Positions 1 through 64,000 of a stretch of DNA of 64,000 nucleotides are shown here, piece by piece; within the stretch, counting starts at the first letter, position 1; every line of letters begins with the position of its first letter. A program made the position numbers and the translations under genes. The DNA lies in assembly GCA_023475225.1 (NCBI GenBank), contig JAMCVK010000050.1, positions 1 to 64,000 of the forward strand. Reading direction: 5' to 3'. The DNA comes from Chloroflexota bacterium. GTDB taxonomy: Bacteria > Chloroflexota > UBA6077 > FW602-bin22 > JAMCVK01. A model generated the notes under the pieces. That model searched no databases. It was not told the DNA's origin and worked only from the letters and a program-made list of their open reading frames with translations.

Positions 1-66
1 AATCTTAGCCAGAACCACCGCTCGCTTGTTCTCCTTCTTGCTCAACGTCACCATCTCCGTATTCAT
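1..66 (-). CDS. N-terminal fragment of a possible transposase (runs off the left edge)
   Basis: The reverse strand opens a reading frame that begins ATG at 66 (alternative ATG at 54) and stays open to the window edge. From the second Met it reads MVTLSKKENKRAVVLAKI. This resembles, from memory, the first residues of helix-turn-helix transposases of the ISNCY type, where a Lys-rich start is followed by a short helix before the HTH. Only about 20 residues are visible, so the family call is weak. If right, an insertion sequence lies divergently upstream of infC. Confidence 0.3.
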   Translation of the reverse strand, partial: MNTEMVTLSKKENKRAVVLAKI

Positions 67-143
67 ACTTTAATGGTGACATATTCACTGAACAGTTAAC
101 AGGTGACAGAATCATAGACCATTCACACCCGCACACGCTGCGT

Positions 144-172
144 TTGACTTTGGGGTGATTGTATGTTATATT
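144..172 (+). promoter_or_regulatory. sigma-70-type promoter of infC
   Basis: TTGACT at 144-149 and TATATT at 167-172 are separated by 17 bases. Transcription would start near 179, leaving about 30 bases before the Shine-Dalgarno at 198-205. This makes the ATG at 193 an unlikely start, because it would lie about 14 bases from the 5' end without an SD. Confidence 0.6.
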
Positions 173-210
173 TGTTAACGTAATTCTGTAAAATGCGAGG
201 TGATGAACAC

Positions 211-774
211 ATTTCTAAAGATCTGCGGACTAATGAAAAGATTAGGTCCAGAGAAGTCCGTTTGATCGGGGAAGCTGGTGAGCAATTGGGTGTGCTCCCA
301 TTGGCAGAGGCCTTACGGATAGCCCAGACACATAATCTAGATCTGGTCGAGGTAGCTCCTGGCGCTATCCCGCCCGTTTGTCGCTTACTCGATTATGGCA
401 AATTCAAGTACGAACAGACCAAGAAGGAGCGGGAAGCGCGGAAGAATCAGAAGATGGCTGTGCTAAAGGAGGTTCGGCTTACCCCTAGAGCCGGCGAGCA
501 CGACCTCCAATTTAAAACACGTACCATCAAGCGATTTTTGCAGAGCGGTGACAAGGTTAAAATCACCGTAAGGTTTAAAGGACGCGAGATGGCTCACCCC
601 CAACTTGGGCGACAGGTCTTAGATACAGTGACAGGGTATTTGAAGGGAATCGCGGCCATCGAGCGTATGCCGATGATGGAGGGGCGAACAATGACGATGA
701 TTCTTGGCCCTGTTGCTACGACCAAGGTCCAAGTTCCCCGTGTTGATGCACAGACAGCCGAAGCAGTAGTTTAA
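211..774 (+). CDS. infC: translation initiation factor IF-3, probable AUU start
   Basis: IF-3 binds the 30S subunit, prevents premature joining of 50S and checks start-codon/initiator-tRNA pairing. The protein has the usual layout: N domain beginning ISKDLRTNEKI, a Lys/Glu-rich linker around KKEREARKNQK, and a C domain with KEVRLTPR and RGREMAH-like (KGREMAH) motifs. An in-frame ATG exists at 193, but it has no SD. A strong SD (GAGGTGAT, 198-205) sits five bases before ATT at 211, and the residue after it begins the conserved family N-terminus. I therefore place the start at ATT, giving 187 residues. infC genes of E. coli and others use AUU, which lets IF-3 repress its own synthesis. It heads the infC-rpmI-rplT block. 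Confidence 0.9.
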   Translation: MSKDLRTNEKIRSREVRLIGEAGEQLGVLPLAEALRIAQTHNLDLVEVAPGAIPPVCRLLDYGKFKYEQTKKEREARKNQKMAVLKEVRLTPRAGEHDLQFKTRTIKRFLQSGDKVKITVRFKGREMAHPQLGRQVLDTVTGYLKGIAAIERMPMMEGRTMTMILGPVATTKVQVPRVDAQTAEAVV

Positions 775-879
775 ATAGCCGCGTTAGAATTCTCCTTCTA
801 TCTTTAGGCGACGGCCGCAGCGGTTTATCACGACCCCAGACGGTGTGAATGGGGTGGTCTAGCATTTAAGTGAAGAGGA

Positions 880-980
880 GTCCCCCTCGTTCAGGGGATA
901 TTGTGTTGAGCCACTGACCAGGGTTGGTCGGTGGCTTGCCTTGTGCACGTCAGTAGCGTACCCCCTCACCAGGTGAGGGG
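880..980 (+). promoter_or_regulatory. infC-rpmI intergenic leader with three hairpins
   Basis: The 256 bases between infC and rpmI hold no gene but three inverted repeats: a short TCCCC/GGGGA hairpin near 880-898, a 10-bp stem at 910-919/926-935, and an 8-bp stem at 962-969/973-980 followed by a moderately T-rich run. In Bacillus and E. coli the L35-L20 genes are autoregulated by L20 binding to a structured leader in this place, so an L20-type leader is possible. I could not match it to a specific consensus, and the last hairpin could equally be a weak terminator. Confidence 0.35.
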
Positions 981-1030
981 TTATGGATTATTTTGGTTTA
1001 TAGGATGAATAATATCTTGAGGGGAATATA

Positions 1031-1231
1031 ATGCCTAAGATGAAAACACATAAGGGTACGGCCAAGCGTTTCGCCTTGACCGGTACCGCTAAGCTTATAC
1101 GTGCCAGGAGTAATAAGAGTCATCTCCGCCGGAAAAAAACGGGTCGCACCAAGCGCGAATTTGATGAGATGTTCTCTGTGAGTACGCCAGACAGGCGTCG
1201 TATCAAGCGCCTGTTGCCCTACGGTGTTTAA
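1031..1231 (+). CDS. rpmI: 50S ribosomal protein L35
   Basis: A 66-residue basic protein, [13 protein letters not shown] at the start, matches the conserved L35 N-terminus and family length. L35 is a small component of the large ribosomal subunit. The ATG has a good SD (GAGGGGAA) seven bases upstream. It lies between infC and rplT in the order found in most bacteria, 33 bases before rplT, so the two are co-transcribed. Confidence 0.95.
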
Positions 1232-1264
1232 GGAATACCCAGGGATAGCGAGGAGGTATCACCA

Positions 1265-1630
1265 TTGCCAAGGGTAAAGAGGGGAGTAACTGCCCGCAAG
1301 CGCCATAAAAAGGTTCTTCAACTGACGAAGGGACATCGAGCGACGAAGCATTCCCTTTTTCGACGGGCACACGAATCTATGTTAAAGTCATTGACCTACG
1401 CTTATCGGGATCGACGAGCCCGCAAGGGGGATATGCGCCGCTTATGGGTCTCGCGGATCAATGCGGCGGCTAGGCTGTTAGGTTTAACATATAGTAAGAT
1501 GATGCATGGGCTTCAGGTAGCCGGCGTGGCGGTGGATCGCAAAATTTTGGCCGATTTGGCGATTAAGGATAAAGGGGCCTTTGCTCGCCTTGCTGCGGTA
1601 GCAAGGGAGAATTTGGAACCAGCCACTTAA
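1265..1630 (+). CDS. rplT: 50S ribosomal protein L20 (TTG start)
   Basis: This 121-residue protein has the L20 hallmarks: PRVKRG at the N-terminus, a long basic helix with RKRHKK and LTKGHR, then RRLWVSRINAAAR and the globular C domain. L20 is needed early in 50S assembly and, in studied bacteria, represses the infC-rpmI-rplT mRNA. Translation begins at TTG (1265) behind GAGGAGGT. It ends five bases before the next gene, indicating transcriptional and perhaps translational coupling. Confidence 0.95.
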   Translation: MPRVKRGVTARKRHKKVLQLTKGHRATKHSLFRRAHESMLKSLTYAYRDRRARKGDMRRLWVSRINAAARLLGLTYSKMMHGLQVAGVAVDRKILADLAIKDKGAFARLAAVARENLEPAT

Positions 1631-1634
1631 ATCT

Positions 1635-2486
1635 GTGATCACCAGCGTCAGCAATGAAAGGGTTAAATGGGTCCGCTCGCTTTACCGGGGAGAGGTGCGG
1701 AGGCGCGAGAGGTGTTTCGTCGTTGAGGGTGTTCGACTTGTCGAGGAAACCTTTCAGGCCGGAATAACACCAGTAGCACTTTTCTTTAACAGGGAATTAT
1801 TGGCGAGAACAGCACGAGGCCGCAACTTACTGGAGATCACCGAAACAGGCACTGGCCTGGAGGTGTCGGAGCGAGTTCTCCATGCTATTGCGGGTACAGT
1901 CGCTCCGCAGGGTATCGTGGCTGTATTACCTTTCCCTGCCTCCCATAGGGTCAAGGAAGACCTGGGAACCTTGGTGCTGGTTATCGATGGATTGCATGAT
2001 GCGGGGAATTTGGGCACAATCCTCCGGTCAGCCCTGGCAGCTGACGTCCGAACCGTCATCCTTACGGCTGATACGGTCGATGTCTATAGCCCAAAGGTGG
2101 TCAGAGCAGCGATGGGTGCCCATTTCCACCTGGGGTTGTTGGTCGACTGGGAGTGGGAACAGATCGCTACACTATTATGCGGATGGACGCTCTTAGTGAC
2201 CAGCGCCCAAGGGGGGAGACCTTATTATGAAGTAGATTGGGCGCAGCCTACGGCTATGGTTATCGGCAGCGAGGCTGAAGGTGTTAGTGCGGAGGCATTG
2301 CGGCATGCCCATGGATCGGTACACATACCGATGGCTGGACAGGTGGAGTCGCTGAATGCGGCGGTGGCAGCAAGCATTATCTTGTTTGAAGCCTACCGCC
2401 AGCAATCGAAGCAAAAACAGAATAGAGAGGCTGTGACGAAGAGGGTAGACGGTAAGGCCGGGCAGGGAGAGCGGATCATCGACTGA
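1635..2486 (+). CDS. TrmH/SpoU family RNA 2'-O-ribose methyltransferase
   Basis: The protein (283 residues, GTG start five bases after rplT) has an N-terminal substrate-binding domain (about residues 1-100) and a C-terminal SPOUT domain. The three SpoU motifs are visible: DAGNLGTILRSA (motif 1, with the conserved N and R), VIGSEAEGVS (motif 2) and MAGQVESLNAAVAASI (motif 3), which form the knotted AdoMet site. These enzymes methylate 2'-OH groups in rRNA or tRNA; the exact target cannot be read from sequence. The position between rplT and pheS is the one of Bacillus ysgA. Its last 20 or so codons overlap the T-box leader of pheST, and that tail is Lys/Arg-rich and unlike the family core, so it may be shaped by the RNA rather than by protein function. 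Confidence 0.85.
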   Translation: MITSVSNERVKWVRSLYRGEVRRRERCFVVEGVRLVEETFQAGITPVALFFNRELLARTARGRNLLEITETGTGLEVSERVLHAIAGTVAPQGIVAVLPFPASHRVKEDLGTLVLVIDGLHDAGNLGTILRSALAADVRTVILTADTVDVYSPKVVRAAMGAHFHLGLLVDWEWEQIATLLCGWTLLVTSAQGGRPYYEVDWAQPTAMVIGSEAEGVSAEALRHAHGSVHIPMAGQVESLNAAVAASIILFEAYRQQSKQKQNREAVTKRVDGKAGQGERIID

Positions 2487-2750
2487 AAGTTCGCTTACGT
2501 GACCTCCGTTGAAGTTCACTTCTGAGCCGACAGTTGAACAGTCTCTGGTGCCCAGCCGCTGGCGCCAAGACTGAGTAGGCTGCTCTGGAGGCTCACCATT
2601 ATCGAGCAGTACACGCAGTACACAATGAGCGGATCCGGTCGTCTGGAGAGCAAGCGCTATATCCAGGTGGGGGATCAAGCAGGGTGGTACCACGGAGTAA
2701 GAGGGCTGTCACTCCGTCCCTGATGGAGTAACAGCCGTTTTCATTTTCAG
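2425..2750 (+). promoter_or_regulatory. T-box leader of pheST, Phe (UUC) specifier
   Basis: The T-box sequence AGGGTGGTACCACGG starts at 2681 and is followed by a terminator hairpin (2704-2736) with a T-rich tail. Upstream, the blocks GCTGTGA, GGGAGAGC and GAAGTTCACTTCTGAGC line up with the leader of ilvD in this same window (60572-60840). In that alignment the codon in the specifier place is TTC at 2515-2517, a Phe codon, as expected for phenylalanyl-tRNA synthetase. CCATTATCG near 2608 matches the second conserved block. Uncharged tRNA-Phe would pair with specifier and T-box and favour the antiterminator. The 5' part (2425-2486) lies inside the methyltransferase coding sequence. Confidence 0.85.
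2704..2747 (+). terminator. T-box-controlled terminator before pheS
   Basis: The arms GGCTGT and ACTCC (2704-2715) pair with GGAGT and ACAGCC (2725-2736), one mismatch between the two blocks, followed by GTTTTCATTTT. The 5' arm begins about nine bases after the T-box core, the usual arrangement for the competing terminator/antiterminator. Confidence 0.75.
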
Positions 2751-2771
2751 CTATTTGCGTGGGGTGATTCT

Positions 2772-3809
2772 ATGTTAGATGAGCTAATATCGCTCAAGGA
2801 ACGAGCCCTGGCTGATTTGGCCCGTGTCAGCGAAGCGAGCCAGGCTGAGGCGTGGCGAATAACTTATCTCGGTAAGAGAAGCCGCCTAACCGGAATATTG
2901 CGCTCCCTGGGATCCCTGCCGGCGGCTGAACGCCCCAGGGTTGGTCAGGCGGCCAATGCCTTGAGGGCAGAATTAGAGCAAGAATTGAGGGGAAGGTTAG
3001 ATCAACTCGAGGAAGTGGCACGGGCTAAGGCAGTGCTTGCCGAACGAATTGATGTAACCTTGCCGGGACGTCCGGTCCAACTCGGTCAAATCCATCCGAT
3101 CACCCGTATCATCCAGGAAATCTGCGCTGTATTCGTCCAAATGGGCTTTCAGATCGTCGAGGGGCCGGAGGTGGAATGGGATTACTATAACTTTGAGGCG
3201 TTGAATATCCCTAAAGACCATCCAGCCCGGGACATGTGGGATACCTTCTATATCGCTGCAGAGGTCCGGCCTGGGGAGATGCTCTTGCGCACTCATACGT
3301 CACCGAACCAAATTCGGGTTATGGAGAAGACAAGACCACCGGTGCGGGTGATCGTGCCGGGCAAATGCTATCGCTATGAGGCGGTAGACGCCTCCCACGA
3401 AAGCATGTTTTATCAAATAGAGGGATTGGCTGTTGACACCGCCCTCACCATGGCCGATTTGAAAGGGACGCTCACCACTTTTGCCCGCGCCATCTTCGGC
3501 GAAGAGCGGCGTGTTCGCTTTCGCTGCGACTACTTCCCCTTCGTCGAACCTGGGGTGGAGATGTCTATTGATTGTTATCTATGCCAGGGAGCCGGCTGTC
3601 GCCTCTGTAAACAATCGGGCTGGTTAGAGATCTTGGGAGCGGGCATGGTTCATCCAGGGGTATTGGAAAGGGTTGGTTACGATTCTAAGACGTATAGCGG
3701 CTTTGCTTTTGGAATGGGACCGGAGCGAATAGCCATGCTGAAGTATGGCATAGACGATATACGTCTATTCTATAGCAACGACCTCCGCTTCTTGCGGCAA
3801 TTCAGATAG
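2772..3809 (+). CDS. pheS: phenylalanine--tRNA ligase alpha subunit
   Basis: PheS is the catalytic subunit of the (alpha-beta)2 synthetase that charges tRNA-Phe. The 345-residue protein has the N-terminal coiled coil (about 1-90), motif 1 near GFQIVEGPEVEWDYYNFEALN, motif 2 with RTHTSPNQIR...GKCYRYEAVDASHE, and motif 3 GMGPERIAMLKYGI at the C-terminus. A Cys cluster C-x2-C...C-x2-C occurs around residues 265-276. The ATG follows GGGGTGAT. pheT starts ten bases downstream, so both form one operon under the T-box. Confidence 0.95.
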   Translation: MLDELISLKERALADLARVSEASQAEAWRITYLGKRSRLTGILRSLGSLPAAERPRVGQAANALRAELEQELRGRLDQLEEVARAKAVLAERIDVTLPGRPVQLGQIHPITRIIQEICAVFVQMGFQIVEGPEVEWDYYNFEALNIPKDHPARDMWDTFYIAAEVRPGEMLLRTHTSPNQIRVMEKTRPPVRVIVPGKCYRYEAVDASHESMFYQIEGLAVDTALTMADLKGTLTTFARAIFGEERRVRFRCDYFPFVEPGVEMSIDCYLCQGAGCRLCKQSGWLEILGAGMVHPGVLERVGYDSKTYSGFAFGMGPERIAMLKYGIDDIRLFYSNDLRFLRQFR

Positions 3810-3819
3810 GAGGGGGGCA

Positions 3820-6336
3820 ATGAAGATCTCCTGGAAATGGTTAAGCGACTATATAGACCTTGTACTTACTCCTGAGGAGCTAGCCGAACGGTTGACAATG
3901 TCTGGAACTGAGGTGGCTGCGGTGACCCGCTTGGGTGCCACCTGGGATAAGATTTACGTTGGCCGCATCGTTGAGTTGGTACCGCATCCTAATGCCGATC
4001 GCTTGCAGCTGGCCACGGTGGATTATGGTGGGCGAAGTCTCACCGTGGTAACGGGAGCGTTTAATATTAAGGTTGGTGATAAAGTGCCCCTGGCCTTGCC
4101 CGGCGCGAAATTAATCGATGGGCATTCGGCGGAGTATCGCCAGCTCATCTTAGAGCCAACCAGCATTCGTGGCATCTTCTCCGAAGGTATGGTCTGTTCG
4201 GGGAAGGAGCTGGGACTATCCGAAGATCACGAGGGGATCCTCATTCTTGATCCTCAAGCCAAAGTTGGGGCTGAACTCAGCGAAGAGCTGGGCGATATCA
4301 TCCTCGATTTGGAGATCACCCCCAATCGTCCCGACTGTTTGTCGGTGATCGGGATTGCCCGAGAGGTAGCTGCCCTGACGGGGCAAAGTCTACAGGAGCC
4401 TAGAGTGGAGATAAGGGAGACGTTAGGGCCCATAGAGGGGTTCGTCAATGTTGAGATCGCCGATCCGGACCTGTGCCCACGTTATGTGGCCGGTCTGATC
4501 GCTGAAGTTCATATCGCCCCTTCTCCTCGGTGGATGCAGGATCGTTTGCGGGCAGCAGGGCTAAGACCGATAAACAACATCGTCGACATCACCAATTACG
4601 TTATGTTGGAATGGGGACAACCTCTCCATGCTTTCGACTATGAGAAGATCGCTGGGAACAAGATCATTGTCAGAAGGGCCAAGACAGCAGAGCAGTTGGT
4701 GACTTTGGATGGTGTAGAGCACCTGTTGACTGCGGAGATGTTGGTCATTGCTGACGCTGAGCGGGCAATAGCCCTGGCCGGCGTAATGGGTGGAGCCGAT
4801 ACTGAGGTTACCGAGAAGACCTCAACCATCTTATTAGAATCAGCCAACTTCGATCCGCTGAGTATCAGACGAACTGCACGATCCCTGCGCCTGTCGAGCG
4901 AGGCTTCCAGACGTTTCGAAAAAGGACTATCCCGAGAGCAGCCTTTGCCGGCCTTGCGCCGTGCCATCCAACTAATGCAACAGTTGGCCGGGGGTCAGGT
5001 AGCTAAGGGTGTTATAGACAGCTATCCCGCTAAATCTGCACCCAAACAGATTCTACTCACAGAGGATGAGATAAGGCGCATCCTTGGACTCAGCTTCGGT
5101 TTGGAACGTACCGCAGCAATTCTGCATTCCCTTCAGTGTGAGACCAGCGTACAAGGACAGGGGCTACTTGTTACAGTGCCGAGTCATCGTACCGACATCT
5201 CTCTGCCGGCCGATCTGATCGAGGACGTGGCGCGCATAGTCGGCTACGAGGCTATCCCAAGCGTGATGCCTGCCGGTCGTTTGCCAGACCCATCCCAGAA
5301 CAGAGCGCTATATTGGGAAAACGTTGTACGTGATGTACTGGTTGGCTGTGGCTTTACGGAAGTGATCACCTATTCCCTAACCAGTCGGAGGCGCTTGGAG
5401 AAACTTGTCCCCACCGAGCCAGCGAAGATGGCGGTCCCGGAATGGATGACCGATTTACGCTCTCAGATCGAGAGCAGGGTAATGCCGCTGCATATGGAGC
5501 CGCTGTCCTTAGTTAATCCTTTGAGTATAGAGATGGAATGCCTCCGTACGACAGCGATAGTCAGTCTCCTGGAGACTTTGAGCGATAACTTGCGCAATAT
5601 CGACAGAGATATATTCCTTTTTGAGGTTGGCCGTATCTATCTGCCCCGCCCTGCTGATTTGCCCGAGGAAAGACGTGTACTTACTATGGTCATGGGTGCT
5701 TACCGCTCCGGACGGGATTGGGGCACACGCGAGGAGATAGACTTCTATGATCTGAAGGGAGCCGTTGAGACACTTTTGAGCCGAGTGGGCCTGACTGATT
5801 ACGGATTTGTTCCAGTCATCCAGCCCACGTTTCACCCTGGGCGGACAGCTGCGATCATATCGTCATGGGGAGATGTCGCCTCAACGAGGAGCATAGAAGA
5901 ACACCAGGTGATAGGTGTTCTGGGAGAGGTGAGTCAGGAGGTACAGCGAAGATTTGATCTCTCACAACGTACTTTCCTCTGTGGGATCGATTTGGATCGT
6001 GTGTTTGCCATTGCTTCTCCCATGCGGATGTATCGACCACTGCCCAAGTTCCCACCGGTAGTGCAAGATGTAGCCATCGTCCTGGATCGAGATATTCCGG
6101 CGGGACGTGTTGCCGCGCTTATCAGCGAGGTTGGCGGCGAACTGGTGCAGGACGTCGGACTATTCGACGTTTATGAGGGCGAGCCGATCCCTCCAGGTAG
6201 GAAGAGCCTGGCTTACCGAATCACATATCAAGCGAGCGATCGGACGCTTACTGATGAGGAGGTAAAGACGGTACATGAACGGATCGAGAGAGCGCTGATT
6301 AAGAATCTTGGGGCAGAGCTGCGAGCCCCATCGTAG
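3820..6336 (+). CDS. pheT: phenylalanine--tRNA ligase beta subunit
   Basis: The 838-residue beta subunit binds tRNA and edits mischarged Tyr. Domains in order: EMAP-type tRNA-binding domain (about 40-155), B3/B4 editing domain (about 210-390, with NNIVDITNYVMLEWGQPLHAFD), B5 DNA-binding-like domain (about 405-480), the inactive synthetase core with NPLSIEMECLRTT, and the C-terminal FDX-ACB anticodon-binding domain (about 745-838, PKFPPVVQDVAIVLD). All are intact and the length is typical. It starts ten bases after pheS and ends fourteen bases before mutS2. Confidence 0.95.
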   Translation: MKISWKWLSDYIDLVLTPEELAERLTMSGTEVAAVTRLGATWDKIYVGRIVELVPHPNADRLQLATVDYGGRSLTVVTGAFNIKVGDKVPLALPGAKLIDGHSAEYRQLILEPTSIRGIFSEGMVCSGKELGLSEDHEGILILDPQAKVGAELSEELGDIILDLEITPNRPDCLSVIGIAREVAALTGQSLQEPRVEIRETLGPIEGFVNVEIADPDLCPRYVAGLIAEVHIAPSPRWMQDRLRAAGLRPINNIVDITNYVMLEWGQPLHAFDYEKIAGNKIIVRRAKTAEQLVTLDGVEHLLTAEMLVIADAERAIALAGVMGGADTEVTEKTSTILLESANFDPLSIRRTARSLRLSSEASRRFEKGLSREQPLPALRRAIQLMQQLAGGQVAKGVIDSYPAKSAPKQILLTEDEIRRILGLSFGLERTAAILHSLQCETSVQGQGLLVTVPSHRTDISLPADLIEDVARIVGYEAIPSVMPAGRLPDPSQNRALYWENVVRDVLVGCGFTEVITYSLTSRRRLEKLVPTEPAKMAVPEWMTDLRSQIESRVMPLHMEPLSLVNPLSIEMECLRTTAIVSLLETLSDNLRNIDRDIFLFEVGRIYLPRPADLPEERRVLTMVMGAYRSGRDWGTREEIDFYDLKGAVETLLSRVGLTDYGFVPVIQPTFHPGRTAAIISSWGDVASTRSIEEHQVIGVLGEVSQEVQRRFDLSQRTFLCGIDLDRVFAIASPMRMYRPLPKFPPVVQDVAIVLDRDIPAGRVAALISEVGGELVQDVGLFDVYEGEPIPPGRKSLAYRITYQASDRTLTDEEVKTVHERIERALIKNLGAELRAPS

Positions 6337-6350
6337 GGATCCAGTGCACC

Positions 6351-8717
6351 ATGGATGAGCGAACACTGGAAATATTAGAGTTTCCTAAAATTAAAGGCTT
6401 ATTGGCGCGGCACACCTCCTTCTCAGCGAGCCGTGAGCTGGCCCTTCATTTGCACCCATCCACCGACCTCGTGCTGATCGAGCGTTGGCAAAGGTTGACC
6501 GGAGAGGCTCGCTACATCTTAAATCTACAGACCGATTTGCCAATCGGCGAAGCGCGCGATGTGAGAGAGCACATACGCCGTGCCTCGCTAAGCGGCGTCC
6601 TTACCCCGGCTGAACTTCTGGATATATTGGCTACTTTACGGAGTAGCCGACGAGTGCGGATGACGATCAGCAGGTTGTCTCTTAGATGCCCCACCTTGGC
6701 AGCCTTGGCCGCGCTACTGACGGATTGCCCCGCTTTAGAAGGTGAGATAAGTAGATCGATCGGTGAGAAGGGCGAGGTCCTTGACGAGGCGACGCCATTG
6801 TTACGGCAGATTCGGGCTGAGCTGAGAATTGCCCACGAGCAGGTTATACAAAGGCTGAACCAGCTTCTCCACTCTCCGAGCTATCAGCAGGTCATCCAGG
6901 AGCCAATCATCACCTCGCGGGATGGTCGTTATGTTATCCCGATCAAGACTGATTTCAAAGGGCGATTAAAAGGCATCGTCCATGATCAATCGTCCAGCGG
7001 TTTAACCCTTTTCGTTGAGCCACTCTCAGTCGTGGATCTCAATAATCGCTGTCGAGAGTTGTACCTAGAGGAGCAAAGAGAGATTGAGCGTGTCCTACGG
7101 CGCCTATCCGAACATGTGGCGGCTCACTCCCCCGCTTTAGAGGGTAATGTGGAGGCCTTGGCCGAGATCGACTTAGCTCTGGCTAAGGCCGAATATAGTG
7201 TTGAGATCGGGGGTGTTGAGCCGAAATTTATCCCTGGGGAAGCCAAGGATAGTCGGATAGCCTGCCAGCTTAGCAATGCGCGGCATCCTCTTTTGACCGG
7301 GACAGTGATTCCTATCACTGTGCGCCTGGGCGGGGATTTCAACGTGCTCGTCATTACCGGCCCTAATACAGGAGGGAAGACCGTCGCTTTGAAGACGGTC
7401 GGTTTGCTCGCTATTATGGCCCAGGCCGGGATGCATATCCCGGTGGATGAGGGGTCGCAGCTGCGCATATTTAACCACATTTTTGCTGACATCGGTGATG
7501 AGCAGAGCATTGAGCAAAGTCTTTCCACCTTCTCCTCACATATGACACATATCATCGCTATCTTACAACAATGCGACAGCAATTCCCTGGTGCTGCTAGA
7601 TGAGATAGGAGCAGGCACTGATCCAGCCGAGGGGTCGGCTTTGGCCAGGGCGATACTTTCCTATTTGCTCAAATGTGGCTCGTTCACGATTGCTACTACG
7701 CACTATTCGGAGCTGAAGTCCTTCGCTCATGTCACACCTGGAGTCGAGAACGCCTGTGTAGAATTTGACCTAGAAACACTTGCTCCCACCTACCATCTGA
7801 CTATTGGGCTTCCTGGTCGTAGCAATGCTTTGGCTATAGCGATGCGGCTTGGTCTGGCCCAGGGGGTGATCGAAGCAGCCAGGAGCTTTGTTAATCCAAG
7901 CGAGGCTCAGGTGGAGAGTCTGCTGGCAGAGATCCAAGGCGAGCACCACATGGCGAAAGCAGAGACCGAGGCCGCACGGACAGCCCTGAGAGAGGCAGAG
8001 AGGCTCCGTCAGGACCTCCTGGCCCAATTGGCATGTCTTGAAGAGGAGCGGACGAGAATCATCGATCAGGCCCGATCAGAGGCGATGGCTGAAATTCAGG
8101 AGGTCAGGGCCCATCTTCGTCTGATATTATCCTCCGCGGAACATCCCTCCAGGCAGGAGGCCTCCCTTGCTTTAGAAGAGGCGAAGCGTCTACAGAAGGG
8201 GTTAGAGTCCCGCCCACAGCCTAAAGTAATGGAGCAAACAGAGGGTGCGAAGGCATGGCAAAAGGGTGATAGAGTACGCGTGCGAAATCTAGGTAGGATT
8301 GGCGAACTGGTCTCAGAGATTGACGATGAGGGTAAGGTTACAGTGAGATTGGGGAGTTTCCATCTCCGCGTCTTGCCCTCCGATTTGGAGAGGGCAGCAG
8401 CGATGAGCGAGATGGTGGATAGCCACCCGTTGACTAAGAGGCTCATCATTGAGACGAAGCGAGAAGCGCCGTCACCCAAGCTCGATCTGCGTCGCTGGCA
8501 TATAGACCAGGCGAAGGCTGAGCTTGAAAAATATCTTAACGATGCCTTCGTGGCTGGCTTGCCTCTCATACGTATCATTCATGGTAAAGGTACGGGGGCC
8601 TTGCGCCAGGCGGTGCGCGGGCAATTGACGGGGCATCCTTTAGTGAAAGATTTCACTTCCGCCAGTCCTCGTGAAGGTGGTGATGGAGTAACTATCGTCA
8701 CCCTAGCCGATTATTGA
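6351..8717 (+). CDS. mutS2: MutS2 family protein (endonuclease / ribosome-collision factor)
   Basis: This 788-residue protein has the MutS core and ATPase with Walker A GPNTGGKT (near residue 337) and Walker B LVLLDEIGAGTDP (near 415), a long coiled coil (about 520-640), a KOW-like segment, and a C-terminal Smr domain (about 705-788) with HGKGTGALR. It lacks the mismatch-binding domain of MutS. MutS2 proteins were described as anti-recombination nucleases; in Bacillus the homologue splits collided ribosomes (RqcU). The Smr motif reads LDLRR where LDLRG is usual, so nuclease activity is uncertain while the aspartate is kept. The gene directly follows pheT. Confidence 0.92.
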   Translation: MDERTLEILEFPKIKGLLARHTSFSASRELALHLHPSTDLVLIERWQRLTGEARYILNLQTDLPIGEARDVREHIRRASLSGVLTPAELLDILATLRSSRRVRMTISRLSLRCPTLAALAALLTDCPALEGEISRSIGEKGEVLDEATPLLRQIRAELRIAHEQVIQRLNQLLHSPSYQQVIQEPIITSRDGRYVIPIKTDFKGRLKGIVHDQSSSGLTLFVEPLSVVDLNNRCRELYLEEQREIERVLRRLSEHVAAHSPALEGNVEALAEIDLALAKAEYSVEIGGVEPKFIPGEAKDSRIACQLSNARHPLLTGTVIPITVRLGGDFNVLVITGPNTGGKTVALKTVGLLAIMAQAGMHIPVDEGSQLRIFNHIFADIGDEQSIEQSLSTFSSHMTHIIAILQQCDSNSLVLLDEIGAGTDPAEGSALARAILSYLLKCGSFTIATTHYSELKSFAHVTPGVENACVEFDLETLAPTYHLTIGLPGRSNALAIAMRLGLAQGVIEAARSFVNPSEAQVESLLAEIQGEHHMAKAETEAARTALREAERLRQDLLAQLACLEEERTRIIDQARSEAMAEIQEVRAHLRLILSSAEHPSRQEASLALEEAKRLQKGLESRPQPKVMEQTEGAKAWQKGDRVRVRNLGRIGELVSEIDDEGKVTVRLGSFHLRVLPSDLERAAAMSEMVDSHPLTKRLIIETKREAPSPKLDLRRWHIDQAKAELEKYLNDAFVAGLPLIRIIHGKGTGALRQAVRGQLTGHPLVKDFTSASPREGGDGVTIVTLADY

Positions 8718-8795
8718 AGATGGATCGCCACGCAGCCCTATTAAGCCGGGGCATTTGGAGAGCAGGGAGTGTTTCTGGAGGCGTTACGGTAGCCC

Positions 8796-8824
8796 TTGTC
8801 AGCTGGTTGGCGCTATGCTATATT
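8796..8824 (+). promoter_or_regulatory. putative promoter of the zinc-ribbon gene
   Basis: TTGTCA (8796-8801) and TATATT (8819-8824) have 17-base spacing. They lie in the 135-base gap after mutS2, about 30 bases before the start of the next gene. Confidence 0.45.
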
Positions 8825-8852
8825 GGGCTGGAATTTTTAAGGAGAGGTACCT

Positions 8853-9275
8853 ATGCCTCAGGGGCTGGAAACGATCCTTCAGATAGTTGCGGCTATGATT
8901 GGCGCCTATATAACCGCCCTCTGGTTTTGCCTAGTTGTCTGGACCTTTCGCGATATACAAAAGCGAACCAATGACGTTCTGGTTCAGGTCCTGGCGACCC
9001 TCCTTGTTCTTCTCTTCAATCTTCCCGGGCTATTGCTATATATCATCCTGCGACCATCAGAGACGTTGGTGGAGGCCTACGCTCGATCAGTCGAGGAAGA
9101 AGCGCTGCTACAGAATATCGAAGAGCGGCAATCCTGTCCCCAGTGTAAGCGTCACGTTGAGCCCGATTTCCTGATCTGCCCTGCTTGTCAAACGGAGCTG
9201 AAGCGTCTTTGTACGAACTGCGGGCGACTGCTTGATCTCAGCTGGAAGGTCTGCCCCTATTGTGCTGGACGGTGA
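8853..9275 (+). CDS. membrane protein with C-terminal double zinc ribbon
   Basis: The 140-residue protein has two hydrophobic segments (about residues 7-31 and 42-66) and a C-terminal part with four CxxC pairs (CPQC, CPAC, CTNC, CPYC, about residues 95-138) that would bind two zinc ions. Double zinc ribbons of this kind occur in many uncharacterised bacterial membrane proteins. The ATG follows AAGGAGAGG. It converges on pyruvate kinase with only four bases between stop codons. No specific function can be assigned. Confidence 0.75.
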   Translation: MPQGLETILQIVAAMIGAYITALWFCLVVWTFRDIQKRTNDVLVQVLATLLVLLFNLPGLLLYIILRPSETLVEAYARSVEEEALLQNIEERQSCPQCKRHVEPDFLICPACQTELKRLCTNCGRLLDLSWKVCPYCAGR

Positions 9276-9279
9276 AGGC

Positions 9280-10728
9280 TCAATGGCTGTAGGCCGATTC
9301 TTCCCCTATCACGTGGACCTTAAGTAGATTGGTGCGCCCCATGCCTCCTAGAGGCACGCCGGCAGTGATAACGGTGAGGTCGCCTTCTGCCACAAGCCCC
9401 TCGGAGACGGCTGCAACAACGGCGTTGCGAATCAGCAGGTCCGTGGCCTCAAACTGAGTCACAGTCAGCGGTTCGACCCCCCAGACGAGGGCTAAGCGCC
9501 GTTGGGTGTGTAGATTAGGTGTAACAGCGATGATCGGGGTCTTGGGACGATTACGCGCCACCATGCGAGCAGTATAGCCAGACTCCGTCATCGTAATGAT
9601 GGCCTTCGCACCGAGCTCAGCGGCGATCTCCACCGTAGCCTGGCTGATAGCGTCCGTCACTGTTTCTGCTACGGTGTCACCGACCATTTTCAGCCTCTCC
9701 GCAAAGGGAAAGACCTCCTCGGTTTTGGTCGCTATTGTGGCCATCATTTGGACAGCGAGAATGGGGAATTTGCCCAGCGCTGTCTCCGCGCTCAACATAA
9801 CAGCGTCTGTGCCATCAAGGATGGCATTGGCCACATCGCTTGCTTCGGCGCGGGTGGGTCGGGGTTGTTCAGTCATCGAACTGAGCATTTGGGTCGCGGT
9901 GATGACCGGCTTGCCGGCTTGATTACATTCTCGAATGATCATCTTTTGGAGAAGGGGTACCTCTTCAGGGGCGGTCTCCACCCCCAGATCGCCACGGGCC
10001 ACCATAACTGCATCAGCCGCAGCAAGAATCTCCTTGAAGTTCCTGATCGCTTCATGCTTCTCTATCTTGGCCACGATGGGGATATCGGCTCCTAAAGTGG
10101 AAAGATGGTCGCGGAGCTGGGCTATATCAGAAGCGGAGCGGACAAAGCTAAGGGCGATGTAGTCTACGCCCTGTTCAACGCCAAAGCGCACATCCTGGCA
10201 GTCCTTATCAGTGAGGGCGGGGATACTCAGGCTCACGTCAGGCAGGTTTATTCCCTTGTGGGGCCCTAGCGGCCCGCCATTTACCACCGAACAGCGTATG
10301 TCAGTATTCGTTGTCTCGATCACCTTAAGCTCCAACTGTCCATCGTCGATGAGGATAGTATCGCCAGTCTTGACGTGCTTGGGGAGATGCGGGGCTGCGA
10401 CCTGTACAGCTGTGGCGTCGCCCGGCACCGGACGGGTAGTCAAAGTGAACTCGGCACCGTTGTCTAAGACTACCAAGGGTTGTTGAAGGTCGCCAGTACG
10501 GAGGCGTGGTCCTTGCAGGTCCTGAAGTATGGCCACGATGCGTCCTTCTTCGCCGGCCAGACGACGAATCAGGGTGATATTACGGGCGTGTGTCGCCAGG
10601 TCACCGTGAGAGAAGTTAAGCCTGGCCACATCCATGCCAGAACGAATGAGCTGCCGGAGGACATCCTCGGATTGCGAGGAGGGTCCGATGGTGCATACGA
10701 TCTTGGTACGCTGTTTGAAAGAAAGCAT
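9280..10728 (-). CDS. pyk: pyruvate kinase
   Basis: Pyruvate kinase converts phosphoenolpyruvate and ADP to pyruvate and ATP. The 482-residue protein begins RTKIVCTIGPSS, has MDVARLNFSHG, the active-site Lys region VAKIEK, the metal/substrate segment VMVARGDLGVE, the signature ITATQMLSSM and the C domain from about residue 355. This is the common bacterial single-chain form without the extra C-terminal phosphohistidine domain. The start has GAGAGGT nine bases upstream. It lies ten bases downstream of the UbiA-family gene on the same strand and is likely co-transcribed with it. Confidence 0.95.
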   Translation of the reverse strand: MLSFKQRTKIVCTIGPSSQSEDVLRQLIRSGMDVARLNFSHGDLATHARNITLIRRLAGEEGRIVAILQDLQGPRLRTGDLQQPLVVLDNGAEFTLTTRPVPGDATAVQVAAPHLPKHVKTGDTILIDDGQLELKVIETTNTDIRCSVVNGGPLGPHKGINLPDVSLSIPALTDKDCQDVRFGVEQGVDYIALSFVRSASDIAQLRDHLSTLGADIPIVAKIEKHEAIRNFKEILAAADAVMVARGDLGVETAPEEVPLLQKMIIRECNQAGKPVITATQMLSSMTEQPRPTRAEASDVANAILDGTDAVMLSAETALGKFPILAVQMMATIATKTEEVFPFAERLKMVGDTVAETVTDAISQATVEIAAELGAKAIITMTESGYTARMVARNRPKTPIIAVTPNLHTQRRLALVWGVEPLTVTQFEATDLLIRNAVVAAVSEGLVAEGDLTVITAGVPLGGMGRTNLLKVHVIGEESAYSH

Positions 10729-10738
10729 TGTAGACCTC

Positions 10739-11608
10739 TCAGCGGACGATATATAGTATGACTATCACTGAGATCAACCATAAGGCTACGTCTATCAGCA
10801 ATGGTTTATCCTTCAGTAACATTTCCTCCGGACTACCGCCAGCATTCTTGATATGGACAAGGTAAAGGTAGCGAAAAGCGCCGTACAGTACGAAAGGAAT
10901 GGTGAGCATCATTGAGTTATCCTTGGGAAGGTTCTCGGCAGAGAAGGTGTATAAAGAGTAGGCCATCAGTGTTGAGGCCGTGACGATGGTGATTATCTGA
11001 TCCAGCAGCTGGGGGCTGTACTCCTGCAGGATCGGGCGATGGTTCACAGCGGCGTTATTCAAAAGGATCAGCTCGTGTCGTCGTTTGCTGAAGCCGAGAA
11101 AGAGAGCCCCTAACACGGTGCAGACATAAAGCCAGGGAGAGATAGGCACATGGATGACGACGGCTCCAGCGGCCGCCCGTAGAACAAAACCGACCGCGAT
11201 GGCTAAGACATCAACCAGGACCAGATGTTTGAGCACGAAGCTATAACCGAGCATCAGTCCTAAATAGATCGCCGCGATCAGTCCAAACCATAGGTCCAGA
11301 ACAAAGGCGGAAGACAATGTCAGGAGGATGAGGATCAAGGCGGTGGTGGCCGCGGTGCGGGGGCTGAGCCGACCGGAAGCCAAAGGGCGGTGGCGCTTAA
11401 GGGGGTGGGCCCGATCCTGTTCAAGGTCGGCCAGGTCGTTGGTGATATACACGGCGCTCGATAGTCCACAGAAAATGATAAAAGCGGCCACGGTGGTGAG
11501 AAGCAGGCTGGGCTTGGAAAGGTTGAGAGAGAAGATAAGGCCAAAGAAGATGATGAGGTTTTTGGTCCATTGCTTAATCCGCATAGTTAGCAGCAATTCC
11601 TTAAGCAT
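10739..11608 (-). CDS. UbiA family prenyltransferase, decaprenyl-phosphate phosphoribosyltransferase-like
   Basis: An integral membrane protein of 289 residues with about eight to nine membrane segments. The first Asp-rich motif is NDLADLEQDRAHPLKRHRPLASG, which is typical of the subgroup that transfers 5-phosphoribose to polyprenyl phosphate (Rv3806c type) rather than of quinone or haem prenyltransferases. Such an enzyme would feed arabinose or a related sugar to cell-envelope polymers. An ATG at 11626 exists, but AGGGGTG lies inside that stretch six bases before the ATG at 11608, and the promoter at 11639-11667 would leave almost no leader for the longer form. I therefore use 11608. Confidence 0.8.
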   Translation of the reverse strand: MLKELLLTMRIKQWTKNLIIFFGLIFSLNLSKPSLLLTTVAAFIIFCGLSSAVYITNDLADLEQDRAHPLKRHRPLASGRLSPRTAATTALILILLTLSSAFVLDLWFGLIAAIYLGLMLGYSFVLKHLVLVDVLAIAVGFVLRAAAGAVVIHVPISPWLYVCTVLGALFLGFSKRRHELILLNNAAVNHRPILQEYSPQLLDQIITIVTASTLMAYSLYTFSAENLPKDNSMMLTIPFVLYGAFRYLYLVHIKNAGGSPEEMLLKDKPLLIDVALWLISVIVILYIVR

Positions 11609-11638
11609 AGAAGACACCCCTAACATTATGGCTCGTCA

Positions 11639-11667
11639 AATATAGTCCAAAGACTGGGATAGGTCAA
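11639..11667 (-). promoter_or_regulatory. promoter of the UbiA-like/pyk operon
   Basis: On the minus strand TTGACC (11667-11662) and TATATT (11644-11639) are 17 bases apart. Initiation near 11632 leaves a leader of about 24 bases to the ATG at 11608. Confidence 0.6.
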
Positions 11668-11851
11668 TTACCTGTTGGCTGGATTTTCAAAGGATATAGA
11701 CATCTCACCATTACTCCGCAGCTGCGGCTGTCTGTGGCGATAGTGCAGTGCCTCTGGGCAGAGACGCGGGTACTATGGTGCCTTGCTTGGCATCAAAATG
11801 ATGATCTTTGTATATATACACTACTTAGTCACAAATTTGGGGCGTGGGGGG

Positions 11852-11880
11852 TTGACGCCGCCGCAAGGCTGGGCTATAAT
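11852..11880 (+). promoter_or_regulatory. strong promoter of the cell-wall hydrolase
   Basis: TTGACG (11852-11857) and a perfect TATAAT (11875-11880) with 17-base spacing, preceded by an AT-rich stretch near 11810-11835. The predicted leader of about 100 bases (11887-11986) was compared by eye with c-di-AMP and other cell-wall-linked riboswitches and not matched. The stretch 11668-11850 shows no gene. Confidence 0.7.
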
Positions 11881-11957
11881 CCTGCCAACTTCTTAAAGGG
11901 TGACCTAGACGCTTTCCCCGGGTATTCTCAGCCAATGTGGCAGGGGAGGTGCCGTAA

Positions 11958-11993
11958 TCGCCAGGCTATCTATAGCAGCAGACATAGTGGCGA
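11958..11993 (+). promoter_or_regulatory. hairpin covering the hydrolase start codon
   Basis: TCGCCA (11958-11963) can pair with TGGCGA (11988-11993), with the GTG start at 11987-11989 at the foot of the 3' arm. The only strong SD-like run in the leader (GGGGAGG, 11943-11949) lies too far upstream for GTG 11987 but well placed for an in-frame ATC at 11957. The structure suggests translational control, or a non-standard start. Confidence 0.35.
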
Positions 11994-13453
11994 ATGCCCC
12001 GTCTGCGGTAGGGTACACGCTGGCTGTTGACTCCGTCGTTGCTCTCGTTCCACCACGTTACTTCTCACATATATTGGTGGTCATTGTCGCTGTGCTCATC
12101 ACCATGGTGGGAGGACTCCAACGTTCGACCAGCCCCTTTGGCTCGCTGTCCCTCGCCCAGATGGCCAGCCTTCCTTCGGCCTTCATCGATCCTTCCTCTA
12201 AGGCGGAAGAGGCCTTAGTCAGGCCGCCCTCGCTGGTTACCAGCCTGGTTAATCGTCCGCGAGAGAAGATCATTACCCACAAGGTACAGTCCGGCGAGAC
12301 GCTCAGCGGTCTGGCGGAACAGTATTCCATCACTGTCAACACAATTAGATGGGCCAATGGGTTAGGGGATGGTGATGAGCTCTCCGTTGGACAGGAGCTC
12401 GTCATTTTGCCTGTTTCAGGCGTCCTGCACACCGTGCAGCCGGCGGAAACCATAGAGGAGATCTCCTGGAAATACGAGGCGAGCGTCCAAAGCATCATCG
12501 AGTATAACCAGTTGACGAATCCGGGGCAGCTGCTGCCGAATGACAAGCTGGTGATTCCTGGGGGGCGTCCTCGGGAGGAACCCCGACCACAGCCATCGGC
12601 TCGCTCTGATCAACGTCCAGCGGACAGCACTGCGCCGGCTGCCGAAGCGGTCAAACAACCGTTGCAGCCCTTTGCCTACGAGGTCGTACCTGGGGACACG
12701 CTGAGCGCCATCGCGGCTAAGTTTGGGGTGGGCGCCGAAAGTATAGTTTGGGCCAATGGTATCAGTCAAGCGGATGTCTTGCAGATTGGGCAGAAGCTGA
12801 CCATTCCCCCCGTTTCTGGTGTTTTACATAAGGTGCAAAGTGGTGAGACTCTGAGGGGCATCGTGGATAGGTATGGGGCGGATATGGGTCGCGTGGTCGA
12901 GGCGAATGTCCTTCAGGAACCCTATCTCTTGCTTCCGGGACAGCAGCTGGTCATTCCTGGTGGGCGAATGCCTGCTCCACCGCCACCTGCCCCAGCCGTG
13001 GCTGCTAGGCCAGCCCCTGCTGCCGCGCCAAAGCCTCCTCCACCGCCGGCTCCTGCCCCAGCCCCAGCACCGTCCAATGGGGAGTGGAACATCGTGGCCA
13101 TCGCCTCCAAGTTCCTTGGCTATAGCTATGTCTGGGGTGGACATTCCCCGAATGTCGGCTTCGATTGCAGCGGGTTCGCCTGGTACGTTTACAAACAGGC
13201 TGGCGTCAATATCCCTATGCACGACCTCTGGGGACAGCTACAAGCCGGCCCGCGCATTAAGCAGGCGAACCTCCTGCCAGGTGATCTCGTCTTCTTCGAG
13301 AACACGTATACCTGGGGACTTTCCCACGTGGGTATCTACATCGGTGGGGGACGCTTCATTAACGCCAATAATGAGCGGACCGGTGTTCGTGTAAATAGTC
13401 TCGGTGAAGCCTACTGGGCCGCTCGTTACTACGGGGCCAGTCGCCCCTGGTAG
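11987..13453 (+). CDS. LysM-repeat NlpC/P60 peptidoglycan hydrolase
   Basis: A 488-residue exported hydrolase. It has a membrane/signal segment (about residues 26-44), four LysM peptidoglycan-binding domains (about 97-141, 147-190, 231-273, 280-326), a Pro/Ala-rich linker (about 328-362) and a C-terminal NlpC/P60 domain (about 367-488) that cleaves peptide cross-links. The catalytic Cys is C394 in DCSGF and the His is H447 in SHVGIYIG. LysM 1-2 and 3-4 look like a duplicated pair, as both second units begin with VSGVLH. The GTG start has a weak SD. The gene stands alone behind its own promoter and is probably used in wall remodelling or cell separation. Confidence 0.88.
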   Translation: MANAPSAVGYTLAVDSVVALVPPRYFSHILVVIVAVLITMVGGLQRSTSPFGSLSLAQMASLPSAFIDPSSKAEEALVRPPSLVTSLVNRPREKIITHKVQSGETLSGLAEQYSITVNTIRWANGLGDGDELSVGQELVILPVSGVLHTVQPAETIEEISWKYEASVQSIIEYNQLTNPGQLLPNDKLVIPGGRPREEPRPQPSARSDQRPADSTAPAAEAVKQPLQPFAYEVVPGDTLSAIAAKFGVGAESIVWANGISQADVLQIGQKLTIPPVSGVLHKVQSGETLRGIVDRYGADMGRVVEANVLQEPYLLLPGQQLVIPGGRMPAPPPPAPAVAARPAPAAAPKPPPPPAPAPAPAPSNGEWNIVAIASKFLGYSYVWGGHSPNVGFDCSGFAWYVYKQAGVNIPMHDLWGQLQAGPRIKQANLLPGDLVFFENTYTWGLSHVGIYIGGGRFINANNERTGVRVNSLGEAYWAARYYGASRPW

Positions 13454-13727
13454 ACCTTGATAACAATTGCGAAATCACCTACAGGGTTAGGCACAATTTG
13501 CCTACTACACCACCGGCAAGTAGCAGAACCACGAAAGTCCGAATGTAGTAAAAAGCGTAACGGCGAACTGCGCCTACCGATGTATGGTAAAGTCGACACA
13601 CCGTCGGTGGCGCGCTGTACTCGCCCAACACCGCCGCTTCGTAGGGGCAGTGGTCCAGTGAGCGACCATAACCGCTGAAGGGCACTTGCCAGCAGAGGAT
13701 GCGGCGGACTTCGCCAACGAGGGGAAC
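13454..13727. other. gene-free stretch with cassette-end-like motifs
   Basis: No convincing gene. It contains GTTAGGC (13483-13489) within a small inverted repeat (TAGGCA/TGCCTA), a motif matching the R' core GTTRRRY of integron attC sites, and several GC-rich inverted segments. An open frame on the minus strand (13685-13479) has a hydrophobic end but no SD and no recognisable family. Confidence 0.3.
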
Positions 13728-13766
13728 GTTATACGCAACGTTCGCTAAAAAGAGGTATAATTATCT

Positions 13767-14003
13767 ATGCCAACAGCGTTAAAGGTTGGTCGATTTCGAT
13801 TTTTCTTTTTCAACAATGAGGGTAGTGAAGCTGTACATATTCACGTTGAATCAGATGATAAATATGCTAAGTTCTGGCTTGAGCCTGTACAGCTTGCAAA
13901 ATCAATAGGGTATGGTGCAAAGGAATTGAACGAAATAAGGAAGTTAGTTTTAGAAAATGTAAACTTTTTTAAGGAGAAATGGTGTGAGCACTTTGGTAGC
14001 TAA
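13767..14003 (+). CDS. DUF4160 domain protein
   Basis: The 78-residue protein matches the DUF4160 family: PTALKVGRFRFFFFNNEG near the start, then HIHVESDDKYAKFWLEP. Family members are commonly encoded next to a DUF2442 gene, as here, and the pair has been proposed to act like a toxin-antitoxin module; no mechanism is established. A -10-like TATAAT precedes it at 13756-13761. Local base composition is AT-richer than the neighbours, which fits horizontal arrival. Confidence 0.75.
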   Translation: MPTALKVGRFRFFFFNNEGSEAVHIHVESDDKYAKFWLEPVQLAKSIGYGAKELNEIRKLVLENVNFFKEKWCEHFGS

Positions 14004-14223
14004 AACCTCGGATGCGATGGCATCCGATGTATGGTTTGACGCTGATATGATGTATATTCGTCTTTTGGATGGGAGAGAAATTGGTGTCCCTCTTGAGTGG
14101 TTTCCCAAATTGCGTGATGCAACTAATGAACACAGAAAAAGATGGCGGCTGATTGGTAGAGGTGTTGGGATACACTGGGACGAATTAGACGAAGATATTT
14201 CGGTAAACGCATTATTAAAATGA
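13984..14223 (+). CDS. DUF2442 domain protein
   Basis: The 79-residue protein matches DUF2442 (VWFDADMMYIRLLDGREIGVPLEWFPKLRDA), ending with the usual GxGIHWDELDEDISVxxLL motif. It begins at GTG 13984 behind AAGGAGA and overlaps the DUF4160 gene by 20 bases in another frame, so translation is probably coupled. DUF2442 proteins are small DNA-binding-like partners of DUF4160; the pair may be self-regulating. The function is unproven. Confidence 0.8.
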   Translation: MSTLVAKTSDAMASDVWFDADMMYIRLLDGREIGVPLEWFPKLRDATNEHRKRWRLIGRGVGIHWDELDEDISVNALLK

Positions 14224-14349
14224 TAGTGAACACTGCGTATAAACTAAAGTAAAAGACTTCGTTTCGCTTCGTCTGAATCCGCGTGCGGTGGACTTCTTTT
14301 ACATCTACTATTATTTGTGCGGTGCGCTTCACCTGAGCGGCAGCTGCAT

Positions 14350-17010
14350 CTAAATGTTGCAGCGAAGGGTCACGATGCGTCGTGGTGGTACGGTGAAGAC
14401 GATCTCGGCTGGCCCCGCCGTTTCGATCCTCCTCGGTTCGCTTTCATCAAGACGAACAAGATAGACCTCCTTAAACGGTTTGTAAAGACTGAGGCGTCCT
14501 TCCTTGTCTCTATCACTGATGTTAAAAAGGCGTATGATCAAACCGTCTCCATCTTCAGTCTTCTTCAAGCAGCTAAGGATGAGCCCATCGCCCTCCAGCC
14601 TCAGGAAGCTCAACTCGGTGGGTAGAGTACCATTGTGATATGGCGTGGCCACAGCCAGTAACGGTACCTTATGTTCCTCGGCTGATTGGTAAACGCGGGC
14701 ACCCTCCCAATCCCCGCAATGTAAGCGGATGGCGTACTCGAATTCATGTTCGCCCAGGCACTGGGCGCCGGGCGTAGGGCAGCCCGGACCGGCGTGTCCC
14801 GGGCGGGTCAGGAGATCGTCACGTGAGAGCCAGCCAACGCTGCGGAGCAGGGTTAGGGCGATCGTTATCCCTTCGTCGGTCTGGATAGCCTCGTACTCAG
14901 GAAGTCCCGTGCTGAGGACGGCCAAGCCCACCTGACCATCGCTGACGTCAACGAAGGAGGCATGGTGATTAGTTCGGCTGGGAGGCTCCGCCCAGCCTCG
15001 ACCGGCCGGCGGTCGCATCTTCCTCGCCACCACGGCAAAATGTCCGGCCGCTTGAACTGCATCAGCCATAATACCCGATGAGAAAAGTACCCTCAGGCGG
15101 TGGTTCCTGGCCCGATTGTGCACCCTGGTGTGAAAGTCGATGCGATCCACCTTGGGATAGAGGCTAACCTCGCTGATGATGGGACAATCCACTAGGTGGT
15201 CGCTGCGCCGGGATCGATCGGCAGATATCCCCTCTGGCAGTCTCAGGTTCAAGCTGATGCTCAGAGCCCTTCGCCCTGGACCGCCGGTCAGCAAGTGCAC
15301 TTCGGCTACCTGGTGGCGATTGGTGATGACCTGGTGCTTAGGAGCCGGAGAGTAATTGTATTCATCGCCAGCATCTTCGGCGTCCTCGAAGAGGTGCAGC
15401 CCGCTAAGAGCATATCCGCTGCGCTTGTCCTCTACCTGCAAGGTGCCATCGCTGTTGGCGCTCACGACGTAAAATTCGTTCTCGATATAAGGCGGTAGGC
15501 TCTCCAATTCATCCGGCTTGAACTTCCCTTGGCCGCCAGGGTCACGCCGGAGCACGTAGGTCTTATAGCCAAGGGCGGGCACGTTCTCAACCACAAAAGA
15601 CAGATCCAGGCGCTCGATGGGAGGGGAATCCTGGGATGGCCGGTATGATTTTCGGTTCAGCACTTGGCAGGGCAGGCGTTTTCCGGAGTGGTCGAGGACT
15701 ATCCAGGAGCCTGGGGCAGGGCCTCCTGTGGGCAGCTCAACCTGGGCAAGGACCACGTCGCTACGCCTCCATGCGAGCGGATTGAACACTATCAGTCCGA
15801 TTTCGCCCTGTGGTAACTCATTCGTATCTATGCGGGAGGCCAAGTAGTTTAGGCTCTCCTGGCGCAAGGTGGTAGCCATCTGTTGGGCCTGAGCAAAGCG
15901 GTTCATCATCTCGGCGTACACCTGATCAACGACACAACCACAGATACTGTCGTGGGGATGGTTCTGTAGGACCAGTTTCCAGGCGTGCCGGAGGAGAGCT
16001 TCCGGATATGGTGCCCCTTCAAGCCAGGCCAGGGCAGAGAAGGGCTCCGCCCACCTCTCCAGCAAGGTCTGTGTGCGCTCGTTCTCCTGTTTCAGGTTCA
16101 TGCGAGTGCTAAGGACCCCGCCTAGGAGAGGCGCATAGCGCGCTGCCCTCAGCTCTCCCCGTTTCTGTTGCCACCCGACCGCTTGTGGCCTCACCCTATC
16201 TAAGAAATCTGTGTAAGTTCCCAGCGTGACCTGGGTGTTTTCCAGATGCTGGTTGAGATAATCGACGAGCTCTGGCAAGTGGGGTTGGGGTGCGAGGTGG
16301 TCGCAGCCATTGTTGAAGAGAAGAAAAGGCGTACGCGCGTATCTGGCCAGGTGATCGATCAGGCAACGTGCTTGGTCGAGGGCCATCTTCTGATCAGGTG
16401 AGGTCTCGGTGGGATCGCTGAGGACCGAGGGATAGCCTAAATTGGCGGCGTTACAATAGCCACCCAACTGATGGATGGCCAGCACAGTCGTCCCATCCGG
16501 AGCGGCCCAATGGAACTCTGTACCCAACCATTCGCCTTCGTCTCCCAGCCCCCGGGTGAAGATGACGTTATCTATGCCGAACCCCTGGAGTATTTGGGGC
16601 AGCTGGGCGATGTGTCCAAAGGGATCGGGGAGATAACCGACCTTCATCGTTTCACCAAACTGCCCGGCTATCCTGTGTCCCAATAACAGGTTACGGATCA
16701 GAGACTCGCCGCTGACCAGGAACTCATCGGGCATAGCGTACCAGGGTCCGATCTGTAAACGGCCAGTCTGGACGAGCTGGCGGATCTCCCCTTCTTTCTC
16801 CGGCCGTATTTCCAGATAATCTTCTAAAATGATGCTCTGTCCATCGAGGACGAAGGCTTGGAAACGAGGATCAGAATCCAAAAGGGACAGAAGGCCGTCC
16901 ATGAGACGCACGAGCTTGAGGCGAAACTGTTGAAAGGGTAGGTACCACTCTCGGTCCCAATGGACGTGGGGAACCAGGATGACCTGGAATTTCGGTGCTC
17001 TTCCTTCCAT
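14350..17010 (-). CDS. alpha-mannosidase, glycoside hydrolase family 38
   Basis: The 886-residue enzyme has the GH38 layout: catalytic domain (about 1-270) with zinc ligands in HVHWDREW and the nucleophile Asp in LPDPFGH, the three-helix middle domain (about 275-380, with HDSICGC), and C-terminal beta domains. There is no signal peptide, so it acts in the cytoplasm on imported mannosides or glycerate-linked mannosyl compounds. The gene lies 73 bases downstream of the pyruvate-kinase-domain protein on the same strand. The ATG follows a weak AAAGAAACG. Confidence 0.9.
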   Translation of the reverse strand: MEGRAPKFQVILVPHVHWDREWYLPFQQFRLKLVRLMDGLLSLLDSDPRFQAFVLDGQSIILEDYLEIRPEKEGEIRQLVQTGRLQIGPWYAMPDEFLVSGESLIRNLLLGHRIAGQFGETMKVGYLPDPFGHIAQLPQILQGFGIDNVIFTRGLGDEGEWLGTEFHWAAPDGTTVLAIHQLGGYCNAANLGYPSVLSDPTETSPDQKMALDQARCLIDHLARYARTPFLLFNNGCDHLAPQPHLPELVDYLNQHLENTQVTLGTYTDFLDRVRPQAVGWQQKRGELRAARYAPLLGGVLSTRMNLKQENERTQTLLERWAEPFSALAWLEGAPYPEALLRHAWKLVLQNHPHDSICGCVVDQVYAEMMNRFAQAQQMATTLRQESLNYLASRIDTNELPQGEIGLIVFNPLAWRRSDVVLAQVELPTGGPAPGSWIVLDHSGKRLPCQVLNRKSYRPSQDSPPIERLDLSFVVENVPALGYKTYVLRRDPGGQGKFKPDELESLPPYIENEFYVVSANSDGTLQVEDKRSGYALSGLHLFEDAEDAGDEYNYSPAPKHQVITNRHQVAEVHLLTGGPGRRALSISLNLRLPEGISADRSRRSDHLVDCPIISEVSLYPKVDRIDFHTRVHNRARNHRLRVLFSSGIMADAVQAAGHFAVVARKMRPPAGRGWAEPPSRTNHHASFVDVSDGQVGLAVLSTGLPEYEAIQTDEGITIALTLLRSVGWLSRDDLLTRPGHAGPGCPTPGAQCLGEHEFEYAIRLHCGDWEGARVYQSAEEHKVPLLAVATPYHNGTLPTELSFLRLEGDGLILSCLKKTEDGDGLIIRLFNISDRDKEGRLSLYKPFKEVYLVRLDESEPRRIETAGPAEIVFTVPPRRIVTLRCNI

Positions 17011-17083
17011 CGTTTCTTTTAGCCAGGCAAACAGCCGGCCGACTGCCGTAAGTCTCGTGGTTGGCGGATAAAGCTGTTCTCGC

Positions 17084-17644
17084 TCAGAGACGGGGTTTAC
17101 AGATGATCTCTTTTACTTTTAGATCAAAGAAGTGCTGTGTATGAGCGGGCTTGATGACCAGGGCGGTATCGGCCCCGCGTCCTGTTCCGCCGATGGCGAT
17201 GACCTCCTCGTCGGTGCGCACCAATCCGGCATCGGCGGCCATCAAGACGATCTCGCAAGCCACCTTCGTTCCCTCACCGAAGATGCGCAGCGCGTTGGCT
17301 ATCAGTTCCTCCAGCTCATACGTATGGAACTTCTTGCGCACGGCCCTGCCGATCCCGCCAAAGGCGTGCAGGCAGGTCAGGACCTGGACGCCATTCTTGA
17401 TCATAGCCTGTCTCTTTTCCTCAGGAACCTCCTGTTGGTTTGGTTCCCGGAATCCGGTACAGTGAGTTACTACGACCAGTTTCAGTCCCTTAAACACCTC
17501 AGTGGCGGCCAGTCCAGTGTCTCCGAACGTGGTCGCCACAACGATAGTCTTTATACCGAGCTCGCTGGCCCGTTGCCTGGCCAAGCGCAAACATTCCGCT
17601 GTATTCTGAGGGCCGGTTTTTTCGAAGTAGGTGATCTCAGCCAT
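17084..17644 (-). CDS. stand-alone pyruvate-kinase C-terminal-domain protein
   Basis: The 186-residue protein resembles only the C-terminal alpha/beta domain of pyruvate kinase (COG1751 type): IKTIVVATTFGDTGLAA, the central LVVVTHCTGF and the end segment AIGGTGRGADTALVI. It has no catalytic barrel and cannot be a pyruvate kinase. Family members occur in archaea and anaerobic bacteria with unknown function. The glycine-rich end could bind a phosphorylated ligand. It has a good SD (GGAAGGGG) and likely shares a transcript with the alpha-mannosidase. Confidence 0.75.
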   Translation of the reverse strand: MAEITYFEKTGPQNTAECLRLARQRASELGIKTIVVATTFGDTGLAATEVFKGLKLVVVTHCTGFREPNQQEVPEEKRQAMIKNGVQVLTCLHAFGGIGRAVRKKFHTYELEELIANALRIFGEGTKVACEIVLMAADAGLVRTDEEVIAIGGTGRGADTALVIKPAHTQHFFDLKVKEIICKPRL

Positions 17645-17682
17645 TTCCCCTTCCTATGGAAATAAGTCCCCGAAGTGCCCTC

Positions 17683-17907
17683 TTAAGCATACTCATAAAG
17701 AGGAACTGTCCCTGCCGGAAGGGTCGTCGTTCGCAATAACGTTTCAATCCGACGTGCCGTTTCTGGCTTTAGAAGTACGTCTCCACAAACTGAACAAACC
17801 TCTGCTGGGACGTGGTCAATAACAACCACTTGACCATGATAGCGTACAGTGTGCACAATCTGCCGCTCCTCATATTCACCAGGGCAACCCTCAATACTGC
17901 ATTTCAT
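17683..17907 (-). CDS. YgiT-type zinc-finger protein (MqsA N-domain-like)
   Basis: A 74-residue protein with zinc-finger cysteines in CSIEGCPG and EVCSVCGD. It matches YgiT-type proteins, the zinc-binding half of MqsA-like antitoxins, but has no obvious HTH. The start is ATG 17907 with AGGAGG upstream, forming an ATGA overlap with the DUF4258 gene before it. Together they look like a toxin-antitoxin pair with this protein as the antitoxin partner. Confidence 0.78.
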   Translation of the reverse strand: MKCSIEGCPGEYEERQIVHTVRYHGQVVVIDHVPAEVCSVCGDVLLKPETARRIETLLRTTTLPAGTVPLYEYA

Positions 17908-18245
17908 CTCAATTGCCTCCTTTGTGTGGGTGTTACCCACTTTGGCGGTCTAGGTTCATAGACCGTAATGATAATAAGCGCTGGCCGCGCTGTCGTACAC
18001 ACGATGTGTAGAGGACGGGTGGCACGGGTAAGACCATTGAGCAGACAGCATGCTCCTCGGCGGTGCTCGGGGTAGTTCTCCAAAATTTGGCCTGTAGCAA
18101 TAGCTTCTAGGGCTTCATCAAGTGTAATATCCTCTCCAACCATTTCTTGCTGAGCGTGTTGGGTAATACGAATGTTCTCGACCACAGCCTGAGCACGTAT
18201 TCGCTCTAGCATCACCTCCAAATTGCTAACATCAAATTCACTCAT
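17904..18245 (-). CDS. DUF4258 protein, likely toxin partner
   Basis: The 113-residue protein shows the DUF4258 pattern: ITQHAQQEM, a helix with ITLDEALEAIATGQILENYPEH, then PLHIVC and LIIITVYEP, a RelE/BrnT-like fold. Genes of this family are usually paired with YgiT-type zinc-finger genes, as here (four-base overlap). The likely role is a small RNase-like toxin controlled by its partner, inferred from context only. Its 5' flank carries an attC-like element. Confidence 0.78.
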   Translation of the reverse strand: MSEFDVSNLEVMLERIRAQAVVENIRITQHAQQEMVGEDITLDEALEAIATGQILENYPEHRRGACCLLNGLTRATRPLHIVCTTARPALIIITVYEPRPPKWVTPTQRRQLR

Positions 18246-18280
18246 TCTACCGGTGCCTCCTTCAACAAAGGGGCATTTCA

Positions 18281-18374
18281 GCTAACGTTTCCAGCATATA
18301 CGACTTTGCGAGCCAAGGGAGCAATATCCCAAAGGGCAAGGGCGGTAGCCCGCAGCGTATATGCTGTGTTAGGC
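18281..18374 (-). repeat. attC-like palindromic element
   Basis: Read on the minus strand, GCCTAAC (18374-18368) is followed by CAGCATATACG (18366-18356). After about 50 bases with further inverted segments come CGTATATGCTG (18302-18292), then AACGTTAGC (18289-18281). The 11-bp arms are perfect complements. Terminal RYYYAAC/GTTRRRY-like cores, a spaced inner stem and a variable middle are the design of integron attC sites. It lies between a truncated hypothetical gene and the DUF4258/YgiT pair, all on one strand, as in a cassette array. No integrase gene is present. Confidence 0.5.
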
Positions 18375-18387
18375 GAAGACATTTTAC

Positions 18388-18735
18388 CTACAATTGTACC
18401 CTTTGTTCATGCGTTTTAATACTCAACAATCTTTCAATTTCTCTTCGCATATTGTAATTATCCGAAGGGTTGCCCCTATGAATCGAATTTGACAACCCAA
18501 TTAGATTCCTTGAGGCTTCTATGACTGCACTTCGTTTTAGCACAAGCTTAAGAAATTCAAAAAAATGTACCACCTTAATAATATGAGTTCTTGCAATTAG
18601 TAGACTTGCCTGCTGACGTAATACTCTCGATGCTTCGTCCATATCATCGGGTTTACCAGTCCCAGGATTAGAATATCGATTTGCATAAAGTATTAAAGAA
18701 TAGATGGTCAAGTCCCACCGCTCCTGTAAAATCAT
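18388..18735 (-). CDS. hypothetical protein, probably 5'-truncated by the IS remnant
   Basis: A 115-residue helical protein with no family I recognise; the end has SNSIHRGNPSDNYNMRREIERLL, which reads like real coding sequence. Its only start, ATG 18735, lies inside the terminal sequence of the adjacent IS fragment (18723-18745), so the true N-terminus was probably lost when the element inserted. Base composition is AT-rich compared with the region. The attC-like element follows 13 bases after its stop, as expected for a cassette gene. Confidence 0.5.
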   Translation of the reverse strand: MILQERWDLTIYSLILYANRYSNPGTGKPDDMDEASRVLRQQASLLIARTHIIKVVHFFEFLKLVLKRSAVIEASRNLIGLSNSIHRGNPSDNYNMRREIERLLSIKTHEQRVQL

Positions 18736-19194
18736 CGGTGGTTACGGTTTAGGCTGCGGTGCGTGCCTCTTTTGGTTTCGATAATGTGCCTACAGCCTCC
18801 ATTTTGTTGCGACGTTCCAGATACTCTTGGTGAAGTTGTTCTCGCAATAGAGTCAGCCGCGTCCGGTCGAGTTCTGTCATCCTGACCCTGCGCCACCGCT
18901 GATTGGCCCGCATTAACGATGCGTAGCACAACTTGAGACAACTCTTCTCGTCAAAGAACCTCGGGATCGTCTTCGTTCTCCGTTGCTCCTCCTCTATCGC
19001 TCGCTCTGCTAGGTTCGTCGTTCGAATGTACTTGTGATGATCCGGCGGGCAGCGCAGGTAAGCTATGCAAGCCTCGAAGTCATCTAGGAAGATAACCATC
19101 GCCGACGGATACGTCGCCTGCCACTTCTTCACCACCGCATCAGCTACCAAACGCGGTGATGTCCTACAACACCTGTAAAAATGAATGGCGTTAC
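18723..19194 (+). repeat. directly repeated IS-end-like sequences around the transposase remnant
   Basis: CCTGTAAAATCATCGGTGGTTAC (18723-18745, given here as position only for the match) and 19172-19194 share CCTGTAAAA at the left and GTTAC at the right with equal spacing, 15 of 23 identical. TGTAAAA/TTTTACA ends are typical of IS256-like elements. The two copies point the same way rather than inward, so this is not a simple intact IS; a deletion between two copies is one explanation. Confidence 0.35.
18749..19147 (-). pseudogene. IS256 (Mutator) family transposase, C-terminal remnant
   Basis: The last 130 or so residues match the C-terminal third of IS256 transposases: KKWQATYPSAM, the P-x-H-H-K-Y-IRTTNLAERAIEEEQRRT block and LKLCYASLMRANQRW. 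The DDE catalytic core that should precede it is missing, and the sequence before 19147 on this strand does not continue the family, so the gene is dead. It marks past insertion into the cassette-like island. Confidence 0.8.
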
Positions 19195-19325
19195 AGTATC
19201 CTGGTGGTGCTGCTAAAACCGCAGCCCTTGGAAGGGCAGAAAGGAGACCGCAATACCATGCATAGAATGCCACCATCACGGCGTATTGGGACTTGACCAA
19301 CAGCCCCAGATTCGATTTTAATGGT

Positions 19326-19402
19326 TGGTCGGGGTGGGCAGACTTGAACTGCCGACCTCATGGTCCCAAACCATGCGCGCTAACCAACTGCGCTACACCC
19401 CG
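19326..19402 (-). tRNA. tRNA-Pro (anticodon TGG), CCA encoded
   Basis: A 77-base cloverleaf reads on the minus strand. The acceptor arm CGGGGTG pairs with CACCCCG, followed by discriminator A and an encoded CCA. The D arm is GCGC..GCGC, the anticodon loop TTTGGGA gives anticodon TGG, and the T arm has GTTCAAG. It borders the accessory island, and tRNA genes often serve as integration sites. Confidence 0.95.
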
Positions 19403-19516
19403 CCGTTCATAGTATAACCAGCTGCGGTTTCAGCGTCAAGGCGAATGGGACTGGCTTTGGGTTGCGGGGTAGTGCATGGCCATGCTAACATGCTCCTCGA
19501 TTGAAGGAGCTTCAGT

Positions 19517-20968
19517 ATGGTCTTCCGTGATTTGCACGAATTCATCTCTTTCCTGGAAAGTAAGGGGCAATTGCGGCGAATCAAAACCCCTGTGCGTTGC
19601 GAGCTGGAGATCACCGAGATCACCGCTCGTCTGACTAAGCAGAATGGGCCCGCTCTCCTTTTCGAGAACGTCATCGGTTATGACATCCCCGTTTTGACCA
19701 ACATCTTCGGCTCTCCCCAGCGACTGGCCTGGGGGCTGGGCGTGGACAATTTGGATGCTCTGACCGATAAAATGAGGGGGCCGCTGAGCTACATCAGTGG
19801 GCCTTTTCCCTCATCGCTACTCGACAAGCTACGGGCTCTGGGAGATCTCGCCCAGCTCTCCTCCTACGGGCCCAAAATGGTCAGTTCTGCCCCCTGCCAG
19901 GACGTTGTGCTGCTGGCCGATGCTTCTTTGGACGAACTCCCTGTCCTGAAGTGCTGGCCGCAGGATGCGGGACGGTTCATCACTCTGCCCCTGGTTATAA
20001 CGGCCGATCCAGAGACCGGACGGCGCAATATGGGCATGTATCGTCTTCAGGTCTATGATGGGCGGACGACGGGTATACATTGGCATCGGACCAAAGGTGG
20101 GGCCGAACATTATCGCCGTAGCGAGCAAAAGAGACGTCGCTTTGAGGTGGCCGTAGCGTTGGGGGCGGATCCAGCAACGATCTATGCGGCTACCGCCCCT
20201 CTTCCCCCAGGGATAGATGAACTCCTCTTCGCTGGATTCCTGCGGGGTGAGGCTGTAGAGATGGTCAAATGTAAAGTGTTGGACCTAGAGGTTCCGGCCC
20301 AGGCGGAGATCATCCTGGAGGGATACGTCGATCCAGGCGAGCGGCGAACGGAGGGTCCTTTCGGGGATCACACGGGATACTATTCGCCGGCTGCCGAGTA
20401 TCCTGTGTTTCATCTCCTTTGCCTCACCCATCGTCACCAGCCGATTTATCCGGCTACCATTGTGGGGAAACCACCAATGGAGGACGCCCATCTGGGCAAG
20501 GCGACGGAAAGGTTGTTCTTGCCCTTGCTTCAGATGATGCTGCCGGAGATGGTCGACCTGAATCTGCCGGTGGAAGGGGTGTTCCAGAATCTAGCCATCG
20601 TCTCCATCAAGAAAGAGTATGCGGGCCAGGCGAAGAAGGTTATCTGTGCCCTCTGGGGAATGATGCAAATGATGCTGACGAAGATCATCATCGTGGTGGA
20701 TCACTATGTCAACGTGCATGATCTCTCGGAAGTCATTTGGCGTGTAACCGGCAACATTGATCCGCGCCGTGATCTATTGATCATCGATGGACCACTCGAT
20801 GACCTCGATCACGCCTCGCCCCTACCCCAATTTGGGAGTAAGTTGGGCATCGATGCGACAGCTAAGTGGCCAGAGGAGGGACATCCACGGGTATGGCCTC
20901 TGGAGATAAGTATGGATGAGGAGACCAAAAGATTGGTAGATAGTCGATGGGGGGAATACGAGATTTGA
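19517..20968 (+). CDS. UbiD family decarboxylase, probably menaquinone pathway
   Basis: The 483-residue protein is a complete UbiD-type prenylated-FMN decarboxylase: RDLHEFISFLE at the start, NGPALLFENV, the prFMN/metal region TGIHWHRTKGG, then EGPFGDHTGYY and TATIVGKPPMED-like (PATIVGKPPMED) motifs. UbiD enzymes remove the carboxyl group from prenylated aromatic acids. In the futalosine route a UbiD homologue (MqnL) acts on prenylated 1,4-dihydroxy-6-naphthoate. A UbiA-type gene directly follows and UbiE is in the same operon, which supports that role; no UbiX (prFMN synthase) gene is in the window. The SD AAGGAG lies in a small hairpin just before the ATG. Confidence 0.85.
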   Translation: MVFRDLHEFISFLESKGQLRRIKTPVRCELEITEITARLTKQNGPALLFENVIGYDIPVLTNIFGSPQRLAWGLGVDNLDALTDKMRGPLSYISGPFPSSLLDKLRALGDLAQLSSYGPKMVSSAPCQDVVLLADASLDELPVLKCWPQDAGRFITLPLVITADPETGRRNMGMYRLQVYDGRTTGIHWHRTKGGAEHYRRSEQKRRRFEVAVALGADPATIYAATAPLPPGIDELLFAGFLRGEAVEMVKCKVLDLEVPAQAEIILEGYVDPGERRTEGPFGDHTGYYSPAAEYPVFHLLCLTHRHQPIYPATIVGKPPMEDAHLGKATERLFLPLLQMMLPEMVDLNLPVEGVFQNLAIVSIKKEYAGQAKKVICALWGMMQMMLTKIIIVVDHYVNVHDLSEVIWRVTGNIDPRRDLLIIDGPLDDLDHASPLPQFGSKLGIDATAKWPEEGHPRVWPLEISMDEETKRLVDSRWGEYEI

Positions 20969-20979
20969 GGGAATCCCGG

Positions 20980-21849
20980 GTGACGGCCACTGGCCTTAGC
21001 GCTAAAATGTCGCTTCTACTGGAAGCGGTGAAGTTTGAACACACCATCTTCGCTCTGCCGTTCGCCTACTTGGGGATGACCTTAGCAGCAGGCGGGCTAC
21101 CCACTTGGCATCAGTTCTGGTGGATCACTATGGCTATGGTGGGGGCGAGAACGCTGGCTATGAGCAGCAATAGAATAATCGATCGTGAATTTGATGCGGC
21201 TAACCCCCGCACCGCCCAGCGGGCCCTTCCCAGAGGCTTGCTCTCGTTCTACGAGATGCTGGCTCTCGGCCTGGCCTCAGCGGCTTTGCTTATCGTCGCC
21301 GCCTGGCAACTGAATGATCTTTGCCTCAAGCTCAGCCCATTGGCCATAGCCATAGTGGTGGGATACTCCTATACGAAGCGCTTCACCTGGGCTTCGCACT
21401 TCATCTTGGGGATGGCTGATGCCCTGGCACCGCTGGGTGGTTGGTTGGGAGTGAGGGGTACGCTGGATTGGCCAGCCTTGCTTCTCGGCTTCGCCGTCGC
21501 TACCTGGATAGCCGGTTTTGACCTGCTTTATGCCTGCCAGGATGTCGATTTCGATCACAAGGCTGGACTCTGGTCCGTGCCGGCTCAGTTTGGTGTCGCC
21601 ATCGCCCTGAGGCTGTCAACGGCCTTGCACGTCCTCACCTCCGCAGCATTGTTAGCTGTAGGGTTAATGCTCTCCCTCGGCCTAATATACTTTCTGGGCT
21701 GGCTCATTGCGACGGCCCTTTTGCTCTATGAGCATCGCCTGGTATCGCCCGACGATCTTTCTCGGCTCGATGTGGCCTTTTTCAACGTCAATGGCTACAT
21801 CGCTATCTGTGTCTTCGCCTTTACCCTCGTTTCCCTCTGGTTGAGGTAG
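20980..21849 (+). CDS. UbiA family prenyltransferase (MqnP-like)
   Basis: A 289-residue membrane protein with seven to eight membrane segments and both Asp-rich motifs, NRIIDREFDAANPRT and YACQDVDFDHKAGLWSVP, which bind the Mg-diphosphate of the prenyl donor. The second motif and the VKFEHTIFALPFAY start match the 4-hydroxybenzoate/dihydroxynaphthoate subgroup. It would attach the polyprenyl tail to an aromatic acid, the step before UbiD. GTG 20980 has GAGGGA seven bases upstream and lies eleven bases after the UbiD stop. An in-frame ATG at 20947 overlaps UbiD without an SD. Confidence 0.85.
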   Translation: MTATGLSAKMSLLLEAVKFEHTIFALPFAYLGMTLAAGGLPTWHQFWWITMAMVGARTLAMSSNRIIDREFDAANPRTAQRALPRGLLSFYEMLALGLASAALLIVAAWQLNDLCLKLSPLAIAIVVGYSYTKRFTWASHFILGMADALAPLGGWLGVRGTLDWPALLLGFAVATWIAGFDLLYACQDVDFDHKAGLWSVPAQFGVAIALRLSTALHVLTSAALLAVGLMLSLGLIYFLGWLIATALLLYEHRLVSPDDLSRLDVAFFNVNGYIAICVFAFTLVSLWLR

Positions 21850-21895
21850 CTCAAGGGGAAGTTTCTGGATGGACTTGATACTCAAGGAGGAAAGA

Positions 21896-22864
21896 TTGAA
21901 AGAAGGTAAATCAACGGTCTCTGTCATCATAGCCTTGGGGCTCCTTCTCGCCTCTGGTGGCATCCTTCTTGGCTGCGCTCCCAGCGGCGGTGAGGACATA
22001 AATCTAAAGATTGGGATGTTGCCCATCGTTGATAGTTTGCCCTTCTACGTGGCCGAGAAGGAAGGCTATTACCGGGCCCATAATGTGGCCGTGGAACTGG
22101 TTCCCTTTGCCAGTGCCCTTGAGCGTGATGCGGCGCTACAGGCTGGTCAGATTGATGGACAGCTCAACGACCTTATCTCTTCAGCCCTGTTTAATCGAGA
22201 GCGGGATCAGGCTCGCATCGTTTTAGTCACGTTCAGAGGAAGTAGACAGCAGGCGATGATCTCCATCCTCGCCGCCGGAGATAGTCCCATCAAGTCAGCC
22301 GCTGACCTGCGTCAGGCGGAGATCGCCATCTCCAAGAACTCGGTGATCGACTACGTCACTGATCAGCTGCTTCTCTCCGCCGGACTTAAGCCGGGTGAGG
22401 TGAAGAGAGTAGAGGTGAGTAAGATTCCCCTCCGCCTGGAGATGCTTATCAACAAGCAAGTAGCCGCGGCAGCGCTGCCAGAGCCCTTCACCACGCTAGC
22501 TCGTCAACAAGGGGCGAGGGTGATCCTCGATGACGGTGAATCACAGATAGGACAGAGCGTTCTCACCTTTCGACAAGAGGTCCTGAAAAAGAGGCCGGAT
22601 GTGGTCAAGCGTCTGATTCAGGCCCAGCAGGAGGCTGTGCGCCAGGTGAATGCTGATCCGGAAAAATATCGTGAGCTGCTCGTGGAGAAGGCCAAGGTAC
22701 CACCAGCGGTTAAGACCATATATCAGATACCCCGCTTCCCTCTGGCCAGCGTGCCAACGCGGAGCGAAATAGCACGGGCCACAGATTGGATGGTCGAAAA
22801 GGGATTATTGTCCCGCTCCCTTGCTTACGAAGATATGGTCAACGATAAACTCCTATCCAAATGA
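21896..22864 (+). CDS. ABC transporter substrate-binding lipoprotein, NMT1/SsuA-like
   Basis: A lipoprotein precursor of 322 residues with a hydrophobic signal ending in the lipobox LLGC, followed by a type-2 periplasmic-binding fold of the NMT1/THI5/SsuA group (LKIGMLPIVDSLPFYVAEKEGYY, QAGQIDGQLNDL). TTG 21896 has a strong SD (AAGGAGG, 21884-21890); the in-frame ATG at 21869 has a poor one. It is followed by its ATPase with an ATGA overlap. The same fold is used by MqnA and MqnD of the futalosine pathway, but the signal peptide and ABC partners argue for transport here. The substrate is unknown; the quinone context suggests an aromatic precursor. Confidence 0.8.
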   Translation: MKEGKSTVSVIIALGLLLASGGILLGCAPSGGEDINLKIGMLPIVDSLPFYVAEKEGYYRAHNVAVELVPFASALERDAALQAGQIDGQLNDLISSALFNRERDQARIVLVTFRGSRQQAMISILAAGDSPIKSAADLRQAEIAISKNSVIDYVTDQLLLSAGLKPGEVKRVEVSKIPLRLEMLINKQVAAAALPEPFTTLARQQGARVILDDGESQIGQSVLTFRQEVLKKRPDVVKRLIQAQQEAVRQVNADPEKYRELLVEKAKVPPAVKTIYQIPRFPLASVPTRSEIARATDWMVEKGLLSRSLAYEDMVNDKLLSK

Positions 22865-23613
22865 TTGAGATCAAGCAACTCAGCTTCGCTTATTTCCCTA
22901 AGGTCCCCCTTTTCGAGGATTTCAACTGGTCGGTGCAGCAGGGCGAGGCCTGGGCGGTGATCGGTCCTTCTGGTTGTGGGAAAACCACCCTCCTCTATCT
23001 CATCGCTGGCTTGCGCTCCCCGAACGGCGGTTCTATCGTGGTTGATGGGTATCGGGTGATACAACCACGGGCATCTACTGGGTTGATTCTGCAAGACTAT
23101 GGTTTGCTGCCCTGGGCCACGGCAGCGGAAAATATCGCCCTGGGATTGAAGATCAGAAAGGCACCCCCCAGGATGTGGTCGGACCAAACGAGGGATTGGC
23201 TCCAAAGGCTGGGGCTTGAAGAGGTAGCCAAACAGTATCCAGCCCAACTATCCGGTGGGCAGCGCCAGCGGGTGGCCATCGCCCGTACGCTGGCCGTGAA
23301 TCCGGATTTATTGCTTATGGATGAGCCATTTAGCTCCCTTGATGCCCTGACTCGTGAGAGCATGCAGGACCTGGTCATCGAACTGGGCATTGAGGGGAAT
23401 CTGACCACAATCCTGGTTACTCATAATATCGAGGAGGCCGTCTTTCTTGGCCAGAAGATCTTGGTGCTCCCCCCACCCCCAATCCGTACGGCGAAGGTTA
23501 TCAACAATCCTCAGGCCGGGGAGCTGGATTATCGGGGCCATCCCGAGTTCTATGCCAAATGTAATAAAGTACGTCTTGAAGTGGAGAGGATCAACGATGG
23601 CCAGAGGCGGTAA
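22861..23613 (+). CDS. ABC transporter ATP-binding protein, NitT/TauT type
   Basis: The 250-residue ATPase has Walker A GPSGCGKTT (near residue 38), Q-loop LQDYGLLPW, signature LSGGQRQRVAIAR (near 130), Walker B LLLMDEPFSSLD and the H-loop VTHN. The pattern is that of the nitrate/taurine/aliphatic sulfonate importers. It overlaps the binding-protein gene by four bases and the permease by 17, so the three are translated together. Confidence 0.9.
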   Translation: MIEIKQLSFAYFPKVPLFEDFNWSVQQGEAWAVIGPSGCGKTTLLYLIAGLRSPNGGSIVVDGYRVIQPRASTGLILQDYGLLPWATAAENIALGLKIRKAPPRMWSDQTRDWLQRLGLEEVAKQYPAQLSGGQRQRVAIARTLAVNPDLLLMDEPFSSLDALTRESMQDLVIELGIEGNLTTILVTHNIEEAVFLGQKILVLPPPPIRTAKVINNPQAGELDYRGHPEFYAKCNKVRLEVERINDGQRR

Positions 23614-24343
23614 ATTGGCTCTTTTTCTAGGTTTACTTTTGCTCATCTGGCATCTGATGGCCCTCGTGGTTGATCGTCCGATCTTGCCTGGACCGTGGAC
23701 CGTCTTCGCTGCCTTCGTCCAGGCGTCCTTGAACGGTTTGGGATGGCATGCGCTGGTGAGCAGCTATCGTGTGGTGGTCAGCATTCTCTTGTCTGTCATC
23801 ACAGCCGCCCCCCTTGGACTGGTTTTGGGTCAGGCTAAAAACTGGGATCGTCTCGTTTCACCATTTGTCTATCTGACTTATCCAGTTCCCAAGATCGTGT
23901 TACTGCCCATCGTTCTGCTCTTTCTGGGCATCGGCGACACCTCGAAGATTTTTCTCATCTGGCTTATCCTTTTCTATCAAGTTTTGGTTGTCGTGCGTGA
24001 TGCTTCCAATGCGGTGCGGCCAGAGCTGGCCTATTCGGTGCGTTCCCTGGGAGCCAGGCGGGGCCAGTTGCTTCGTTACGTCTATTTTCCGGCCTGTCTA
24101 CCGGCCATCCTGACGGCGCTGCGCGTTAGCATTGGTACGGCTATAGCCGTGCTATTTTTCACCGAGTCTGTAGCCACGAGCTCTGGCCTGGGCTATTACA
24201 TCCTCGTGGAGGGTTGGGGGAGGCAGGCCTACGCCGAGATGTATGCCGGTGTCCTGGCCATGGGCTTATTAGGTTTAGTCATCTACCTATTGCTAGATGT
24301 TCTCCAGAGGGCCCTCTGTGGTTGGGTCGATGTCGGACGTTAA
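23597..24343 (+). CDS. ABC transporter permease, NitT/TauT type
   Basis: A 248-residue membrane protein with six predicted segments and the inner-membrane EAA-like loop around LGARRGQLLRYVYFPACLPAILTALR. The start ATG 23597 has GGAGAGG upstream and opens MARGGKLALFLGLLLLIWH; upstream in-frame codons belong to the overlapping ATPase gene. Together with the two preceding genes it forms a complete importer inside the UbiD-UbiA-UbiE operon. Confidence 0.88.
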   Translation: MARGGKLALFLGLLLLIWHLMALVVDRPILPGPWTVFAAFVQASLNGLGWHALVSSYRVVVSILLSVITAAPLGLVLGQAKNWDRLVSPFVYLTYPVPKIVLLPIVLLFLGIGDTSKIFLIWLILFYQVLVVVRDASNAVRPELAYSVRSLGARRGQLLRYVYFPACLPAILTALRVSIGTAIAVLFFTESVATSSGLGYYILVEGWGRQAYAEMYAGVLAMGLLGLVIYLLLDVLQRALCGWVDVGR

Positions 24344-25067
24344 GGATCAATCCTTAGATCAACCATACGCTCAAGGTAAAGAGGCGTATGTGCGGGCGAT
24401 GTTTGCCCGCATTGCGGCCTGCTACGATCTTATGAATACCTTGATAACCTTTGGCTATGATCAACGCTGGCGACGGTTGGCCGTGCAGATGGCGGCTATA
24501 CCCAAGGGTGGGACAGTAATCGACGTGGGCACTGGCAGTGGCGAGCTATCCCTCGATCTGGCCCGCCATAGCCCGGCCGGACGGATTGTGGCTGTCGACT
24601 TCTGCGCAGACATTCTGGAACGGGCCCAGCGGAAGGCGATAGTCAGTGGATCGCAGCATAAAATCGTGTTCCAGATAGGGGATGCTTTGAACCTCCCCTT
24701 CTCTGCGGATGCGTTCGACGCTGCCATCAGCGGTTTTGTTGTGCGTAATCTAACGGACATCGCCCAGGGGTTTAGGGAGATGCGTCGCGTCATACGTCCG
24801 GGCGGGCGAGTGGTCTGCCTGGAGTTAACCAGACCTAAGGCCGGGATTTTCGCCTTCTTGTTCGGGTTATACCTTCATCGCCTGGTACCGATCCTGGGCC
24901 AGCTGGTCGCCGGTGATGGTTCAGCCTACACGTACTTACCACGTTCAATCATCACCTTCCCCCTCGCTGAGGAACTGGCTGATATAATGCGTGCGGTGGG
25001 CTTGAAAGAGGTCAGCTATAGGCTGCTGGCGGGAGGGGCCATCGCCATCCATGTGGGGATAAAATAG
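24330..25067 (+). CDS. ubiE: UbiE/MenG demethylmenaquinone methyltransferase
   Basis: The 245-residue methyltransferase shows the UbiE signatures: YVRAMFARIAACYDLMNTLITFGYDQRWRR near the N-terminus, the AdoMet motif VIDVGTGSGELSLDLA, DALNLPF and the RPGGRVVCLELTRP block. It methylates demethylmenaquinone (or a related quinol), the last step of quinone synthesis. The gene overlaps the permease by 14 bases, which ties the transporter to the quinone genes. The SD is weak, as expected for coupled translation. Confidence 0.9.
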   Translation: MSDVKDQSLDQPYAQGKEAYVRAMFARIAACYDLMNTLITFGYDQRWRRLAVQMAAIPKGGTVIDVGTGSGELSLDLARHSPAGRIVAVDFCADILERAQRKAIVSGSQHKIVFQIGDALNLPFSADAFDAAISGFVVRNLTDIAQGFREMRRVIRPGGRVVCLELTRPKAGIFAFLFGLYLHRLVPILGQLVAGDGSAYTYLPRSIITFPLAEELADIMRAVGLKEVSYRLLAGGAIAIHVGIK

Positions 25068-25075
25068 ATGCGCTG

Positions 25076-25633
25076 ATGTTTTGGAATCGTATTTCGGCTT
25101 TGCTCGCTGCTCCCGGAGTGATCATCCACGAGCTGGCTCATTACCTCTTTTGTCAGCTCGCTGGAGCACCCATTCATAAAGCTGTCTTCTTTCGTTTAGG
25201 CAATCCCGCGGGCTATGTTGTCCACGGTAGTCCCAGGCGCTTTCGGGGCCATTTTGCCATCGTTGTCGGCCCCCTATTGATCAACTCCGGCCTTGCCTTC
25301 ATCCTTTTTCTTATTCTAGTCGCCATGTGGGGCGGGTTTGGTGCTACGGGCAACCCACCGAGCGGGCTATCACTCTGGCTATCACCTCTTCTGCTCTGGT
25401 GTGGCCTCTCCATCTCGCTGCATGCCTTACCCAGCCGTGCCGATGCCGCAAGCCTTTGGCAGATGACCAGGCATCAGCTACATCTGGGTAATCTATCGGC
25501 TATTTTGGGTTATCCGGTGGCCGGGGCCATCTACCTGGCTAACCTGCTCAAGTTTCTGCGCATCGACTGGGTTTACGCCGGGATCCTGCTCTGGCTGGCT
25601 ATTGCCGCAGCCTTCCGTGTTCGCCCCTTTTGA
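25076..25633 (+). CDS. membrane protein with HExxH motif (M50-like)
   Basis: A 185-residue protein with about five hydrophobic segments. HELAH at residues 18-22, at the end of a membrane segment, is a zinc-peptidase motif of the site-2-protease type; the second ligand motif is not obvious, so activity is uncertain. It begins nine bases after ubiE and is probably the last gene of the operon. A role in membrane-protein or lipid metabolism is only a guess. Confidence 0.65.
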   Translation: MFWNRISALLAAPGVIIHELAHYLFCQLAGAPIHKAVFFRLGNPAGYVVHGSPRRFRGHFAIVVGPLLINSGLAFILFLILVAMWGGFGATGNPPSGLSLWLSPLLLWCGLSISLHALPSRADAASLWQMTRHQLHLGNLSAILGYPVAGAIYLANLLKFLRIDWVYAGILLWLAIAAAFRVRPF

Positions 25634-25753
25634 GTCGTTCTATGCCGCTGATGGGATGACATTCCTCACTGACACCGTTGGCGATGGTGTAGCGGACGGT
25701 GGTTCGGCAACCCTGCTAGTGTCTGGTTATGGCGATAGGGAGCGAACCATCGT

Positions 25754-26072
25754 AAAGGTAGGGAAACGAGGGTGGTGCCTTGAGCGGTCGTCCTCTAAAA
25801 CAATTACTTACTCTTCAGCCCAGCCTCGATGATTTCATCCACGGCGATCCACAAGGCCGCCAGGAAGGCAGCGATGGCGCAGAGAAGCAGTGTCGATGGG
25901 GCCGCGGCCAGGAACCTGGTGCCAGCCAACCCCTCCGCTACAGCCAATAGCGCAAAGATCAGCCCGATTAATGCGGCCACCCTTCCCACCCACAGATGAG
26001 TGGTCTCTCTTGGTTGCATTTCAGATACACCTCCTCAGATTGAACTGGCACCACCCTCATTTCTCTACCTTT
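25754..26072. repeat. long imperfect inverted repeats around a small membrane-protein gene
   Basis: The 26 bases at 25754-25779 recur inverted at 26047-26072 with two mismatches, and similarity continues about 14 bases further outward on each side. They bracket the 71-residue gene at 25804-26019. The unit of about 320-350 bp could be a MITE-like mobile unit carrying a gene, or a transcript-level structure. Confidence 0.6.
25804..26019 (-). CDS. small two-segment membrane protein
   Basis: A 71-residue protein with two hydrophobic segments (about 12-29 and 38-58) and an acidic end (DEIIEAGLKSK). I do not recognise a family. A very strong SD (GAGGAGGTG) lies eight bases before the ATG, which supports a real gene. 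It lies entirely between the inverted repeats at 25754-25779 and 26047-26072 and 82 bases downstream of ruvA on the same strand. Confidence 0.6.
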   Translation of the reverse strand: MQPRETTHLWVGRVAALIGLIFALLAVAEGLAGTRFLAAAPSTLLLCAIAAFLAALWIAVDEIIEAGLKSK

Positions 26073-26101
26073 AAGACGGTTTGTCCAGGACTGTATCCAT
26101 C

Positions 26102-26686
26102 TCAGCGATGGGTGAAGAAGCGTAGGGCTAAAATGATCCTCTCCTCTATAGTCAAGGTGTGATCGTCTGGCAAGGAACGTATGGCCGCCTGGGCCTCTGA
26201 AGCGCTATAGCCGAGGTTGGTCAGGGCGGCCAAGATATCCGCATCGGCCGGGGCCACGATGGATAGGGGGGCAGTTAGTCCTTCGGCAGCTACCTTACCC
26301 TTCAGCTCTAAGATGATGCGTCCGGCCATTTTACGTCCGATGCCAGGAACGCGGGTCAGAAAATCAGCATTCCCTGAGGCGATGGCTATCTGGAGGTGTG
26401 GTACGGGGACGGCCGAAAGGATAGCCGTGGCCGCCTTGGGGCCAACGCCGGAAATGGTGAGCAGCAGCTCGAACATGTGCAGCTCATCCTCTGTGGCGAA
26501 GCCATAAAGGGAAAGGTTGTCCTCACGCACATAGAGGTGAGTAAACAGATGTACCGCTTCACCGATGGACCCAATCTCCCGCAGGGTGCTGGTGGGGGCA
26601 TATATCCGGAAGCTCAGACCGCCGACATTAACAATGGCGTATTCGCCGGTTCGGGTCTCCAGGACACCACGCACGCAGCTGATCAA
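26102..26686 (-). CDS. ruvA: Holliday junction branch migration protein RuvA
   Basis: RuvA tetramers bind Holliday junctions and load the RuvB motor. The 194-residue protein has the N-terminal OB domain (MISCVRGVLETRTGEYAIVNVGG), two helix-hairpin-helix motifs (LLTISGVGPKAATAILS, LTRVPGIGRKMAGRIILELKGK) and the C-terminal RuvB-binding domain (about 150-194, AALTNLGYSASEAQAAI). It overlaps the end of ruvC by four bases. ruvB is not adjacent. Confidence 0.95.
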   Translation of the reverse strand: MISCVRGVLETRTGEYAIVNVGGLSFRIYAPTSTLREIGSIGEAVHLFTHLYVREDNLSLYGFATEDELHMFELLLTISGVGPKAATAILSAVPVPHLQIAIASGNADFLTRVPGIGRKMAGRIILELKGKVAAEGLTAPLSIVAPADADILAALTNLGYSASEAQAAIRSLPDDHTLTIEERIILALRFFTHR

Positions 26687-27204
26687 GAGGCACCTCCGCC
26701 TTGTCGTGCTTCTAGCGCAGCCTGCTGCTGTGTGGTATGGAGATGGCAGATGGCCAGAGCCAGGGCATCAGCCGCATCGTCTGGTTGGGGGAGGAAATCC
26801 AACCCCAGCAACAGGCGCACCATTTGTTGGATCTGCTCTTTACGAGCCCGCCCATAGCCGACGATAGCCTGCTTGATCTGGAGGGGCGTATATTCGCTCA
26901 CAGTCAATCCGCAGTTGGCCGCGGCGAGCATCGCTACGCCGCGGGCCTCACCGACGGCCAAGGCGGTGCGGATATTTTTGTTGAAAAAGAGCTCCTCCAG
27001 AGCGACCTCATTCGGCTGATAGCGCTGGATCAGCCCCAGCAACTCCTGATAAAGGGTTCGCAGGCGGTTGGCGACAGGGAGAGTAGCTGGTGTAGTGAGG
27101 GTGCCATAATCGATCAGGCTCAGTTGCTCTCCCTGGGCCTGCACCAGCCCATAACCCATCGTGGCCGTACCGGGGTCGATTCCCAGTACGATGTGTTTAG
27201 CCAT
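26683..27204 (-). CDS. ruvC: Holliday junction resolvase RuvC
   Basis: RuvC cuts Holliday junctions symmetrically. The 173-residue protein starts at the conserved (M)AKHIVLGIDPGTATMGYGLV, with the first catalytic Asp in GIDPG, the Glu in ALEELFF and the final Asp pair in PDDAADALALAICH. Longer in-frame starts exist at 27231 and 27255; no clear SD decides between them, and I use the start that gives the family length. Confidence 0.92.
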   Translation of the reverse strand: MAKHIVLGIDPGTATMGYGLVQAQGEQLSLIDYGTLTTPATLPVANRLRTLYQELLGLIQRYQPNEVALEELFFNKNIRTALAVGEARGVAMLAAANCGLTVSEYTPLQIKQAIVGYGRARKEQIQQMVRLLLGLDFLPQPDDAADALALAICHLHTTQQQAALEARQGGGAS

Positions 27205-27244
27205 AAGTCCAGATGAGGGTTCACGGCTCATTTCTCTCGCGCCC

Positions 27245-27994
27245 TCAGCTGGCATACTTCGCTAAAGCACTTTCTGCAAAGTCAACGTTGCAATACACAC
27301 GCTGTACTTCGTCCAGCTCTTCGAGCTTGTCCAGCAGTCTGAGCACTTTCGCCGAGTCGTCTTCATCCAACTGAAGCATCGTCTGGGGGACCAGGGCATT
27401 CTCAGCGGCGATGATGGCTATCTTCTGCTCCAGCAGAGTGCGGCGGACCCTCTCCAGATCAGCGGGCTGGGTATAGATTTCAACCACGTTATCCTCTGTC
27501 TTGATGTCTTCGGCTCCGGCGTCGATGGCCAACAGGGCCACCTCATCTGTGTCTATTCCCTTTGTCTCTACGGTGATGACACCGCGCGGTTCAAACATCC
27601 AGGCGACACAGCCGGACTCACCCAGGTTGCCCCCGCCGCGGGCGAAGACATTGCGAATCTCGGCCGCTGTTCGGTTGCGATTATTGGTCATCGCCTCGAC
27701 GAGGATGGCCGCTCCGCCTGGTCCGTACCCCTCATAAAAGATCTCCTCAAAGGTGGCTGCCTCCCCTCCACCAAGCCCTCGCTTTATAGCGCGCTCGATG
27801 TTCTCATGGGGCATATTTGCTTCCCGAGCCCGCTGAATGGCCAGCCGCAAGCGGAAGTTCGCCTCCGCATCGCCACCACCCTGCTGGGCCGCCAAGGTGA
27901 TCTCGCGACCGAGCTTGGTGAAAATCTGACCCCTTTTTGCATCAGCAGCGGCCTTTTGGCGCTTTATTTGAGCCCATTTGCTATGTCCAGACAT
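27245..27994 (-). CDS. YebC/PmpR family (TACO1) protein
   Basis: The 249-residue protein begins SGHSKWAQIKRQKAAADAKRGQIFTKLGREI, the hallmark of the YebC family, followed by NxxRTAAEIRNVFARGGGNLGESGCVAWMFEPRG. Members act as transcriptional regulators or, as shown for several homologues, as translation factors for polyproline stretches. It is the first gene of yebC-ruvC-ruvA, a conserved order in bacteria. The ATG has GGAGGAGAAAACG upstream. Confidence 0.93.
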   Translation of the reverse strand: MSGHSKWAQIKRQKAAADAKRGQIFTKLGREITLAAQQGGGDAEANFRLRLAIQRAREANMPHENIERAIKRGLGGGEAATFEEIFYEGYGPGGAAILVEAMTNNRNRTAAEIRNVFARGGGNLGESGCVAWMFEPRGVITVETKGIDTDEVALLAIDAGAEDIKTEDNVVEIYTQPADLERVRRTLLEQKIAIIAAENALVPQTMLQLDEDDSAKVLRLLDKLEELDEVQRVYCNVDFAESALAKYAS

Positions 27995-28063
27995 CGTTTT
28001 CTCCTCCGTCTTAGCGGCCAGATACGCTCAAGCCAACATCCACCAAGCGATAGTTACACCATA

Positions 28064-28093
28064 ATTATAACATTTAGGCGGAGAGGTTGTCAG
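28064..28093 (-). promoter_or_regulatory. promoter of yebC-ruvC-ruvA
   Basis: On the minus strand CTGACA (28093-28088) and TATAAT (28069-28064) are spaced by 18 bases, in the gap upstream of yebC. Confidence 0.55.
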
Positions 28094-28146
28094 ATGATGA
28101 TGGTGAGGGCATTTTGAAAATGAGGAGTGCAGTTGCGGATGCTGGA

Positions 28147-28632
28147 TTAGCCGTCTCCAGATTCGTCCAGTGAGAACTCTCCTCTGGCGACAGCCTCGAT
28201 GGCTTCGATGATGCGCATATAGCCGGTGCAGCGACAGAGGTTGCCTGAGATGGCTTCTCGGATCATCTGGCGGGAAGGGTTGGGATAACGATCTAGCAGG
28301 GCCTTAGCGCTGAGGAGCATGCCTGGGGTACAGTAGCCGCACTGTACAGCTCCATAGCGAACGAAGGACTCCTGCAGAGGATGCAACCTGGTAGCACTAC
28401 CTAACCCCTCTATCGTCAGGATTGAGCAGCCATCCGCTTGCGCCGCCAGCACCAGGCAGCTATTGACTGCCTGTCCATCAATGAGCACGGTGCAGGCCCC
28501 ACAATCCCCCTCCTCACAACCTACCTTCGTCCCGCTCAGATGCAACTGCTCCCGGATCACTCTCAGGAGAGTGTCCGTTGGTGAGATCTCAAGAATGTGG
28601 CGGTGGCCATTGACGGTGAGCTCGATCTTCAT
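28147..28632 (-). CDS. molybdenum hydroxylase (2Fe-2S) small subunit
   Basis: The 161-residue protein has the two [2Fe-2S] centres of the xanthine dehydrogenase/CO dehydrogenase small subunit: plant-type CEEGDCGACTVLIDG...SC in the first half and the helical CGYCTPGM...GNLCRCTGY motif in the second. It passes electrons from the Mo site to FAD. It is the last gene of the purine operon, 17 bases after the FAD subunit. Confidence 0.92.
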   Translation of the reverse strand: MKIELTVNGHRHILEISPTDTLLRVIREQLHLSGTKVGCEEGDCGACTVLIDGQAVNSCLVLAAQADGCSILTIEGLGSATRLHPLQESFVRYGAVQCGYCTPGMLLSAKALLDRYPNPSRQMIREAISGNLCRCTGYMRIIEAIEAVARGEFSLDESGDG

Positions 28633-28649
28633 TGGCCTTGTCCTTAAAG

Positions 28650-29510
28650 TTATTTTCGGAGGAGGCGATTTACAGCCTCGCGCAAGGCTTCCTCTACCAG
28701 GGCTGACGTCACTCTCCTCCTGTATTCGGCTGAAGCCCGCACATCGCTGATCGGCGAAGCCTCTGTCGCGGCCATCTGGGCTATCTTTTCTATGGACTCC
28801 TTCTCCAGTGGTTTACCTATGGCCCAGTTCTCCGTCCGGCACGCCCGGAGAGGTACCGGAGCTACAGAACCAAGGGCGATGCGTATCTCTGCAATGATGT
28901 GGCTTTTGATCTTTACGGCTACGGCGGCGCTGGCGATGGCGATGGCCAGGGCACTGCGCTGTCCCAGTTTGACGAAACGGCTGCCCCATCCATCGCCCAG
29001 GAGAGGAAGGATGACGGCGGTAAGGAGCTCCACGGGTCGCCGGTCGGTCCGTTTTGGACCTCTTAGGAATTCTCTTAACGCTATTTCCCGTGAACCGCTC
29101 AGGCTGCATAAACGCACATTGGCGTTATGTACCAGGAGGGCAGGAAGGGTATCCCCAGCGGGCGAGGCTGTGACGATATTGCCTCCCAGGGTGGCTCTAT
29201 TCCTGATCAATGGTGAGCCGACGGTGGCGGCTGCCTCGGCCAAAAGCGGCGCCGAGCGACGTATCGCCTCTGTGTAGCAGAGGTCGGTCATCGTCAGGGT
29301 CGCACTGAGGGTCAAAGACGAATCCCGGCGTTCGATTCCTCGTAAGGCCCCTATCCGGGAGATATCAAGGATCACCTTCGGGCGGATCAACTCCCGCCGC
29401 AAGGAAACGACCAGATCGGTGCCTCCGCTGACGATGGCGCAGTCCTCCCCATATTCGGCCAACGTCTTAAGGGCCTGTTCCGAAGAGGTAGCCTGAATGA
29501 ATTCCATCAT
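28650..29510 (-). CDS. molybdenum hydroxylase FAD-binding subunit
   Basis: The 286-residue medium subunit has the FAD motifs VSGGTDLVVSLR and RNRATLGGNIVTASPAGD and the C-terminal CO-dehydrogenase-flavoprotein domain (about 175-280). It takes electrons from the iron-sulfur subunit and hands them to NAD or another acceptor. The start overlaps the adenine deaminase stop by four bases. Confidence 0.92.
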   Translation of the reverse strand: MMEFIQATSSEQALKTLAEYGEDCAIVSGGTDLVVSLRRELIRPKVILDISRIGALRGIERRDSSLTLSATLTMTDLCYTEAIRRSAPLLAEAAATVGSPLIRNRATLGGNIVTASPAGDTLPALLVHNANVRLCSLSGSREIALREFLRGPKRTDRRPVELLTAVILPLLGDGWGSRFVKLGQRSALAIAIASAAVAVKIKSHIIAEIRIALGSVAPVPLRACRTENWAIGKPLEKESIEKIAQMAATEASPISDVRASAEYRRRVTSALVEEALREAVNRLLRK

Positions 29511-31252
29511 ACCCTGATGTTGATAATGCGGTGTTGGACGACATCAACAAGTCCCCTATCCGTGATGCCTAGCTCGGGCACGGTGGGCAGAGAGATGAAG
29601 GAGAGCGTCATAAAGGGGGCCGGCAATTGACAACCGAGCTCGGCCGCCGCCTGGTTCAAGCGCTGGGATTGCGCTATCACTGTTTCTGCCTCTTGATCGC
29701 TCATCAAACCGGCCAGCGGTAAAGGTAAAGAGGCCAGGACCTTTCCTTTCTTCACCACGACGAAACCACCCTGCATTTCCACCAGGGCGTTGATGGCTGC
29801 AGCCAGGTCCTCGTCGTCGCAACCGACGGCGATCAAATTATGGTGGTCGTGGGCTACCGAAGAAGCCAACACCCCCTTCCTTAAACCGAAACCTCTGACA
29901 AAGGCGATGGCCACGTTGCCATTCTTTCCATAACGCTCAACGACAACAAGCTTCAGCACATCCTTCTCAGGCGAGGGCCGTACGGCCCCACCCCGTACGG
30001 GTAAGGTGGCTCTCTCTTCCCTGTTGATGATCTGGTCGGGGTAGAGAGCGATTACCCGCACGTCGGCCTCTGTGCCATCGCTGGGGAGGATAAAGCTCTG
30101 GGGAGTTATCGGGCGCAGCAGTTTGACTGTGTTCCGTAGCCAGGACGGATAAGCAGAGGGCGCTAATGGCCTCACCAGACGGCCGTCTTTGGCTACCACC
30201 CGTCCATCAACCAGCACATAGCCTGGTTTCAGGTCCCTCAGATTCTCTACCAGAACGATATCGGCCAGTCTCCCTGGGGTGATGGAGCCGATCAGGTCAG
30301 CGAGACGGAAGTGCTCGGCAATATTGAGGGTAGCCATCTGGATGGCCTTGGTTGGTGGAACCCCTTCCTTGATGGCCTTCTTGACGTTATAGCTGATGTG
30401 TCCCTCGCTGCTTATATCGCTAGCGTGTTTGTCATCGGTACAGAAGATCAGGTGGCGGTAATCGAAATGGCCCTCTTGCACCCCTCTAAGGAGGGCGCTC
30501 AAGTTTCGTTCCGTGCTCCCTTCGCGAACCATTATCCGCAGTCCCAGGCGCAGCCGTTCGATCAGCGACTCAGCGGTGACGCACTCATGGTCGTCGGCGA
30601 TGCCGGCGGCCGTATAGGCGTTGAGTCGTGATCCCTTCAGTCCGATGGCGTGCCCGTTGACGATCTTCCTGAGGGAGCGAGCTGCCTCTATCTTTCCGAG
30701 GTACTCCTCCTGAGGAGGAATGATCTTCGTGGGATCCATCTCCCCCAGGCTGACTGCTTCTTTCCAGCATAGCATCTCCTGCACCTCAGACAGCCCCAGG
30801 CTTGCTCCTGTAGTTTCCAGGGCAGGAGCGGTCGGCACCCGAGAAGGAACCTCAAGAAACAGGCGTAGAGGGACTCCTTGGACACCGGCCAGGAGGGCAC
30901 GCACACCCTCAAGTCCAGCCACGTTAGCTATCTCCATAGGATCGATGAAGATGGCCGTTGTCCCCTGGGGCACAATCAGGCTGGCTAGCGCCTCAAGGGT
31001 TAACATCGTCGCCTCGATGTGCACGTGAGCGTCCATGAGGCCAGGAATGGCGTATAAGCCGGCGCAATCAAGTGTTTCCATTGCTGGCAACGGCTCATCC
31101 GAGCAGATGCTGGCGATATACCTCCCCTTTATGGCGATATTCGTCTGATATATCTCCTCGGAGTAAACGTTGACTAAGCGGCAGTTTTTCAAAAGCAGAT
31201 CACAGGGCACCTCACCAAGGGCTGCCCTGACCACGTCGGCTATCATTGGCAT
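29507..31252 (-). CDS. ade: adenine deaminase
   Basis: Adenine deaminase turns adenine into hypoxanthine, which the neighbouring xanthine-dehydrogenase-type enzyme can oxidise. The 581-residue protein has the amidohydrolase metal motif HVH (H76, H78) in DAHVHIEATM, GHAIGLKG, the DDHE motif, CTDDKHASD, and the specific C-terminal domain with VAHDHHNLIAVG. One deviation: the motif usually read DPHEIANV has Met at 106 (DPMEIANV). Its placement between the FAD and Mo subunits, overlapping both (4 and 10 bases), ties it to purine catabolism. Confidence 0.9.
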   Translation of the reverse strand: MPMIADVVRAALGEVPCDLLLKNCRLVNVYSEEIYQTNIAIKGRYIASICSDEPLPAMETLDCAGLYAIPGLMDAHVHIEATMLTLEALASLIVPQGTTAIFIDPMEIANVAGLEGVRALLAGVQGVPLRLFLEVPSRVPTAPALETTGASLGLSEVQEMLCWKEAVSLGEMDPTKIIPPQEEYLGKIEAARSLRKIVNGHAIGLKGSRLNAYTAAGIADDHECVTAESLIERLRLGLRIMVREGSTERNLSALLRGVQEGHFDYRHLIFCTDDKHASDISSEGHISYNVKKAIKEGVPPTKAIQMATLNIAEHFRLADLIGSITPGRLADIVLVENLRDLKPGYVLVDGRVVAKDGRLVRPLAPSAYPSWLRNTVKLLRPITPQSFILPSDGTEADVRVIALYPDQIINREERATLPVRGGAVRPSPEKDVLKLVVVERYGKNGNVAIAFVRGFGLRKGVLASSVAHDHHNLIAVGCDDEDLAAAINALVEMQGGFVVVKKGKVLASLPLPLAGLMSDQEAETVIAQSQRLNQAAAELGCQLPAPFMTLSFISLPTVPELGITDRGLVDVVQHRIINIRV

Positions 31253-33531
31253 AAGTTCTCCTCTTGAAGGGCAATGAAAAGCGCCTCAGCCGTCATGGGC
31301 AGGGACTGCAGGCGTACCCCGGTGGCATCCTTTATGGCGTTGGCGATGGCTGCAGCGGTAGCCACTGTTCCTATTTCGCCCAAGCCTTTGGCGCCGAAGG
31401 GTCCAGTAGGCTCCTCTCCCTCCACAAAGATGGCCTGCACCTCCGGGGCATCGATGGAGGTCGGGATGATGTATTCTGAGAGATTAATGACCCAGCCCTC
31501 CCCCTTGCGCCGAACCTCCTCATACAGGGCATAGCCGACGCCCATCAACACGCCACCCTCTATTTGTCCAGCAGCAGTGGCAGGGTTGATGATGCGGCCC
31601 GCCTCATGGATAGCGCTGATTTCTCTTACGATCACCTTCCCCGTCCGCGGGGCGACCTCGACAACGGCCACCTGGGTGCCATAACTATAAACGACGTGGG
31701 GAAGGCCGATTCCGAATGTGTCCTTTGTCTCAGCTGGATAGGGAAAGGTAAAATGCCCTATCCCCGAGACCGAGCGCCCCTCACGTTGAGCTGCGTGCAC
31801 GATTTCCTCACTGGAGAGGCGTTGCTCAGGGGCAGTCGTCTTCCAGACGACGCCTGCTGTGTAGGTCAGCCCTTCTTGCTGTACCCTGAGTATCCTGGAG
31901 GCTTCAGCCAGCAAGTTCGCTTTGGCCTCACGTGCGGCCAGGAGAACGGCTGAGCCCTGGACGTAGGTCAATCGTGAGGCTGAGGCCGTGCCAGCCTTTG
32001 GCGTCTGCGCCGTATCAGCCACGATCACGTTTATTTCGTCGTAGTCCAGGCCCAGCTCTTCGGCCGCTATCTGGATCATCGCCGTAACCGAGCCTTGCCC
32101 CATCTCTGAGCCTCCCAAGCATAACTGTACCCCGCCCTTCGCCGACCAGTCGATCCTGGCTGTGGCCTCATCCGGGATACCGAAGCCAAAGCCCGTCGTC
32201 ATTACGGAGCAGGCCAGACCGAACCCGTAGCGTTTACCATCGACTCTGCTCTTCTCCTTATAGCGAGCTGCCAATCGCCTTCGCTCACGCTCAGCCATCT
32301 CCAGGCAGGCAGCGAGTCCGACCTCATGTTTCAACCGAATACCGGTAGAAGTGGTATCTCCCTTCCGCCAGATGTTCCTTTGGCGAATCTCCAGAGGATC
32401 GATACTCAACCTCTCGGCCAGCATATCAATGATGCTCTCACAAGCGAAATTGACCTGCGGGACACCAAAGCCGCGCATGGCCCCGGCGATGAGGCAGTTC
32501 GTGTAAACGCAATAGGTATCCACGGCGATGTGGGGGATATGATAGGGCCCACTAGCCATCTCCGCCATAAGGGCGACGATGCCTGGACCGAAGGAGGCGT
32601 AAGCGCCGGTATTGGCGAAGATGGTCGCTTGCAGAGCTGTCAGACGCCCTTGAGTTGTGGCCCCAACTTTGTAATAGAGGGTGGCAGCGTGTCGCTTGGG
32701 ATGTGAGAGAACAGATTCCTCTCTAGTGTTGACGAAACGAACCGGCCTGCGGGTCTGGTAAGCTGCCAGAGCGGCCATTATCTGTAAGGCGATATCGTCC
32801 TTACCTCCGAAGGAGCCGCCGATAGCCGGGTTGATCACCCGAATTTGTTCCAGGGGCAGGTTCAGTGCTTGAGCGATCTGCTCTTGGTCCTTGAAGGGGT
32901 TCTGGGAGGGGGCCCAAACAGTGATCTGATCATTATTACAGATAGCCACAGCCACCTCTGGCTCCAGGTAGGCGTGGTCAACTGTTTGCGTTCGAAAGGT
33001 GGCTTCGAGGACGAGGTCGGCTGTGGCGAACCCTGCGTTGATGTCCCCGACATGGATCTGGCGGTGGGAGAGGAGATTACCGTCTGAGTGTACTAGAGGG
33101 GCGTCCTCCCGCAGGGCTATCTCGGGGTCGAAGACGGCTGGTTGCATCTGGTATGAGACCTTGATCCGTTTGAGTGCCTGGCGGGCGATCTCCTCAGTCC
33201 TGGCCACGATGACAGCTATCGCTTCACCCTGGAATCTAACCTTCTCGAAGGCTAGAATCGGCTGGTCTGGAACCATCACTCCAAAAGCGTTCCGCCCTAG
33301 TATATCTGAGGCAGTGAGGACAGCCACAACTCCTGGACAGGCCCTCGCCCCAGAGAGATCTATGGAAAGGAGATGGGCGTGATCGTGAGGCGAGCGTAAA
33401 ACCGCCCCGTATAACATGCCCTCAAACCAGAGATCGCCAGCGTATTTTGCTTCTCCCTGAACCTTTGGTCCGGCATCCCATCGTGCTATTGGTTTAGCGA
33501 TCGCCCGATAAGGGCTGGTGGTCGTAGTCAT
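31243..33531 (-). CDS. molybdenum hydroxylase large (Mo-cofactor) subunit, xanthine dehydrogenase-like
   Basis: The 762-residue catalytic subunit carries the molybdopterin cytosine dinucleotide motifs: GGSFGGKDDI, AMRGFGVPQ, GGSEMGQG and the C-terminal FGAKGLGEIG containing the catalytic Glu. It belongs to the XDH/aldehyde oxidase family. The operon partners (adenine deaminase, nucleoside-type transporter) argue for a purine substrate such as hypoxanthine or xanthine. The active site lacks the CO-dehydrogenase loop with the Cys ligand as far as I can see. It is 35 bases downstream of the permease genes. Confidence 0.9.
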   Translation of the reverse strand: MTTTTSPYRAIAKPIARWDAGPKVQGEAKYAGDLWFEGMLYGAVLRSPHDHAHLLSIDLSGARACPGVVAVLTASDILGRNAFGVMVPDQPILAFEKVRFQGEAIAVIVARTEEIARQALKRIKVSYQMQPAVFDPEIALREDAPLVHSDGNLLSHRQIHVGDINAGFATADLVLEATFRTQTVDHAYLEPEVAVAICNNDQITVWAPSQNPFKDQEQIAQALNLPLEQIRVINPAIGGSFGGKDDIALQIMAALAAYQTRRPVRFVNTREESVLSHPKRHAATLYYKVGATTQGRLTALQATIFANTGAYASFGPGIVALMAEMASGPYHIPHIAVDTYCVYTNCLIAGAMRGFGVPQVNFACESIIDMLAERLSIDPLEIRQRNIWRKGDTTSTGIRLKHEVGLAACLEMAERERRRLAARYKEKSRVDGKRYGFGLACSVMTTGFGFGIPDEATARIDWSAKGGVQLCLGGSEMGQGSVTAMIQIAAEELGLDYDEINVIVADTAQTPKAGTASASRLTYVQGSAVLLAAREAKANLLAEASRILRVQQEGLTYTAGVVWKTTAPEQRLSSEEIVHAAQREGRSVSGIGHFTFPYPAETKDTFGIGLPHVVYSYGTQVAVVEVAPRTGKVIVREISAIHEAGRIINPATAAGQIEGGVLMGVGYALYEEVRRKGEGWVINLSEYIIPTSIDAPEVQAIFVEGEEPTGPFGAKGLGEIGTVATAAAIANAIKDATGVRLQSLPMTAEALFIALQEENLCQ

Positions 33532-33566
33532 AGACGACTCCGTTATTTCTCAGGCTGGTATATGAA

Positions 33567-34511
33567 TTATTCTCCTCCCCTTCGATAGGGCAGGGTAAAG
33601 GCGCTAGGAAATTCGGCCCGGCGCGAGACGCCGATCAGGACAAGTATAGTTAAGAGATAGGGCAGGGCCAATAGTATCTCACTCCGGATGGGGACGCCCA
33701 TGGCCTGGAGCCCGAGCTGGAGAGCATCGGCTCCACCAAACAGTAGGGCTGCACCTAGCGCTCGGTATGGGTTCCAACGACTGAAGATGACAACAGCTAT
33801 GGCGATAAAACCACGACCTGAAGTCATTTGGGGTAAGAAGGTGTTCAAATAACCCAGGCTCAAAAAGGCTCCCCCAATTCCGGCCAGAGCGCCCCCGATA
33901 GCCAGGCTGAGGTAGCGGATGTAATATACGTTGATGCCTCGCGTATCGGCTGCAGCGGGGTTCTCGCCTACAGCACGCACTTTGAGTCCGAAGGTTGTCT
34001 TAAAGAGGATAATGGAGGTGACGATAACCAGCAGAAATGATATATAGACAAGGATATTATGTCGAAAGAGGACCGGGCCGAGCACAGACAGCTCGCTCAG
34101 CACAGGGAAAGAGAGGTCTGGAAAAGGCTGGATTGTCGGTGGTAACCGATGGATGCCAACTATCTCCCGGAAAAGGAGGGTAGAAAGACCTGTACCCAGA
34201 ATAGTCACGCCGATACCGGCCACAACCTGGTTAGCCCCTACGGTGACGACCATGAAGGCCATCACCAGCCCCATGATGATACCAGCCAGCATACCTGATA
34301 ATACGCCGAGCCAGAGGTTACCAGTATAAAGCGTACCGATGAACCCTCCAAGGGCTCCCATCAACATAGTCCCCTCCAGCCCCAGGTTAAGGATACCAGC
34401 CTGTTCGGTAATTATCTCACCGAGGGCGGCATAGAGTATTGGTGCGGCTAATCTGATGCTAGCCGCCAGAAGCCCAACAGCGAAGCTCAAGGTGAGGAGC
34501 TTATCCAGCAA
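33567..34511 (-). CDS. nucleoside-type ABC transporter permease (second)
   Basis: A 314-residue membrane protein of the BPD_transp_2 family with about nine to ten segments and GEIITEQAGILNLGLEGTML, the signature of permeases that work with BMP-family binding proteins (NupQ/YufQ type). It overlaps the first permease gene by 11 bases. Together they form the channel for nucleosides or purine bases. Confidence 0.9.
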   Translation of the reverse strand: MLDKLLTLSFAVGLLAASIRLAAPILYAALGEIITEQAGILNLGLEGTMLMGALGGFIGTLYTGNLWLGVLSGMLAGIIMGLVMAFMVVTVGANQVVAGIGVTILGTGLSTLLFREIVGIHRLPPTIQPFPDLSFPVLSELSVLGPVLFRHNILVYISFLLVIVTSIILFKTTFGLKVRAVGENPAAADTRGINVYYIRYLSLAIGGALAGIGGAFLSLGYLNTFLPQMTSGRGFIAIAVVIFSRWNPYRALGAALLFGGADALQLGLQAMGVPIRSEILLALPYLLTILVLIGVSRRAEFPSAFTLPYRRGGE

Positions 34512-35565
34512 CAGCAGACCTCCGGAGAGTGAAAATGGTCCTGGCCAGAACGAAGAGAATGACTAAACCCTGAATGACACTGACGACAGCGAAGGGGGCG
34601 TCCACTGCTCGTTCCATAGCGTTACCCCCAACGACCAAAGCAGCAAATAAGAATGAGGCTAAGGCTATCCCTAGGGGGTGTAATCCCCCGAGAAGGGCGA
34701 TGACCATCCCTAGATAGCCGTAGCCACCTGAGATCTCATCGAGCAGACGATGGTGAATACCGAATATCTCCCCCCAACCAGCGATACCAGAGAGACCTCC
34801 GGAGAGGAGCATAACAAAAATGATGTTCCAAGATACATCGATACCTGCATATTTGGCTACCACTCGGCTTCCCCCCACAATTTCGGTGCGAAAGCCCAGC
34901 GTCGTCCGCCAAAAGAGAATCAGGACCACCATCAGAAAGAGGGCCAAGATGAAGGCTACATTAAGACGTGTGCCGGGTATAATTTTAATCAGATGAAGGG
35001 ATGCTGGGAGAAGACGAGATTGGGGGAAATTAAACCCGTGAGGATCCATCATTGGTCCTCGTACGAGGTAGCCGAGGAAATAGATGGCGACATAATTTAA
35101 CATCAGCGTGGTGATGACCTCGTTGACCTCAAGTTTAGCCCGCAGGATACCGGGGACTAAGCCCCAAACGGCGCCTCCTACGAAGCCGGCTACAAGGGTG
35201 AGGGGCAAAAGGACGAGCGGTGGCAGGCCAGCCAGCGTGAGCCCTACCCACGTAGAAAGGATGGCTCCCATAACCAGCTGTCCCTCCGGTCCAATCGTCC
35301 AGATCTCGGCCCTGTAAGGAATGGATACCGCCAGGCCCACGATAAGGAGAGGAGTCATCTTGACCAGCGTCTCGGCCATCCTATCAGTGCTGCCGAAGGC
35401 CCCGCTTAACATGGCCAGATAAGCCTGCACGGGGTCGTTGCCACCTATGGCCAATAGGACTGCCCCTATAACCAAAGCGCAGGCTACGGACAGGAAGGGT
35501 GGAAGGGCTCCTTTAAAGATACCGCCACCTAGCCGTGTCAACTTTGTTTGGCTCGCTACACTCAA
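34501..35565 (-). CDS. nucleoside-type ABC transporter permease (first)
   Basis: A 354-residue BPD_transp_2 permease with about nine segments, including LVKMTPLLIVGLAVSIPYRAEIWTIGPEGQLVMGA, typical of NupP/YufP-type subunits. It starts 23 bases after the ATPase gene and overlaps the second permease, so both are made in equal amounts. Confidence 0.9.
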   Translation of the reverse strand: MSVASQTKLTRLGGGIFKGALPPFLSVACALVIGAVLLAIGGNDPVQAYLAMLSGAFGSTDRMAETLVKMTPLLIVGLAVSIPYRAEIWTIGPEGQLVMGAILSTWVGLTLAGLPPLVLLPLTLVAGFVGGAVWGLVPGILRAKLEVNEVITTLMLNYVAIYFLGYLVRGPMMDPHGFNFPQSRLLPASLHLIKIIPGTRLNVAFILALFLMVVLILFWRTTLGFRTEIVGGSRVVAKYAGIDVSWNIIFVMLLSGGLSGIAGWGEIFGIHHRLLDEISGGYGYLGMVIALLGGLHPLGIALASFLFAALVVGGNAMERAVDAPFAVVSVIQGLVILFVLARTIFTLRRSAVAG

Positions 35566-35588
35566 GGCTGAATCTCCTCAGAGGGGTA

Positions 35589-37109
35589 TTATTGGTGTCT
35601 CACACCGGCCATCATCAATCCAATCTCCTCCATATCAGCGTGCTCAGCCGGAATGATGCCTATAATCTCACCTTCATACATGACGGCAATCCTATCGCTG
35701 AGGGTCAAAACCTCTTCCAGATCGGCTGATATAAGGAGAATAGCCATGCCAGCCTCCCTCTGCTTGATCAACTGTTGGTGAACGTATTCCGTTGCTCCAA
35801 CATCCAGTCCCCGCGTGGGTTGGTCGGCCACCAGGAAATTGGACGTTATCGTTAACTCTCGGCCCAATATCAGCTTCTGCTGATTACCACCTGAAAGGAA
35901 CCTGACTGGTGTGTTATTCCCCGGGGTTCTGATATCGAAATTCTTGATTACTCGATCGGCAAACTGATTGATCGTGCCAAAGCTAAGCAAACCATTTTGA
36001 GAGAAAGGGCGTTGATTGAAGCTCTTCAAGACAACGTTGCGACCCACACTGAGATTTAGCAGCAAACCGGTCTTTTGTCTATCTTCAGGTATATGTCCTA
36101 CTCCCTGGGCGATGTATTCTCTAGGGGAGAGGTTGATCATGTCCCGATCGTTGATCCTCAGGCGGCCAGATTCGACCCGGCGCATACCCGTGAGGGCTTC
36201 CGCCATCTCTGCCTGACCATTGCCATCTACACCAGCAATTCCTAGGATTTCGCCAGCGTGAATAGAAAACGAAACATTGTTCACAGCCACCAACCCCCGA
36301 TCGTTCCGGACCTTTAATCTCTCCACCTCGACCACCGTCTCCCCATCGCTGGTACGCCTTTCGGGCTTGGCGAAGGTTAGCTCGTGTCCGACCATCATTC
36401 TGGCCAATTCCCTTTTATTCGTAGCTGAGGTCTCAATGGTCGCTACAACCCTGCCAGCCCGGAGTACGGTGATACGGTCAGTAATGGCCATTATCTCACT
36501 CAGCTTATGGCTGATGAAGATGACCGCCTTACCCTCGGTGGCCATGGTCTCCAACATCTTGAACAATTCCGTTGTTTCCTGGGGGGTCAGGACAGCCGTT
36601 GGCTCGTCCAGGATCAATATCTCAGCGCCGCGGTAAAGAGCGCTCAGGATCTCCACTCTTTGTTGCTGTCCAACAGATAGCTGCCCAACACGGGCCACTG
36701 GATCAACCTTAAGCCCATACCGTTCAGCTAAGGAGCGGACCTGCTCTTTGGCAAGCTCTGAGTCCAGGAAGGGGCCCCTGGAGGAAGGCAAGCCCAGGAT
36801 GATGTTCTCGGTGACAGTGAAGGGTCGCACCAGCATGAAGTGCTGGTGAATCATACCAATCCCTAACTGAATAGCATCCAAGGGTGATCTGAGGCGAACG
36901 TCCTGTCCTCCGACAGCAATCTTCCCCTCGTCTGGGTGATATAGGCCATACAGTATGTTCATAAGCGTGGTCTTGCCGGCCCCGTTCTCACCGAGCAAGC
37001 CGTGGACCTCGCCGCCCTTTATCGTCAGGTCGATATGATCGTTAGCCAGGATACCGGGGAACCTTTTAACGATCCCCCGCATTTCCACAATTGGGGTAGG
37101 GTCGTTCAA
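35589..37109 (-). CDS. nucleoside-type ABC transporter ATPase (two nucleotide-binding domains)
   Basis: The 506-residue protein has two ABC domains. The first is complete, with Walker A GENGAGKTT (near 39), signature LSVGQQQRVEIL and Walker B ILILDEPTAVL. The second has a degenerate Walker A (GVDGNGQAEM) but keeps signature FLSGGNQQKLILGREL and Walker B. This is normal for the sugar/nucleoside (NupO/RbsA-like) group. It lies downstream of a long hairpin that separates it from the binding-protein gene. Confidence 0.92.
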   Translation of the reverse strand: MNDPTPIVEMRGIVKRFPGILANDHIDLTIKGGEVHGLLGENGAGKTTLMNILYGLYHPDEGKIAVGGQDVRLRSPLDAIQLGIGMIHQHFMLVRPFTVTENIILGLPSSRGPFLDSELAKEQVRSLAERYGLKVDPVARVGQLSVGQQQRVEILSALYRGAEILILDEPTAVLTPQETTELFKMLETMATEGKAVIFISHKLSEIMAITDRITVLRAGRVVATIETSATNKRELARMMVGHELTFAKPERRTSDGETVVEVERLKVRNDRGLVAVNNVSFSIHAGEILGIAGVDGNGQAEMAEALTGMRRVESGRLRINDRDMINLSPREYIAQGVGHIPEDRQKTGLLLNLSVGRNVVLKSFNQRPFSQNGLLSFGTINQFADRVIKNFDIRTPGNNTPVRFLSGGNQQKLILGRELTITSNFLVADQPTRGLDVGATEYVHQQLIKQREAGMAILLISADLEEVLTLSDRIAVMYEGEIIGIIPAEHADMEEIGLMMAGVRHQ

Positions 37110-37134
37110 TAGACTCTTCCATCCTTCTACTAAG

Positions 37135-37175
37135 GGCTGAACTGAAGGAGCCAGGAGGGCTCCTTCAGTTCAGCC
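37135..37175 (-). promoter_or_regulatory. 18-bp perfect intercistronic hairpin between BMP and ABC ATPase genes
   Basis: The 18 bases at 37135-37152 pair perfectly with 37158-37175 (five-base loop). On the minus strand the hairpin follows the binding-protein stop by about 12 bases and is not followed by a T-run, so it is more likely an mRNA-stabilising or attenuating element that keeps binding-protein levels above those of the membrane subunits, as in the malE-malF gap of E. coli. Confidence 0.65.
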
Positions 37176-37187
37176 GGGTTGGGGTAC

Positions 37188-38210
37188 CTATTGCTTGAAC
37201 TCGGGGATCTTGATCTTGCCGGAGATGATGTCCTCCCTGGCCTGTTCCACTTTACTGATGACGTCCTTGCCCACCAGCTTCTCGTTGAACGGTGAGAGAA
37301 CGAGCCCCTTATTCTTCAGCGTAAGCCAGTAATGCTTGTTGCCAAATGTGCCCGCCTTGATATCATCGATCATCTCGGCGAAGCTGATAGACCAGTCGTA
37401 CGCTACGCTGGTCACCGCTTGGTCTGGAGCCAAAGGACGCTGATCCATCACCACCCCGATGACTTTAGTGTTCCTCTCTTTAGCTCCCTGGACGACGCCC
37501 AGTCCGACACCGTCGCCGGTAGTCCAGAGGACATCGGCGCCAGAATCGATCATGCGCAGGGCAGCCTCCTTGGCCTTGGCCGTATCCCTGAAGTCGCCAG
37601 TGTAGACCTCCATTATATCAATATTGGGCTTGGTCTGCTTGGCAGCATACTTATAAGCCTCTTGCCCACGATGAATCTCAGAGACGTCCACCCCACCAAT
37701 CACACCAATCTTGTTTGACTTCGTCAGACTGGCGGCGAGGACGCCAGCTAGGTAGCCACCTTCCTCCAGCTTAACGTCATATACACCGACGTTTGGAGCC
37801 AATTTGTAGCCTGTGCCAAGGGCGAAGTGAACCTTGGGGAACTCGGCGGCAACTTTAATGATCGGCTCCTGGAACTGAAAGCCGTGCCCAATCACCAAAT
37901 CATAACCACGCTGCGCATAGTCTCGCAGGGCTGGTTCTATGTCGGTTACATTATAAACATTCTCGACATAGCTCATCTCCATAGCCGCCCCCATCTGGTT
38001 CTTTAGCTTGCGCAACCCCTCATAGGCGGCCTGGTTCCAGGAGAGGTCATCGATACGGCCAGGGAGGATCAGAGCCACCTTAAGTGGTTTAGTCCCACTC
38101 GCCGCCTTGGTTGCGGTAGGGGTTGGGGTACTGGCAGACGTGCAACTGCTAAGGAGTAGCGAGGTTATCATCAGAAACAGGACAAGCCAAGATAGATATC
38201 GTCCTTTCAT
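37188..38210 (-). CDS. BMP family nucleoside-binding lipoprotein
   Basis: A 340-residue lipoprotein: signal MKGRYLSWLVLFLMITSLLLSSC with the lipidated Cys at 23, a Thr/Pro-rich tether, then the BMP fold (LKVALILPGRIDDLSWNQAAYEGL, GYDLVIGHGFQF, GGYLAGVLAASL, GADVLWTTGDGVGLGV). BMP proteins (PnrA/NupN type) bind purine nucleosides. ATG 38210 has an AGGAGG SD; an open frame extends upstream to 38339 without one. First gene of the transporter/hydroxylase operon downstream of the regulator. Confidence 0.92.
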   Translation of the reverse strand: MKGRYLSWLVLFLMITSLLLSSCTSASTPTPTATKAASGTKPLKVALILPGRIDDLSWNQAAYEGLRKLKNQMGAAMEMSYVENVYNVTDIEPALRDYAQRGYDLVIGHGFQFQEPIIKVAAEFPKVHFALGTGYKLAPNVGVYDVKLEEGGYLAGVLAASLTKSNKIGVIGGVDVSEIHRGQEAYKYAAKQTKPNIDIMEVYTGDFRDTAKAKEAALRMIDSGADVLWTTGDGVGLGVVQGAKERNTKVIGVVMDQRPLAPDQAVTSVAYDWSISFAEMIDDIKAGTFGNKHYWLTLKNKGLVLSPFNEKLVGKDVISKVEQAREDIISGKIKIPEFKQ

Positions 38211-38346
38211 ATTGTTCCTCCTAATTGTATTTGTTATCGCCTTGTTCGGGTCATCCCCCTCATGGTCGAAAGTCGGTAACCAGTTCCACTTATCGTCCAG
38301 TTCACAACATAGCTTCACCCCCAGAATGATAGTTAGCAAACGATGG

Positions 38347-39081
38347 TTAGACCTTAGTGCGCACGACCTTAAAGCGAAGGAGTTTAGGAGCGTAGAACTC
38401 CTCAGAGTAGAGGATAGCGATATCGTTCTCGTTAAAGCCGACCTCTTCGAATATTTGAATCGGTGTGCCTGAGGGACACTGGAAAATCTCCGCCAGCCTA
38501 TCCCTGGCTACCTCGGGTATTATCTCCGTTATTTCGTAACTGACCGTCTCCCCACAGACCTGTTCTAAGAAGGTGAAGATGGGCTCCTTCAGCTGGGCTA
38601 GATCATACTCTCGACGGACGATGGCCGTGGGAACCCTATCTATGCAATAGATGGCCGGAACACCGTCGGCCAACCAGACCTTCTCTGTCTTCAATACTTC
38701 GGCTTCTGGGGGTAGCTCCAGCCTTTCGGTCACTTTGGGGCTCGCCTTCTCTATGGCCAGCTCAAGCAGGATCACCTCTGGCTTATAGCTGTTGTCGAGA
38801 AGCAGGTCCCAGAACTCCTTCTCTATATCGAGGCGGGCCGCGATCTTAAGCACCTTACGGTTGATGAACGTTCCTACCCCTGGTCGTCGTATAACGAAGC
38901 CAGCCTTCTCCAGGGAGGTGAGGGCATCCCTAACAGATGGCCGACTGACCCCTAATTCCCTGGCGATGGCCTCCTCAGCCGGCAAACGATCCTGCGCTCT
39001 GTAGCGTCCCTCTCTTATCTCGTGGAACAGGAACTCCTTAATGCGATCTGGCAAGGGTTCAGTCACAAAGGTGTAGTTCAT
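38347..39081 (-). CDS. GntR family regulator with UTRA effector domain
   Basis: The 244-residue protein has the winged HTH at the N-terminus (RLPAEEAIARELGVSRPSVRDALTSLEKAGFVIRRPGVGTFI, about 30-72) and a UTRA-type ligand domain (about 95-240), the HutC subgroup layout. It is placed head-to-tail before the purine operon, and a palindromic operator overlaps its own promoter. I infer repression relieved by a purine or purine derivative. Start ATG 39081; longer in-frame starts would lie inside the operator and promoter. Confidence 0.88.
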   Translation of the reverse strand: MNYTFVTEPLPDRIKEFLFHEIREGRYRAQDRLPAEEAIARELGVSRPSVRDALTSLEKAGFVIRRPGVGTFINRKVLKIAARLDIEKEFWDLLLDNSYKPEVILLELAIEKASPKVTERLELPPEAEVLKTEKVWLADGVPAIYCIDRVPTAIVRREYDLAQLKEPIFTFLEQVCGETVSYEITEIIPEVARDRLAEIFQCPSGTPIQIFEEVGFNENDIAILYSEEFYAPKLLRFKVVRTKV

Positions 39082-39097
39082 CGCTCGATGCCTTCCG

Positions 39098-39111
39098 GTA
39101 AGACGTCTTAC
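39098..39111. promoter_or_regulatory. palindromic GntR operator
   Basis: GTAAGACGTCTTAC is a perfect 14-bp palindrome lying just downstream of the -10 box of the regulator's own promoter, over the expected start of transcription. Size and place fit a GntR-dimer operator for autorepression. No second copy is obvious in the 136 bases upstream of the BMP gene. Confidence 0.65.
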
Positions 39112-39115
39112 TGCA

Positions 39116-39144
39116 AGAATAATACAAGTTGCCCCTCTTGTCAA
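39116..39144 (-). promoter_or_regulatory. promoter of the GntR regulator
   Basis: Minus-strand TTGACA (39144-39139) and TATTCT (39121-39116) with 17-base spacing; the operator palindrome begins five bases further downstream. Confidence 0.65.
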
Positions 39145-39185
39145 GATCGCTGTTCTCTACTAATATGATCTTGGACTCATTCCTA

Positions 39186-41031
39186 ATGTTGAGGGTGCCT
39201 GTGAAATCCCTAAGTCTGCTCCTCCTGATTTTGCTGACAATTGCCGGCATTCTCTCGCTTGGGCTTTTCTCTGCCGGGGCATGCAAATTCTTGGGACGGG
39301 AACCTGCCCTCGTTTATGCCCAGGGCGAATTGGGCAGCTTCATCGCTATGGTCAAGCTCAGTGGTACGCGGGGGCAGACCAACTTTGGCAGCAACATCTA
39401 TATGATGCCAGGCGGGGGCGGCCAGGCTGTGCAGATCACCCCGTTTACGGCACCCATCCTGGCTTTCGACCCGGCCTGGTCAGCGGATAGAACCAGGGTA
39501 GCCTTCTCCTCCAACTATGATGCGGCCCTCACCCTCGCCGAAAGGAATATTATGGTTATGGATGCGGGGAGGGACTAACATGCGGATGATCACGGGGTTC
39601 TACGTCGCGCCCCAAGCCCCTGGGCCAACGGGCATCATCCAGGGTCGGGTGGTGCAGGCGGATGGCCGCCCTCCCACCAGTGCCGTGGTCTTCGCTCAGG
39701 GATGTCAGAACTCCACCACGACCGACGCCATAACGGGTGAGTTCACCCTGACTGGTGTGCCTTTAAGTGCCTTATGGGTGCGGGCGCAAGGCGACTCCAC
39801 GAGCTGGGGTGGTCATATCGGCCCGGGCTTGGTGCAGGGCTATACGAGCGTCCAAGCCCAAAATGGGGTCTTTCCTCAGGTCACCATCACCGTCGGACCG
39901 GAGGGGCAGAAGTTTGAGACCCCGTCCTGGTCTCCTGATGGTACCAGGCTGGCTATCATGCAGAGCATATGGAGCAAAACCTGGGATGGCTCCAAGTGGG
40001 TCGTTAATTCTGCCCCGACTGTGCGGGTGATCGACCTAAACAATAACATCCTGGCCACAATGCAGGTGTCGGCCGGCGATACGGTATGGACCCCCGATTG
40101 GTCACCCCTCGAGGATAAGATCGTTTGCTTTGTGACCGGAACGAACTGGGGTCATATCGGAATCTGGGTATTCAATGCCGATGGAACTGGAGGACAGCAG
40201 ATACTGGCCGACCCTTACGGTCTGTTTTACTCCTATTACGATTTATATCCCACCTGGTCACCTGATGGCCGGAGGATCGCCTTTGGACGCCTATGTATGC
40301 CTGCCTCGGCCGATTTCACCGCGGCCTTCTCCGATATCTACGTCATTAACGCCGATGGCAGTAACGCCGTAAAACTGACCCGAAGTAATCCAGGCACAGA
40401 TGCAGAGAGGCCACGCTGGTCGCCGGACGGTAGCCAAATCGTTTATCAGGTTGGAGAGGGAGGAATAACCCAGGAACGGAACAACTATAACCTCTGGGTG
40501 ATGAACGCTGATGGCACGAATCCCAGGGCGCTGACCACTGATAACGTGAGTGGCCACCCGGCCTGGGGAGGGGCAAACATTATCGATGATGTTCATCCTC
40601 TCGTCCAGTACGATGGCGCCTGGAACCGCGGAGCCCTCGGCATAGGTGCCACGGCCAACATACGAGATACTCTCCACTATACCAGTCAGGCCGGAGCGAG
40701 CGCCACCTTCGCCTTTGCCGGTACACAGATACGATATGTCGCCCAGAAAGGTCCTAACCGAGGAATAGCCAAGATCTACCTTGATGACAAAGAGGTTGGA
40801 CTGGTAGACCTCTATAGTAGTACAGTTGCCGATGCGCAGAGGGTTTATGAGAACGATCAACTGAACTATGGTCGGCATACCATCAAGGTGGTATGCAGCG
40901 GAACCAAGTCTGCAAACTCGACTGGTACCATCGTCACCCTGGATGCCTTCGAGCTGGGCACGACCCAGGTGCCTCAGTCGACGGAACATAAAACCTACCT
41001 GCCCCTTGTATTTAGGGATTACCAATATTAG
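39186..41031 (+). pseudogene. exported WD40-like surface protein, frameshifted
   Basis: Two frames together make one protein: a signal peptide (about 39201-39300), TolB/PD40-type beta-propeller repeats (IYMMPGG, IMVMDAG; later WSPDGTRLAI, INADGSNAVKLT, MNADGTNPRALT), an inserted carboxypeptidase-regulatory-like domain (GIIQGRVVQADGRPPTSA) and a C-terminal galactose-binding-like domain (QIRYVAQKGPNRGIAKIYLDD). The break is in a repeat motif at GCGGGGAGGG (39565-39573): removing one G joins DAG to GTNMRM. The first frame stops at TAA 39576-39578. This is either a recent one-base mutation, an assembly error or slippage; both halves have good coding quality. Start ATG 39186 or GTG 39201 (closer to an SD). 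Confidence 0.8.
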
Positions 41032-41041
41032 GAGGACAACG

Positions 41042-41842
41042 ATGAGAACAGCTATGAGCATCGCTGGCTCAGACTCAGGGGCAGGCGCCGGCATCCAGGC
41101 CGACTTGAAGACGTTCGCCGCCTGCGGTGTTTATGGCACAACCGTCATTACGGCCATCACCGCTCAGAACACCATGGCTATAACATCCGTCCTGGAGCTT
41201 TCTCCCGACCTTGTGGCAGCTCAAATTGAGGCCATAGTAGGTGATATTGGGGCTGATGCGGTGAAGACCGGTATGCTGGGGAATGCCAGCATCATAGAGG
41301 TGGTAGCGGCCAAGATCGAGGAACACCGGCTAACCAATCTGGTGGTGGATCCGGTGTTGGTCGCCAAGACCGGCGACCAACTCCTCCAGGAGGAAGCCGT
41401 CGCCACTCTGTGTGAGCAATTGATTCCCCTGGCGCTTGTTCTTACACCCAACCTGTCTGAAGCGGCCGTGCTGGTGGGCAGGGAGCTGCACACTCGGAAT
41501 GATAGGCGCTGGGCAGCAAAAGAACTGATATCTATGGGGGCGAAGAACGTGGTCATTAAGGGTGGGCATGATCCGAAGCAGGCCAACGATCTATTCTACA
41601 ATGGTAGAGAGTTCCGCGAATACCGAGCCAGGCGCATCCAGACACAGCACACCCACGGCACTGGCTGCGTCTTCGCCGCGGCCATAGCTGCCTCCTTGGC
41701 GAAGGGAGCCGAGGTTGAGCAGGCTGTAGCTATAGCCAAGAAATTTATTACGAAAGCTATCGAGTATGCTCTCCCTCTTGGTCACGGACAAGGGCCGGTC
41801 GACCCCTGCTATAAATTCTGGCCCCGAGGTCAAAGATCATAG
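41042..41842 (+). CDS. thiD: hydroxymethylpyrimidine/phosphomethylpyrimidine kinase
   Basis: ThiD phosphorylates HMP and HMP-P for thiamine synthesis. The 266-residue ribokinase-fold protein has AMSIAGSDSGAGAGIQADLKTFAACGVYG at the start, DPVLVAKTGDQLL and the anion-hole motif HTHGTGCVFAAAIAA with the catalytic Asp position replaced in the usual THGTGC form. ATG 41042 has AGGAGG upstream, nine bases after the propeller gene stop. No other thiamine gene is nearby. Confidence 0.93.
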   Translation: MRTAMSIAGSDSGAGAGIQADLKTFAACGVYGTTVITAITAQNTMAITSVLELSPDLVAAQIEAIVGDIGADAVKTGMLGNASIIEVVAAKIEEHRLTNLVVDPVLVAKTGDQLLQEEAVATLCEQLIPLALVLTPNLSEAAVLVGRELHTRNDRRWAAKELISMGAKNVVIKGGHDPKQANDLFYNGREFREYRARRIQTQHTHGTGCVFAAAIAASLAKGAEVEQAVAIAKKFITKAIEYALPLGHGQGPVDPCYKFWPRGQRS

Positions 41843-41870
41843 ACCATTCACTTGGGGCATCTGACGAAGG

Positions 41871-42638
41871 TCAGTCGAATCGCAGGTAGGCGAGAAACCC
41901 ACCGTCGATGACTATGGTTGCACCCTGAATGTACCCACACTCGTCTGAGGCCAGAAAAACGGCGAGCGCGGCCACCTCCTCTACCCGGCCTGTCCGTGCC
42001 AGAGGGACATTTTTGGCGATCATGTTTCGATAGGTCTCATTGGCGAGGCGGAGGGCCGTCTTTTCAGTGCTGATGGTGCCTGGGGCTATGGCGTTCACGA
42101 GGATGCCATAGGGCGAAAGATCTACAGCCATGGCCATGGTTAACAGCGGAATTGCCCCTTTCGCTGCTACGTAATGCGCCGCATTCTTCTGCGCCCTAAA
42201 GCTATTAATGGACCCTATGTTGATGATCCTTCCCTTGATCTGTTGTTTGACCATCAGCCTCCCGACGGCCTGGGCGCAGAGGAAAGTCCCCGTTAGATTA
42301 ACATCTAGGAAATGTTGCCAGAGTTCCAGGGGCATATCGAGAATCGACCCGTTCACCCCGCTGACACCGGCATTGTTTACCAAGATGTCGACGCGACCAT
42401 AGCGCTGCTGGCAGGCTTCGACCATGGCAGCGACCTGTTCCGGTTTGGTAATGTCCGTCGGCACGAAAGAGGCTTTGCCCCCGGCTTCCTCGATCTCGTG
42501 GACGGTCCGGGCAGCCGATTCAGGATCGCGCTGGGCGATCAATACAGCGGCCCCTTCAGCAGCAAAGCGTCGGGAGATGCCCCGGCCTATCCCTCTGCCG
42601 CCGCCGGTGATAATTGCCACCTTGTCATCCAGCTTCAT
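41871..42638 (-). CDS. short-chain dehydrogenase/reductase
   Basis: A 255-residue classical SDR: cofactor motif TGGGRGIGRG (near residue 11), NNAG (near 88), catalytic Ser in INIGSINS, YVAAK as the Tyr-x-x-x-Lys pair, and the C-terminal GATIVIDGG. The residues after the second beta strand (AQRDPES) do not settle NAD or NADP use. It is the last gene of the oligopeptide-type ABC operon, 44 bases after the cupin gene. The substrate is unknown; a sugar or hydroxy acid taken up by the transporter is likely. Confidence 0.9.
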   Translation of the reverse strand: MKLDDKVAIITGGGRGIGRGISRRFAAEGAAVLIAQRDPESAARTVHEIEEAGGKASFVPTDITKPEQVAAMVEACQQRYGRVDILVNNAGVSGVNGSILDMPLELWQHFLDVNLTGTFLCAQAVGRLMVKQQIKGRIINIGSINSFRAQKNAAHYVAAKGAIPLLTMAMAVDLSPYGILVNAIAPGTISTEKTALRLANETYRNMIAKNVPLARTGRVEEVAALAVFLASDECGYIQGATIVIDGGFLAYLRFD

Positions 42639-42682
42639 GACGAACCTCCAAAATTCTAAGGATTGCTCTGCACTTTTCGCAA

Positions 42683-43111
42683 CTAGACATCAACCCGCCT
42701 GGACGATGTCTGTGTATCTGGAAAGGTGGGGGCCAGCGCAGGTGGAGGAGCGGCAGCGAAGATGAACACCAGGGGCTCTGTGCCATTGTTCTCGATGTTG
42801 TGTCTGGCACCTGGCGGGATGAAGAGTGCGGTTCCCGGTTCCAGAGAGATGGCTTCCTCCTCTACGTAGAAGATGCCTCGCCCAGAAACAACATATACGG
42901 CCTCTTCAAAGTTATGAATCTTAGCCCAGGTGACCGATCCCGGGTTGTAGACGGAGGTGCCGAGGATCATATTCTTGGTCCCTGCCCGCTCCGGTGTCAA
43001 CAAGTCACTTACACGGCCATCTCCTCGATGCATGTAGTTCGTTGTATCCAGGAGGCGCGGGCGCACATCAGCAAGCCGCACCGCCCGACCCCTTAGTTCT
43101 TCCCTCGCCAT
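42683..43111 (-). CDS. cupin domain protein
   Basis: A 142-residue single-domain cupin. The second cupin motif is clear (PGTALFIPPGARHNIEN), and the first (HNFEEAVYVVSGRGIFYVEEE) keeps His and Glu. Such proteins bind a metal and act as isomerases, lyases or sensors of small molecules. Located between the permeases and the SDR in one operon, it may process the imported compound. Confidence 0.85.
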   Translation of the reverse strand: MAREELRGRAVRLADVRPRLLDTTNYMHRGDGRVSDLLTPERAGTKNMILGTSVYNPGSVTWAKIHNFEEAVYVVSGRGIFYVEEEAISLEPGTALFIPPGARHNIENNGTEPLVFIFAAAPPPALAPTFPDTQTSSRRVDV

Positions 43112-43169
43112 GATAGGACTCCTTTCATCGTGAATATGTGCTGGACCTGCAGCTCAAATCGGGCCTCTT

Positions 43170-44009
43170 CTACCCCCTTCGTAGCCGCGGGTTAAGGGCA
43201 ACGTTCACAGCATCACCCAGGAGATTAAAGCCTAACACCAAGAGGAAGATAGCGAGTCCTGAATAGATGGAGAGCCACCACGCAGAACGAGAGAACTGGC
43301 CTCGGTACAATATCTGTCCCCAGCTGACGTGATTGGGGTCCCCTAACCCTAAGAAGCTCAGGCTTGCCTCCACGATCACAGCCGAAGCCATCTGCAAGGT
43401 GGCATTGGCTACTACTGGGGGCAGGGCATTAGGGAAGATATGCCTTAAAAGAACACGCCAGCTCGCCGCTCCGTAGCTTAACGCCGCCAGGACATACCCT
43501 CGGGCCTTGATTTGAAGCACCTGGCCTCGCATGATACGGGCGTTGGCCGGCCACATGGTCAGGGCCACGATGACAATCGCGATCGAGATGTCGCTACCAA
43601 AAAGGGCTACCGCCAGAATGATCAGCATAAGTGAGGGGATCATAAGGAAAATCTCGGTGAGGCGGGAAACGACATCATCCACTAGTCCACCGAAGTACCC
43701 TGGAATGGCGCCTAGAAAGATGCCTACTAACCCAGATAATCCAGCCACACCAAGCCCGAACAGAAGCGAAACCCTGGTGCCCCATACGATCTGACTCAGG
43801 ACATCACGACCGAAAGGATCGGTGCCCAATAGGTGCTCGCGGCTAGGAGACACCAACCTTGCCGTGGTCAATTCGTATGGATCAGCAGGCGAGATGAAGG
43901 GAGCAGCCAGAGCTACAACCGTCCAGCCTAGCACCAGGGCAAGGCCCAGGACAGCAATCTTTTCCCTTCGCAGCGTGATCCATAACGCACCAAGGAATCT
44001 ACCGATCAT
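43170..44009 (-). CDS. ABC transporter permease, DppC/OppC type
   Basis: A 279-residue permease with about six segments, an N-terminal OppC-type segment followed by PYELTTARLVSPSREHLLGTDPFGRDVLSQ, the hallmark of DppC/OppC, and the EAA loop near ALSYGAASWRVLLRHIFPNA. It forms the channel with the DppB-like protein, which ends 22 bases upstream. No ATPase genes of the DppD/DppF type are in this operon, so they must be encoded elsewhere. Confidence 0.92.
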   Translation of the reverse strand: MIGRFLGALWITLRREKIAVLGLALVLGWTVVALAAPFISPADPYELTTARLVSPSREHLLGTDPFGRDVLSQIVWGTRVSLLFGLGVAGLSGLVGIFLGAIPGYFGGLVDDVVSRLTEIFLMIPSLMLIILAVALFGSDISIAIVIVALTMWPANARIMRGQVLQIKARGYVLAALSYGAASWRVLLRHIFPNALPPVVANATLQMASAVIVEASLSFLGLGDPNHVSWGQILYRGQFSRSAWWLSIYSGLAIFLLVLGFNLLGDAVNVALNPRLRRG

Positions 44010-44030
44010 ATGACCTCAATACTCGACTCA

Positions 44031-44993
44031 TTACCGATAGCTTACCCTGGGATCCAGCCACAGGTACGCAAGGTCTGTAAGCAGACTGGCCAAAAGCACA
44101 GATATAGAGACCACGACGTATACACCCATCAGTATAGGGTAATCTCGGGACAGGATGCCATTGTACATCAGGGTCCCCATGCCCGGCCAACCGAATACTG
44201 TTTCCACCAGTACGGTACCAGCAACGACGAACCCTAGCTGAAGACCGGCAAGGGATGTTGTAGGAATTATGGCGTTCCGCAGCACGTGGCGGTAGAACAC
44301 CTGTCTTTCGCTAAGGCCCTTGGAACGGGCTACAGCTACATACTCCTCATGCAAAACATCGATAGCACTGGTGCGGGTAACCCTATAATATGGGGGCCAA
44401 TAGGCAAGGATCAGGGTTGTAAGGGGCATGATGAGATGGTGGAGAACATCCATCACGTAGGCAAAGCCCTTGTAAGTTTGGCCAATGCTCACCATCCCAG
44501 ATGTGGGTACCCAATGTAACCTCAGCCCAAATAGCAGGATCAAGAGGAGACCAAGCCAGAAGACGGGGACGGAGTAAACGGCAGAGGATAAGGCCGTCAG
44601 GAAGCGATCCACATTGCTGCCATATCTCTGGGCGGCATAGGTGCCAAGGACGATACCAACAACGATAGCCCCGATTTGGCTGCTGAGCACTAAGAGGATC
44701 GTCGCTGGCAGTCGGGAGAGGATGAGCTCGGCCACTGGCCGGTCGTGGCTCAAAGAGCGCCCCAGGTCTCCCTCAGCTAGACAGCTGAGATATCGCCAGA
44801 GCTGCACCGTGAGCGGCTGGTCAAGCCCATACTTTTGCCGCACGGCCACTATATAATCGAGCTTGGCGTCTTCACCGGCCATAATCACCGCTGGATCACC
44901 GGGTGCAGTGTGGATGATCAGGAAGTTAATCAGCACGATCATCAACACCACTGGAACGAATTCCAGCAGACGGCGCAAAATGTAGCTAGTCAC
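44031..44993 (-). CDS. ABC transporter permease, DppB/OppB type
   Basis: A 320-residue permease beginning TSYILRRLLEFVPVVLMIVLINFLIIHTAPGDPA, the DppB/OppB signature, with six segments and the EAA loop near RSKGLSERQVFYRHVLRNA. It lies downstream of the binding-protein gene, with a strong hairpin in the gap, and is followed by the DppC-like gene. Confidence 0.92.
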   Translation of the reverse strand: MTSYILRRLLEFVPVVLMIVLINFLIIHTAPGDPAVIMAGEDAKLDYIVAVRQKYGLDQPLTVQLWRYLSCLAEGDLGRSLSHDRPVAELILSRLPATILLVLSSQIGAIVVGIVLGTYAAQRYGSNVDRFLTALSSAVYSVPVFWLGLLLILLFGLRLHWVPTSGMVSIGQTYKGFAYVMDVLHHLIMPLTTLILAYWPPYYRVTRTSAIDVLHEEYVAVARSKGLSERQVFYRHVLRNAIIPTTSLAGLQLGFVVAGTVLVETVFGWPGMGTLMYNGILSRDYPILMGVYVVVSISVLLASLLTDLAYLWLDPRVSYR

Positions 44994-45027
44994 TTTTTAT
45001 TATGAATAGCCTTTGAGCCAAGGCGTA

Positions 45028-45058
45028 GCTTGGTGCAATGTGGGCCATTGCACCAAGC
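45028..45058 (-). promoter_or_regulatory. 13-bp perfect hairpin between binding-protein and permease genes
   Basis: GCTTGGTGCAATG (45028-45040) pairs perfectly with 45046-45058 over a five-base loop, in the 101-base gap between the binding-protein stop (45095) and the DppB start. On the minus strand it is not directly followed by a T-run. It is the same design as the hairpin at 37135-37175 in the other ABC operon, suggesting differential expression of the binding protein. Confidence 0.6.
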
Positions 45059-45094
45059 CAACAATCACTGCGGCCCCAGGCAGTGCCTGATGGT

Positions 45095-46783
45095 CTATCG
45101 CTTCGCCATGTGCACAGCGCTGAGGTCGTTGTACTTGAGTCCTTTCTTCAGGCCATCGGGCTCCATCCAGAGACCTTGGCAGTTACTGCGCAGCAGATAG
45201 ACAAAGGAGAACTCGACCATGTTGACCCGAGGCACATCATCGATGATGATCTGCTGAATTTGAAAGTAGGCCTCCTTTCGCTCAGCCTGCGTCTTCGCCT
45301 CGCGTCCTCTCTTGAACAGATCGTCTACCTGTTTGTTGCTGTATCTCATAGCGTTGCGGAAGCCGCCTGTCCCCACATAGTGCACCCACTCGCTGGGATC
45401 GGGCCCCTGGTATCCCCCGGAGAGCGTGAGCTGGAACTCATAGCGTTTCAACACCTTTTCGGTATAGGCGCCGAACTCCAGGGTTTCTACCTTGGCCTCG
45501 ACACCAATCTTCTTAAGCTGTGCCTGGATTACTGTGGCCACATTGTCTAGTCCATTGGCCAACGGAGCCACCAGGCTGACGCGCATACGCACGCCGTCAG
45601 CGCCTCTGGGGAACCCGGCCTTGTCGAGCAACTCCTCAGCCCTCTTTGGGTCAACCGATGGTTGCTTGGCAGCTGTGTTGAATGCCCAAGTGATAGACGG
45701 TAGATAGGCGTAGCTGGCCGCCTTATAATAGCTGCCATAGGCCTTTTGACTGACATCTTCACGATCCACAGCGTAGGCGATAGCTAGGCGGGCATCCTTC
45801 TTATTGAACGGCTCAGTGGTGACATTGAAACCCAGCCAGAAGAGGATGGGCACGGGCCAGGAGATGATGCGGATGTTGGGGTCCTTCGCCAAGCGCGGCC
45901 CCTCAGTGAGCGTTTCGAGCGTGGTGAGATGAATCTCACCCGCCTCCAAGGCGGCCAACCCTGTGGGGTAGTGGGGGATGAGACGGTACACGACCCTGTC
46001 TAGATAGGGTCGCCCCTTCCAGTAGTCTTTGCTCGCCTCTACAGTGATACTGGAGCCTTTCTGCCACTCGACGAACCTGAAGGGCCCTGTTCCTACGGGC
46101 TTGTTATAGTAGGGGTTATTCGGGGGGTCGGTATTCTCGTACAGGTGTTTGGGCAGGATCATGAAGGACCAGATGTGTGCCAGGTCGGCAAGAAAGGTGG
46201 CATCGGGGTTCTTGAGGGTAAAGACGACGGTGTTGTCATCAGGGGTTGCCACGCTGGCCACGTTCGCCACTCGGGATGCGGTAGCTGCACCCTTCGTCTG
46301 TTGGATTGATTCTACGGTCCACTTGACATCGGCAGACGAGAATTTCTGGCCATCATGCCATTTAACATTCTTGGCCAGGGAGAAGGTGTAGGTCTTCCCG
46401 TCAGGGGAAACATCCCATTTCTCGGCGAGATCGGGGACAATCTCCCAATTACCATTGTAGGCGACCAGCCGATTGAAGACTACAGAGGCTACGTAGAACA
46501 TCCAGGCATCGAAGACATAGTTCGGGGTGAGAACTCTTGGTTCGGTCAGGAACTGCTCCACCAGGGTGCCCCCAATTGCTGGGCCAGGGACAGGGCTAGG
46601 AGTCGGCGGTACGCGGGTGGCCGTTGGCGTCGGTGTCACTGCGACCGGCGATGGGATACAAGCTGAGAGGAGGGCTGCTATGCTAGATGCGGAGAGCCCC
46701 ATGGCTGTAGCTCGCACGATGAACTCTCGGCGGCTTATCTTCCCTGAGGTGAACAAACTTTGTAACCTATCGACTTCCTCCAT
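45095..46783 (-). CDS. ABC transporter substrate-binding protein, family 5 (Tat-type lipoprotein signal)
   Basis: The 562-residue protein is an SBP_bac_5 (oligopeptide/dipeptide/opine) binding protein: WDVSPDGKTYTFSLAKNVKWHDGQKFSSADV and the long C-lobe. The N-terminus has twin arginines R18-R19 in SRREFI, a hydrophobic stretch and a lipobox ending at C42, so it is probably exported by Tat and lipidated. A Thr/Pro linker follows. It leads the five-gene operon SBP-DppB-DppC-cupin-SDR. The substrate is not evident; the tail genes favour a carbohydrate or opine-like compound over plain peptides. Confidence 0.9.
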   Translation of the reverse strand: MEEVDRLQSLFTSGKISRREFIVRATAMGLSASSIAALLSACIPSPVAVTPTPTATRVPPTPSPVPGPAIGGTLVEQFLTEPRVLTPNYVFDAWMFYVASVVFNRLVAYNGNWEIVPDLAEKWDVSPDGKTYTFSLAKNVKWHDGQKFSSADVKWTVESIQQTKGAATASRVANVASVATPDDNTVVFTLKNPDATFLADLAHIWSFMILPKHLYENTDPPNNPYYNKPVGTGPFRFVEWQKGSSITVEASKDYWKGRPYLDRVVYRLIPHYPTGLAALEAGEIHLTTLETLTEGPRLAKDPNIRIISWPVPILFWLGFNVTTEPFNKKDARLAIAYAVDREDVSQKAYGSYYKAASYAYLPSITWAFNTAAKQPSVDPKRAEELLDKAGFPRGADGVRMRVSLVAPLANGLDNVATVIQAQLKKIGVEAKVETLEFGAYTEKVLKRYEFQLTLSGGYQGPDPSEWVHYVGTGGFRNAMRYSNKQVDDLFKRGREAKTQAERKEAYFQIQQIIIDDVPRVNMVEFSFVYLLRSNCQGLWMEPDGLKKGLKYNDLSAVHMAKR

Positions 46784-46902
46784 TGTTCTTACTCCTCTTC
46801 TTTGGGCCGATTGAAAAACCGACTCTTAGGCTGATAGGCTGACTATCTCTATACGATACGCGCTGTCATCACCTCCTTTATGTGCTACTTCCTGGGCCTC
46901 GT

Positions 46903-47076
46903 CTAGAGAGTCCCATGCATGAACCGATGCCCACCGGAGAGGAACATGACCATGACCGGAGCAAATACAAAGACGGTGGCTGCCTTGACTACATCCCACT
47001 CGGCGCCCTCCCTACTGGCCTGAGTACCACCAGCCCAACGGGCACGGTAGGCATCGGCCAGGGAATTGGCTCTCAT
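46903..47076 (-). pseudogene. C-terminal remnant of a sugar ABC permease (MalG-like)
   Basis: A 57-codon minus-strand frame with strong coding-type codon choice (GCC, GTC, CTC, GAG) ends at TAG 46905-46903. Its end, EWDVVKAATVFVFAPVMVMF followed by LSGGHRFMHGTL, fits the last membrane helix and tail of CUT1 sugar permeases (A-A-x-V...P...F...R-x-F-x-x-G). The rest of the permease is absent, and a TGA precedes the visible part in frame. I read it as the scar of a sugar transporter displaced by the present oligopeptide-type operon, now part of its leader. A functional small protein cannot be excluded. Confidence 0.45.
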
Positions 47077-47142
47077 CTGCGACCGGACATAGCCATGTCA
47101 TCCGTTTACCACGCCCTCTCGTATCTGGAAATTCCATCCTTT

Positions 47143-47179
47143 ATTATATCATTATATCCTAAATATCTCCACATGTCAA
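47143..47179 (-). promoter_or_regulatory. strong promoter of the oligopeptide-type ABC operon
   Basis: Minus-strand TTGACA (47179-47174) and TATAAT (47156-47151) with 17-base spacing, both perfect consensus; a second TATAAT lies at 47148-47143. The transcript has a leader of about 360 bases to the binding-protein start, containing the permease remnant and an orphan SD (AAAGGAGGTG, about 46881-46872) with no matching gene. Confidence 0.65.
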
Positions 47180-47365
47180 AAACCGTTGTGAGAGCGTTGA
47201 ACGACATTGAGCACGTACACCTCTCTTCTCATTACGTAGCTCATTTCGGACTCAAATAAGGCAGTGTTCGCCGTATTTAGCCCATTTCTAGGGCTTTCTC
47301 ACCTTGTAGTTGCCTCCAGACCCCTTGTTTAGCCCATCTTTCCGCCTCCTTGTTCCTTTTGGACA

Positions 47366-47399
47366 CAGGTAGGGGCGACCGGCCGGTCGCCCCTACCTG
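47366..47399. repeat. 34-bp perfect palindrome
   Basis: CAGGTAGGGGCGACCGG and its exact reverse complement abut with no spacer. GC-rich palindromes with GTAGGGGCGACCGG arms are common dispersed repeats in environmental bacterial genomes (REP-like). It sits in the gene-free stretch 47180-47525, between divergent promoters, where nothing else is evident. Confidence 0.7.
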
Positions 47400-47525
47400 G
47401 CTACACCACAAATCACCCCACGGAACCCTATCCCACTCAACAACCGCACCATCTCGAAGAGTCTTCGACCGCTTCAAATTCAGCACCATCACCGTAAAAA
47501 GGCTCTGTCGAACGAAAACAATATC

Positions 47526-47554
47526 TTGCTAATAATCTTCTCTCGTTGTATACT
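47526..47554 (+). promoter_or_regulatory. promoter of the lipoprotein gene
   Basis: TTGCTA (47526-47531) and TATACT (47549-47554) with 17-base spacing, about 40 bases before the lipoprotein ATG, which has GGGAGG upstream. Confidence 0.55.
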
Positions 47555-47593
47555 GTGCCAAACCCCAGTGGCTAAAACGGCAGGGAGGTCTGG

Positions 47594-48340
47594 ATGAATA
47601 ATATTAAGTTAGCCGTGATTCTTATCTTTCTCTTGGGGTTGCTTACCGCCTGTTTCCAAACCTCCACTGTTACTCCAACTCCCACCATGCCGGTCCCCTC
47701 TCCTACCAAAAATGAGGCCAAAAGGATGGAAGCGATCAAACTGCTGGAAACAGCTCTGAGTAAGATGGATAAAGCCGCCAGCTATCGCTTCACCATCTCC
47801 GCCACCCACCACTATACTTACGAAGGACGTCCTAGCGAATGGAAATATGAGGGGCAGGGAGCCATCATCTGGCCGAATAGGTTCCAATGGACACTATCTG
47901 GCCAGGCTGATGTGCTCAAGACTGTCACCAGCGTCGATGGTAAGACCTTCTGCGCCGACTCCCGTGGCGAGCGTCGGGACTGCACTTTGGCTTGGGGTGG
48001 GATCGGACCGGGCAGTTCCCCTTATACCCTTATTGTCTACCTGCGAAATTTCGGTACTGTCTCTGATCTCGGCGTACAGGTGTTGGGGGGTACAGAGCAT
48101 CAGCACCTCGCCTTCTCTCCTGTCTTGGCCAAGGTAGCCGCCGTCGATGCTACACATGCCAGGGACATGGCCAAAGTGATTGCCGTCGATGGTGAAGTTT
48201 GGATCGACAAGATAACAGAGCTTCCACGTCAAGAAAGAGTGATCGTCAAGTATAAATCACCTACTGGTCAGGAAGAGACAGCCGATACCACCCTCACCTT
48301 TCTTGATTACGGCAAGCCCATCGAGATCAAACTACCGTAG
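47594..48340 (+). CDS. lipoprotein, LppX/LprG-like fold suspected
   Basis: A 248-residue lipoprotein: signal with lipobox LLTAC (C20), a Thr/Pro tether, then one domain with ALSKMDKAASYRFTISATHHY, repeated beta strands (GQGAIIWPNRFQWTLSGQ, DGKTFCADSRGERRDC) and a late DGEVWIDKITELPRQERV segment. This strand pattern recalls the LppX/LprG/LolA-like lipid-carrying proteins, but identity is not certain. It is followed 12 bases later by the Asd-like gene. Confidence 0.7.
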   Translation: MNNIKLAVILIFLLGLLTACFQTSTVTPTPTMPVPSPTKNEAKRMEAIKLLETALSKMDKAASYRFTISATHHYTYEGRPSEWKYEGQGAIIWPNRFQWTLSGQADVLKTVTSVDGKTFCADSRGERRDCTLAWGGIGPGSSPYTLIVYLRNFGTVSDLGVQVLGGTEHQHLAFSPVLAKVAAVDATHARDMAKVIAVDGEVWIDKITELPRQERVIVKYKSPTGQEETADTTLTFLDYGKPIEIKLP

Positions 48341-48352
48341 GAGAGCGACGGT

Positions 48353-49429
48353 TTGCGGAATTATAATGTGGCCATAGTTGGCGCCACTAGACTTGCTGGG
48401 CAGGAGTTGCTTAAGGTCCTCAGGCAACGTCACTTCCCCTTTCGAGAGCTTCGTCTATTCTCCACTAATCAAGTGACGGAGAGGCGAATCGTGCCCCGGC
48501 CAGGGGAGCCGGAAATAGAGGAATTAGATTCTCATTCCTTCCGAGGCATCGACATCACCTTCTTCTGTACGGAAGCAGACAGCAGTGCCGCTCTAGCCCC
48601 TATTGCTGTCCGCTCTGGGGCGACAGTCATCGATAGCAGCTATGCCTTCCGGATGACGTCGACCGTGCCTTTAGTGGTGCCTGAGGTCAACCTGGAGGAC
48701 CTGCAAGGACATGCCGGACTCATCGCCAATCCCAGCCCTTTGACCGTACAATTGGTTATGGCCTTATATCCTCTCCATAAAGTTAACCCACTCAAACGGG
48801 TAATCGTCGCTGCCTGCGAATCTGTCTCCGCTGCTGGTGCCGTGGCTGTCGAAGAGCTCAGTACCCAAACTAATCTCATCCTGGAAGGGCGACCGGTCAT
48901 TCCCCATGTCTTTCCCCATCAGATCGCCTTCAACCTCTTACCAGAGGTGGACGTCTTCTTGGATAATGGTTATTCACGTGAAGAATGGAGTGTTATCCAG
49001 GAGATGAAGCGAATCATGCATGCTCCGGATTTGGCCGTCTCGGCCACCGCTGTACGGGTACCGGTCTACGTTGGACACTCCGCTGTTCTGCACATCGAGC
49101 TGAGCCACGAACTGGAACCTGACGAGGTTACGGCTATCCTGACAGAAGCCCCCGGTATCCGCATCATGGATGATCCGGCCGTCAGCCTCTACCCGCAACC
49201 CTGGTCGGTGGCTGGACAGGATGAGGTTTGCGCCGGGCGCTTACGGCAGGATGTTTCCCATCCTCATGGGATCATCCTCTGGGTTGTAGCTGATAACCTG
49301 CGGAGAGGGATCGGACTGAACGCTGTCCAAATCGCTGAGGCGCTGATTGAGCGTGGCTGGCTTCGGCGTCAGCCTCCACCGTACAGTACCGATCAAACGT
49401 TAGGGCAACTTGCTCACGAATCCAGCTAG
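48353..49429 (+). CDS. aspartate-semialdehyde dehydrogenase homologue lacking the catalytic cysteine
   Basis: The 358-residue protein (TTG start) has the ASADH architecture: dinucleotide-binding VAIVGATRLAGQELL, FFCTEADSSAALAP, VIDSSYAFRM, VVPEVN, then ACESVSAAGAVAVEEL, HQIAFNLLPEVDVFLDNGYSREEW and VRVPVYVGHSAVLHIEL. At the place of the invariant NPNCST motif it reads NPSPLT; Cys is replaced by Pro129 (codon 48737-48739). It therefore cannot form the thioacyl intermediate. This recalls USG-1-type ASADH relatives. Its 3' end overlaps the convergent deacetylase gene by 30 bases. A true Asd must be elsewhere, since hom and thrC are present in the window. Confidence 0.85.
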   Translation: MRNYNVAIVGATRLAGQELLKVLRQRHFPFRELRLFSTNQVTERRIVPRPGEPEIEELDSHSFRGIDITFFCTEADSSAALAPIAVRSGATVIDSSYAFRMTSTVPLVVPEVNLEDLQGHAGLIANPSPLTVQLVMALYPLHKVNPLKRVIVAACESVSAAGAVAVEELSTQTNLILEGRPVIPHVFPHQIAFNLLPEVDVFLDNGYSREEWSVIQEMKRIMHAPDLAVSATAVRVPVYVGHSAVLHIELSHELEPDEVTAILTEAPGIRIMDDPAVSLYPQPWSVAGQDEVCAGRLRQDVSHPHGIILWVVADNLRRGIGLNAVQIAEALIERGWLRRQPPPYSTDQTLGQLAHESS

Positions 49430-50437
49430 AGAATCCTTCCCACTAACCCGTACCCGCCGCAAGGCATAAACCTGAGGGAAGGAATGATTGAAACCAAAGA
49501 GGGTTGAGACAGCCCCTCGATAACCGTTGGCTTGCAAGATGGTTATCGCCCGTTGGTTGAAGCGGCCGGAGGGATAAGCCAGGAGCCTGACTGGCTTTCC
49601 CACCTCTCGTTCGATAGCTGCCTTCGATTCCTTGACCTCGCGCTGGATAACGGTGTCTGAGGCGACGGCCAGATCGGGATGGGTGACGCTGTGCGACTCT
49701 ATGGACATACCTCCTTGACTCATCTCTCTTATCTCTGTCCAAGACATATACCCCTTATGCCCCACCAGACCGCTGATGATGAAGAAGGTTCCCACGAAAC
49801 CATATTTGCGTAAAAGGGGATAGGCGTGGGTGTAATTGTCTTTATAGCCGTCATCGAAAGTCAAGATGATCGGTTTTGGGGGGAGCGGGATAGCCAACTC
49901 AAGATGGGCGATTAATTGATCCAGATAGATGGAATGATAGCCATGTTCAGCCAGATAGCGTAGCTGGGCTTCGAAAGTGGCTGGGTGGACGGAGAGCTCA
50001 AAGCGATAAGCCTCGGCCGGATCGGCTTCTGCAATATGATGATACATCAAGATGGGTACGGCTACACCCGTTTTAGCTGGCTGGTGAGGGGCCGCCTCCG
50101 GATTGATCCTCAGCGGAGAAGCAGCTGGAGGGGTAGCCAGCGCTGTTGGCGTAGCGGTGGGGGTGGCCATCACTGCCGATGTAGCGGTGGGAATTGGAGT
50201 AATGGCTATCGTAGCCGTGGGGCTAAGCACTGCGGGAGGACTAACGGTGGGAGTGATCATCGCTGTAGGGGGAGGCGTTAGGGGTGGTGAGGAGATCACT
50301 GTCGGATACACCCTTTCCGTCTTAAGTGTAGCTCTGCCCCACTGGTCAGTGGTCTTCTGCGGGCCCGGTCCCAGACAGGCGCTGCTACTTAACAGAAGTA
50401 AGATGAGAAGATAAACGAGGCGCTGTTTTGATCTCAT
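49400..50437 (-). CDS. polysaccharide deacetylase (NodB domain) lipoprotein
   Basis: A 345-residue lipoprotein with lipobox SSAC (C21), a Thr/Pro/Ala-rich low-complexity linker (about 45-110) and a CE4/NodB domain (about 125-345). Motifs: VPILMYHHI, LTFDDGYKDNYTHAYPLLRKYG (catalytic Asp and first metal Asp), SHSVTHPDLA (metal His pair) and LLAYPSGRFNQRAI. It would remove acetyl groups from surface polysaccharide or peptidoglycan. It overlaps yqeC by four bases. Confidence 0.9.
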   Translation of the reverse strand: MRSKQRLVYLLILLLLSSSACLGPGPQKTTDQWGRATLKTERVYPTVISSPPLTPPPTAMITPTVSPPAVLSPTATIAITPIPTATSAVMATPTATPTALATPPAASPLRINPEAAPHQPAKTGVAVPILMYHHIAEADPAEAYRFELSVHPATFEAQLRYLAEHGYHSIYLDQLIAHLELAIPLPPKPIILTFDDGYKDNYTHAYPLLRKYGFVGTFFIISGLVGHKGYMSWTEIREMSQGGMSIESHSVTHPDLAVASDTVIQREVKESKAAIEREVGKPVRLLAYPSGRFNQRAITILQANGYRGAVSTLFGFNHSFPQVYALRRVRVSGKDSLAGFVSKLP

Positions 50438-51213
50438 TTGTAGCTGGACAACACTACCTCGATGGGGGCTAGTCCCCTGGCTGAGCCAAAGACAACCCGC
50501 TCAGCCAGGCCGCTCTCCAGGACGAGGGCAGCCACTTGCCTGGCGATGGTACAGCTACCCTCGTCCTCGACCATGTTGATGAACGGGACGTATCTCGACC
50601 CGGGTGGTAATCCCTTTGCCCCTCCCTCCATATGTATAATAAGCTTAGCCACAGCCTCCGCGCTGAGGATGCATCCCGAAGAAAGACCGGTCACGGCCAT
50701 CACCTGCTCCAGACGATGAGCCACTTGCGGGGTAAGGGGTTTCCCTATCGCTCCTACCGCCACAACGAAGACGACCAGACCGCTGCAAGGGGGAATCACC
50801 GGTTCATAAGCAGCTGGGGCCTTAATCAAGTGCCCCGCTGCCCCATCGGCCTCGACCAGCACGTTCGATACCTCAGGCAAAGCGGCGATCTCGGCGATCA
50901 AGGAGGGATCCAGTGACTGCAACTTGCGCCGTTGTCCCTCTGAGCGGTAGCCAGTGGCTACCGTGAGTGAGTGATAGCGTCTCAGACCTTCCCGAATCAG
51001 GCGAAGCATCTCCTCAGGCCGCTCAGCCAGAAGCAGATAATCTGACTCCTCAAGGGTCGGCTCATAGATAGCCGTTGTCGTAGTGGTGATTACCCTCTTG
51101 CCTTGTTCAACTAACTCCCTGGCTAGCCGAAACATCACCGTCGTCTTGCCACCGGCGCCGGTGAAGGAGATCACTTCCCCATCGCTTACGTTAAGAGCAC
51201 TGACTAGCGACAT
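50434..51213 (-). CDS. yqeC: YqeC family protein, selenium-dependent hydroxylase accessory
   Basis: The 259-residue protein begins with a P-loop ISFTGAGGKTTVMFRLA and contains VITTTTTAIY, NVLVEADGAAGHLIKAPAAYEPVIP and AVGAIGKPL, all characteristic of YqeC, a family that by genome context accompanies selenium-dependent molybdenum hydroxylases. It is 15 bases downstream of the SsnA-like gene, which belongs to the same trait. Their role in building the labile Se-Mo centre is inferred from phylogenetic profiles, not chemistry. Confidence 0.85.
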   Translation of the reverse strand: MSLVSALNVSDGEVISFTGAGGKTTVMFRLARELVEQGKRVITTTTTAIYEPTLEESDYLLLAERPEEMLRLIREGLRRYHSLTVATGYRSEGQRRKLQSLDPSLIAEIAALPEVSNVLVEADGAAGHLIKAPAAYEPVIPPCSGLVVFVVAVGAIGKPLTPQVAHRLEQVMAVTGLSSGCILSAEAVAKLIIHMEGGAKGLPPGSRYVPFINMVEDEGSCTIARQVAALVLESGLAERVVFGSARGLAPIEVVLSSYK

Positions 51214-51228
51214 CGGCAGATGGGGTAG

Positions 51229-52632
51229 CTAGAGTCTGGCCCAGACTTGGGGGGCCAGCTGGCGGGCTCGCGCCGCTATCCGCTCCTCATCGAGGGTGAG
51301 CAACTGGCGATCTTTCAGCAAGATTTTGCCGTTGGCGATGGTGGTAACCACATTGCTCCCGTCTATAGCGAAGATCAGGTGCCCACCAGCGTTGCCCTTA
51401 TGTAGTGGAGTAGGGGGGTCATAGTCGAGTAAGACTATATCGGCGTAGGCTCCTGGACTCAGCTCACTGAAAGGATACTTGGCTGTCGAAACAGCTGGGG
51501 AGAGGGACTTGGGAGGCCAATGAGGTAGCTCAAAGTGACTGGCTGCGGTGGCCGCGTTGTGGTGAAAAGCCATCGCTAAAATCTGATCGACCCCCAGAAC
51601 CCGCGGGTCACGTTTGGCCAGCTTAGGTAAAAGGTAACCCACCTTCATCTCTTGGAACATATTCATGCTGAAACCATCATTGCCCAGGCCAACCTCAATC
51701 CCCCGCCCAAGCATCTCTAATACGGGAGAAACACCGACAGCGTTATTCATATTGGAGCGTGGATTATGAACAACACGTGTACCCGTCTCTTTCAATATTT
51801 GCATTTCGGACTCGTTGATATGGACGCAATGGGCAGCGATGGTCTTGGCACCCAGGATGCCCGCCTGGGCCAGACGTTCCACCACCCTTCGCCCACTTAT
51901 CTTCAGGGCTTGCTCTACGTCGGCCATATCCTCTGCTACATGGATGTGAAAGCCAGTCCCAAGGGGCGCGGCCGTCTCCACGCATTTGGCCAGCGTCTGG
52001 TCTGAAAGGGTCAGAGAGGCATGCAAGCCAAAGGTAGCTCCGAGGAGGCTGGTTCTGTCCGTTTCCTTCCCCGCTCGTCTCGCCTGCTGCACTTTCTTGA
52101 TGAACCGCTCATTTTCCCTTATGCCAGCGATAGCTCTTTCCTTTCCATCGCGATCAGTCACTTCATAACAGAGGCTGCAACGCACCCCCGCCTCTTGGGC
52201 AGCCTCGGCGATTACATCAAGGCTGCCATCGATAGCGTTGGGGCTGGCGTGGTGGTCGATGATAGTTGTACAGCCGTTCTTTATCGCATCCAACAAGAAG
52301 ATATAGGCACTGTAGCGGATATCCTCGGGGCGGAGAGCTTTGTCTAAACGCCACCAAATCCGTTCTAAGATCTGGGGGAAGTTGGCTGGTGCCTCGCCGG
52401 AAAAAGGCATCCCTCGGGCGAAGGCCCCGTAAAAATGGGTATGTGCACAGAGCAGGCCGGGCATCACTACCTTGCCCCCTGCATCGAGTACCTCCTCCTC
52501 TGGATGTGCGGCGCGGAGCTCAGCGGTCGTTCCAACAGCAGCAATAACGTTGTCCTCGATCAGGATAGCGCCATCGGTGATGACGTCGTTGTTCTGGTTA
52601 AAGGTAAGTAAGGCGCCATTGGTGATAAGCAT
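51229..52632 (-). CDS. ssnA: SsnA-like amidohydrolase (selenium-metabolism associated)
   Basis: The 467-residue amidohydrolase has metal-site motifs CAHTHFYGAFARGM, FHIHVAED, AAHCVHI and LGNDG, as in the ATZ/TRZ deaminase group, and the LITNGALLTFNQNNDVITDGAILIED start typical of SsnA. SsnA co-occurs with YqeC, as here. It may deaminate or hydrolyse a purine-like substrate. A longer frame opens at 52689, but the promoter at 52661-52689 and SD GGAGGAG before ATG 52632 decide the start. Confidence 0.82.
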   Translation of the reverse strand: MLITNGALLTFNQNNDVITDGAILIEDNVIAAVGTTAELRAAHPEEEVLDAGGKVVMPGLLCAHTHFYGAFARGMPFSGEAPANFPQILERIWWRLDKALRPEDIRYSAYIFLLDAIKNGCTTIIDHHASPNAIDGSLDVIAEAAQEAGVRCSLCYEVTDRDGKERAIAGIRENERFIKKVQQARRAGKETDRTSLLGATFGLHASLTLSDQTLAKCVETAAPLGTGFHIHVAEDMADVEQALKISGRRVVERLAQAGILGAKTIAAHCVHINESEMQILKETGTRVVHNPRSNMNNAVGVSPVLEMLGRGIEVGLGNDGFSMNMFQEMKVGYLLPKLAKRDPRVLGVDQILAMAFHHNAATAASHFELPHWPPKSLSPAVSTAKYPFSELSPGAYADIVLLDYDPPTPLHKGNAGGHLIFAIDGSNVVTTIANGKILLKDRQLLTLDEERIAARARQLAPQVWARL

Positions 52633-52660
52633 CGTCTCCTCCACCCTCATTTTTGGTGCC

Positions 52661-52689
52661 ATTGTATCCGCCAGCCACCTGTTCGTCAA
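52661..52689 (-). promoter_or_regulatory. promoter of ssnA-yqeC-deacetylase
   Basis: Minus-strand TTGACG (52689-52684) and TACAAT (52666-52661) with 17-base spacing, about 22 bases upstream of the SsnA-like start. Confidence 0.6.
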
Positions 52690-52754
52690 GCATCACCTCT
52701 CGGTAACATTATCATTTGATTTGACAGGGCTGGCGGAGGCTAATTAAAGAGTCT

Positions 52755-52880
52755 CCTCCCCCCTCTCCTGCAGAGGGGTAGTCCAGAAGGGGCATCCCCT
52801 CCTTGGAGGGTTCTAGGGCTCCGCCCTAATCTCCCCTCCCCCTCCCCGAAGTGGGAGAGGGGGACTGAGGGGGGTGAGAG
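52755..52880. repeat. cluster of GC-rich hairpins
   Basis: In the gene-free gap between two divergent promoters, at least five small inverted repeats follow one another: CCCTCT/AGAGGG, GGGG/CCCC, CCTCC/GGAGG, AGGGC/GCCCT and CCCCTCCC with GGGAGAGGGG. The strand is strongly C-rich then G-rich. It looks like a dispersed non-coding repeat or bidirectional transcription block rather than a gene. Confidence 0.5.
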
Positions 52881-52895
52881 CACCCTGAAGTGATA

Positions 52896-52923
52896 TTGCA
52901 AAAATAGCTAGATTCCGCATAAT
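52896..52923 (+). promoter_or_regulatory. putative promoter of the methyltransferase gene
   Basis: TTGCAA (52896-52901) and CATAAT (52918-52923) with 16-base spacing, about 38 bases before GTG 52962. Confidence 0.4.
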
Positions 52924-52961
52924 GAGCTGGTGGGAACGGTAAAGGGAGAAAGAGGGCATCT

Positions 52962-53648
52962 GTGGCGGTTACCTTTGAGACTATAGCCTCTGGGTACGAT
53001 GAATGGTATAAGGCACCTCTGGGAGCGCTCTGCGATGACCTGGAGAAGCGAGCTATATTTTCCCTCGCCGGGATTGAACGGGGTGAGTTAGCCCTGGACG
53101 TGGGCTGTGGGACAGGCAACTATACCCTAGAGTTGGCCCGAAGAGGGGCGAGGGCGGTAGGGCTTGATTCTTCTGAGGCGATGATCACCATTGCTTCCCG
53201 AAAGGCGAGGGCTAGAGATCTACACGTAGACTTCATACGCGCTCGGGCCGAGGCGTTACCCCTTGCCTCCGAAACATTCGATGTGGTCCTCAGCGTGACG
53301 ACTCTGGAGTTCATTACTTCTCCCGATCTCGCTATAGGCGAGATGTGGCGCGTTCTGAAGCCCGGTGGGCGCCTGGTGATAGGCGTATTGAACGCCTGGA
53401 GCATCTGGGCTATCGGCCGAGCCCGGCGGAAGGATAGCCTCTACGCTCAGGCCCACTTCTTCAGCGCGCCTGAACTGTTGCGCTTACTCCACCCCTACGG
53501 CGAGGTCTCCTGGGAAGGGGTCATATTCTTCCCTCCCTGGCCGTTCATCGCTCGGGGTCGCTTCGCCAAAATCATCGATGATCTTGCCTCCCTGGTGGCG
53601 AAGCCGCTTGGAGCCTTCCTGGCGGCGCGGGTGGTGAAAAGGGGTTGA
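52962..53648 (+). CDS. class I SAM-dependent methyltransferase
   Basis: The 228-residue protein has the AdoMet fold: FETIASGYDEWY at the start (as in UbiE/COQ5 relatives), motif I ALDVGCGTGNYTLELA, motif II DSSEAMITIA, ARAEALPLASETFDVVLS and the KPGGRLVIGVLN block. The substrate cannot be deduced. It starts at GTG behind a GGGAGAAAGAGGG stretch and converges on the glycosyltransferase with a five-base gap. Confidence 0.85.
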   Translation: MAVTFETIASGYDEWYKAPLGALCDDLEKRAIFSLAGIERGELALDVGCGTGNYTLELARRGARAVGLDSSEAMITIASRKARARDLHVDFIRARAEALPLASETFDVVLSVTTLEFITSPDLAIGEMWRVLKPGGRLVIGVLNAWSIWAIGRARRKDSLYAQAHFFSAPELLRLLHPYGEVSWEGVIFFPPWPFIARGRFAKIIDDLASLVAKPLGAFLAARVVKRG

Positions 53649-53653
53649 ACGGT

Positions 53654-56119
53654 TCATCTCTTCAGATGGAAGCGGTATAGGGGGATCACCTGACCAAGCA
53701 CCCGTCCTTCTTTATCATAGACCACTAAGCCCTCTTTACTTTCAGCGTCGATCAAGGCTACTTGCAGGAGATATTCGCTGTCTGATAGTCCAGTCAGAGG
53801 ACCAACGGTGTAGATATCCCTAACGATCTCTCCTTGTTCCCAGCGAGTAGTGCTGTATTGCCGATCCACTGGAGCGGTGGTACGGACGAGGCGAACGTTC
53901 CCTTCCTGATCAAGAACCTGAACATTGACCAGGTAGTGGCGCGCGATGGGTCGTTCAGCCAGCCAGAACAGGGTAAAGCGCAATACGCCTTCGTCAATAA
54001 GGCTATTTGGCTCCAGATTGTAACCCAAGAGGGTGATTTGATCCCCCATACGGTAGTAGGCAGGGTGTTGAATATCAAACGCTTCCAAAGGCATGGGGGT
54101 AACTCTCCTCACCTCTATGATTCCTGGGATAAGCAGACGATCACCGCTTGGGCGACCGCTTTCGTCCAAAATGGGGAGCCGCTTCATAGTTGTCCTGAGG
54201 TAGAGACCGATCTCTATAGCGTAGCGTCTCGGTGGAGTGCCCGGTAATACTCGCAGATCATAATCATCCTGAAGTAGATCGCCGATCCGCCACTTAGAGG
54301 TAGGATAGTGAACGCTGATCGGCACCTTATCCATCTGACCCCAAATGTGTTCACCTTGGTTGAGGATATGGACGAAGACGGTGTAGTTTTGATCCATCTT
54401 AGCCAGTGCTTGCCAGTAGAGGGTTAGGCGAATGGTTTCTCCAGGGGCGGGGTGTGCTGAAGAGAGGCGATAGCCCAGTAAAGCGATCTTTGTGTCAAAG
54501 TTAGCTTTGAGGTGATACTCTGGGGATGGCTCGACGGGGAAGTGGGGCTTCGTCTCAAGCGAAAATAAGAGCAGGCTGATGCCGTGAAAGTAGCGGTCTA
54601 CCTCCAGGCGTGGGCAGGCAGCCAAGAACTGGTTGAGGACCAGATTGCCAGGATCAGCCTCCAGGTTTTGCCAGAGAACAAGCCAGACTCGCCCATGCCC
54701 TGAGGTTATCTCATTCAACTGCGATAAGGATTCGTTGGTTATTGGTCGTTGCAGGGAGAGAATGATGCCTGGCGGTAGGGGGTATCGCGGCACCTGCCCC
54801 CTGTAATAGTAGTCGAAGGCTGGTAGGGCATGCCCACCCACAAGGATGATGACGTCATCAGGTTGCTCATGGGCGACGATGTAGCCAGCCACCGACCGGA
54901 AGTCGTCACGGGCGTACTTCTCGATAAAATAGTAATTGTAAAGGCTATAGCCTGACGTAGCTGTGATCAGAAGGATGACTAAGGCGAGAAATAAATTCCA
55001 AGCAATCCGCCATCGTCGCCTCACCGGTTCGACCATTGGGAGACAGGTGGCGATCAAGATGTAGTAAGCCGGAGTGATGGGCAGAAGGTAGCGGGGAGCG
55101 AACTTCGGTCGATCCTGCGTCAGGATCAAGGTCAGCAGGATGGGGATGAATAGACAGAAAAGGAGAAAGGTCAGGCTGCGCTGCCCCCAGACGGTGGATT
55201 CCTGGCGCTGCTCGCGATGGTGCGGCGGCCGCCTTAACCTTTGCCAGAGCCAGGAGAGGGGAAGAAGGGAGAGAACGATTAAGAAGATGGCCGCTAACCA
55301 CATATCTGTCCCCTCCTCCAATGGTCCTATGCTGAAGGAGAGGAATATCGAGCGCAGGATAGGAAGCGGACTTATCGATCCTTCGTAGTAGGTGGCATTA
55401 ATCTCATATTGTCTCCATATGAAGGGTAGCCAGGGGATTGTGGCCAGGGCCATCGTCCCCTGGGCCACACCAGCTGTTAATAGCCGTTTGCCTGGTAGGC
55501 CGGATCGTCCGCCACAGGCGGACCAAAGAAAGAAGAGGCCTTCAGCCGCTAATACTAGAGCCACATAGAAATGGCTGTAGAAGCCAAGGATGCCGGCCGA
55601 GACGTAGGCGATCCAAGAGGATGCCTGTCTTAGGTGGGTTATTGCTTTCTCCTGCCTGCTAGTGTTTTCCGTTTCAGCCGGTTGTGGGGCAAACAATGCA
55701 GAGAAGAAGAGGTAGGCCGAGAGTAGTGCAAAGAAGGCCCCCATCGTATACATACGTGTCTCTTGCGAATACCATATTTGGAAGGGAGAGATGCTGCTAA
55801 GGAAGGCGGAGAGGAAGGCCACCTTTCGACCGAATAGTTTGTAGCCCAGCTTGTAAGTGAGAGGGACAAGGAGCAGTCCGAAGAGCAGGGAAAGAAAACG
55901 CAGGGAGAACTCGCTGCGTCCAGTCAGCCTCAGCCAGAAGTGTAAACAAAGGAAATAAAGAGGGGGATGCTCGCTGTTCGAAACAATGTTGAGCAACGAG
56001 GGCAGGTCATGGGCCGCATAGTAGAGACTGACAGCTTCATCATACCAAAAGCTCTGATTGGCCAGCTGAAACAAACGCAGGGCGAAGCCCAACAAGATGA
56101 TGAGGGCTATAATAGGCAT
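53654..56119 (-). CDS. GT39-type membrane glycosyltransferase
   Basis: An 821-residue membrane protein: about ten to twelve segments in the first 430 residues with the ArnT/PMT-like active-site loop FWYDEAVSLYYAA (Asp-Glu near residue 27) and SEHPPLYFLCLHFWL, then an extracytoplasmic C-terminal half with two similar beta-rich units (around GYRLSSAHPAPGETIRLTLYWQAL and GYNLEPNSLIDEGVLRFTLFWLAE). It probably transfers a sugar from a polyprenyl-phosphate carrier to a surface molecule. The duplicated C-terminal domain is common in Chloroflexota relatives. Confidence 0.85.
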   Translation of the reverse strand: MPIIALIILLGFALRLFQLANQSFWYDEAVSLYYAAHDLPSLLNIVSNSEHPPLYFLCLHFWLRLTGRSEFSLRFLSLLFGLLLVPLTYKLGYKLFGRKVAFLSAFLSSISPFQIWYSQETRMYTMGAFFALLSAYLFFSALFAPQPAETENTSRQEKAITHLRQASSWIAYVSAGILGFYSHFYVALVLAAEGLFFLWSACGGRSGLPGKRLLTAGVAQGTMALATIPWLPFIWRQYEINATYYEGSISPLPILRSIFLSFSIGPLEEGTDMWLAAIFLIVLSLLPLSWLWQRLRRPPHHREQRQESTVWGQRSLTFLLFCLFIPILLTLILTQDRPKFAPRYLLPITPAYYILIATCLPMVEPVRRRWRIAWNLFLALVILLITATSGYSLYNYYFIEKYARDDFRSVAGYIVAHEQPDDVIILVGGHALPAFDYYYRGQVPRYPLPPGIILSLQRPITNESLSQLNEITSGHGRVWLVLWQNLEADPGNLVLNQFLAACPRLEVDRYFHGISLLLFSLETKPHFPVEPSPEYHLKANFDTKIALLGYRLSSAHPAPGETIRLTLYWQALAKMDQNYTVFVHILNQGEHIWGQMDKVPISVHYPTSKWRIGDLLQDDYDLRVLPGTPPRRYAIEIGLYLRTTMKRLPILDESGRPSGDRLLIPGIIEVRRVTPMPLEAFDIQHPAYYRMGDQITLLGYNLEPNSLIDEGVLRFTLFWLAERPIARHYLVNVQVLDQEGNVRLVRTTAPVDRQYSTTRWEQGEIVRDIYTVGPLTGLSDSEYLLQVALIDAESKEGLVVYDKEGRVLGQVIPLYRFHLKR

Positions 56120-56213
56120 GGGACACTTATCTCAAATAGATCTTTTGGACCCCAGTTTAGCATAGTTCCAAAATAGGCCACAAGGGAGGGTGGATATATC
56201 TTGTTGAGCAGAC

Positions 56214-56243
56214 TCGACATCTTCCCTGCAGAGGTGCTATGAT
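56214..56243 (+). promoter_or_regulatory. putative promoter of the APC permease
   Basis: TCGACA (56214-56219) and TATGAT (56238-56243) with 18-base spacing, about 33 bases before the expected start of translation. Confidence 0.4.
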
Positions 56244-56282
56244 GGTGCGCGGCTATGAAACTGCTGTTGATGAGGGTATCCG

Positions 56283-57812
56283 TTGGAAGAGGGTTCACTA
56301 GAAGCAGAGCGTCTCCGTGGCCGCCACCCAGGGGACCTTTATATTCGTAGACGGATTCTCCACGTAAGACGATTGCGACGGGCTTTGGGGGTGCCCGGTC
56401 TTTTCAGCAGCGCCTATGGCAATGTTGGCTCTTCCATCTATTATGCGCTGGGAGTCGTCGCCCTTTATGCCCTGGGATTAACCCCTGTCGTGTTCGTATT
56501 CGCCGGCCTTCTTTTCGCCTGCACAGCTCTCTCTTATGCCGAGGGAACGGCGGCCATCCCTGAAGCGGGTGGCTCTTCCAGCTTCGCCCGGCGAGGCTTC
56601 AATGAACTGGTCAGCTTCGTGGCCGGTTGGGCCCTGATGCTGGATTACATCATCACCATCGCCATTTCTGCCTTTGAGGTGCCAAACTACCTGGCTGTCT
56701 TCTTCCCAACCCTCAAGACGTGGCCTCTTAATAGCTTCTTTGGCATAGTTGTTGTGGCCATCTTAGCGGTAATCAACGTTATTGGAGTGAAGGAGGCTAC
56801 TGGGGTAAATATCGGTTTGGCTGTCTTGGACCTGGCTACGCAAGCCATCCTCGTCGTCATAGGCATGTTACTCCTCTTCAGCCCGCAGATACTACTTTCT
56901 AATATTCAGCTGGGCGTAGCGCCCACCTGGCACCAACTTCTCTATGGCATCTCGATCTCAATGATCGCCTACACCGGCATCGAGACGGTCTCCAATTTGG
57001 CCGAGGAATCCAGAAATCCGGGGCGCGATATCCCCCGCTCGGTCAATCTGGTCTTTGTCGCTGTCCTGGGAATGTACTCCTTCATCTCTGTGGTCGCCTT
57101 AAGCGCTATGCCCGTCATGCAGCAGCCTGATGGAGGCTGGAGCACTGAGCTGGGCACAAGGTGGTTACAAGACCCCGTCATGGGCATCGTCCATCACCTG
57201 CCCGCTGGCTTCAGCGCCGTTTTGGGAGCGTGGGTTGGCATACTAGCAGCAACTATTTTGATCATCGCCACGAACGCTGGCATCCTGGGGTTATCGCGCC
57301 TGGCCTACTCTATGGGACAGCACAAGCAGTTACCACCCCTTCTTAGCCAGGTGCACCGTCGTTTTCACACACCCCACAGCGCCATCATTGTCTTCGCCCT
57401 GGTGGCCGCTATCTTAATCACTCCTGGCAGCGTTGAGCTGTTGGCTGATCTTTATAGCTTTGGGGCGATGCTGGCCTTCACCTTCGCCCACATCTCGATC
57501 ATCGCCCTGCGAGTAAGACATCCAGATATGCCCCGACCGTTTAAGATTCCCTTCAATGTCTCTCTGAGGGGTAAGGACATACCGCTCACGGCCATCGTTG
57601 GGGGATTAGGCACCTTCAGTACGTGGTTAGTCGTGGTCTACAGTCACGAGTTTGGTCGAATCGTCGGCTTCCTCTGGCTGATAGTTGGGCTTTTGCTCTA
57701 TCTTTCCTACCGGCGCGCCCTCAAGATGTCCATCTTTGCCACCATTCAGCCCCCCCGCCGGGCCCAGGTACGTCCCCTATCCCATATCGTCTCCAATATA
57801 AAACAGGAGTAA
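56283..57812 (+). CDS. APC family amino acid permease
   Basis: A 509-residue transporter with about twelve segments. The first helix has the unwound substrate motif GLFSSAYGNVGSSIYYALG, and the sixth region reads GISISMIAYTGIETVSNLAEESRNPGRDIPRS, both typical of the amino acid-polyamine-cation superfamily. A longer cytoplasmic N-terminus (about 35 residues, Arg-rich) precedes helix 1. TTG 56283 has GAGGG six bases upstream. The substrate is unknown. Confidence 0.88.
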   Translation: MEEGSLEAERLRGRHPGDLYIRRRILHVRRLRRALGVPGLFSSAYGNVGSSIYYALGVVALYALGLTPVVFVFAGLLFACTALSYAEGTAAIPEAGGSSSFARRGFNELVSFVAGWALMLDYIITIAISAFEVPNYLAVFFPTLKTWPLNSFFGIVVVAILAVINVIGVKEATGVNIGLAVLDLATQAILVVIGMLLLFSPQILLSNIQLGVAPTWHQLLYGISISMIAYTGIETVSNLAEESRNPGRDIPRSVNLVFVAVLGMYSFISVVALSAMPVMQQPDGGWSTELGTRWLQDPVMGIVHHLPAGFSAVLGAWVGILAATILIIATNAGILGLSRLAYSMGQHKQLPPLLSQVHRRFHTPHSAIIVFALVAAILITPGSVELLADLYSFGAMLAFTFAHISIIALRVRHPDMPRPFKIPFNVSLRGKDIPLTAIVGGLGTFSTWLVVVYSHEFGRIVGFLWLIVGLLLYLSYRRALKMSIFATIQPPRRAQVRPLSHIVSNIKQE

Positions 57813-57836
57813 AGCGAGCTAAGGAGAGGATAGCTG

Positions 57837-59114
57837 TCACAGGTCCGATCTTTGGAGCAAGGCGATCACTTCGGCCAATTTCGGCTCGATAACGATCGGA
57901 CGGTTGGCGTAGGTGGAGGTGGTCCCCTGAATCTTACTCAAATGGTAATTGACGGTGGTATCGGGGTCCTTCAGAAGGTGCCCGGTCAGGATAGCCACCA
58001 CCGCCTCGCCCCTCTTGATGATACCTTTACTCAGGAGCTTCTTCGCCCCCGCAACTGCCGCGGCTGAGGCCGGTTCACAGCCGATGCCCGCCCCGTCGAC
58101 CTGGGCTTTGGCGTCCAGTATTTCGGCATCGTCGACCTCCTCCACAACCCCATTGGTCCATTCGATGGCCCGACGGGCACGCGGGTAGTTCACCGGCCGA
58201 CCGATGCGAATGGCACTGGCCACAGTATCGGCCTTCACCGGGTTGAAGGACCTGAAACCGTTCTTGTAGGCTGCGTAGAAAGGGTTGGCTCCTGTCGCCT
58301 GAATTACCGCCAGGCGGGGGATGCGATTTATGAGCCCTAACTCTTTTAACTCGTGGAGCGCCTTGCCGAAGGCGCTGGCGTTGCCCAGGTTGCCTCCGGG
58401 TACTACTATCCAGTCCGGTGCTGACCACCGCAGCTGTTGGAGGGTTTCCAAGATGATACTTTTCTGTCCCTCTAAACGGAAGGGGTTAATCGAGTTCAGG
58501 AGGTAAATGCCCAGACTCTTGGCTGCCTCCCAGACAAGGGAGAGAACGGCGTCAAAATCCCCTTTCACCTGAATGGTGCGCGCCTGGTAGGCGATAGCCT
58601 GGCTCAATTTGCCGTAGGCAATCTCGCCCTGGGGGATGAAGACGAAGGCGGTGAGGCCAGCACTGGCGGCGTAGGCAGCCATCGAGGCGGCGGTATTGCC
58701 CGTGGAGGCGCAGGCCACCGAAGAGGCGCCCACTATCTTTGCATGTGTCGTCCCCACAGCCATTCCGCGGTCTTTAAAAGAGCCGGTTGGATTTTGTCCC
58801 TCGTGTTTCAGTCTCAAGGATTCGAGCCCCACCCATTTTGATAGCCGCTCGCTCTGGTATAGCCCAGTATGCCCCTCCCCACAAGAAACCAGTTGTCCCT
58901 GATCAATGGGAAAAATGAGCTCCGCATAGCGCCACACGCCGCTGCTGTAAGGAGGTTCCTGACAGCCTTGCCGTGTTTCAAAGAGCTGTTTTAGGGGACG
59001 ATCCTTAAGGGAGGAGAGATCGTGGACAACGTCAAGTAGCCCCCCACAATCACAGCGATGGCGGGCTGGTATGATCGGGTAGGTGGATCGACAATCTATA
59101 CATCTCAGATTCAT
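57837..59114 (-). CDS. thrC: threonine synthase
   Basis: ThrC converts O-phosphohomoserine to threonine with PLP. The 425-residue protein has an N-terminal zinc ribbon (C5, C8, C21, C23), EGHTGLYQS, the PLP Lys114 in HEGQNPTGSFKDRGM, ASTGNTAASMAAYAA and the glycine loop VVPGGNLGNASAFGKAL. It overlaps hom by four bases (ATGA), forming a threonine operon. The homoserine kinase needed between them is not in the window. Confidence 0.93.
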   Translation of the reverse strand: MNLRCIDCRSTYPIIPARHRCDCGGLLDVVHDLSSLKDRPLKQLFETRQGCQEPPYSSGVWRYAELIFPIDQGQLVSCGEGHTGLYQSERLSKWVGLESLRLKHEGQNPTGSFKDRGMAVGTTHAKIVGASSVACASTGNTAASMAAYAASAGLTAFVFIPQGEIAYGKLSQAIAYQARTIQVKGDFDAVLSLVWEAAKSLGIYLLNSINPFRLEGQKSIILETLQQLRWSAPDWIVVPGGNLGNASAFGKALHELKELGLINRIPRLAVIQATGANPFYAAYKNGFRSFNPVKADTVASAIRIGRPVNYPRARRAIEWTNGVVEEVDDAEILDAKAQVDGAGIGCEPASAAAVAGAKKLLSKGIIKRGEAVVAILTGHLLKDPDTTVNYHLSKIQGTTSTYANRPIVIEPKLAEVIALLQRSDL

Positions 59115-60409
59115 TTCTGAACCATAAAGGTGCTGGAGACCTTCCTCACTACCGCCAGCCTCTCGATCTTGACTAAGGCGTTTTTCATCTTGCTGACCTT
59201 GGCTGGATGAGTCATAAAGACCAGCTCAGCAGAGCGAGCCGTCTCATCCGTCTCCTTCTGGATCACGGAGGCGATGCTAACCTCTTCATCGCCCAACACC
59301 TTGGAGATTTGGGCCAACACGCCGGGGCGGTCGTCTACCTGCATGCGGATGTAATGGCGGGATTCAAGGTCACCGAAGTGGCGCACAGAGCGTTGACGCC
59401 GGTGCAGGCCCATCTCGTCGATCACGCCCCGCTGTAGGTTATGAGCGATGGTGCATAGATCTGCCACTACGGCGGAGGCGGTCGGTGCTGCTCCAGCCCC
59501 TGGGCCATAGAGCATAAACTGGTCTACTTGATCGCCGTTGAAGAGCACGGCATTGAAGACATCATTCACCTTGGCCAGATGGTGATGGTCTGGAATGAAG
59601 GTCGGATGTACCCAGGCTTCGATCTCATCGTTAATAACCCTGGCCACAGCCAGGAGCTTGATGACGTAACCCATCTCTTTAGCATAGCGAAAGTCCTTCG
59701 CCTCCAGGTCAGCGATACCATAATGGTAGACATCGTCTGGGCGAACCTCCGTCTTGAAGGACAGGGTGCTCAGAATGGCCAGCTTGTAAGCAGCATCGAT
59801 CCCCTCGATATCGTTGCATGGATCGGCTTCAGCATAACCTAGCGACTGCGCCTGCCGCAGCGCCGTGGCGAAGTCGATGTTTCCCTCGCTCATCTTGGTC
59901 AGGATGTAGTTTGTGGTGGCGTTCAGAATAGCCTCGATACCTAAGATCTCATTGGCGATCAATCCACGCCGGATCACATCTATCACCGGTATACCCCCGG
60001 CAACGCTCGGTTCGTAGAATAGATTAACCCTTCGTTCCTCGGCCAAGCGCAGCAGCTCGAATCCAAACTTAGCGATCACTTCCTTGTTGGCCGTGACGAC
60101 ATGCTTTCCCCGCTGCAGTGCCTCCTTGATGTAGGTATAAGCCGGTTCCTCACCACCGATGACCTCCACAACGACCGCGATGCTTGGATCATGAAGGATG
60201 GCCGCGGCATCAGTGGTTAACAGACTGCGTTTGACCGGGAGCGAGCGCTCCTTGTGGGGATCACGCACTAATACCTTGCTGATCTCAAGATCGCAGCCGA
60301 TGGTTTTGGCTATTTGAGCTCTCTTCTTGTGGAGCAGCTCTAGCGTACCACAACCGACCGTCCCGGCACCCATCAGGCCTATTTTTATGGTTGTTTTCTC
60401 TTTGTTCAT
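59111..60409 (-). CDS. hom: homoserine dehydrogenase
   Basis: The 432-residue enzyme reduces aspartate semialdehyde to homoserine. It has the NAD(P) motif GLMGAGTVGCGTLELL, VVEVIGG, VTANKEVIAKFG, the catalytic segment YEPSVAGGIPVIDVIRRGL, EADPCNDIEGIDAAYKLAIL, and a C-terminal ACT domain (about 352-425, VDDRPGVLAQISKVLGDEEVSI) for feedback control by threonine. First gene of hom-thrC. Confidence 0.95.
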   Translation of the reverse strand: MNKEKTTIKIGLMGAGTVGCGTLELLHKKRAQIAKTIGCDLEISKVLVRDPHKERSLPVKRSLLTTDAAAILHDPSIAVVVEVIGGEEPAYTYIKEALQRGKHVVTANKEVIAKFGFELLRLAEERRVNLFYEPSVAGGIPVIDVIRRGLIANEILGIEAILNATTNYILTKMSEGNIDFATALRQAQSLGYAEADPCNDIEGIDAAYKLAILSTLSFKTEVRPDDVYHYGIADLEAKDFRYAKEMGYVIKLLAVARVINDEIEAWVHPTFIPDHHHLAKVNDVFNAVLFNGDQVDQFMLYGPGAGAAPTASAVVADLCTIAHNLQRGVIDEMGLHRRQRSVRHFGDLESRHYIRMQVDDRPGVLAQISKVLGDEEVSIASVIQKETDETARSAELVFMTHPAKVSKMKNALVKIERLAVVRKVSSTFMVQK

Positions 60410-60530
60410 CCCCAGCCTCTCCAGATTAAGATGCCTTATAGCATAATCGAAGCGTCACTCGGCAGTGACGCTCCTCGCGAAGTTCATATCTCCTTGACTT
60501 GCTCCATGCCAAAGCGATTATAGCAAAAAC

Positions 60531-60560
60531 TTGACATCCTTTCCATTTTTATGCTACTAT
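60531..60560 (+). promoter_or_regulatory. promoter of the ilvD-ilvB operon
   Basis: TTGACA (60531-60536) and TACTAT (60555-60560) with 18-base spacing in an AT-rich setting, just before the T-box leader. Confidence 0.65.
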
Positions 60561-60571
60561 CTAAACCAAAT

Positions 60572-60840
60572 TGAAAGGCGAATGGCTGTGATGGGGAGTA
60601 GTAGGAAGGCTACCAACCTCCAGAGAGCTGAGCAGTGGTGGGAACTCAGTGGTATGGATCTTCCGAACTCGCCTCGGAGCAACTGGAGCGAAGGGGGTAA
60701 ACCCGTTTAGCTCCGGTCGGAGTGGCACCCGTTAACGTGCTTCAAGAGGATGTCGCACCGCAAAAGAGGTGGCGACATCAAGGGGGGTGGTACCGCGGGA
60801 TTCAGTTCTCGTCCCTTAGTGGACGAGAAATTTTTTTATT
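60572..60840 (+). promoter_or_regulatory. T-box leader of ilvD, Leu (CUC) specifier
   Basis: All parts are visible: GATGGGGAGTAGTA at the start of stem I (about 60590), CCAGAGAGC, the specifier context CCGAACTCGCCTCGGAGC with CTC at 60668-60670 (Leu), CCGTTAACG, the T-box core GGGTGGTACCGCG (60785-60797) and a terminator. A Leu specifier on a valine/isoleucine/leucine biosynthesis operon means expression rises when tRNA-Leu is uncharged. Confidence 0.93.
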
Positions 60841-60842
60841 TT
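60806..60842 (+). terminator. T-box-controlled terminator before ilvD
   Basis: TTCTCGTCC (60806-60814) pairs perfectly with GGACGAGAA (60821-60829), six-base loop, followed by A and a run of seven T, then ATTTT. A strong intrinsic terminator eight bases after the T-box core. Confidence 0.9.
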
Positions 60843-60854
60843 GAGGAGCACGAT

Positions 60855-62504
60855 ATGAGAAGTGACATCATCAAGCGTGGTATTGAGCGAGCGCCACACC
60901 GCTCGCTGTTGAGGGCCCTTGGTTGTACCGATGTGGAGCTAGAGCGCCCCTTCGTCGGCATAATTAACTCGGCCAGCGAGATCATCCCCGGCCATTTGCA
61001 TCTGAGGCAGATAGCCGAGGCAGTGAAAGCCGGGGTGCGTATGGCCGGCGGTACCCCTTTTGAGTGCAATACTATCGGTGTATGTGACGGCATCGCTATG
61101 AACCACAGTGGAATGAAGTATTCCCTGGCCAGCCGGGAGCTGATCGCTGATTCGGTAGAGGTGGTCGTACAGGCTCACGCCTTTGATGCCTTAGTCTTCA
61201 TCCCCAATTGTGACAAGATCATCCCGGGCATGCTAATGGCCGCTGTTCGCTTAAATATTCCGGCCATCTTCACCAGCGGCGGACCGATGCTGGCCGGCAA
61301 ACACAAGGGTGATATAGATCTCAATACGGTTTTTATGGCTGTAGGGCAGGTGGCCAAGGGGGAGATGTCCCTTGCCGAACTGGAGGCGTTGGAAAGGGCC
61401 GCCTGTCCCGGTTGTGGCTCCTGCGCTGGGATGTTCACAGCCAACACCATGAACTGTTTGACGGAGGCTCTGGGGATGGGACTGCCCGGTAATGGGACGA
61501 TTCCGGCTGTGATGGCCGGTCGTATCCATTTAGCGAAGATGGCCGGCATGCAGGTGATGGAGCTGTTGCGGAAGGATATCAAGCCGCGTGACATCATCAC
61601 TGATAAGTCCATTCGTAATGCCTTCATCATCGACATGGCCTTGGGGGGATCAACCAATTCCATTCTTCACCTCTTGGCCATCGCCCACGAGGCCGGACGG
61701 GACTTCCCCCTGGCCTCGCTCAACGATATATCAGCCCGGACACCTCATCTGGTCAAGGTCAGTCCATCAGGCCATCACCACGTAGAAGACCTGGACCGAG
61801 CCGGGGGCATAGCGGCCTTGATGGGCGAGCTGAAGGAGCTGCTGCACGGTGATGCCGTGACGGTGACAGGCAAGACTGTCGTCGAAAATGTTGGAGAAGC
61901 ACGGGTGCTTGATCACGAGGTCATTCGGCCCTCAGGTACCCCCTACTCCTCAACTGGTGGGCTGGCCATCCTCTTTGGTAACCTCGCCCCTGCCGGCGCG
62001 GTGGTGAAGCGGGCGGCTGTGGATCCGCAGATGCTGGTTCATCGCGGTCCAGCCAGGGTCTTCGAGAGCGAGGAAGCGGCTACGCAGGCTATTATGAATG
62101 GAAAGATTCGCCCCGGTGAGGTAGTAGTGATTCGGTACGAGGGCCCGAAAGGTGGACCGGGCATGCGGGAAATGCTTACACCGACAGCTATTCTTTCAGG
62201 GATGGGACTGGATGACACGGTAGCCTTGCTCACTGACGGCCGGTTCAGTGGGGCAACGCGTGGGGCGGCCATCGGCCATATTTCACCGGAGGCTGCTGAG
62301 CGGGGGCCCATAGCTGCCCTTCGAGACGGTGATATTATTGCTATTGATATTCCCAGGTACCAGCTGAACGTTGAGCTGAGTGAGGACGAGCTGGAGGCGA
62401 GACGGCGCGATCTGCCGCCTTTCGAACCGCGCCTCAAAGAGGGCTATCTGCGCCGCTATGCGGAGTGGGTGACCTCAGCATGTACGGGGGCCATTTTCCG
62501 CTAG
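60855..62504 (+). CDS. ilvD: dihydroxy-acid dehydratase
   Basis: IlvD dehydrates 2,3-dihydroxy acids in valine, isoleucine and leucine synthesis using an Fe-S cluster. The 549-residue protein has [22 protein letters not shown], cluster ligands in FIPNCDKI and [31 protein letters not shown] and [25 protein letters not shown] 60855 has GAGGAG upstream; earlier in-frame starts would lie inside the T-box. ilvB follows after 154 bases. Confidence 0.95.
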
Positions 62505-62509
62505 GTGTC

Positions 62510-62534
62510 TGCCTGTGTGGTGTGCACGCAGGCA
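62510..62534 (+). promoter_or_regulatory. ilvD-ilvB intergenic hairpin
   Basis: TGCCTGTGTG (62510-62519) pairs with CACGCAGGCA (62525-62534), one G-T pair. No T-run follows, so it is not a standard terminator; it may stabilise the ilvD mRNA end. The rest of the 154-base gap shows no clear promoter. Confidence 0.35.
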
Positions 62535-62658
62535 GGCGATTGGCTTAGGGGTCGTCAGTGTATTTTGAAGATTGTATGAGGTATACTGAAGGGGACAAAA
62601 ACGGAGGGTTCGAAGGATTTTTCCGGGAGGCCCCGTCGTTGGAGGGAGGTTGAAGGTT

Positions 62659-64000
62659 ATGGCCGTTAGCAAACCGGTTGCAGTTGGACCAATAGAAGCG
62701 CCTGAGGGCAAAAAGCTTAGTGGTGCCCAGATATTATGTGAATGTTTATTAAAAGAGGGCGTAGAGGTCATTTTCGGCATTCCTGGCGGGGCGACGCTCC
62801 CTCTTTACCATGCCCTTTACGAATATCCGATCCGCCATATCCTTGTCCGCCACGAGCAAGGGGCAGCCCATGCTGCCGATGGCTATGCCCGGGCCACAGG
62901 CAGGCCGGGGGTCTGCTTTGCTACATCCGGGCCAGGGGCGACTAACCTGACCTCGGGTATCGCCAATGCCTGTCTTGACTCTTCGCCTGTAGTGGCCATC
63001 ACGGGGCAGGTTGCTACCCCTCTTATTGGTAAGGATGCCTTCCAGGAGGTAGACATCACGGGCATCACCCAACCCATTACCAAGCACAACTACCTGGTAA
63101 CACGAGTGGAGGATCTGGCCCCTGTAGTCAAGGAGGCTTTCTATCTGGCCACTACGGGTCGCCCCGGACCGGTGCTTATTGATATCCCTCGCGATGTTCA
63201 AACGGCCAAGACAAACTTTGGATATCCGAAGGGGATACGTCTGCCGGGCTATAAGCCCACGTTGCTAGGGCACCAGCGCCAGATCCGACAAGCGGCCGCC
63301 TTGATCGGTGAGGCTGAGAGACCGGTGATCCTGGCCGGACACGGCGTCATCATTTCGGGGGCCTTCGCCGATCTGAGGGAGCTGGCCGAGAAGGGCGATA
63401 TCCCCGTGATTACCACCCTACTTGGCATCAGTTCCTTCCCCGAGTCACATCGCTTGTCCTTCGGTATACCTCATACAATCTGCTCGGTTTATGCTAACAC
63501 AGCCGTTAATGAGTCCGATCTGTTAATCGCTATTGGCATGCGATTCGACGACCGCGCCACGGGTAAGACGTCCCATTTTGCTCCGAAGGCGCGCGTAATT
63601 CATATTGACATCGATCCGGCCGAGATCGGTAAAAACGTGCGGGTAGATGTGCCCATCGTCGGTGATGTCAAGAACGTTCTCATGTCCCTGAACAAGGAGA
63701 TCGCTCTGGCTAAGCATACGGAATGGGTAGAGCAGATTAACCGCTGGAGGGAACAGTTTCCCCTGACTATCGATACTGAGACGGATGTCTTGCTACCTCA
63801 GTACGTAGTCCAGCAGATCTATGGGGTTACTGAGGGTAAGGCCACCATCGTTACCGACGTGGGACAGAACCAGATGTGGGCGGCGCAGTACTATTGCTAC
63901 GACCGCCCAACAGTTTCATCTCCTCTTGGAGGGCTGGGCACCATGGGGTTCAGCTTGCCGGCGGCGATGGGTGCCAAGGTTGGACGCCCGGATGAGCTGA
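62659..64000 (+). CDS. ilvB: acetolactate synthase large subunit (runs off the right edge)
   Basis: A frame open from ATG 62659 to the window end (447 codons). IlvB condenses pyruvate to acetolactate with ThDP. Visible: LSGAQILCECLLKEGVEVIF GIPGG region, the catalytic Glu in VRHEQGAAHAADGYARATG, FATSGPGATNLTSGIANA, DSSPVVAITGQV, the middle FAD-binding-like domain (about 215-350, with IGMRFDDRATG) and the start of the C-terminal ThDP domain (VTDVGQNQMWAAQYY, GGLGTMGFSLPAAMGAK). The SD is GGGAGG. The C-terminal 100 or more residues lie outside the window. Confidence 0.93.
   Translation, partial: MAVSKPVAVGPIEAPEGKKLSGAQILCECLLKEGVEVIFGIPGGATLPLYHALYEYPIRHILVRHEQGAAHAADGYARATGRPGVCFATSGPGATNLTSGIANACLDSSPVVAITGQVATPLIGKDAFQEVDITGITQPITKHNYLVTRVEDLAPVVKEAFYLATTGRPGPVLIDIPRDVQTAKTNFGYPKGIRLPGYKPTLLGHQRQIRQAAALIGEAERPVILAGHGVIISGAFADLRELAEKGDIPVITTLLGISSFPESHRLSFGIPHTICSVYANTAVNESDLLIAIGMRFDDRATGKTSHFAPKARVIHIDIDPAEIGKNVRVDVPIVGDVKNVLMSLNKEIALAKHTEWVEQINRWREQFPLTIDTETDVLLPQYVVQQIYGVTEGKATIVTDVGQNQMWAAQYYCYDRPTVSSPLGGLGTMGFSLPAAMGAKVGRPDEL

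Follow-up and report, generated by a model that had tools for sequence, protein, structure and literature searches.

Gene content of the operon

The analysed window is a stretch of 64,000 bp (positions 1 to 64,000, forward strand) of contig JAMCVK010000050.1 from the Chloroflexota assembly GCA_023475225.1. It contains a run of genes on the plus strand in which the components of an ABC importer lie between predicted quinone biosynthesis genes (Table 1), with domains assigned using Pfam and NCBIfam.

Table 1. Predicted genes of the operon and the domain matches supporting them
Feature	Position (bp)	Strand	Supporting matches
UbiD-family decarboxylase, MqnL type (menaquinone biosynthesis decarboxylase)	19517–20968	+	TIGR03701 621 bits, cut-off 495.9
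UbiA-family prenyltransferase, MqnP-like	20947–21849	+	PF01040 185 bits; TIGR01475 301 bits, over cut-off
NMT1/SsuA-type substrate-binding lipoprotein	21869–22864	+	PF09084 61 bits; PF13379 57 bits
NitT/TauT-type ABC ATPase	22861–23613	+	PF00005 115 bits
NitT/TauT-type ABC permease	23597–24343	+	PF00528 81 bits
UbiE/MenG methyltransferase (menaquinone synthesis, last step)	24330–25067	+	PF01209 198 bits; TIGR01934 210 bits, cut-off 158
Small membrane protein, possible zincin-like (DUF3267), HELAHY motif	25076–25633	+	PF11667 19.8 bits, below cut-off 27.1

The initial annotation of this DNA described the genes from UbiD to UbiE as a tightly coupled unit on one strand, and this was confirmed by the ORF coordinates and by the Pfam and NCBIfam assignments. 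The lipoprotein gene begins 19 bases 3' of UbiA, the ATPase start overlaps it by an ATGA, the permease overlaps the ATPase by 17 bases and UbiE overlaps the permease by 14 bases, the three overlaps being as previously described. The 11-base gap reported between UbiD and UbiA stands only if UbiA starts at the GTG at 20980, as the alternative ATG at 20947 gives a 22-base overlap.

The UbiD gene is identified as MqnL by its score over the TIGR03701 cut-off, and it falls under the cut-off of the UbiD equivalog (NF008175, 469 vs. 788). The top match of the UbiA gene is MqnP_DT at 338 bits, under the exception cut-off of 430. A second UbiA gene in the window (10739–11626) was recognized as a decaprenyl-phosphate phosphoribosyltransferase and is unrelated to the operon. 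The proposal of a NitT/TauT-type importer is borne out, with PF09084, PF00528 and PF00005 all over their gathering scores in adjacent genes. The lipoprotein has the lipobox ILLGC (Cys36). The best NCBIfam match of the ATPase is TauB (PRK11248, 209 bits, under the cut-off of 357), and the permease is under the cut-off for the SaoP and TauC equivalogs.

The span first annotated (19517–25633) also covers a 185-aa gene that its title left out, for which only a weak match to DUF3267 ("putative zincin peptidase") was obtained. A homologue of this gene, 49% identical, is located 3' of the permease in one relative (locus L042, genome G019).

Menaquinone genes elsewhere in the genome

The genome assembly comprises 50 contigs and has a completeness of 96.9%. 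No PF02621 match (MqnA/MqnD) was found in it, nor were MqnE or MqnC. The sole MqnE-like match was rejected as a retained early step, being a 634-aa CofG-CofH (FbiC-type) fusion beside an FrhB-like gene, identified from its sequence as an F420 synthesis gene. No MenB was present, the best match reaching 153 bits against a cut-off of 342.7; such matches are enoyl-CoA hydratases. MenA gave no match at an E-value of 1e-12. Neither a complete futalosine (Mqn) pathway nor the classical Men pathway is therefore encoded as far as these genes are concerned, and the search that the initial annotation had proposed returned no de novo pathway. The genome does carry UbiX and a complex I cluster (nuoB-C-D-H-I-J-K-L-M-N).

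Co-occurrence across the phylum

The distribution of the transporter was determined in a sample of 201 genomes of the phylum, with MqnA/D and MenB taken as early markers and MqnL or MenA as the terminal module. The binding protein of the transporter is present in 19 genomes, all of which have a terminal module; MqnA/D occurs in one of these and MenB in none, leaving 18/19 with neither. Among the 83 genomes with a terminal module and no transporter, 72 have an early marker and 11 have none, a highly significant difference (with/without early genes, 1/18 vs. 72/11; Fisher p 1.3e-11). Species are not independent data points, a problem which is addressed by a family-level test (1/9 vs. 26/5; p 4.9e-5) and by the within-genus swap described below. 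Both early markers are missing from all 14 carriers that are at least 95% complete, two of which are single-contig assemblies.

A terminal quinone gene (UbiD, UbiA, UbiE or MenA) adjoins or lies within ~3 kb of the transporter in 13 of the 19 loci, so the gene order is not a product of chance. The genes run UbiD-UbiA-SBP-ATPase-permease at L003, the locus of a distant MqnL-linked copy from a Bacillota MAG. Conservation of the gene order, which the initial annotation had left to be surveyed, is thus upheld together with the swap of early genes for the transporter (72/83 vs. 1/19). In family f33, quinone genes do not flank the binding protein and ATPase (a single locus has a UbiD at a distance of 8 kb), and no adjacent permease was identified. 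Replacement of early genes is not universal, since G019 possesses the transporter in addition to TetR-mqnD-mqnE-mqnC, as does the Bacillota MAG with L003 in addition to mqnE-mqnA-mqnC. The 11 terminal-module genomes lacking both transporter and early marker mean that other solutions (or missing sequence) exist.

Exchange of men genes for the transporter

In one family, the three transporter genes fill the slot between TetR and menA-ubiE; in sister species this slot is occupied by menF-D-B-E-aroF-H. The locus of G018 reads LLM-TetR-[SBP-ATPase-permease]-MenA-UbiE-CoxM and that of G080, of the same genus, TetR-[menF-D-B-E-aroF-H]-MenA-UbiE-CoxM; G120 and G055 also have TetR-[menF-D-B-E-aroF-H] (men genes named by NCBIfam).

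The sister transporter clade which accompanies MenA-UbiE and replaces menFDBEH in situ was not visible to the initial annotation.

The binding-protein family

The AlphaFold2 model of the lipoprotein (pLDDT 77) has a predicted type II binding-protein fold nearest to SsuA, TauA, Thi5 and PqqT, and by sequence its only matches among solved structures are SsuA and uncharacterized proteins. The earlier statement that it has a fold in common with MqnA and MqnD is of limited value, the nearest solved folds being those just named. One observed clade of binding proteins adjoins MqnL-MqnP-UbiE and another MenA-UbiE, the MenA-linked clade (support 100/100) being separate from the MqnL-linked ones. The clades differ at D101/E, N157/G and Q229/F.

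A sulfonate importer of the SsuA/TauA type was rejected on the basis of scores under the cut-offs (TIGR01728, 107 vs. 163.5; PRK11553, 41 vs. 299), the position of Escherichia coli SsuA and TauA outside the clade on long branches, and the absence of ssuD and tauD from the operon neighborhood. An importer of thiamine precursors (ThiY/Thi5-like) was likewise rejected, as neither the surroundings of the operon nor loci L003–L013 yielded a riboswitch (TPP, cobalamin, FMN or other) and the genes of the operon are quinone genes. Homologues from Bacillota (32–35%) lie away from quinone genes, and two adjoin thiC or thiC-like genes. The role in thiamine or B12 metabolism hinted at by the thiC and cobalt-transport neighbors of Bacillota and Desulfofustis homologues is rejected for the quinone-linked clades on the basis of the tree and the co-occurrence data.

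Proposed function and alternatives

The bacterium appears to have lost its ring-making genes, and the importer probably takes up a half-made ring from other microbes. We consider it very probable that the operon serves to salvage a menaquinone precursor and finish the quinone, with import of a carboxylated dihydroxynaphthoate replacing de novo synthesis, although no binding or uptake data are available. The futalosine route has 1,4-dihydroxy-6-naphthoate as its final soluble intermediate. This is the most likely compound here, by inference, and the lipoprotein would capture it as released by other microbes; its binding is also inferred, as is the inward direction in which the ATPase and permease would carry it. 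MqnP would then prenylate the naphthoate, MqnL, with prenyl-FMN supplied through UbiX, would remove the carboxyl group, and UbiE would methylate the product, yielding menaquinone for use by complex I and the remaining respiratory chain. In the sister clade, 1,4-dihydroxy-2-naphthoate (DHNA) may be imported and finished by MenA and UbiE. It is likely that the two clades form one importer family, specific for 1,4-dihydroxy-6- and 1,4-dihydroxy-2-naphthoate respectively, which displaced the early pathway in several lineages, once by exchange within a locus; dependence of the carriers on naphthoate secretors is inferred. The initial suggestion that a precursor is imported and the quinone finished in the cell is accordingly supported and extended, and nothing named in advance as refuting it (a full de novo pathway, a binding protein placed among thiamine-precursor, nitrate or sulfonate binders, or poorly conserved gene order) was encountered; the substrate itself is still inferred.

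An imported compound upstream of the dihydroxynaphthoates (for example a futalosine derivative, o-succinylbenzoate or a chorismate-level compound), converted by unrecognized enzymes, is unlikely. A pre-MqnD intermediate could be used in G019 and in the L003 genome, which keep mqnD, mqnE, mqnC and mqnA, mqnE, mqnC, respectively, each with a transporter. However, MqnD, MqnE/C and MenB are all missing from the genome that contains the window, and MenB occurs in no MenA-linked carrier, so that nothing before dihydroxynaphthoate could be processed there by known enzymes. The possibility that early genes are present in unassembled sequence, the transporter being only an accessory salvage system, seems the least probable of all: the assembly is incomplete, and the clustering of mqnD-E-C in G019 means that a single gap could hide several genes, but early markers are absent from all carriers except one, including the most complete assemblies.

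It is also very unlikely that the importer has a different aromatic acid or cofactor as its substrate (for example a benzoate used by a catabolic UbiD, a thiamine pyrimidine or riboflavin) and shares the operon incidentally. Two further UbiD-family genes of the same genome adjoin either binding proteins of the NMT1 type or a complete importer of that type, the distant Bacillota clade lies near thiC, and RibXY demonstrates that this superfamily carries vitamins too. Against this, the linkage extends beyond UbiD to UbiA, UbiE and MenA, the presence of the transporter follows the loss of early Mqn/Men genes, it occupies the menFDBEH slot, and no riboswitch was found close by. UbiD, UbiA and UbiE also form the core of benzoquinone synthesis, and the MpqE model matches UbiE with 230 bits; production of a ubiquinone- or methylplastoquinone-like benzoquinone from imported hydroxybenzoate nevertheless retains only a slim chance, given that this score is under the cut-off of 335, that UbiD passes the MqnL and not the UbiD cut-off, and that related transporters accompany MenA.

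A candidate transporter tied to both terminal pathways makes quinone cross-feeding a testable trait at gene level. If true, the proposal would account for the partial Men and Mqn pathways of respiring bacteria, most of them uncultured, and would predict a supplement for their cultivation; it would also provide a genomic marker of respiratory dependence on neighbors.

Comparison with known systems

SsuABC and TauABC resemble the operon in combining a type II binding protein with one ATPase and one permease (PF09084/PF00005/PF00528), but the importer proteins of the operon are under every equivalog cut-off and no sulfonate genes are close by. RibXY of Chloroflexus, which imports riboflavin, was predicted from context and then confirmed (PMC4418817). 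It belongs to the same superfamily (COG0600/COG0715), an assignment made without comparing sequences to RibY directly, and carries an aromatic redox-cofactor precursor; it differs in having an FMN riboswitch, where none was found at the operon and the linked genes are quinone genes. PqqT (9b1u) shares the predicted fold of the lipoprotein and binds PQQ, a carboxylated aromatic quinone, although at 16–17% identity and with a ligand that is a soluble cofactor and not a membrane-quinone precursor. By analogy, PqqT and RibXY may serve as precedents for the proposed importer.

For DHNA, exchange between microbes is documented and the importer has been listed as missing (PMC4746308); in Lactiplantibacillus plantarum the routes of uptake are still called unidentified (PMC10746273). 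No named DHNA or naphthoate importer was found in the literature (open-licence full texts only); the existence of a menaquinone-precursor importer was predicted earlier, and as far as we could find none has been identified before. The closest parallel is provided by DHNA users with menA-menG only, which have kept the late genes, lost the early ones and obtain the precursor from other microbes (PMC4746308, PMC10746273). The importer is unknown in those organisms, whereas here a candidate is linked to the pathway by both the operon and the locus swap.

Gene content of the operon

The six genes of the UbiD to UbiE operon and their tight coupling, as proposed in the initial annotation, were confirmed from the open reading frame coordinates, and both the operon and its gene families are read directly. 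The UbiD protein scores above the curated threshold for the menaquinone decarboxylase MqnL and falls under that of the ubiquinone UbiD model. MqnP models are the nearest to UbiA, yet it scores below their strict cut-offs. The three transporter proteins are under all equivalog cut-offs. A counterpart of the small membrane protein is kept after the permease in another genome of the phylum, G019 (locus L042), where yebC-ruvC-ruvA also lies beside the transporter.

Positions of the operon genes and of other features mentioned in the text
Feature	Sequence	Position	Remarks
UbiD	window	19517-20968	MqnL model TIGR03701, 621 bits (cut-off 495.9)
UbiA	window	end 21849	closest to MqnP models
Lipoprotein (binding protein)	window	21869-22864	NitT/TauT type
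ATPase	window	22861-23613	NitT/TauT type
Permease	window	23597-24343	NitT/TauT type
UbiE	window	24330-25067	above MenG/UbiE cut-off
Small membrane protein	window	25076-25633	seventh gene, 8 bases past UbiE; HELAHY motif
yebC-ruvC-ruvA	window	26102-27994	opposite strand, past operon
T-box leader	window	60579-60819	by open reading frame 60750-62504
TetR-mqnD-mqnE-mqnC	L056 (G019)	6687-11793	with deaminase-like gene
Second UbiA-family gene	L055 (G096)	9747-10673	26% to MenA
ThiC or ThiC-like gene	L007	4355-5659	Bacillota
ThiC or ThiC-like gene	L010	1-684	Bacillota
UbiD-family gene by NMT1-type binding protein	L065 (C36)	4861-7528	same genome as window
UbiD-family gene by NMT1-type binding protein	L066 (C25)	5097-10632	also ATPase, permease, amidohydrolase

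Early menaquinone steps

The initial annotation had proposed that the cell may import an aromatic quinone precursor and finish the quinone itself. In keeping with this, a search of its genome (2.74 Mb, 50 contigs, 96.9% complete) gave no true match for MqnA/D, MqnE/MqnC, MenB or MenA. MqnA and MqnD (PF02621) were not detected in a search in which Thermus and Deinobacterium controls were positive, and MenA had no match at E 1e-12. The sole MqnE/MqnC-like match is a CofG-CofH fusion adjoining an FrhB-like gene, and the hits to MenB, at 153 and 135 bits against a cut-off of 343, are enoyl-CoA hydratases. UbiX, which is required for making the UbiD cofactor, is present. The genome also has a nuoB-C-D-H-I-J-K-L-M-N cluster (genes named by reading the sequences), so there is a quinone-reducing complex to serve.

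When 201 genomes of the phylum were searched for the binding protein, MqnA/D, MenB, MqnL and MenA, the binding protein was found in 19, all with a terminal module (MqnL in 12, a strong MenA in seven). MqnA/D occurs in one carrier (G019) and MenB in none, whereas 72 of the 83 genomes that have a terminal module but lack the binding protein carry MqnA/D or MenB. This directly observed co-occurrence (early markers present/absent 1/18 in carriers vs. 72/11 in non-carriers, Fisher p 1.3e-11) persists when each family is counted once per state (1/9 vs. 26/5, p 4.9e-5); MenF, MenD and MenE were not in the genome-wide search. Incomplete assembly does not explain the absences, as none of the 14 carriers of at least 95% completeness has an early marker; two carriers, G005 and G112, are single contigs.

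Early genes are retained alongside the transporter in G019 and in a Bacillota MAG (locus L003), so salvage and synthesis can coexist. Nor is this transporter the sole answer, since 11 genomes have a terminal module and neither an early marker nor a transporter of this kind. All four genomes of family f49 (G119, G135, G143, G151) have a strong MenA and lack both MenB and this transporter; another importer or pathway may be in use there.

Transporter neighborhoods

Judged by sequence comparison, the strongest argument for the substrate is a slot exchange observed in family f20. TetR-menF-menD-menB-menE-aroF-menH is found in G080, G055 and G120, followed in the first two by menA and ubiE (names from NCBIfam and from identity to genes so named). 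In G018, a congener of G080, the stretch between the same TetR (63% identity) and the same menA-ubiE (75 and 84%) contains nothing but the three transporter genes. The outer flanks also match (a CoxM-type gene, 69% to G080; a luciferase-like gene, 91% to G120). The transporter thus occupies the slot of the genes making 1,4-dihydroxy-2-naphthoate (DHNA), and only the DHNA-using enzymes are left.

The gene order noted initially is not confined to this genome, as linkage of the transporter with UbiD-UbiA and UbiE recurs within its clade in G169 and G081. In G002, G015 and G073 the transporter is linked with UbiE, with UbiD-UbiA on separate contigs; in G019 contigs break within UbiA and within the binding protein, which fits the same order. 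The distant L003 copy reads UbiD-UbiA-binding protein-ATPase-permease. A second clade comprises families f20 and f47; there MenA is next to the transporter in 7/7 genomes and UbiE beside MenA in six of these. Family f33, which has MqnL, shows binding protein and ATPase with no permease seen adjacent. In G096 the binding-protein and ATPase genes are separated by a second UbiA-family prenyltransferase gene, a divergent one.

One kind of TetR regulator occurs at several transporter loci and at the G019 mqnD-E-C cluster, which suggests, from sequence alone, one regulator family for precursor synthesis and import. The TetR of that cluster has 56% identity to the one preceding UbiD-UbiA-transporter in G081 (L044).

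Binding protein and predicted substrate

In a tree of 33 binding proteins, the MenA-linked proteins (support 100/100) were separated from MqnL-linked ones, and a Bacillota clade with no quinone genes stood apart from either group. ThiC or ThiC-like genes lie by such distant Bacillota homologues, without a TPP riboswitch; that clade may have a different substrate. At several positions the MqnL- and MenA-linked clades are each fixed for a different residue (e.g., D101/E, N157/G, Q229/F), and f33 retains the MqnL-type residue at both 101 and 157. These residues would fit binding of different isomers, but this is no more than suggestive: the Bacillota clade shares the MqnL-type residues, which may be ancestral.

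AlphaFold2, run on 11 sequences, predicted a type II binding protein (pLDDT 77, pTM 0.71). The nearest structures were TauA, SsuA and Thi5, with PQQ-bound PqqT and the aromatic sulfinate enzyme DszB ranking lower; neither MqnA nor MqnD was recognized by name in the 50 best matches. The predicted fold is consistent with binding of a carboxylated aromatic compound and does not identify it.

In the absence of binding or uptake data, the direction of transport, the compound and dependence on it are inferred, import because transporters of this type that depend on a binding protein act as importers. Retention of MqnL implies that the imported ring should still bear its carboxyl group, and as MqnC and MqnD were not seen, the compound must already be a naphthoate. 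Together these point to a putative import of 1,4-dihydroxy-6-naphthoate here, while the MenA-clade transporter would bring in DHNA.

Comparison with known systems

Elsewhere in this genome, two more UbiD-family genes (C36 and C25) adjoin NMT1-type binding proteins; these look like pairs of a catabolic UbiD and an importer, distinct from the quinone operon. No named importer of this kind was found in the literature available as open-licence full texts. External DHNA is used by L. plantarum, and other quinone-uptake pathways are "yet to be identified" (PMC10746273). A precedent within the same transporter superfamily is RibXY of Chloroflexus, which was predicted by context and then confirmed (PMC4418817).

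Follow-up and report, generated by a model that had tools for sequence, protein, structure and literature searches.

An ASADH homologue without the catalytic cysteine

The window, i.e. the whole 64,000-nucleotide stretch of Chloroflexota DNA analysed here, carries at positions 48353–49429 (forward strand) a gene for a 358-amino-acid homologue of aspartate-semialdehyde dehydrogenase (ASADH) without the catalytic Cys, a putative pseudoenzyme as judged from profiles, alignment and predicted fold, and referred to below as asd*. Its frame is uninterrupted from a TTG start to the stop over 358 codons. Both Pfam Semialdhyde_dh domains were found, and the protein matched two curated profiles over its full length, TIGR01296 (343.7 bits, cut-off 324.2), which places it in asd_B, and PRK14874 (358.4 bits, cut-off 223). 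Since these scores exceed the curated ASADH cut-offs, automatic pipelines would label asd* an active ASADH.

The alignment contradicts such a label. Codon 129 (CCT, 48737–48739; this and all codons below on the forward strand) encodes Pro at the position of the catalytic Cys, turning the motif NPNCST into NPSPLT, as the initial annotation of this locus had noticed, but the damage is wider than it described. The active-site Gln is replaced by Glu (codon 156, 48818–48820) and the phosphate-orienting Lys by Ser (codon 213, 48989–48991), with further changes of Asn128 to Ser and Gly160 to Ala. The NADP(H) site is likewise degraded: the nucleotide-binding Gly motif GATGxVG reads GATRLAG (codons 10–16, 48380–48400), the second Gly of GxTGxVG being Arg13, the 2′-phosphate loop ASxRSAG reads STNQVTE, and SGxG and GAALN have become SAAG and GIGLN. 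The cofactor motifs, initially taken as kept, are thus lost, and with the nucleotide-binding motifs degraded the proposal of an NADP-binding protein falls as well. For the substrate motifs, also thought to be kept, this holds in part: the phosphate-binding Arg100 (48650–48652), the substrate-carboxylate-binding Arg235 (49055–49057), Glu210 (substrate amino group) and the acid-base His242 are present; the Gln and Lys at codons 156 and 213 are not. Residue roles were taken from mutants of the Haemophilus influenzae enzyme (PMC3276109), in which C136S retains < 0.01% activity, K246R retains 3.3% and replacement of the Gln leads to loss of activity (PMC3276109). Judged against these mutants, asd* is almost certainly dead as an ASADH, in agreement with the initial view that it is not a normal one.

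Genomic setting

Directly upstream of asd*, across a gap of 12 bases, lies a lipoprotein gene (47594–48340, forward strand); in G004, which belongs to the same order, a homologue of this gene stands in front of the intact asd. The ribosome-binding site of asd* (GGAGAG) overlaps the lipoprotein stop. The lipoprotein gave no Pfam match and a poor fold model (pLDDT 46), and among the fetched loci its pairing with asd occurred only in G004 and in the genome of the window (G000). The other immediate neighbours are yqeC/ssnA. On the reverse strand, YqeC (selenium cofactor biosynthesis) adjoins SsnA at 50434–52689 and xanthine-dehydrogenase-like genes lie further upstream at 28650–33531, which suggests a region of selenium-dependent purine catabolism.

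While the lipoprotein and selenium genes adjoin asd* as first reported, amino acid genes are not absent from the surroundings. Threonine synthase (thrC, 57837–59114, reverse strand) and homoserine dehydrogenase (hom, 59111–60409, reverse strand), the latter a consumer of aspartate semialdehyde and both of the same branch of aspartate metabolism, are encoded 8–11 kb downstream and are given here as context only. The aspartate-semialdehyde-consuming Thr/Ile branch thus lies 8–11 kb from asd*; beyond hom and thrC, the ORFs at 60750–62504 (forward strand), continuing in locus L122, read as a likely ilvD-ilvB-ilvN-ilvC-leuA cluster.

A second, intact asd and the history of the two copies

The genome of the window (2.74 Mb, 97% complete, 50 contigs) contains a second asd, at C24, which is intact (NPNCST), as the initial annotation had proposed to look for. 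This copy heads a complete diaminopimelate (DAP)/lysine operon, asd-lysC-dapA-dapB-lysA-dapF-dapL (downstream names read from ORFs), and groups in the tree with the asd genes of two genomes from the same order, G010 and G002 (support 98/97); the G010 gene also heads a dapA-dapB cluster. asd* falls in a different group, together with Dehalococcoidales-type Asd, to which two genomes of its order, G004 and G007, also contribute (99/98). An origin of asd* as a recent duplicate of the C24 copy was rejected (p 0.005).

The asd behind the lipoprotein homologue (42%) of G004 is intact, and no other was found in that genome. The tree mildly disfavoured asd* as the direct sister of this syntenic copy (p 0.034), at odds with gene order; we tentatively put the conflict down to the long branch of asd* and give this result of the tree little weight. 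Given the shared lipoprotein, the intact asd of G004 and the intact copy at C24, the simplest history is that two types of asd met in the G000 lineage, where catalysis would have stayed with the copy in the lysine operon and been lost from the one behind the lipoprotein gene. Orthologues with an intact Cys had initially been expected to point to a sequencing error; G004 does, in a sense, provide one, but the loss lies in the window lineage and no such error follows.

Pattern of substitutions and predicted fold

We calibrated the changes in asd* against 199 intact asd_B proteins, picked for the presence of all seven catalytic residues, using the 44 near-invariant columns (≥ 97% conserved). asd* departs at 12 of these columns, compared with a median of 0 and a maximum of 8 among the intact proteins (n = 199), a difference that excludes chance. 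All 12 departures fall at catalytic or cofactor columns and none at structural ones (hypergeometric 3e-5 for a 22/22 functional/structural split, based on known roles but drawn up with the table already in view).

At 0.56–0.66, the branch of asd* has roughly double the length of the branch of the intact G004 copy (0.24–0.29), an excess of some 100 changes as judged from branch lengths. Neutral simulation yielded 4.5 stop codons per 100 amino-acid changes, with 0.9% of runs stop-free, so that about 4.5 nonsense hits would be expected from the ~100 excess replacements under neutrality; asd* has 0 stops in 358 codons. With neither stops, frameshifts nor truncation in this frame, asd* does not class as a pseudogene, and its codon-position composition is normal and its ribosome-binding site intact.

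AlphaFold predicted an intact ASADH fold (pLDDT 90, pTM 0.88), with low confidence only at residues 40–45, the former 2′-phosphate loop, and in the last 18 residues; the best PDB matches of the model are ASADHs (TM 0.86–0.91). As for a pseudoenzyme, the catalytic residues are lost and the fold is retained, the latter as predicted only. Compared with the bacterial asd_B enzymes (Streptococcus pneumoniae 2GZ1, Thermus 2YV3 and Porphyromonas gingivalis 8JUO), asd* is alike in full-length homology and predicted fold and shares both Pfam domains, the phosphate and carboxylate arginines and the substrate Glu and His, but differs in lacking the Cys, Gln, Lys and NADP(H) motifs and in lying outside an amino-acid operon.

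No close relatives of asd* were found in the genome collections searched. We infer selection on asd* from the site pattern and from its relatives rather than from a dN/dS of its own, and on these grounds it is likely that the protein is kept for a function. A partial asd homologue at a contig start in G461 (L271 / L279), 52% identical to asd* and with Gln changed to Cys and Lys to Leu, is possibly a near altered relative, the active-site half lying off the contig.

Altered asd_B genes across Chloroflexota

Among 400 Chloroflexota genomes searched, asd_B was found in 191 and the archaeal-type asd_EA in 171. Only six genomes carry both (G038, G042, G079, G241, G287 and G392), and in 6/6 the asd_B is altered while the asd_EA keeps its Cys. 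The Cys is replaced by Ser in G038 and G079. It is retained in G241 (Gln→Glu, Lys→Arg), in G042 (His→Tyr, Lys→Arg) and in the mildly changed G392 (Lys→Arg plus neighbouring changes). In addition, G199 has an asd_B with Cys→Ala beside an intact asd of another type.

Across the comparison set of 130 genomes read, asd_B was altered in 8/8 with a second asd (including G000 and G199) versus 4/122 in which none was found (Fisher 3e-10, or 3e-9 under a strict definition; both values are descriptive, since the genomes are related and not independent). The four exceptions are G030 (73% complete), G255, G377 and G382; in the list of altered copies compared with asd*, every genome checked except G030 and G255 has a second asd. 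Other sites are lost with the Cys kept in the asd_B of G042/G030, G241, G255 and G392. The sole asd found in G382 (L167) and G377 (L173) has the motif TPNCEV, with Lys213 replaced by Thr/Ala. With the Lys alone changed, these two enzymes are probably active, and the phosphate-orienting Lys seems dispensable in asd of this type.

The altered copies resemble asd* in keeping a full-length fold while losing catalytic residues; their gene neighbours differ from those of asd*, and no neighbour shared by altered copies was found across families. All altered copies but one keep Arg235, and Arg100 is present in every one that spans its position. A tree built without the trait columns gave 6 state changes, requiring several separate losses, and a single origin of all altered copies as one clade was rejected (AU p 0.0005). 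When the classes of G038 and G042 were searched for further altered copies, all the genomes recovered were ones known before. The altered asd of G079 (L119), G199 (L257) and G241 (L258) still stand within pnp-dapB-asd-dapA operons, in genomes that carry another intact asd.

The proline form in family f80

Whether Pro at this position is conserved in orthologues had been raised in the initial annotation, and Pro proved to be conserved in another Chloroflexota family. When 158 genomes from the class that includes G287 were searched with a profile, the Pro form was present in 5/5 matching genomes of family f80 (G287, G442, G443, G444 and G445), spanning three genera. The motif reads SPSPA/SV and always occurs with Gln→Glu, Lys→Arg, His→Met and Glu→Ser; the second Gly is an acidic residue wherever that part is present, and Arg100 and Arg235 are always kept. 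Family f80 and asd* thus have Pro129, Glu156 and a changed second Gly in common, but f80 has lost His242 and Glu210, which asd* keeps.

In three congeneric f80 genomes dN/dS was 0.053, 0.064 and 0.072, against 0.02–0.095 for intact controls. The f80 homologue is therefore under strong purifying selection, and a function is well supported for this family. As an ASADH homologue without a nucleophile that is nevertheless under such constraint, it is the best evidence that proteins of this kind have a job. One origin for asd* and the five f80 genomes was neither supported nor rejected (AU p 0.36), and the Pro in the two may be convergent.

Explanations for the altered gene

An artefact of sequencing or binning, for which the assembly in 50 contigs might speak, has hardly any chance of being the cause. 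The change from Cys to Pro needs two base changes, the flanking residues differ as well and further catalytic residues are missing, which is not the mark of a one-base error; the many coordinated changes sit within an open frame, five further genomes, one of them assembled in 5 contigs, have Pro at this position, and the upstream gene order is shared with G004. Membership of USG-1, the family of Cys-less ASADH paralogues of Proteobacteria (Escherichia coli usg; Pseudomonas aeruginosa 2HJS) with which alignment had initially been suggested, is very improbable. USG-1 is likewise a paralogue beside an intact asd, and E. coli Usg, although its annotation still reads semialdehyde dehydrogenase, has neither the Cys (VPDSLT) nor the Gln. 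However, asd* scored below both family cut-offs (PRK08040, 192.9 versus 273; PRK05671, 236.9 versus 284), stands at 50–58% to intact Chloroflexota asd_B versus 32% to Usg, and lies in a tree group far outside which Usg falls. Usg keeps the Gly motif and has lost Arg100 and Arg235, the reverse of asd*, and neither pdxB nor truA accompanies asd* as in the E. coli order pdxB-usg-truA. Scores, tree and residues together reject asd* as a USG-1 protein; its loss of Cys is a separate one, in a different operon.

The most serious competitor is decay, in which selection on the displaced gene relaxed once the asd of the lysine operon had made it redundant; its active site was lost, and the gene, having no function, would be heading for loss itself. 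The finding of altered asd_B genes where another asd exists, the doubled branch length of asd* and the want of close relatives that would show constraint all agree with it. We nevertheless think it unlikely: a decaying gene fits poorly with an open frame of 358 codons free of stops and frameshifts, with an intact ribosome-binding site and normal codon-position composition, or with structural invariants that are all unchanged, and in f80 a homologue of the Pro type shows strong purifying selection. An enzyme with a changed reaction, whose substrate would be acidic or phosphorylated and whose chemistry would need neither Cys nor NADP(H), might account for the retention of Arg100, Arg235, Glu210 and His242 and for the recurrence of Pro and Glu at the Cys and Gln positions in f80. 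This appears quite improbable, as neither a conserved new nucleophile nor a new cofactor motif was identified and the changes of His to Met and Glu to Ser in f80 make a common new mechanism unlikely.

We consider that asd* is probably an ASADH pseudoenzyme which, once another ASADH had taken over, was retained in a role other than catalysis. With two ASADHs in G000, the lysine-operon copy would carry the essential reaction, and the lipoprotein-linked copy would then have been free to lose catalysis with its fold still under selection. That the present job is non-catalytic is the weakest step and one that we infer. With the arginines kept and the NADP(H) motifs lost, the protein would be expected to bind a ligand that is acidic or phosphorylated and to carry out no redox chemistry; Arg100 and Arg235 may bind aspartyl phosphate, aspartate semialdehyde or phosphate. 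The retained dimerisation domain may also let asd* act on another protein; it might, for instance, pair with the intact ASADH and regulate it. A dead paralogue that keeps its fold beside a live one is also seen for S-adenosylmethionine decarboxylase, whose inactive homologue activates the active enzyme by heterodimerisation (PMC10211241); the heterodimer belongs to that system, and for asd* would be conjecture. A heterodimer role is hard to extend to genomes whose active enzyme is asd_EA: the partner would be an asd_B in G000 but the distant asd_EA elsewhere, which weakly favours a sensor as the more general guess.

As a wider proposal, which we put forward tentatively and as a possibility rather than an expectation, Chloroflexota might time and again convert an ASADH that has become redundant into a conserved protein without catalytic activity. 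Such a protein would keep the arginines that bind anions but neither the nucleophile nor the NADP(H) site, and would serve the aspartate pathway as a sensor or an allosteric partner, the Cys-to-Pro forms being one class. The data suggest that retired ASADHs have repeatedly been kept for another job in related bacteria. They offer a natural series for the general question of what becomes of an essential enzyme's gene once a second gene takes over: in Chloroflexota the ousted asd copy, rather than being deleted, often seems to persist as a protein that folds but does not catalyse. We found no paper describing ASADH pseudoenzymes in Chloroflexota, which is weak evidence of novelty, as most subscription papers lay outside the search. 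There is also a trap for annotation, since Cys-less proteins are named ASADH above curated cut-offs, and a pathway reconstruction counting only such a gene could be wrong. The NCBIfam equivalogs PRK14874, TIGR01296 and PRK08040 give this name to asd*, E. coli Usg and the f80 proteins, the last by PRK14874.
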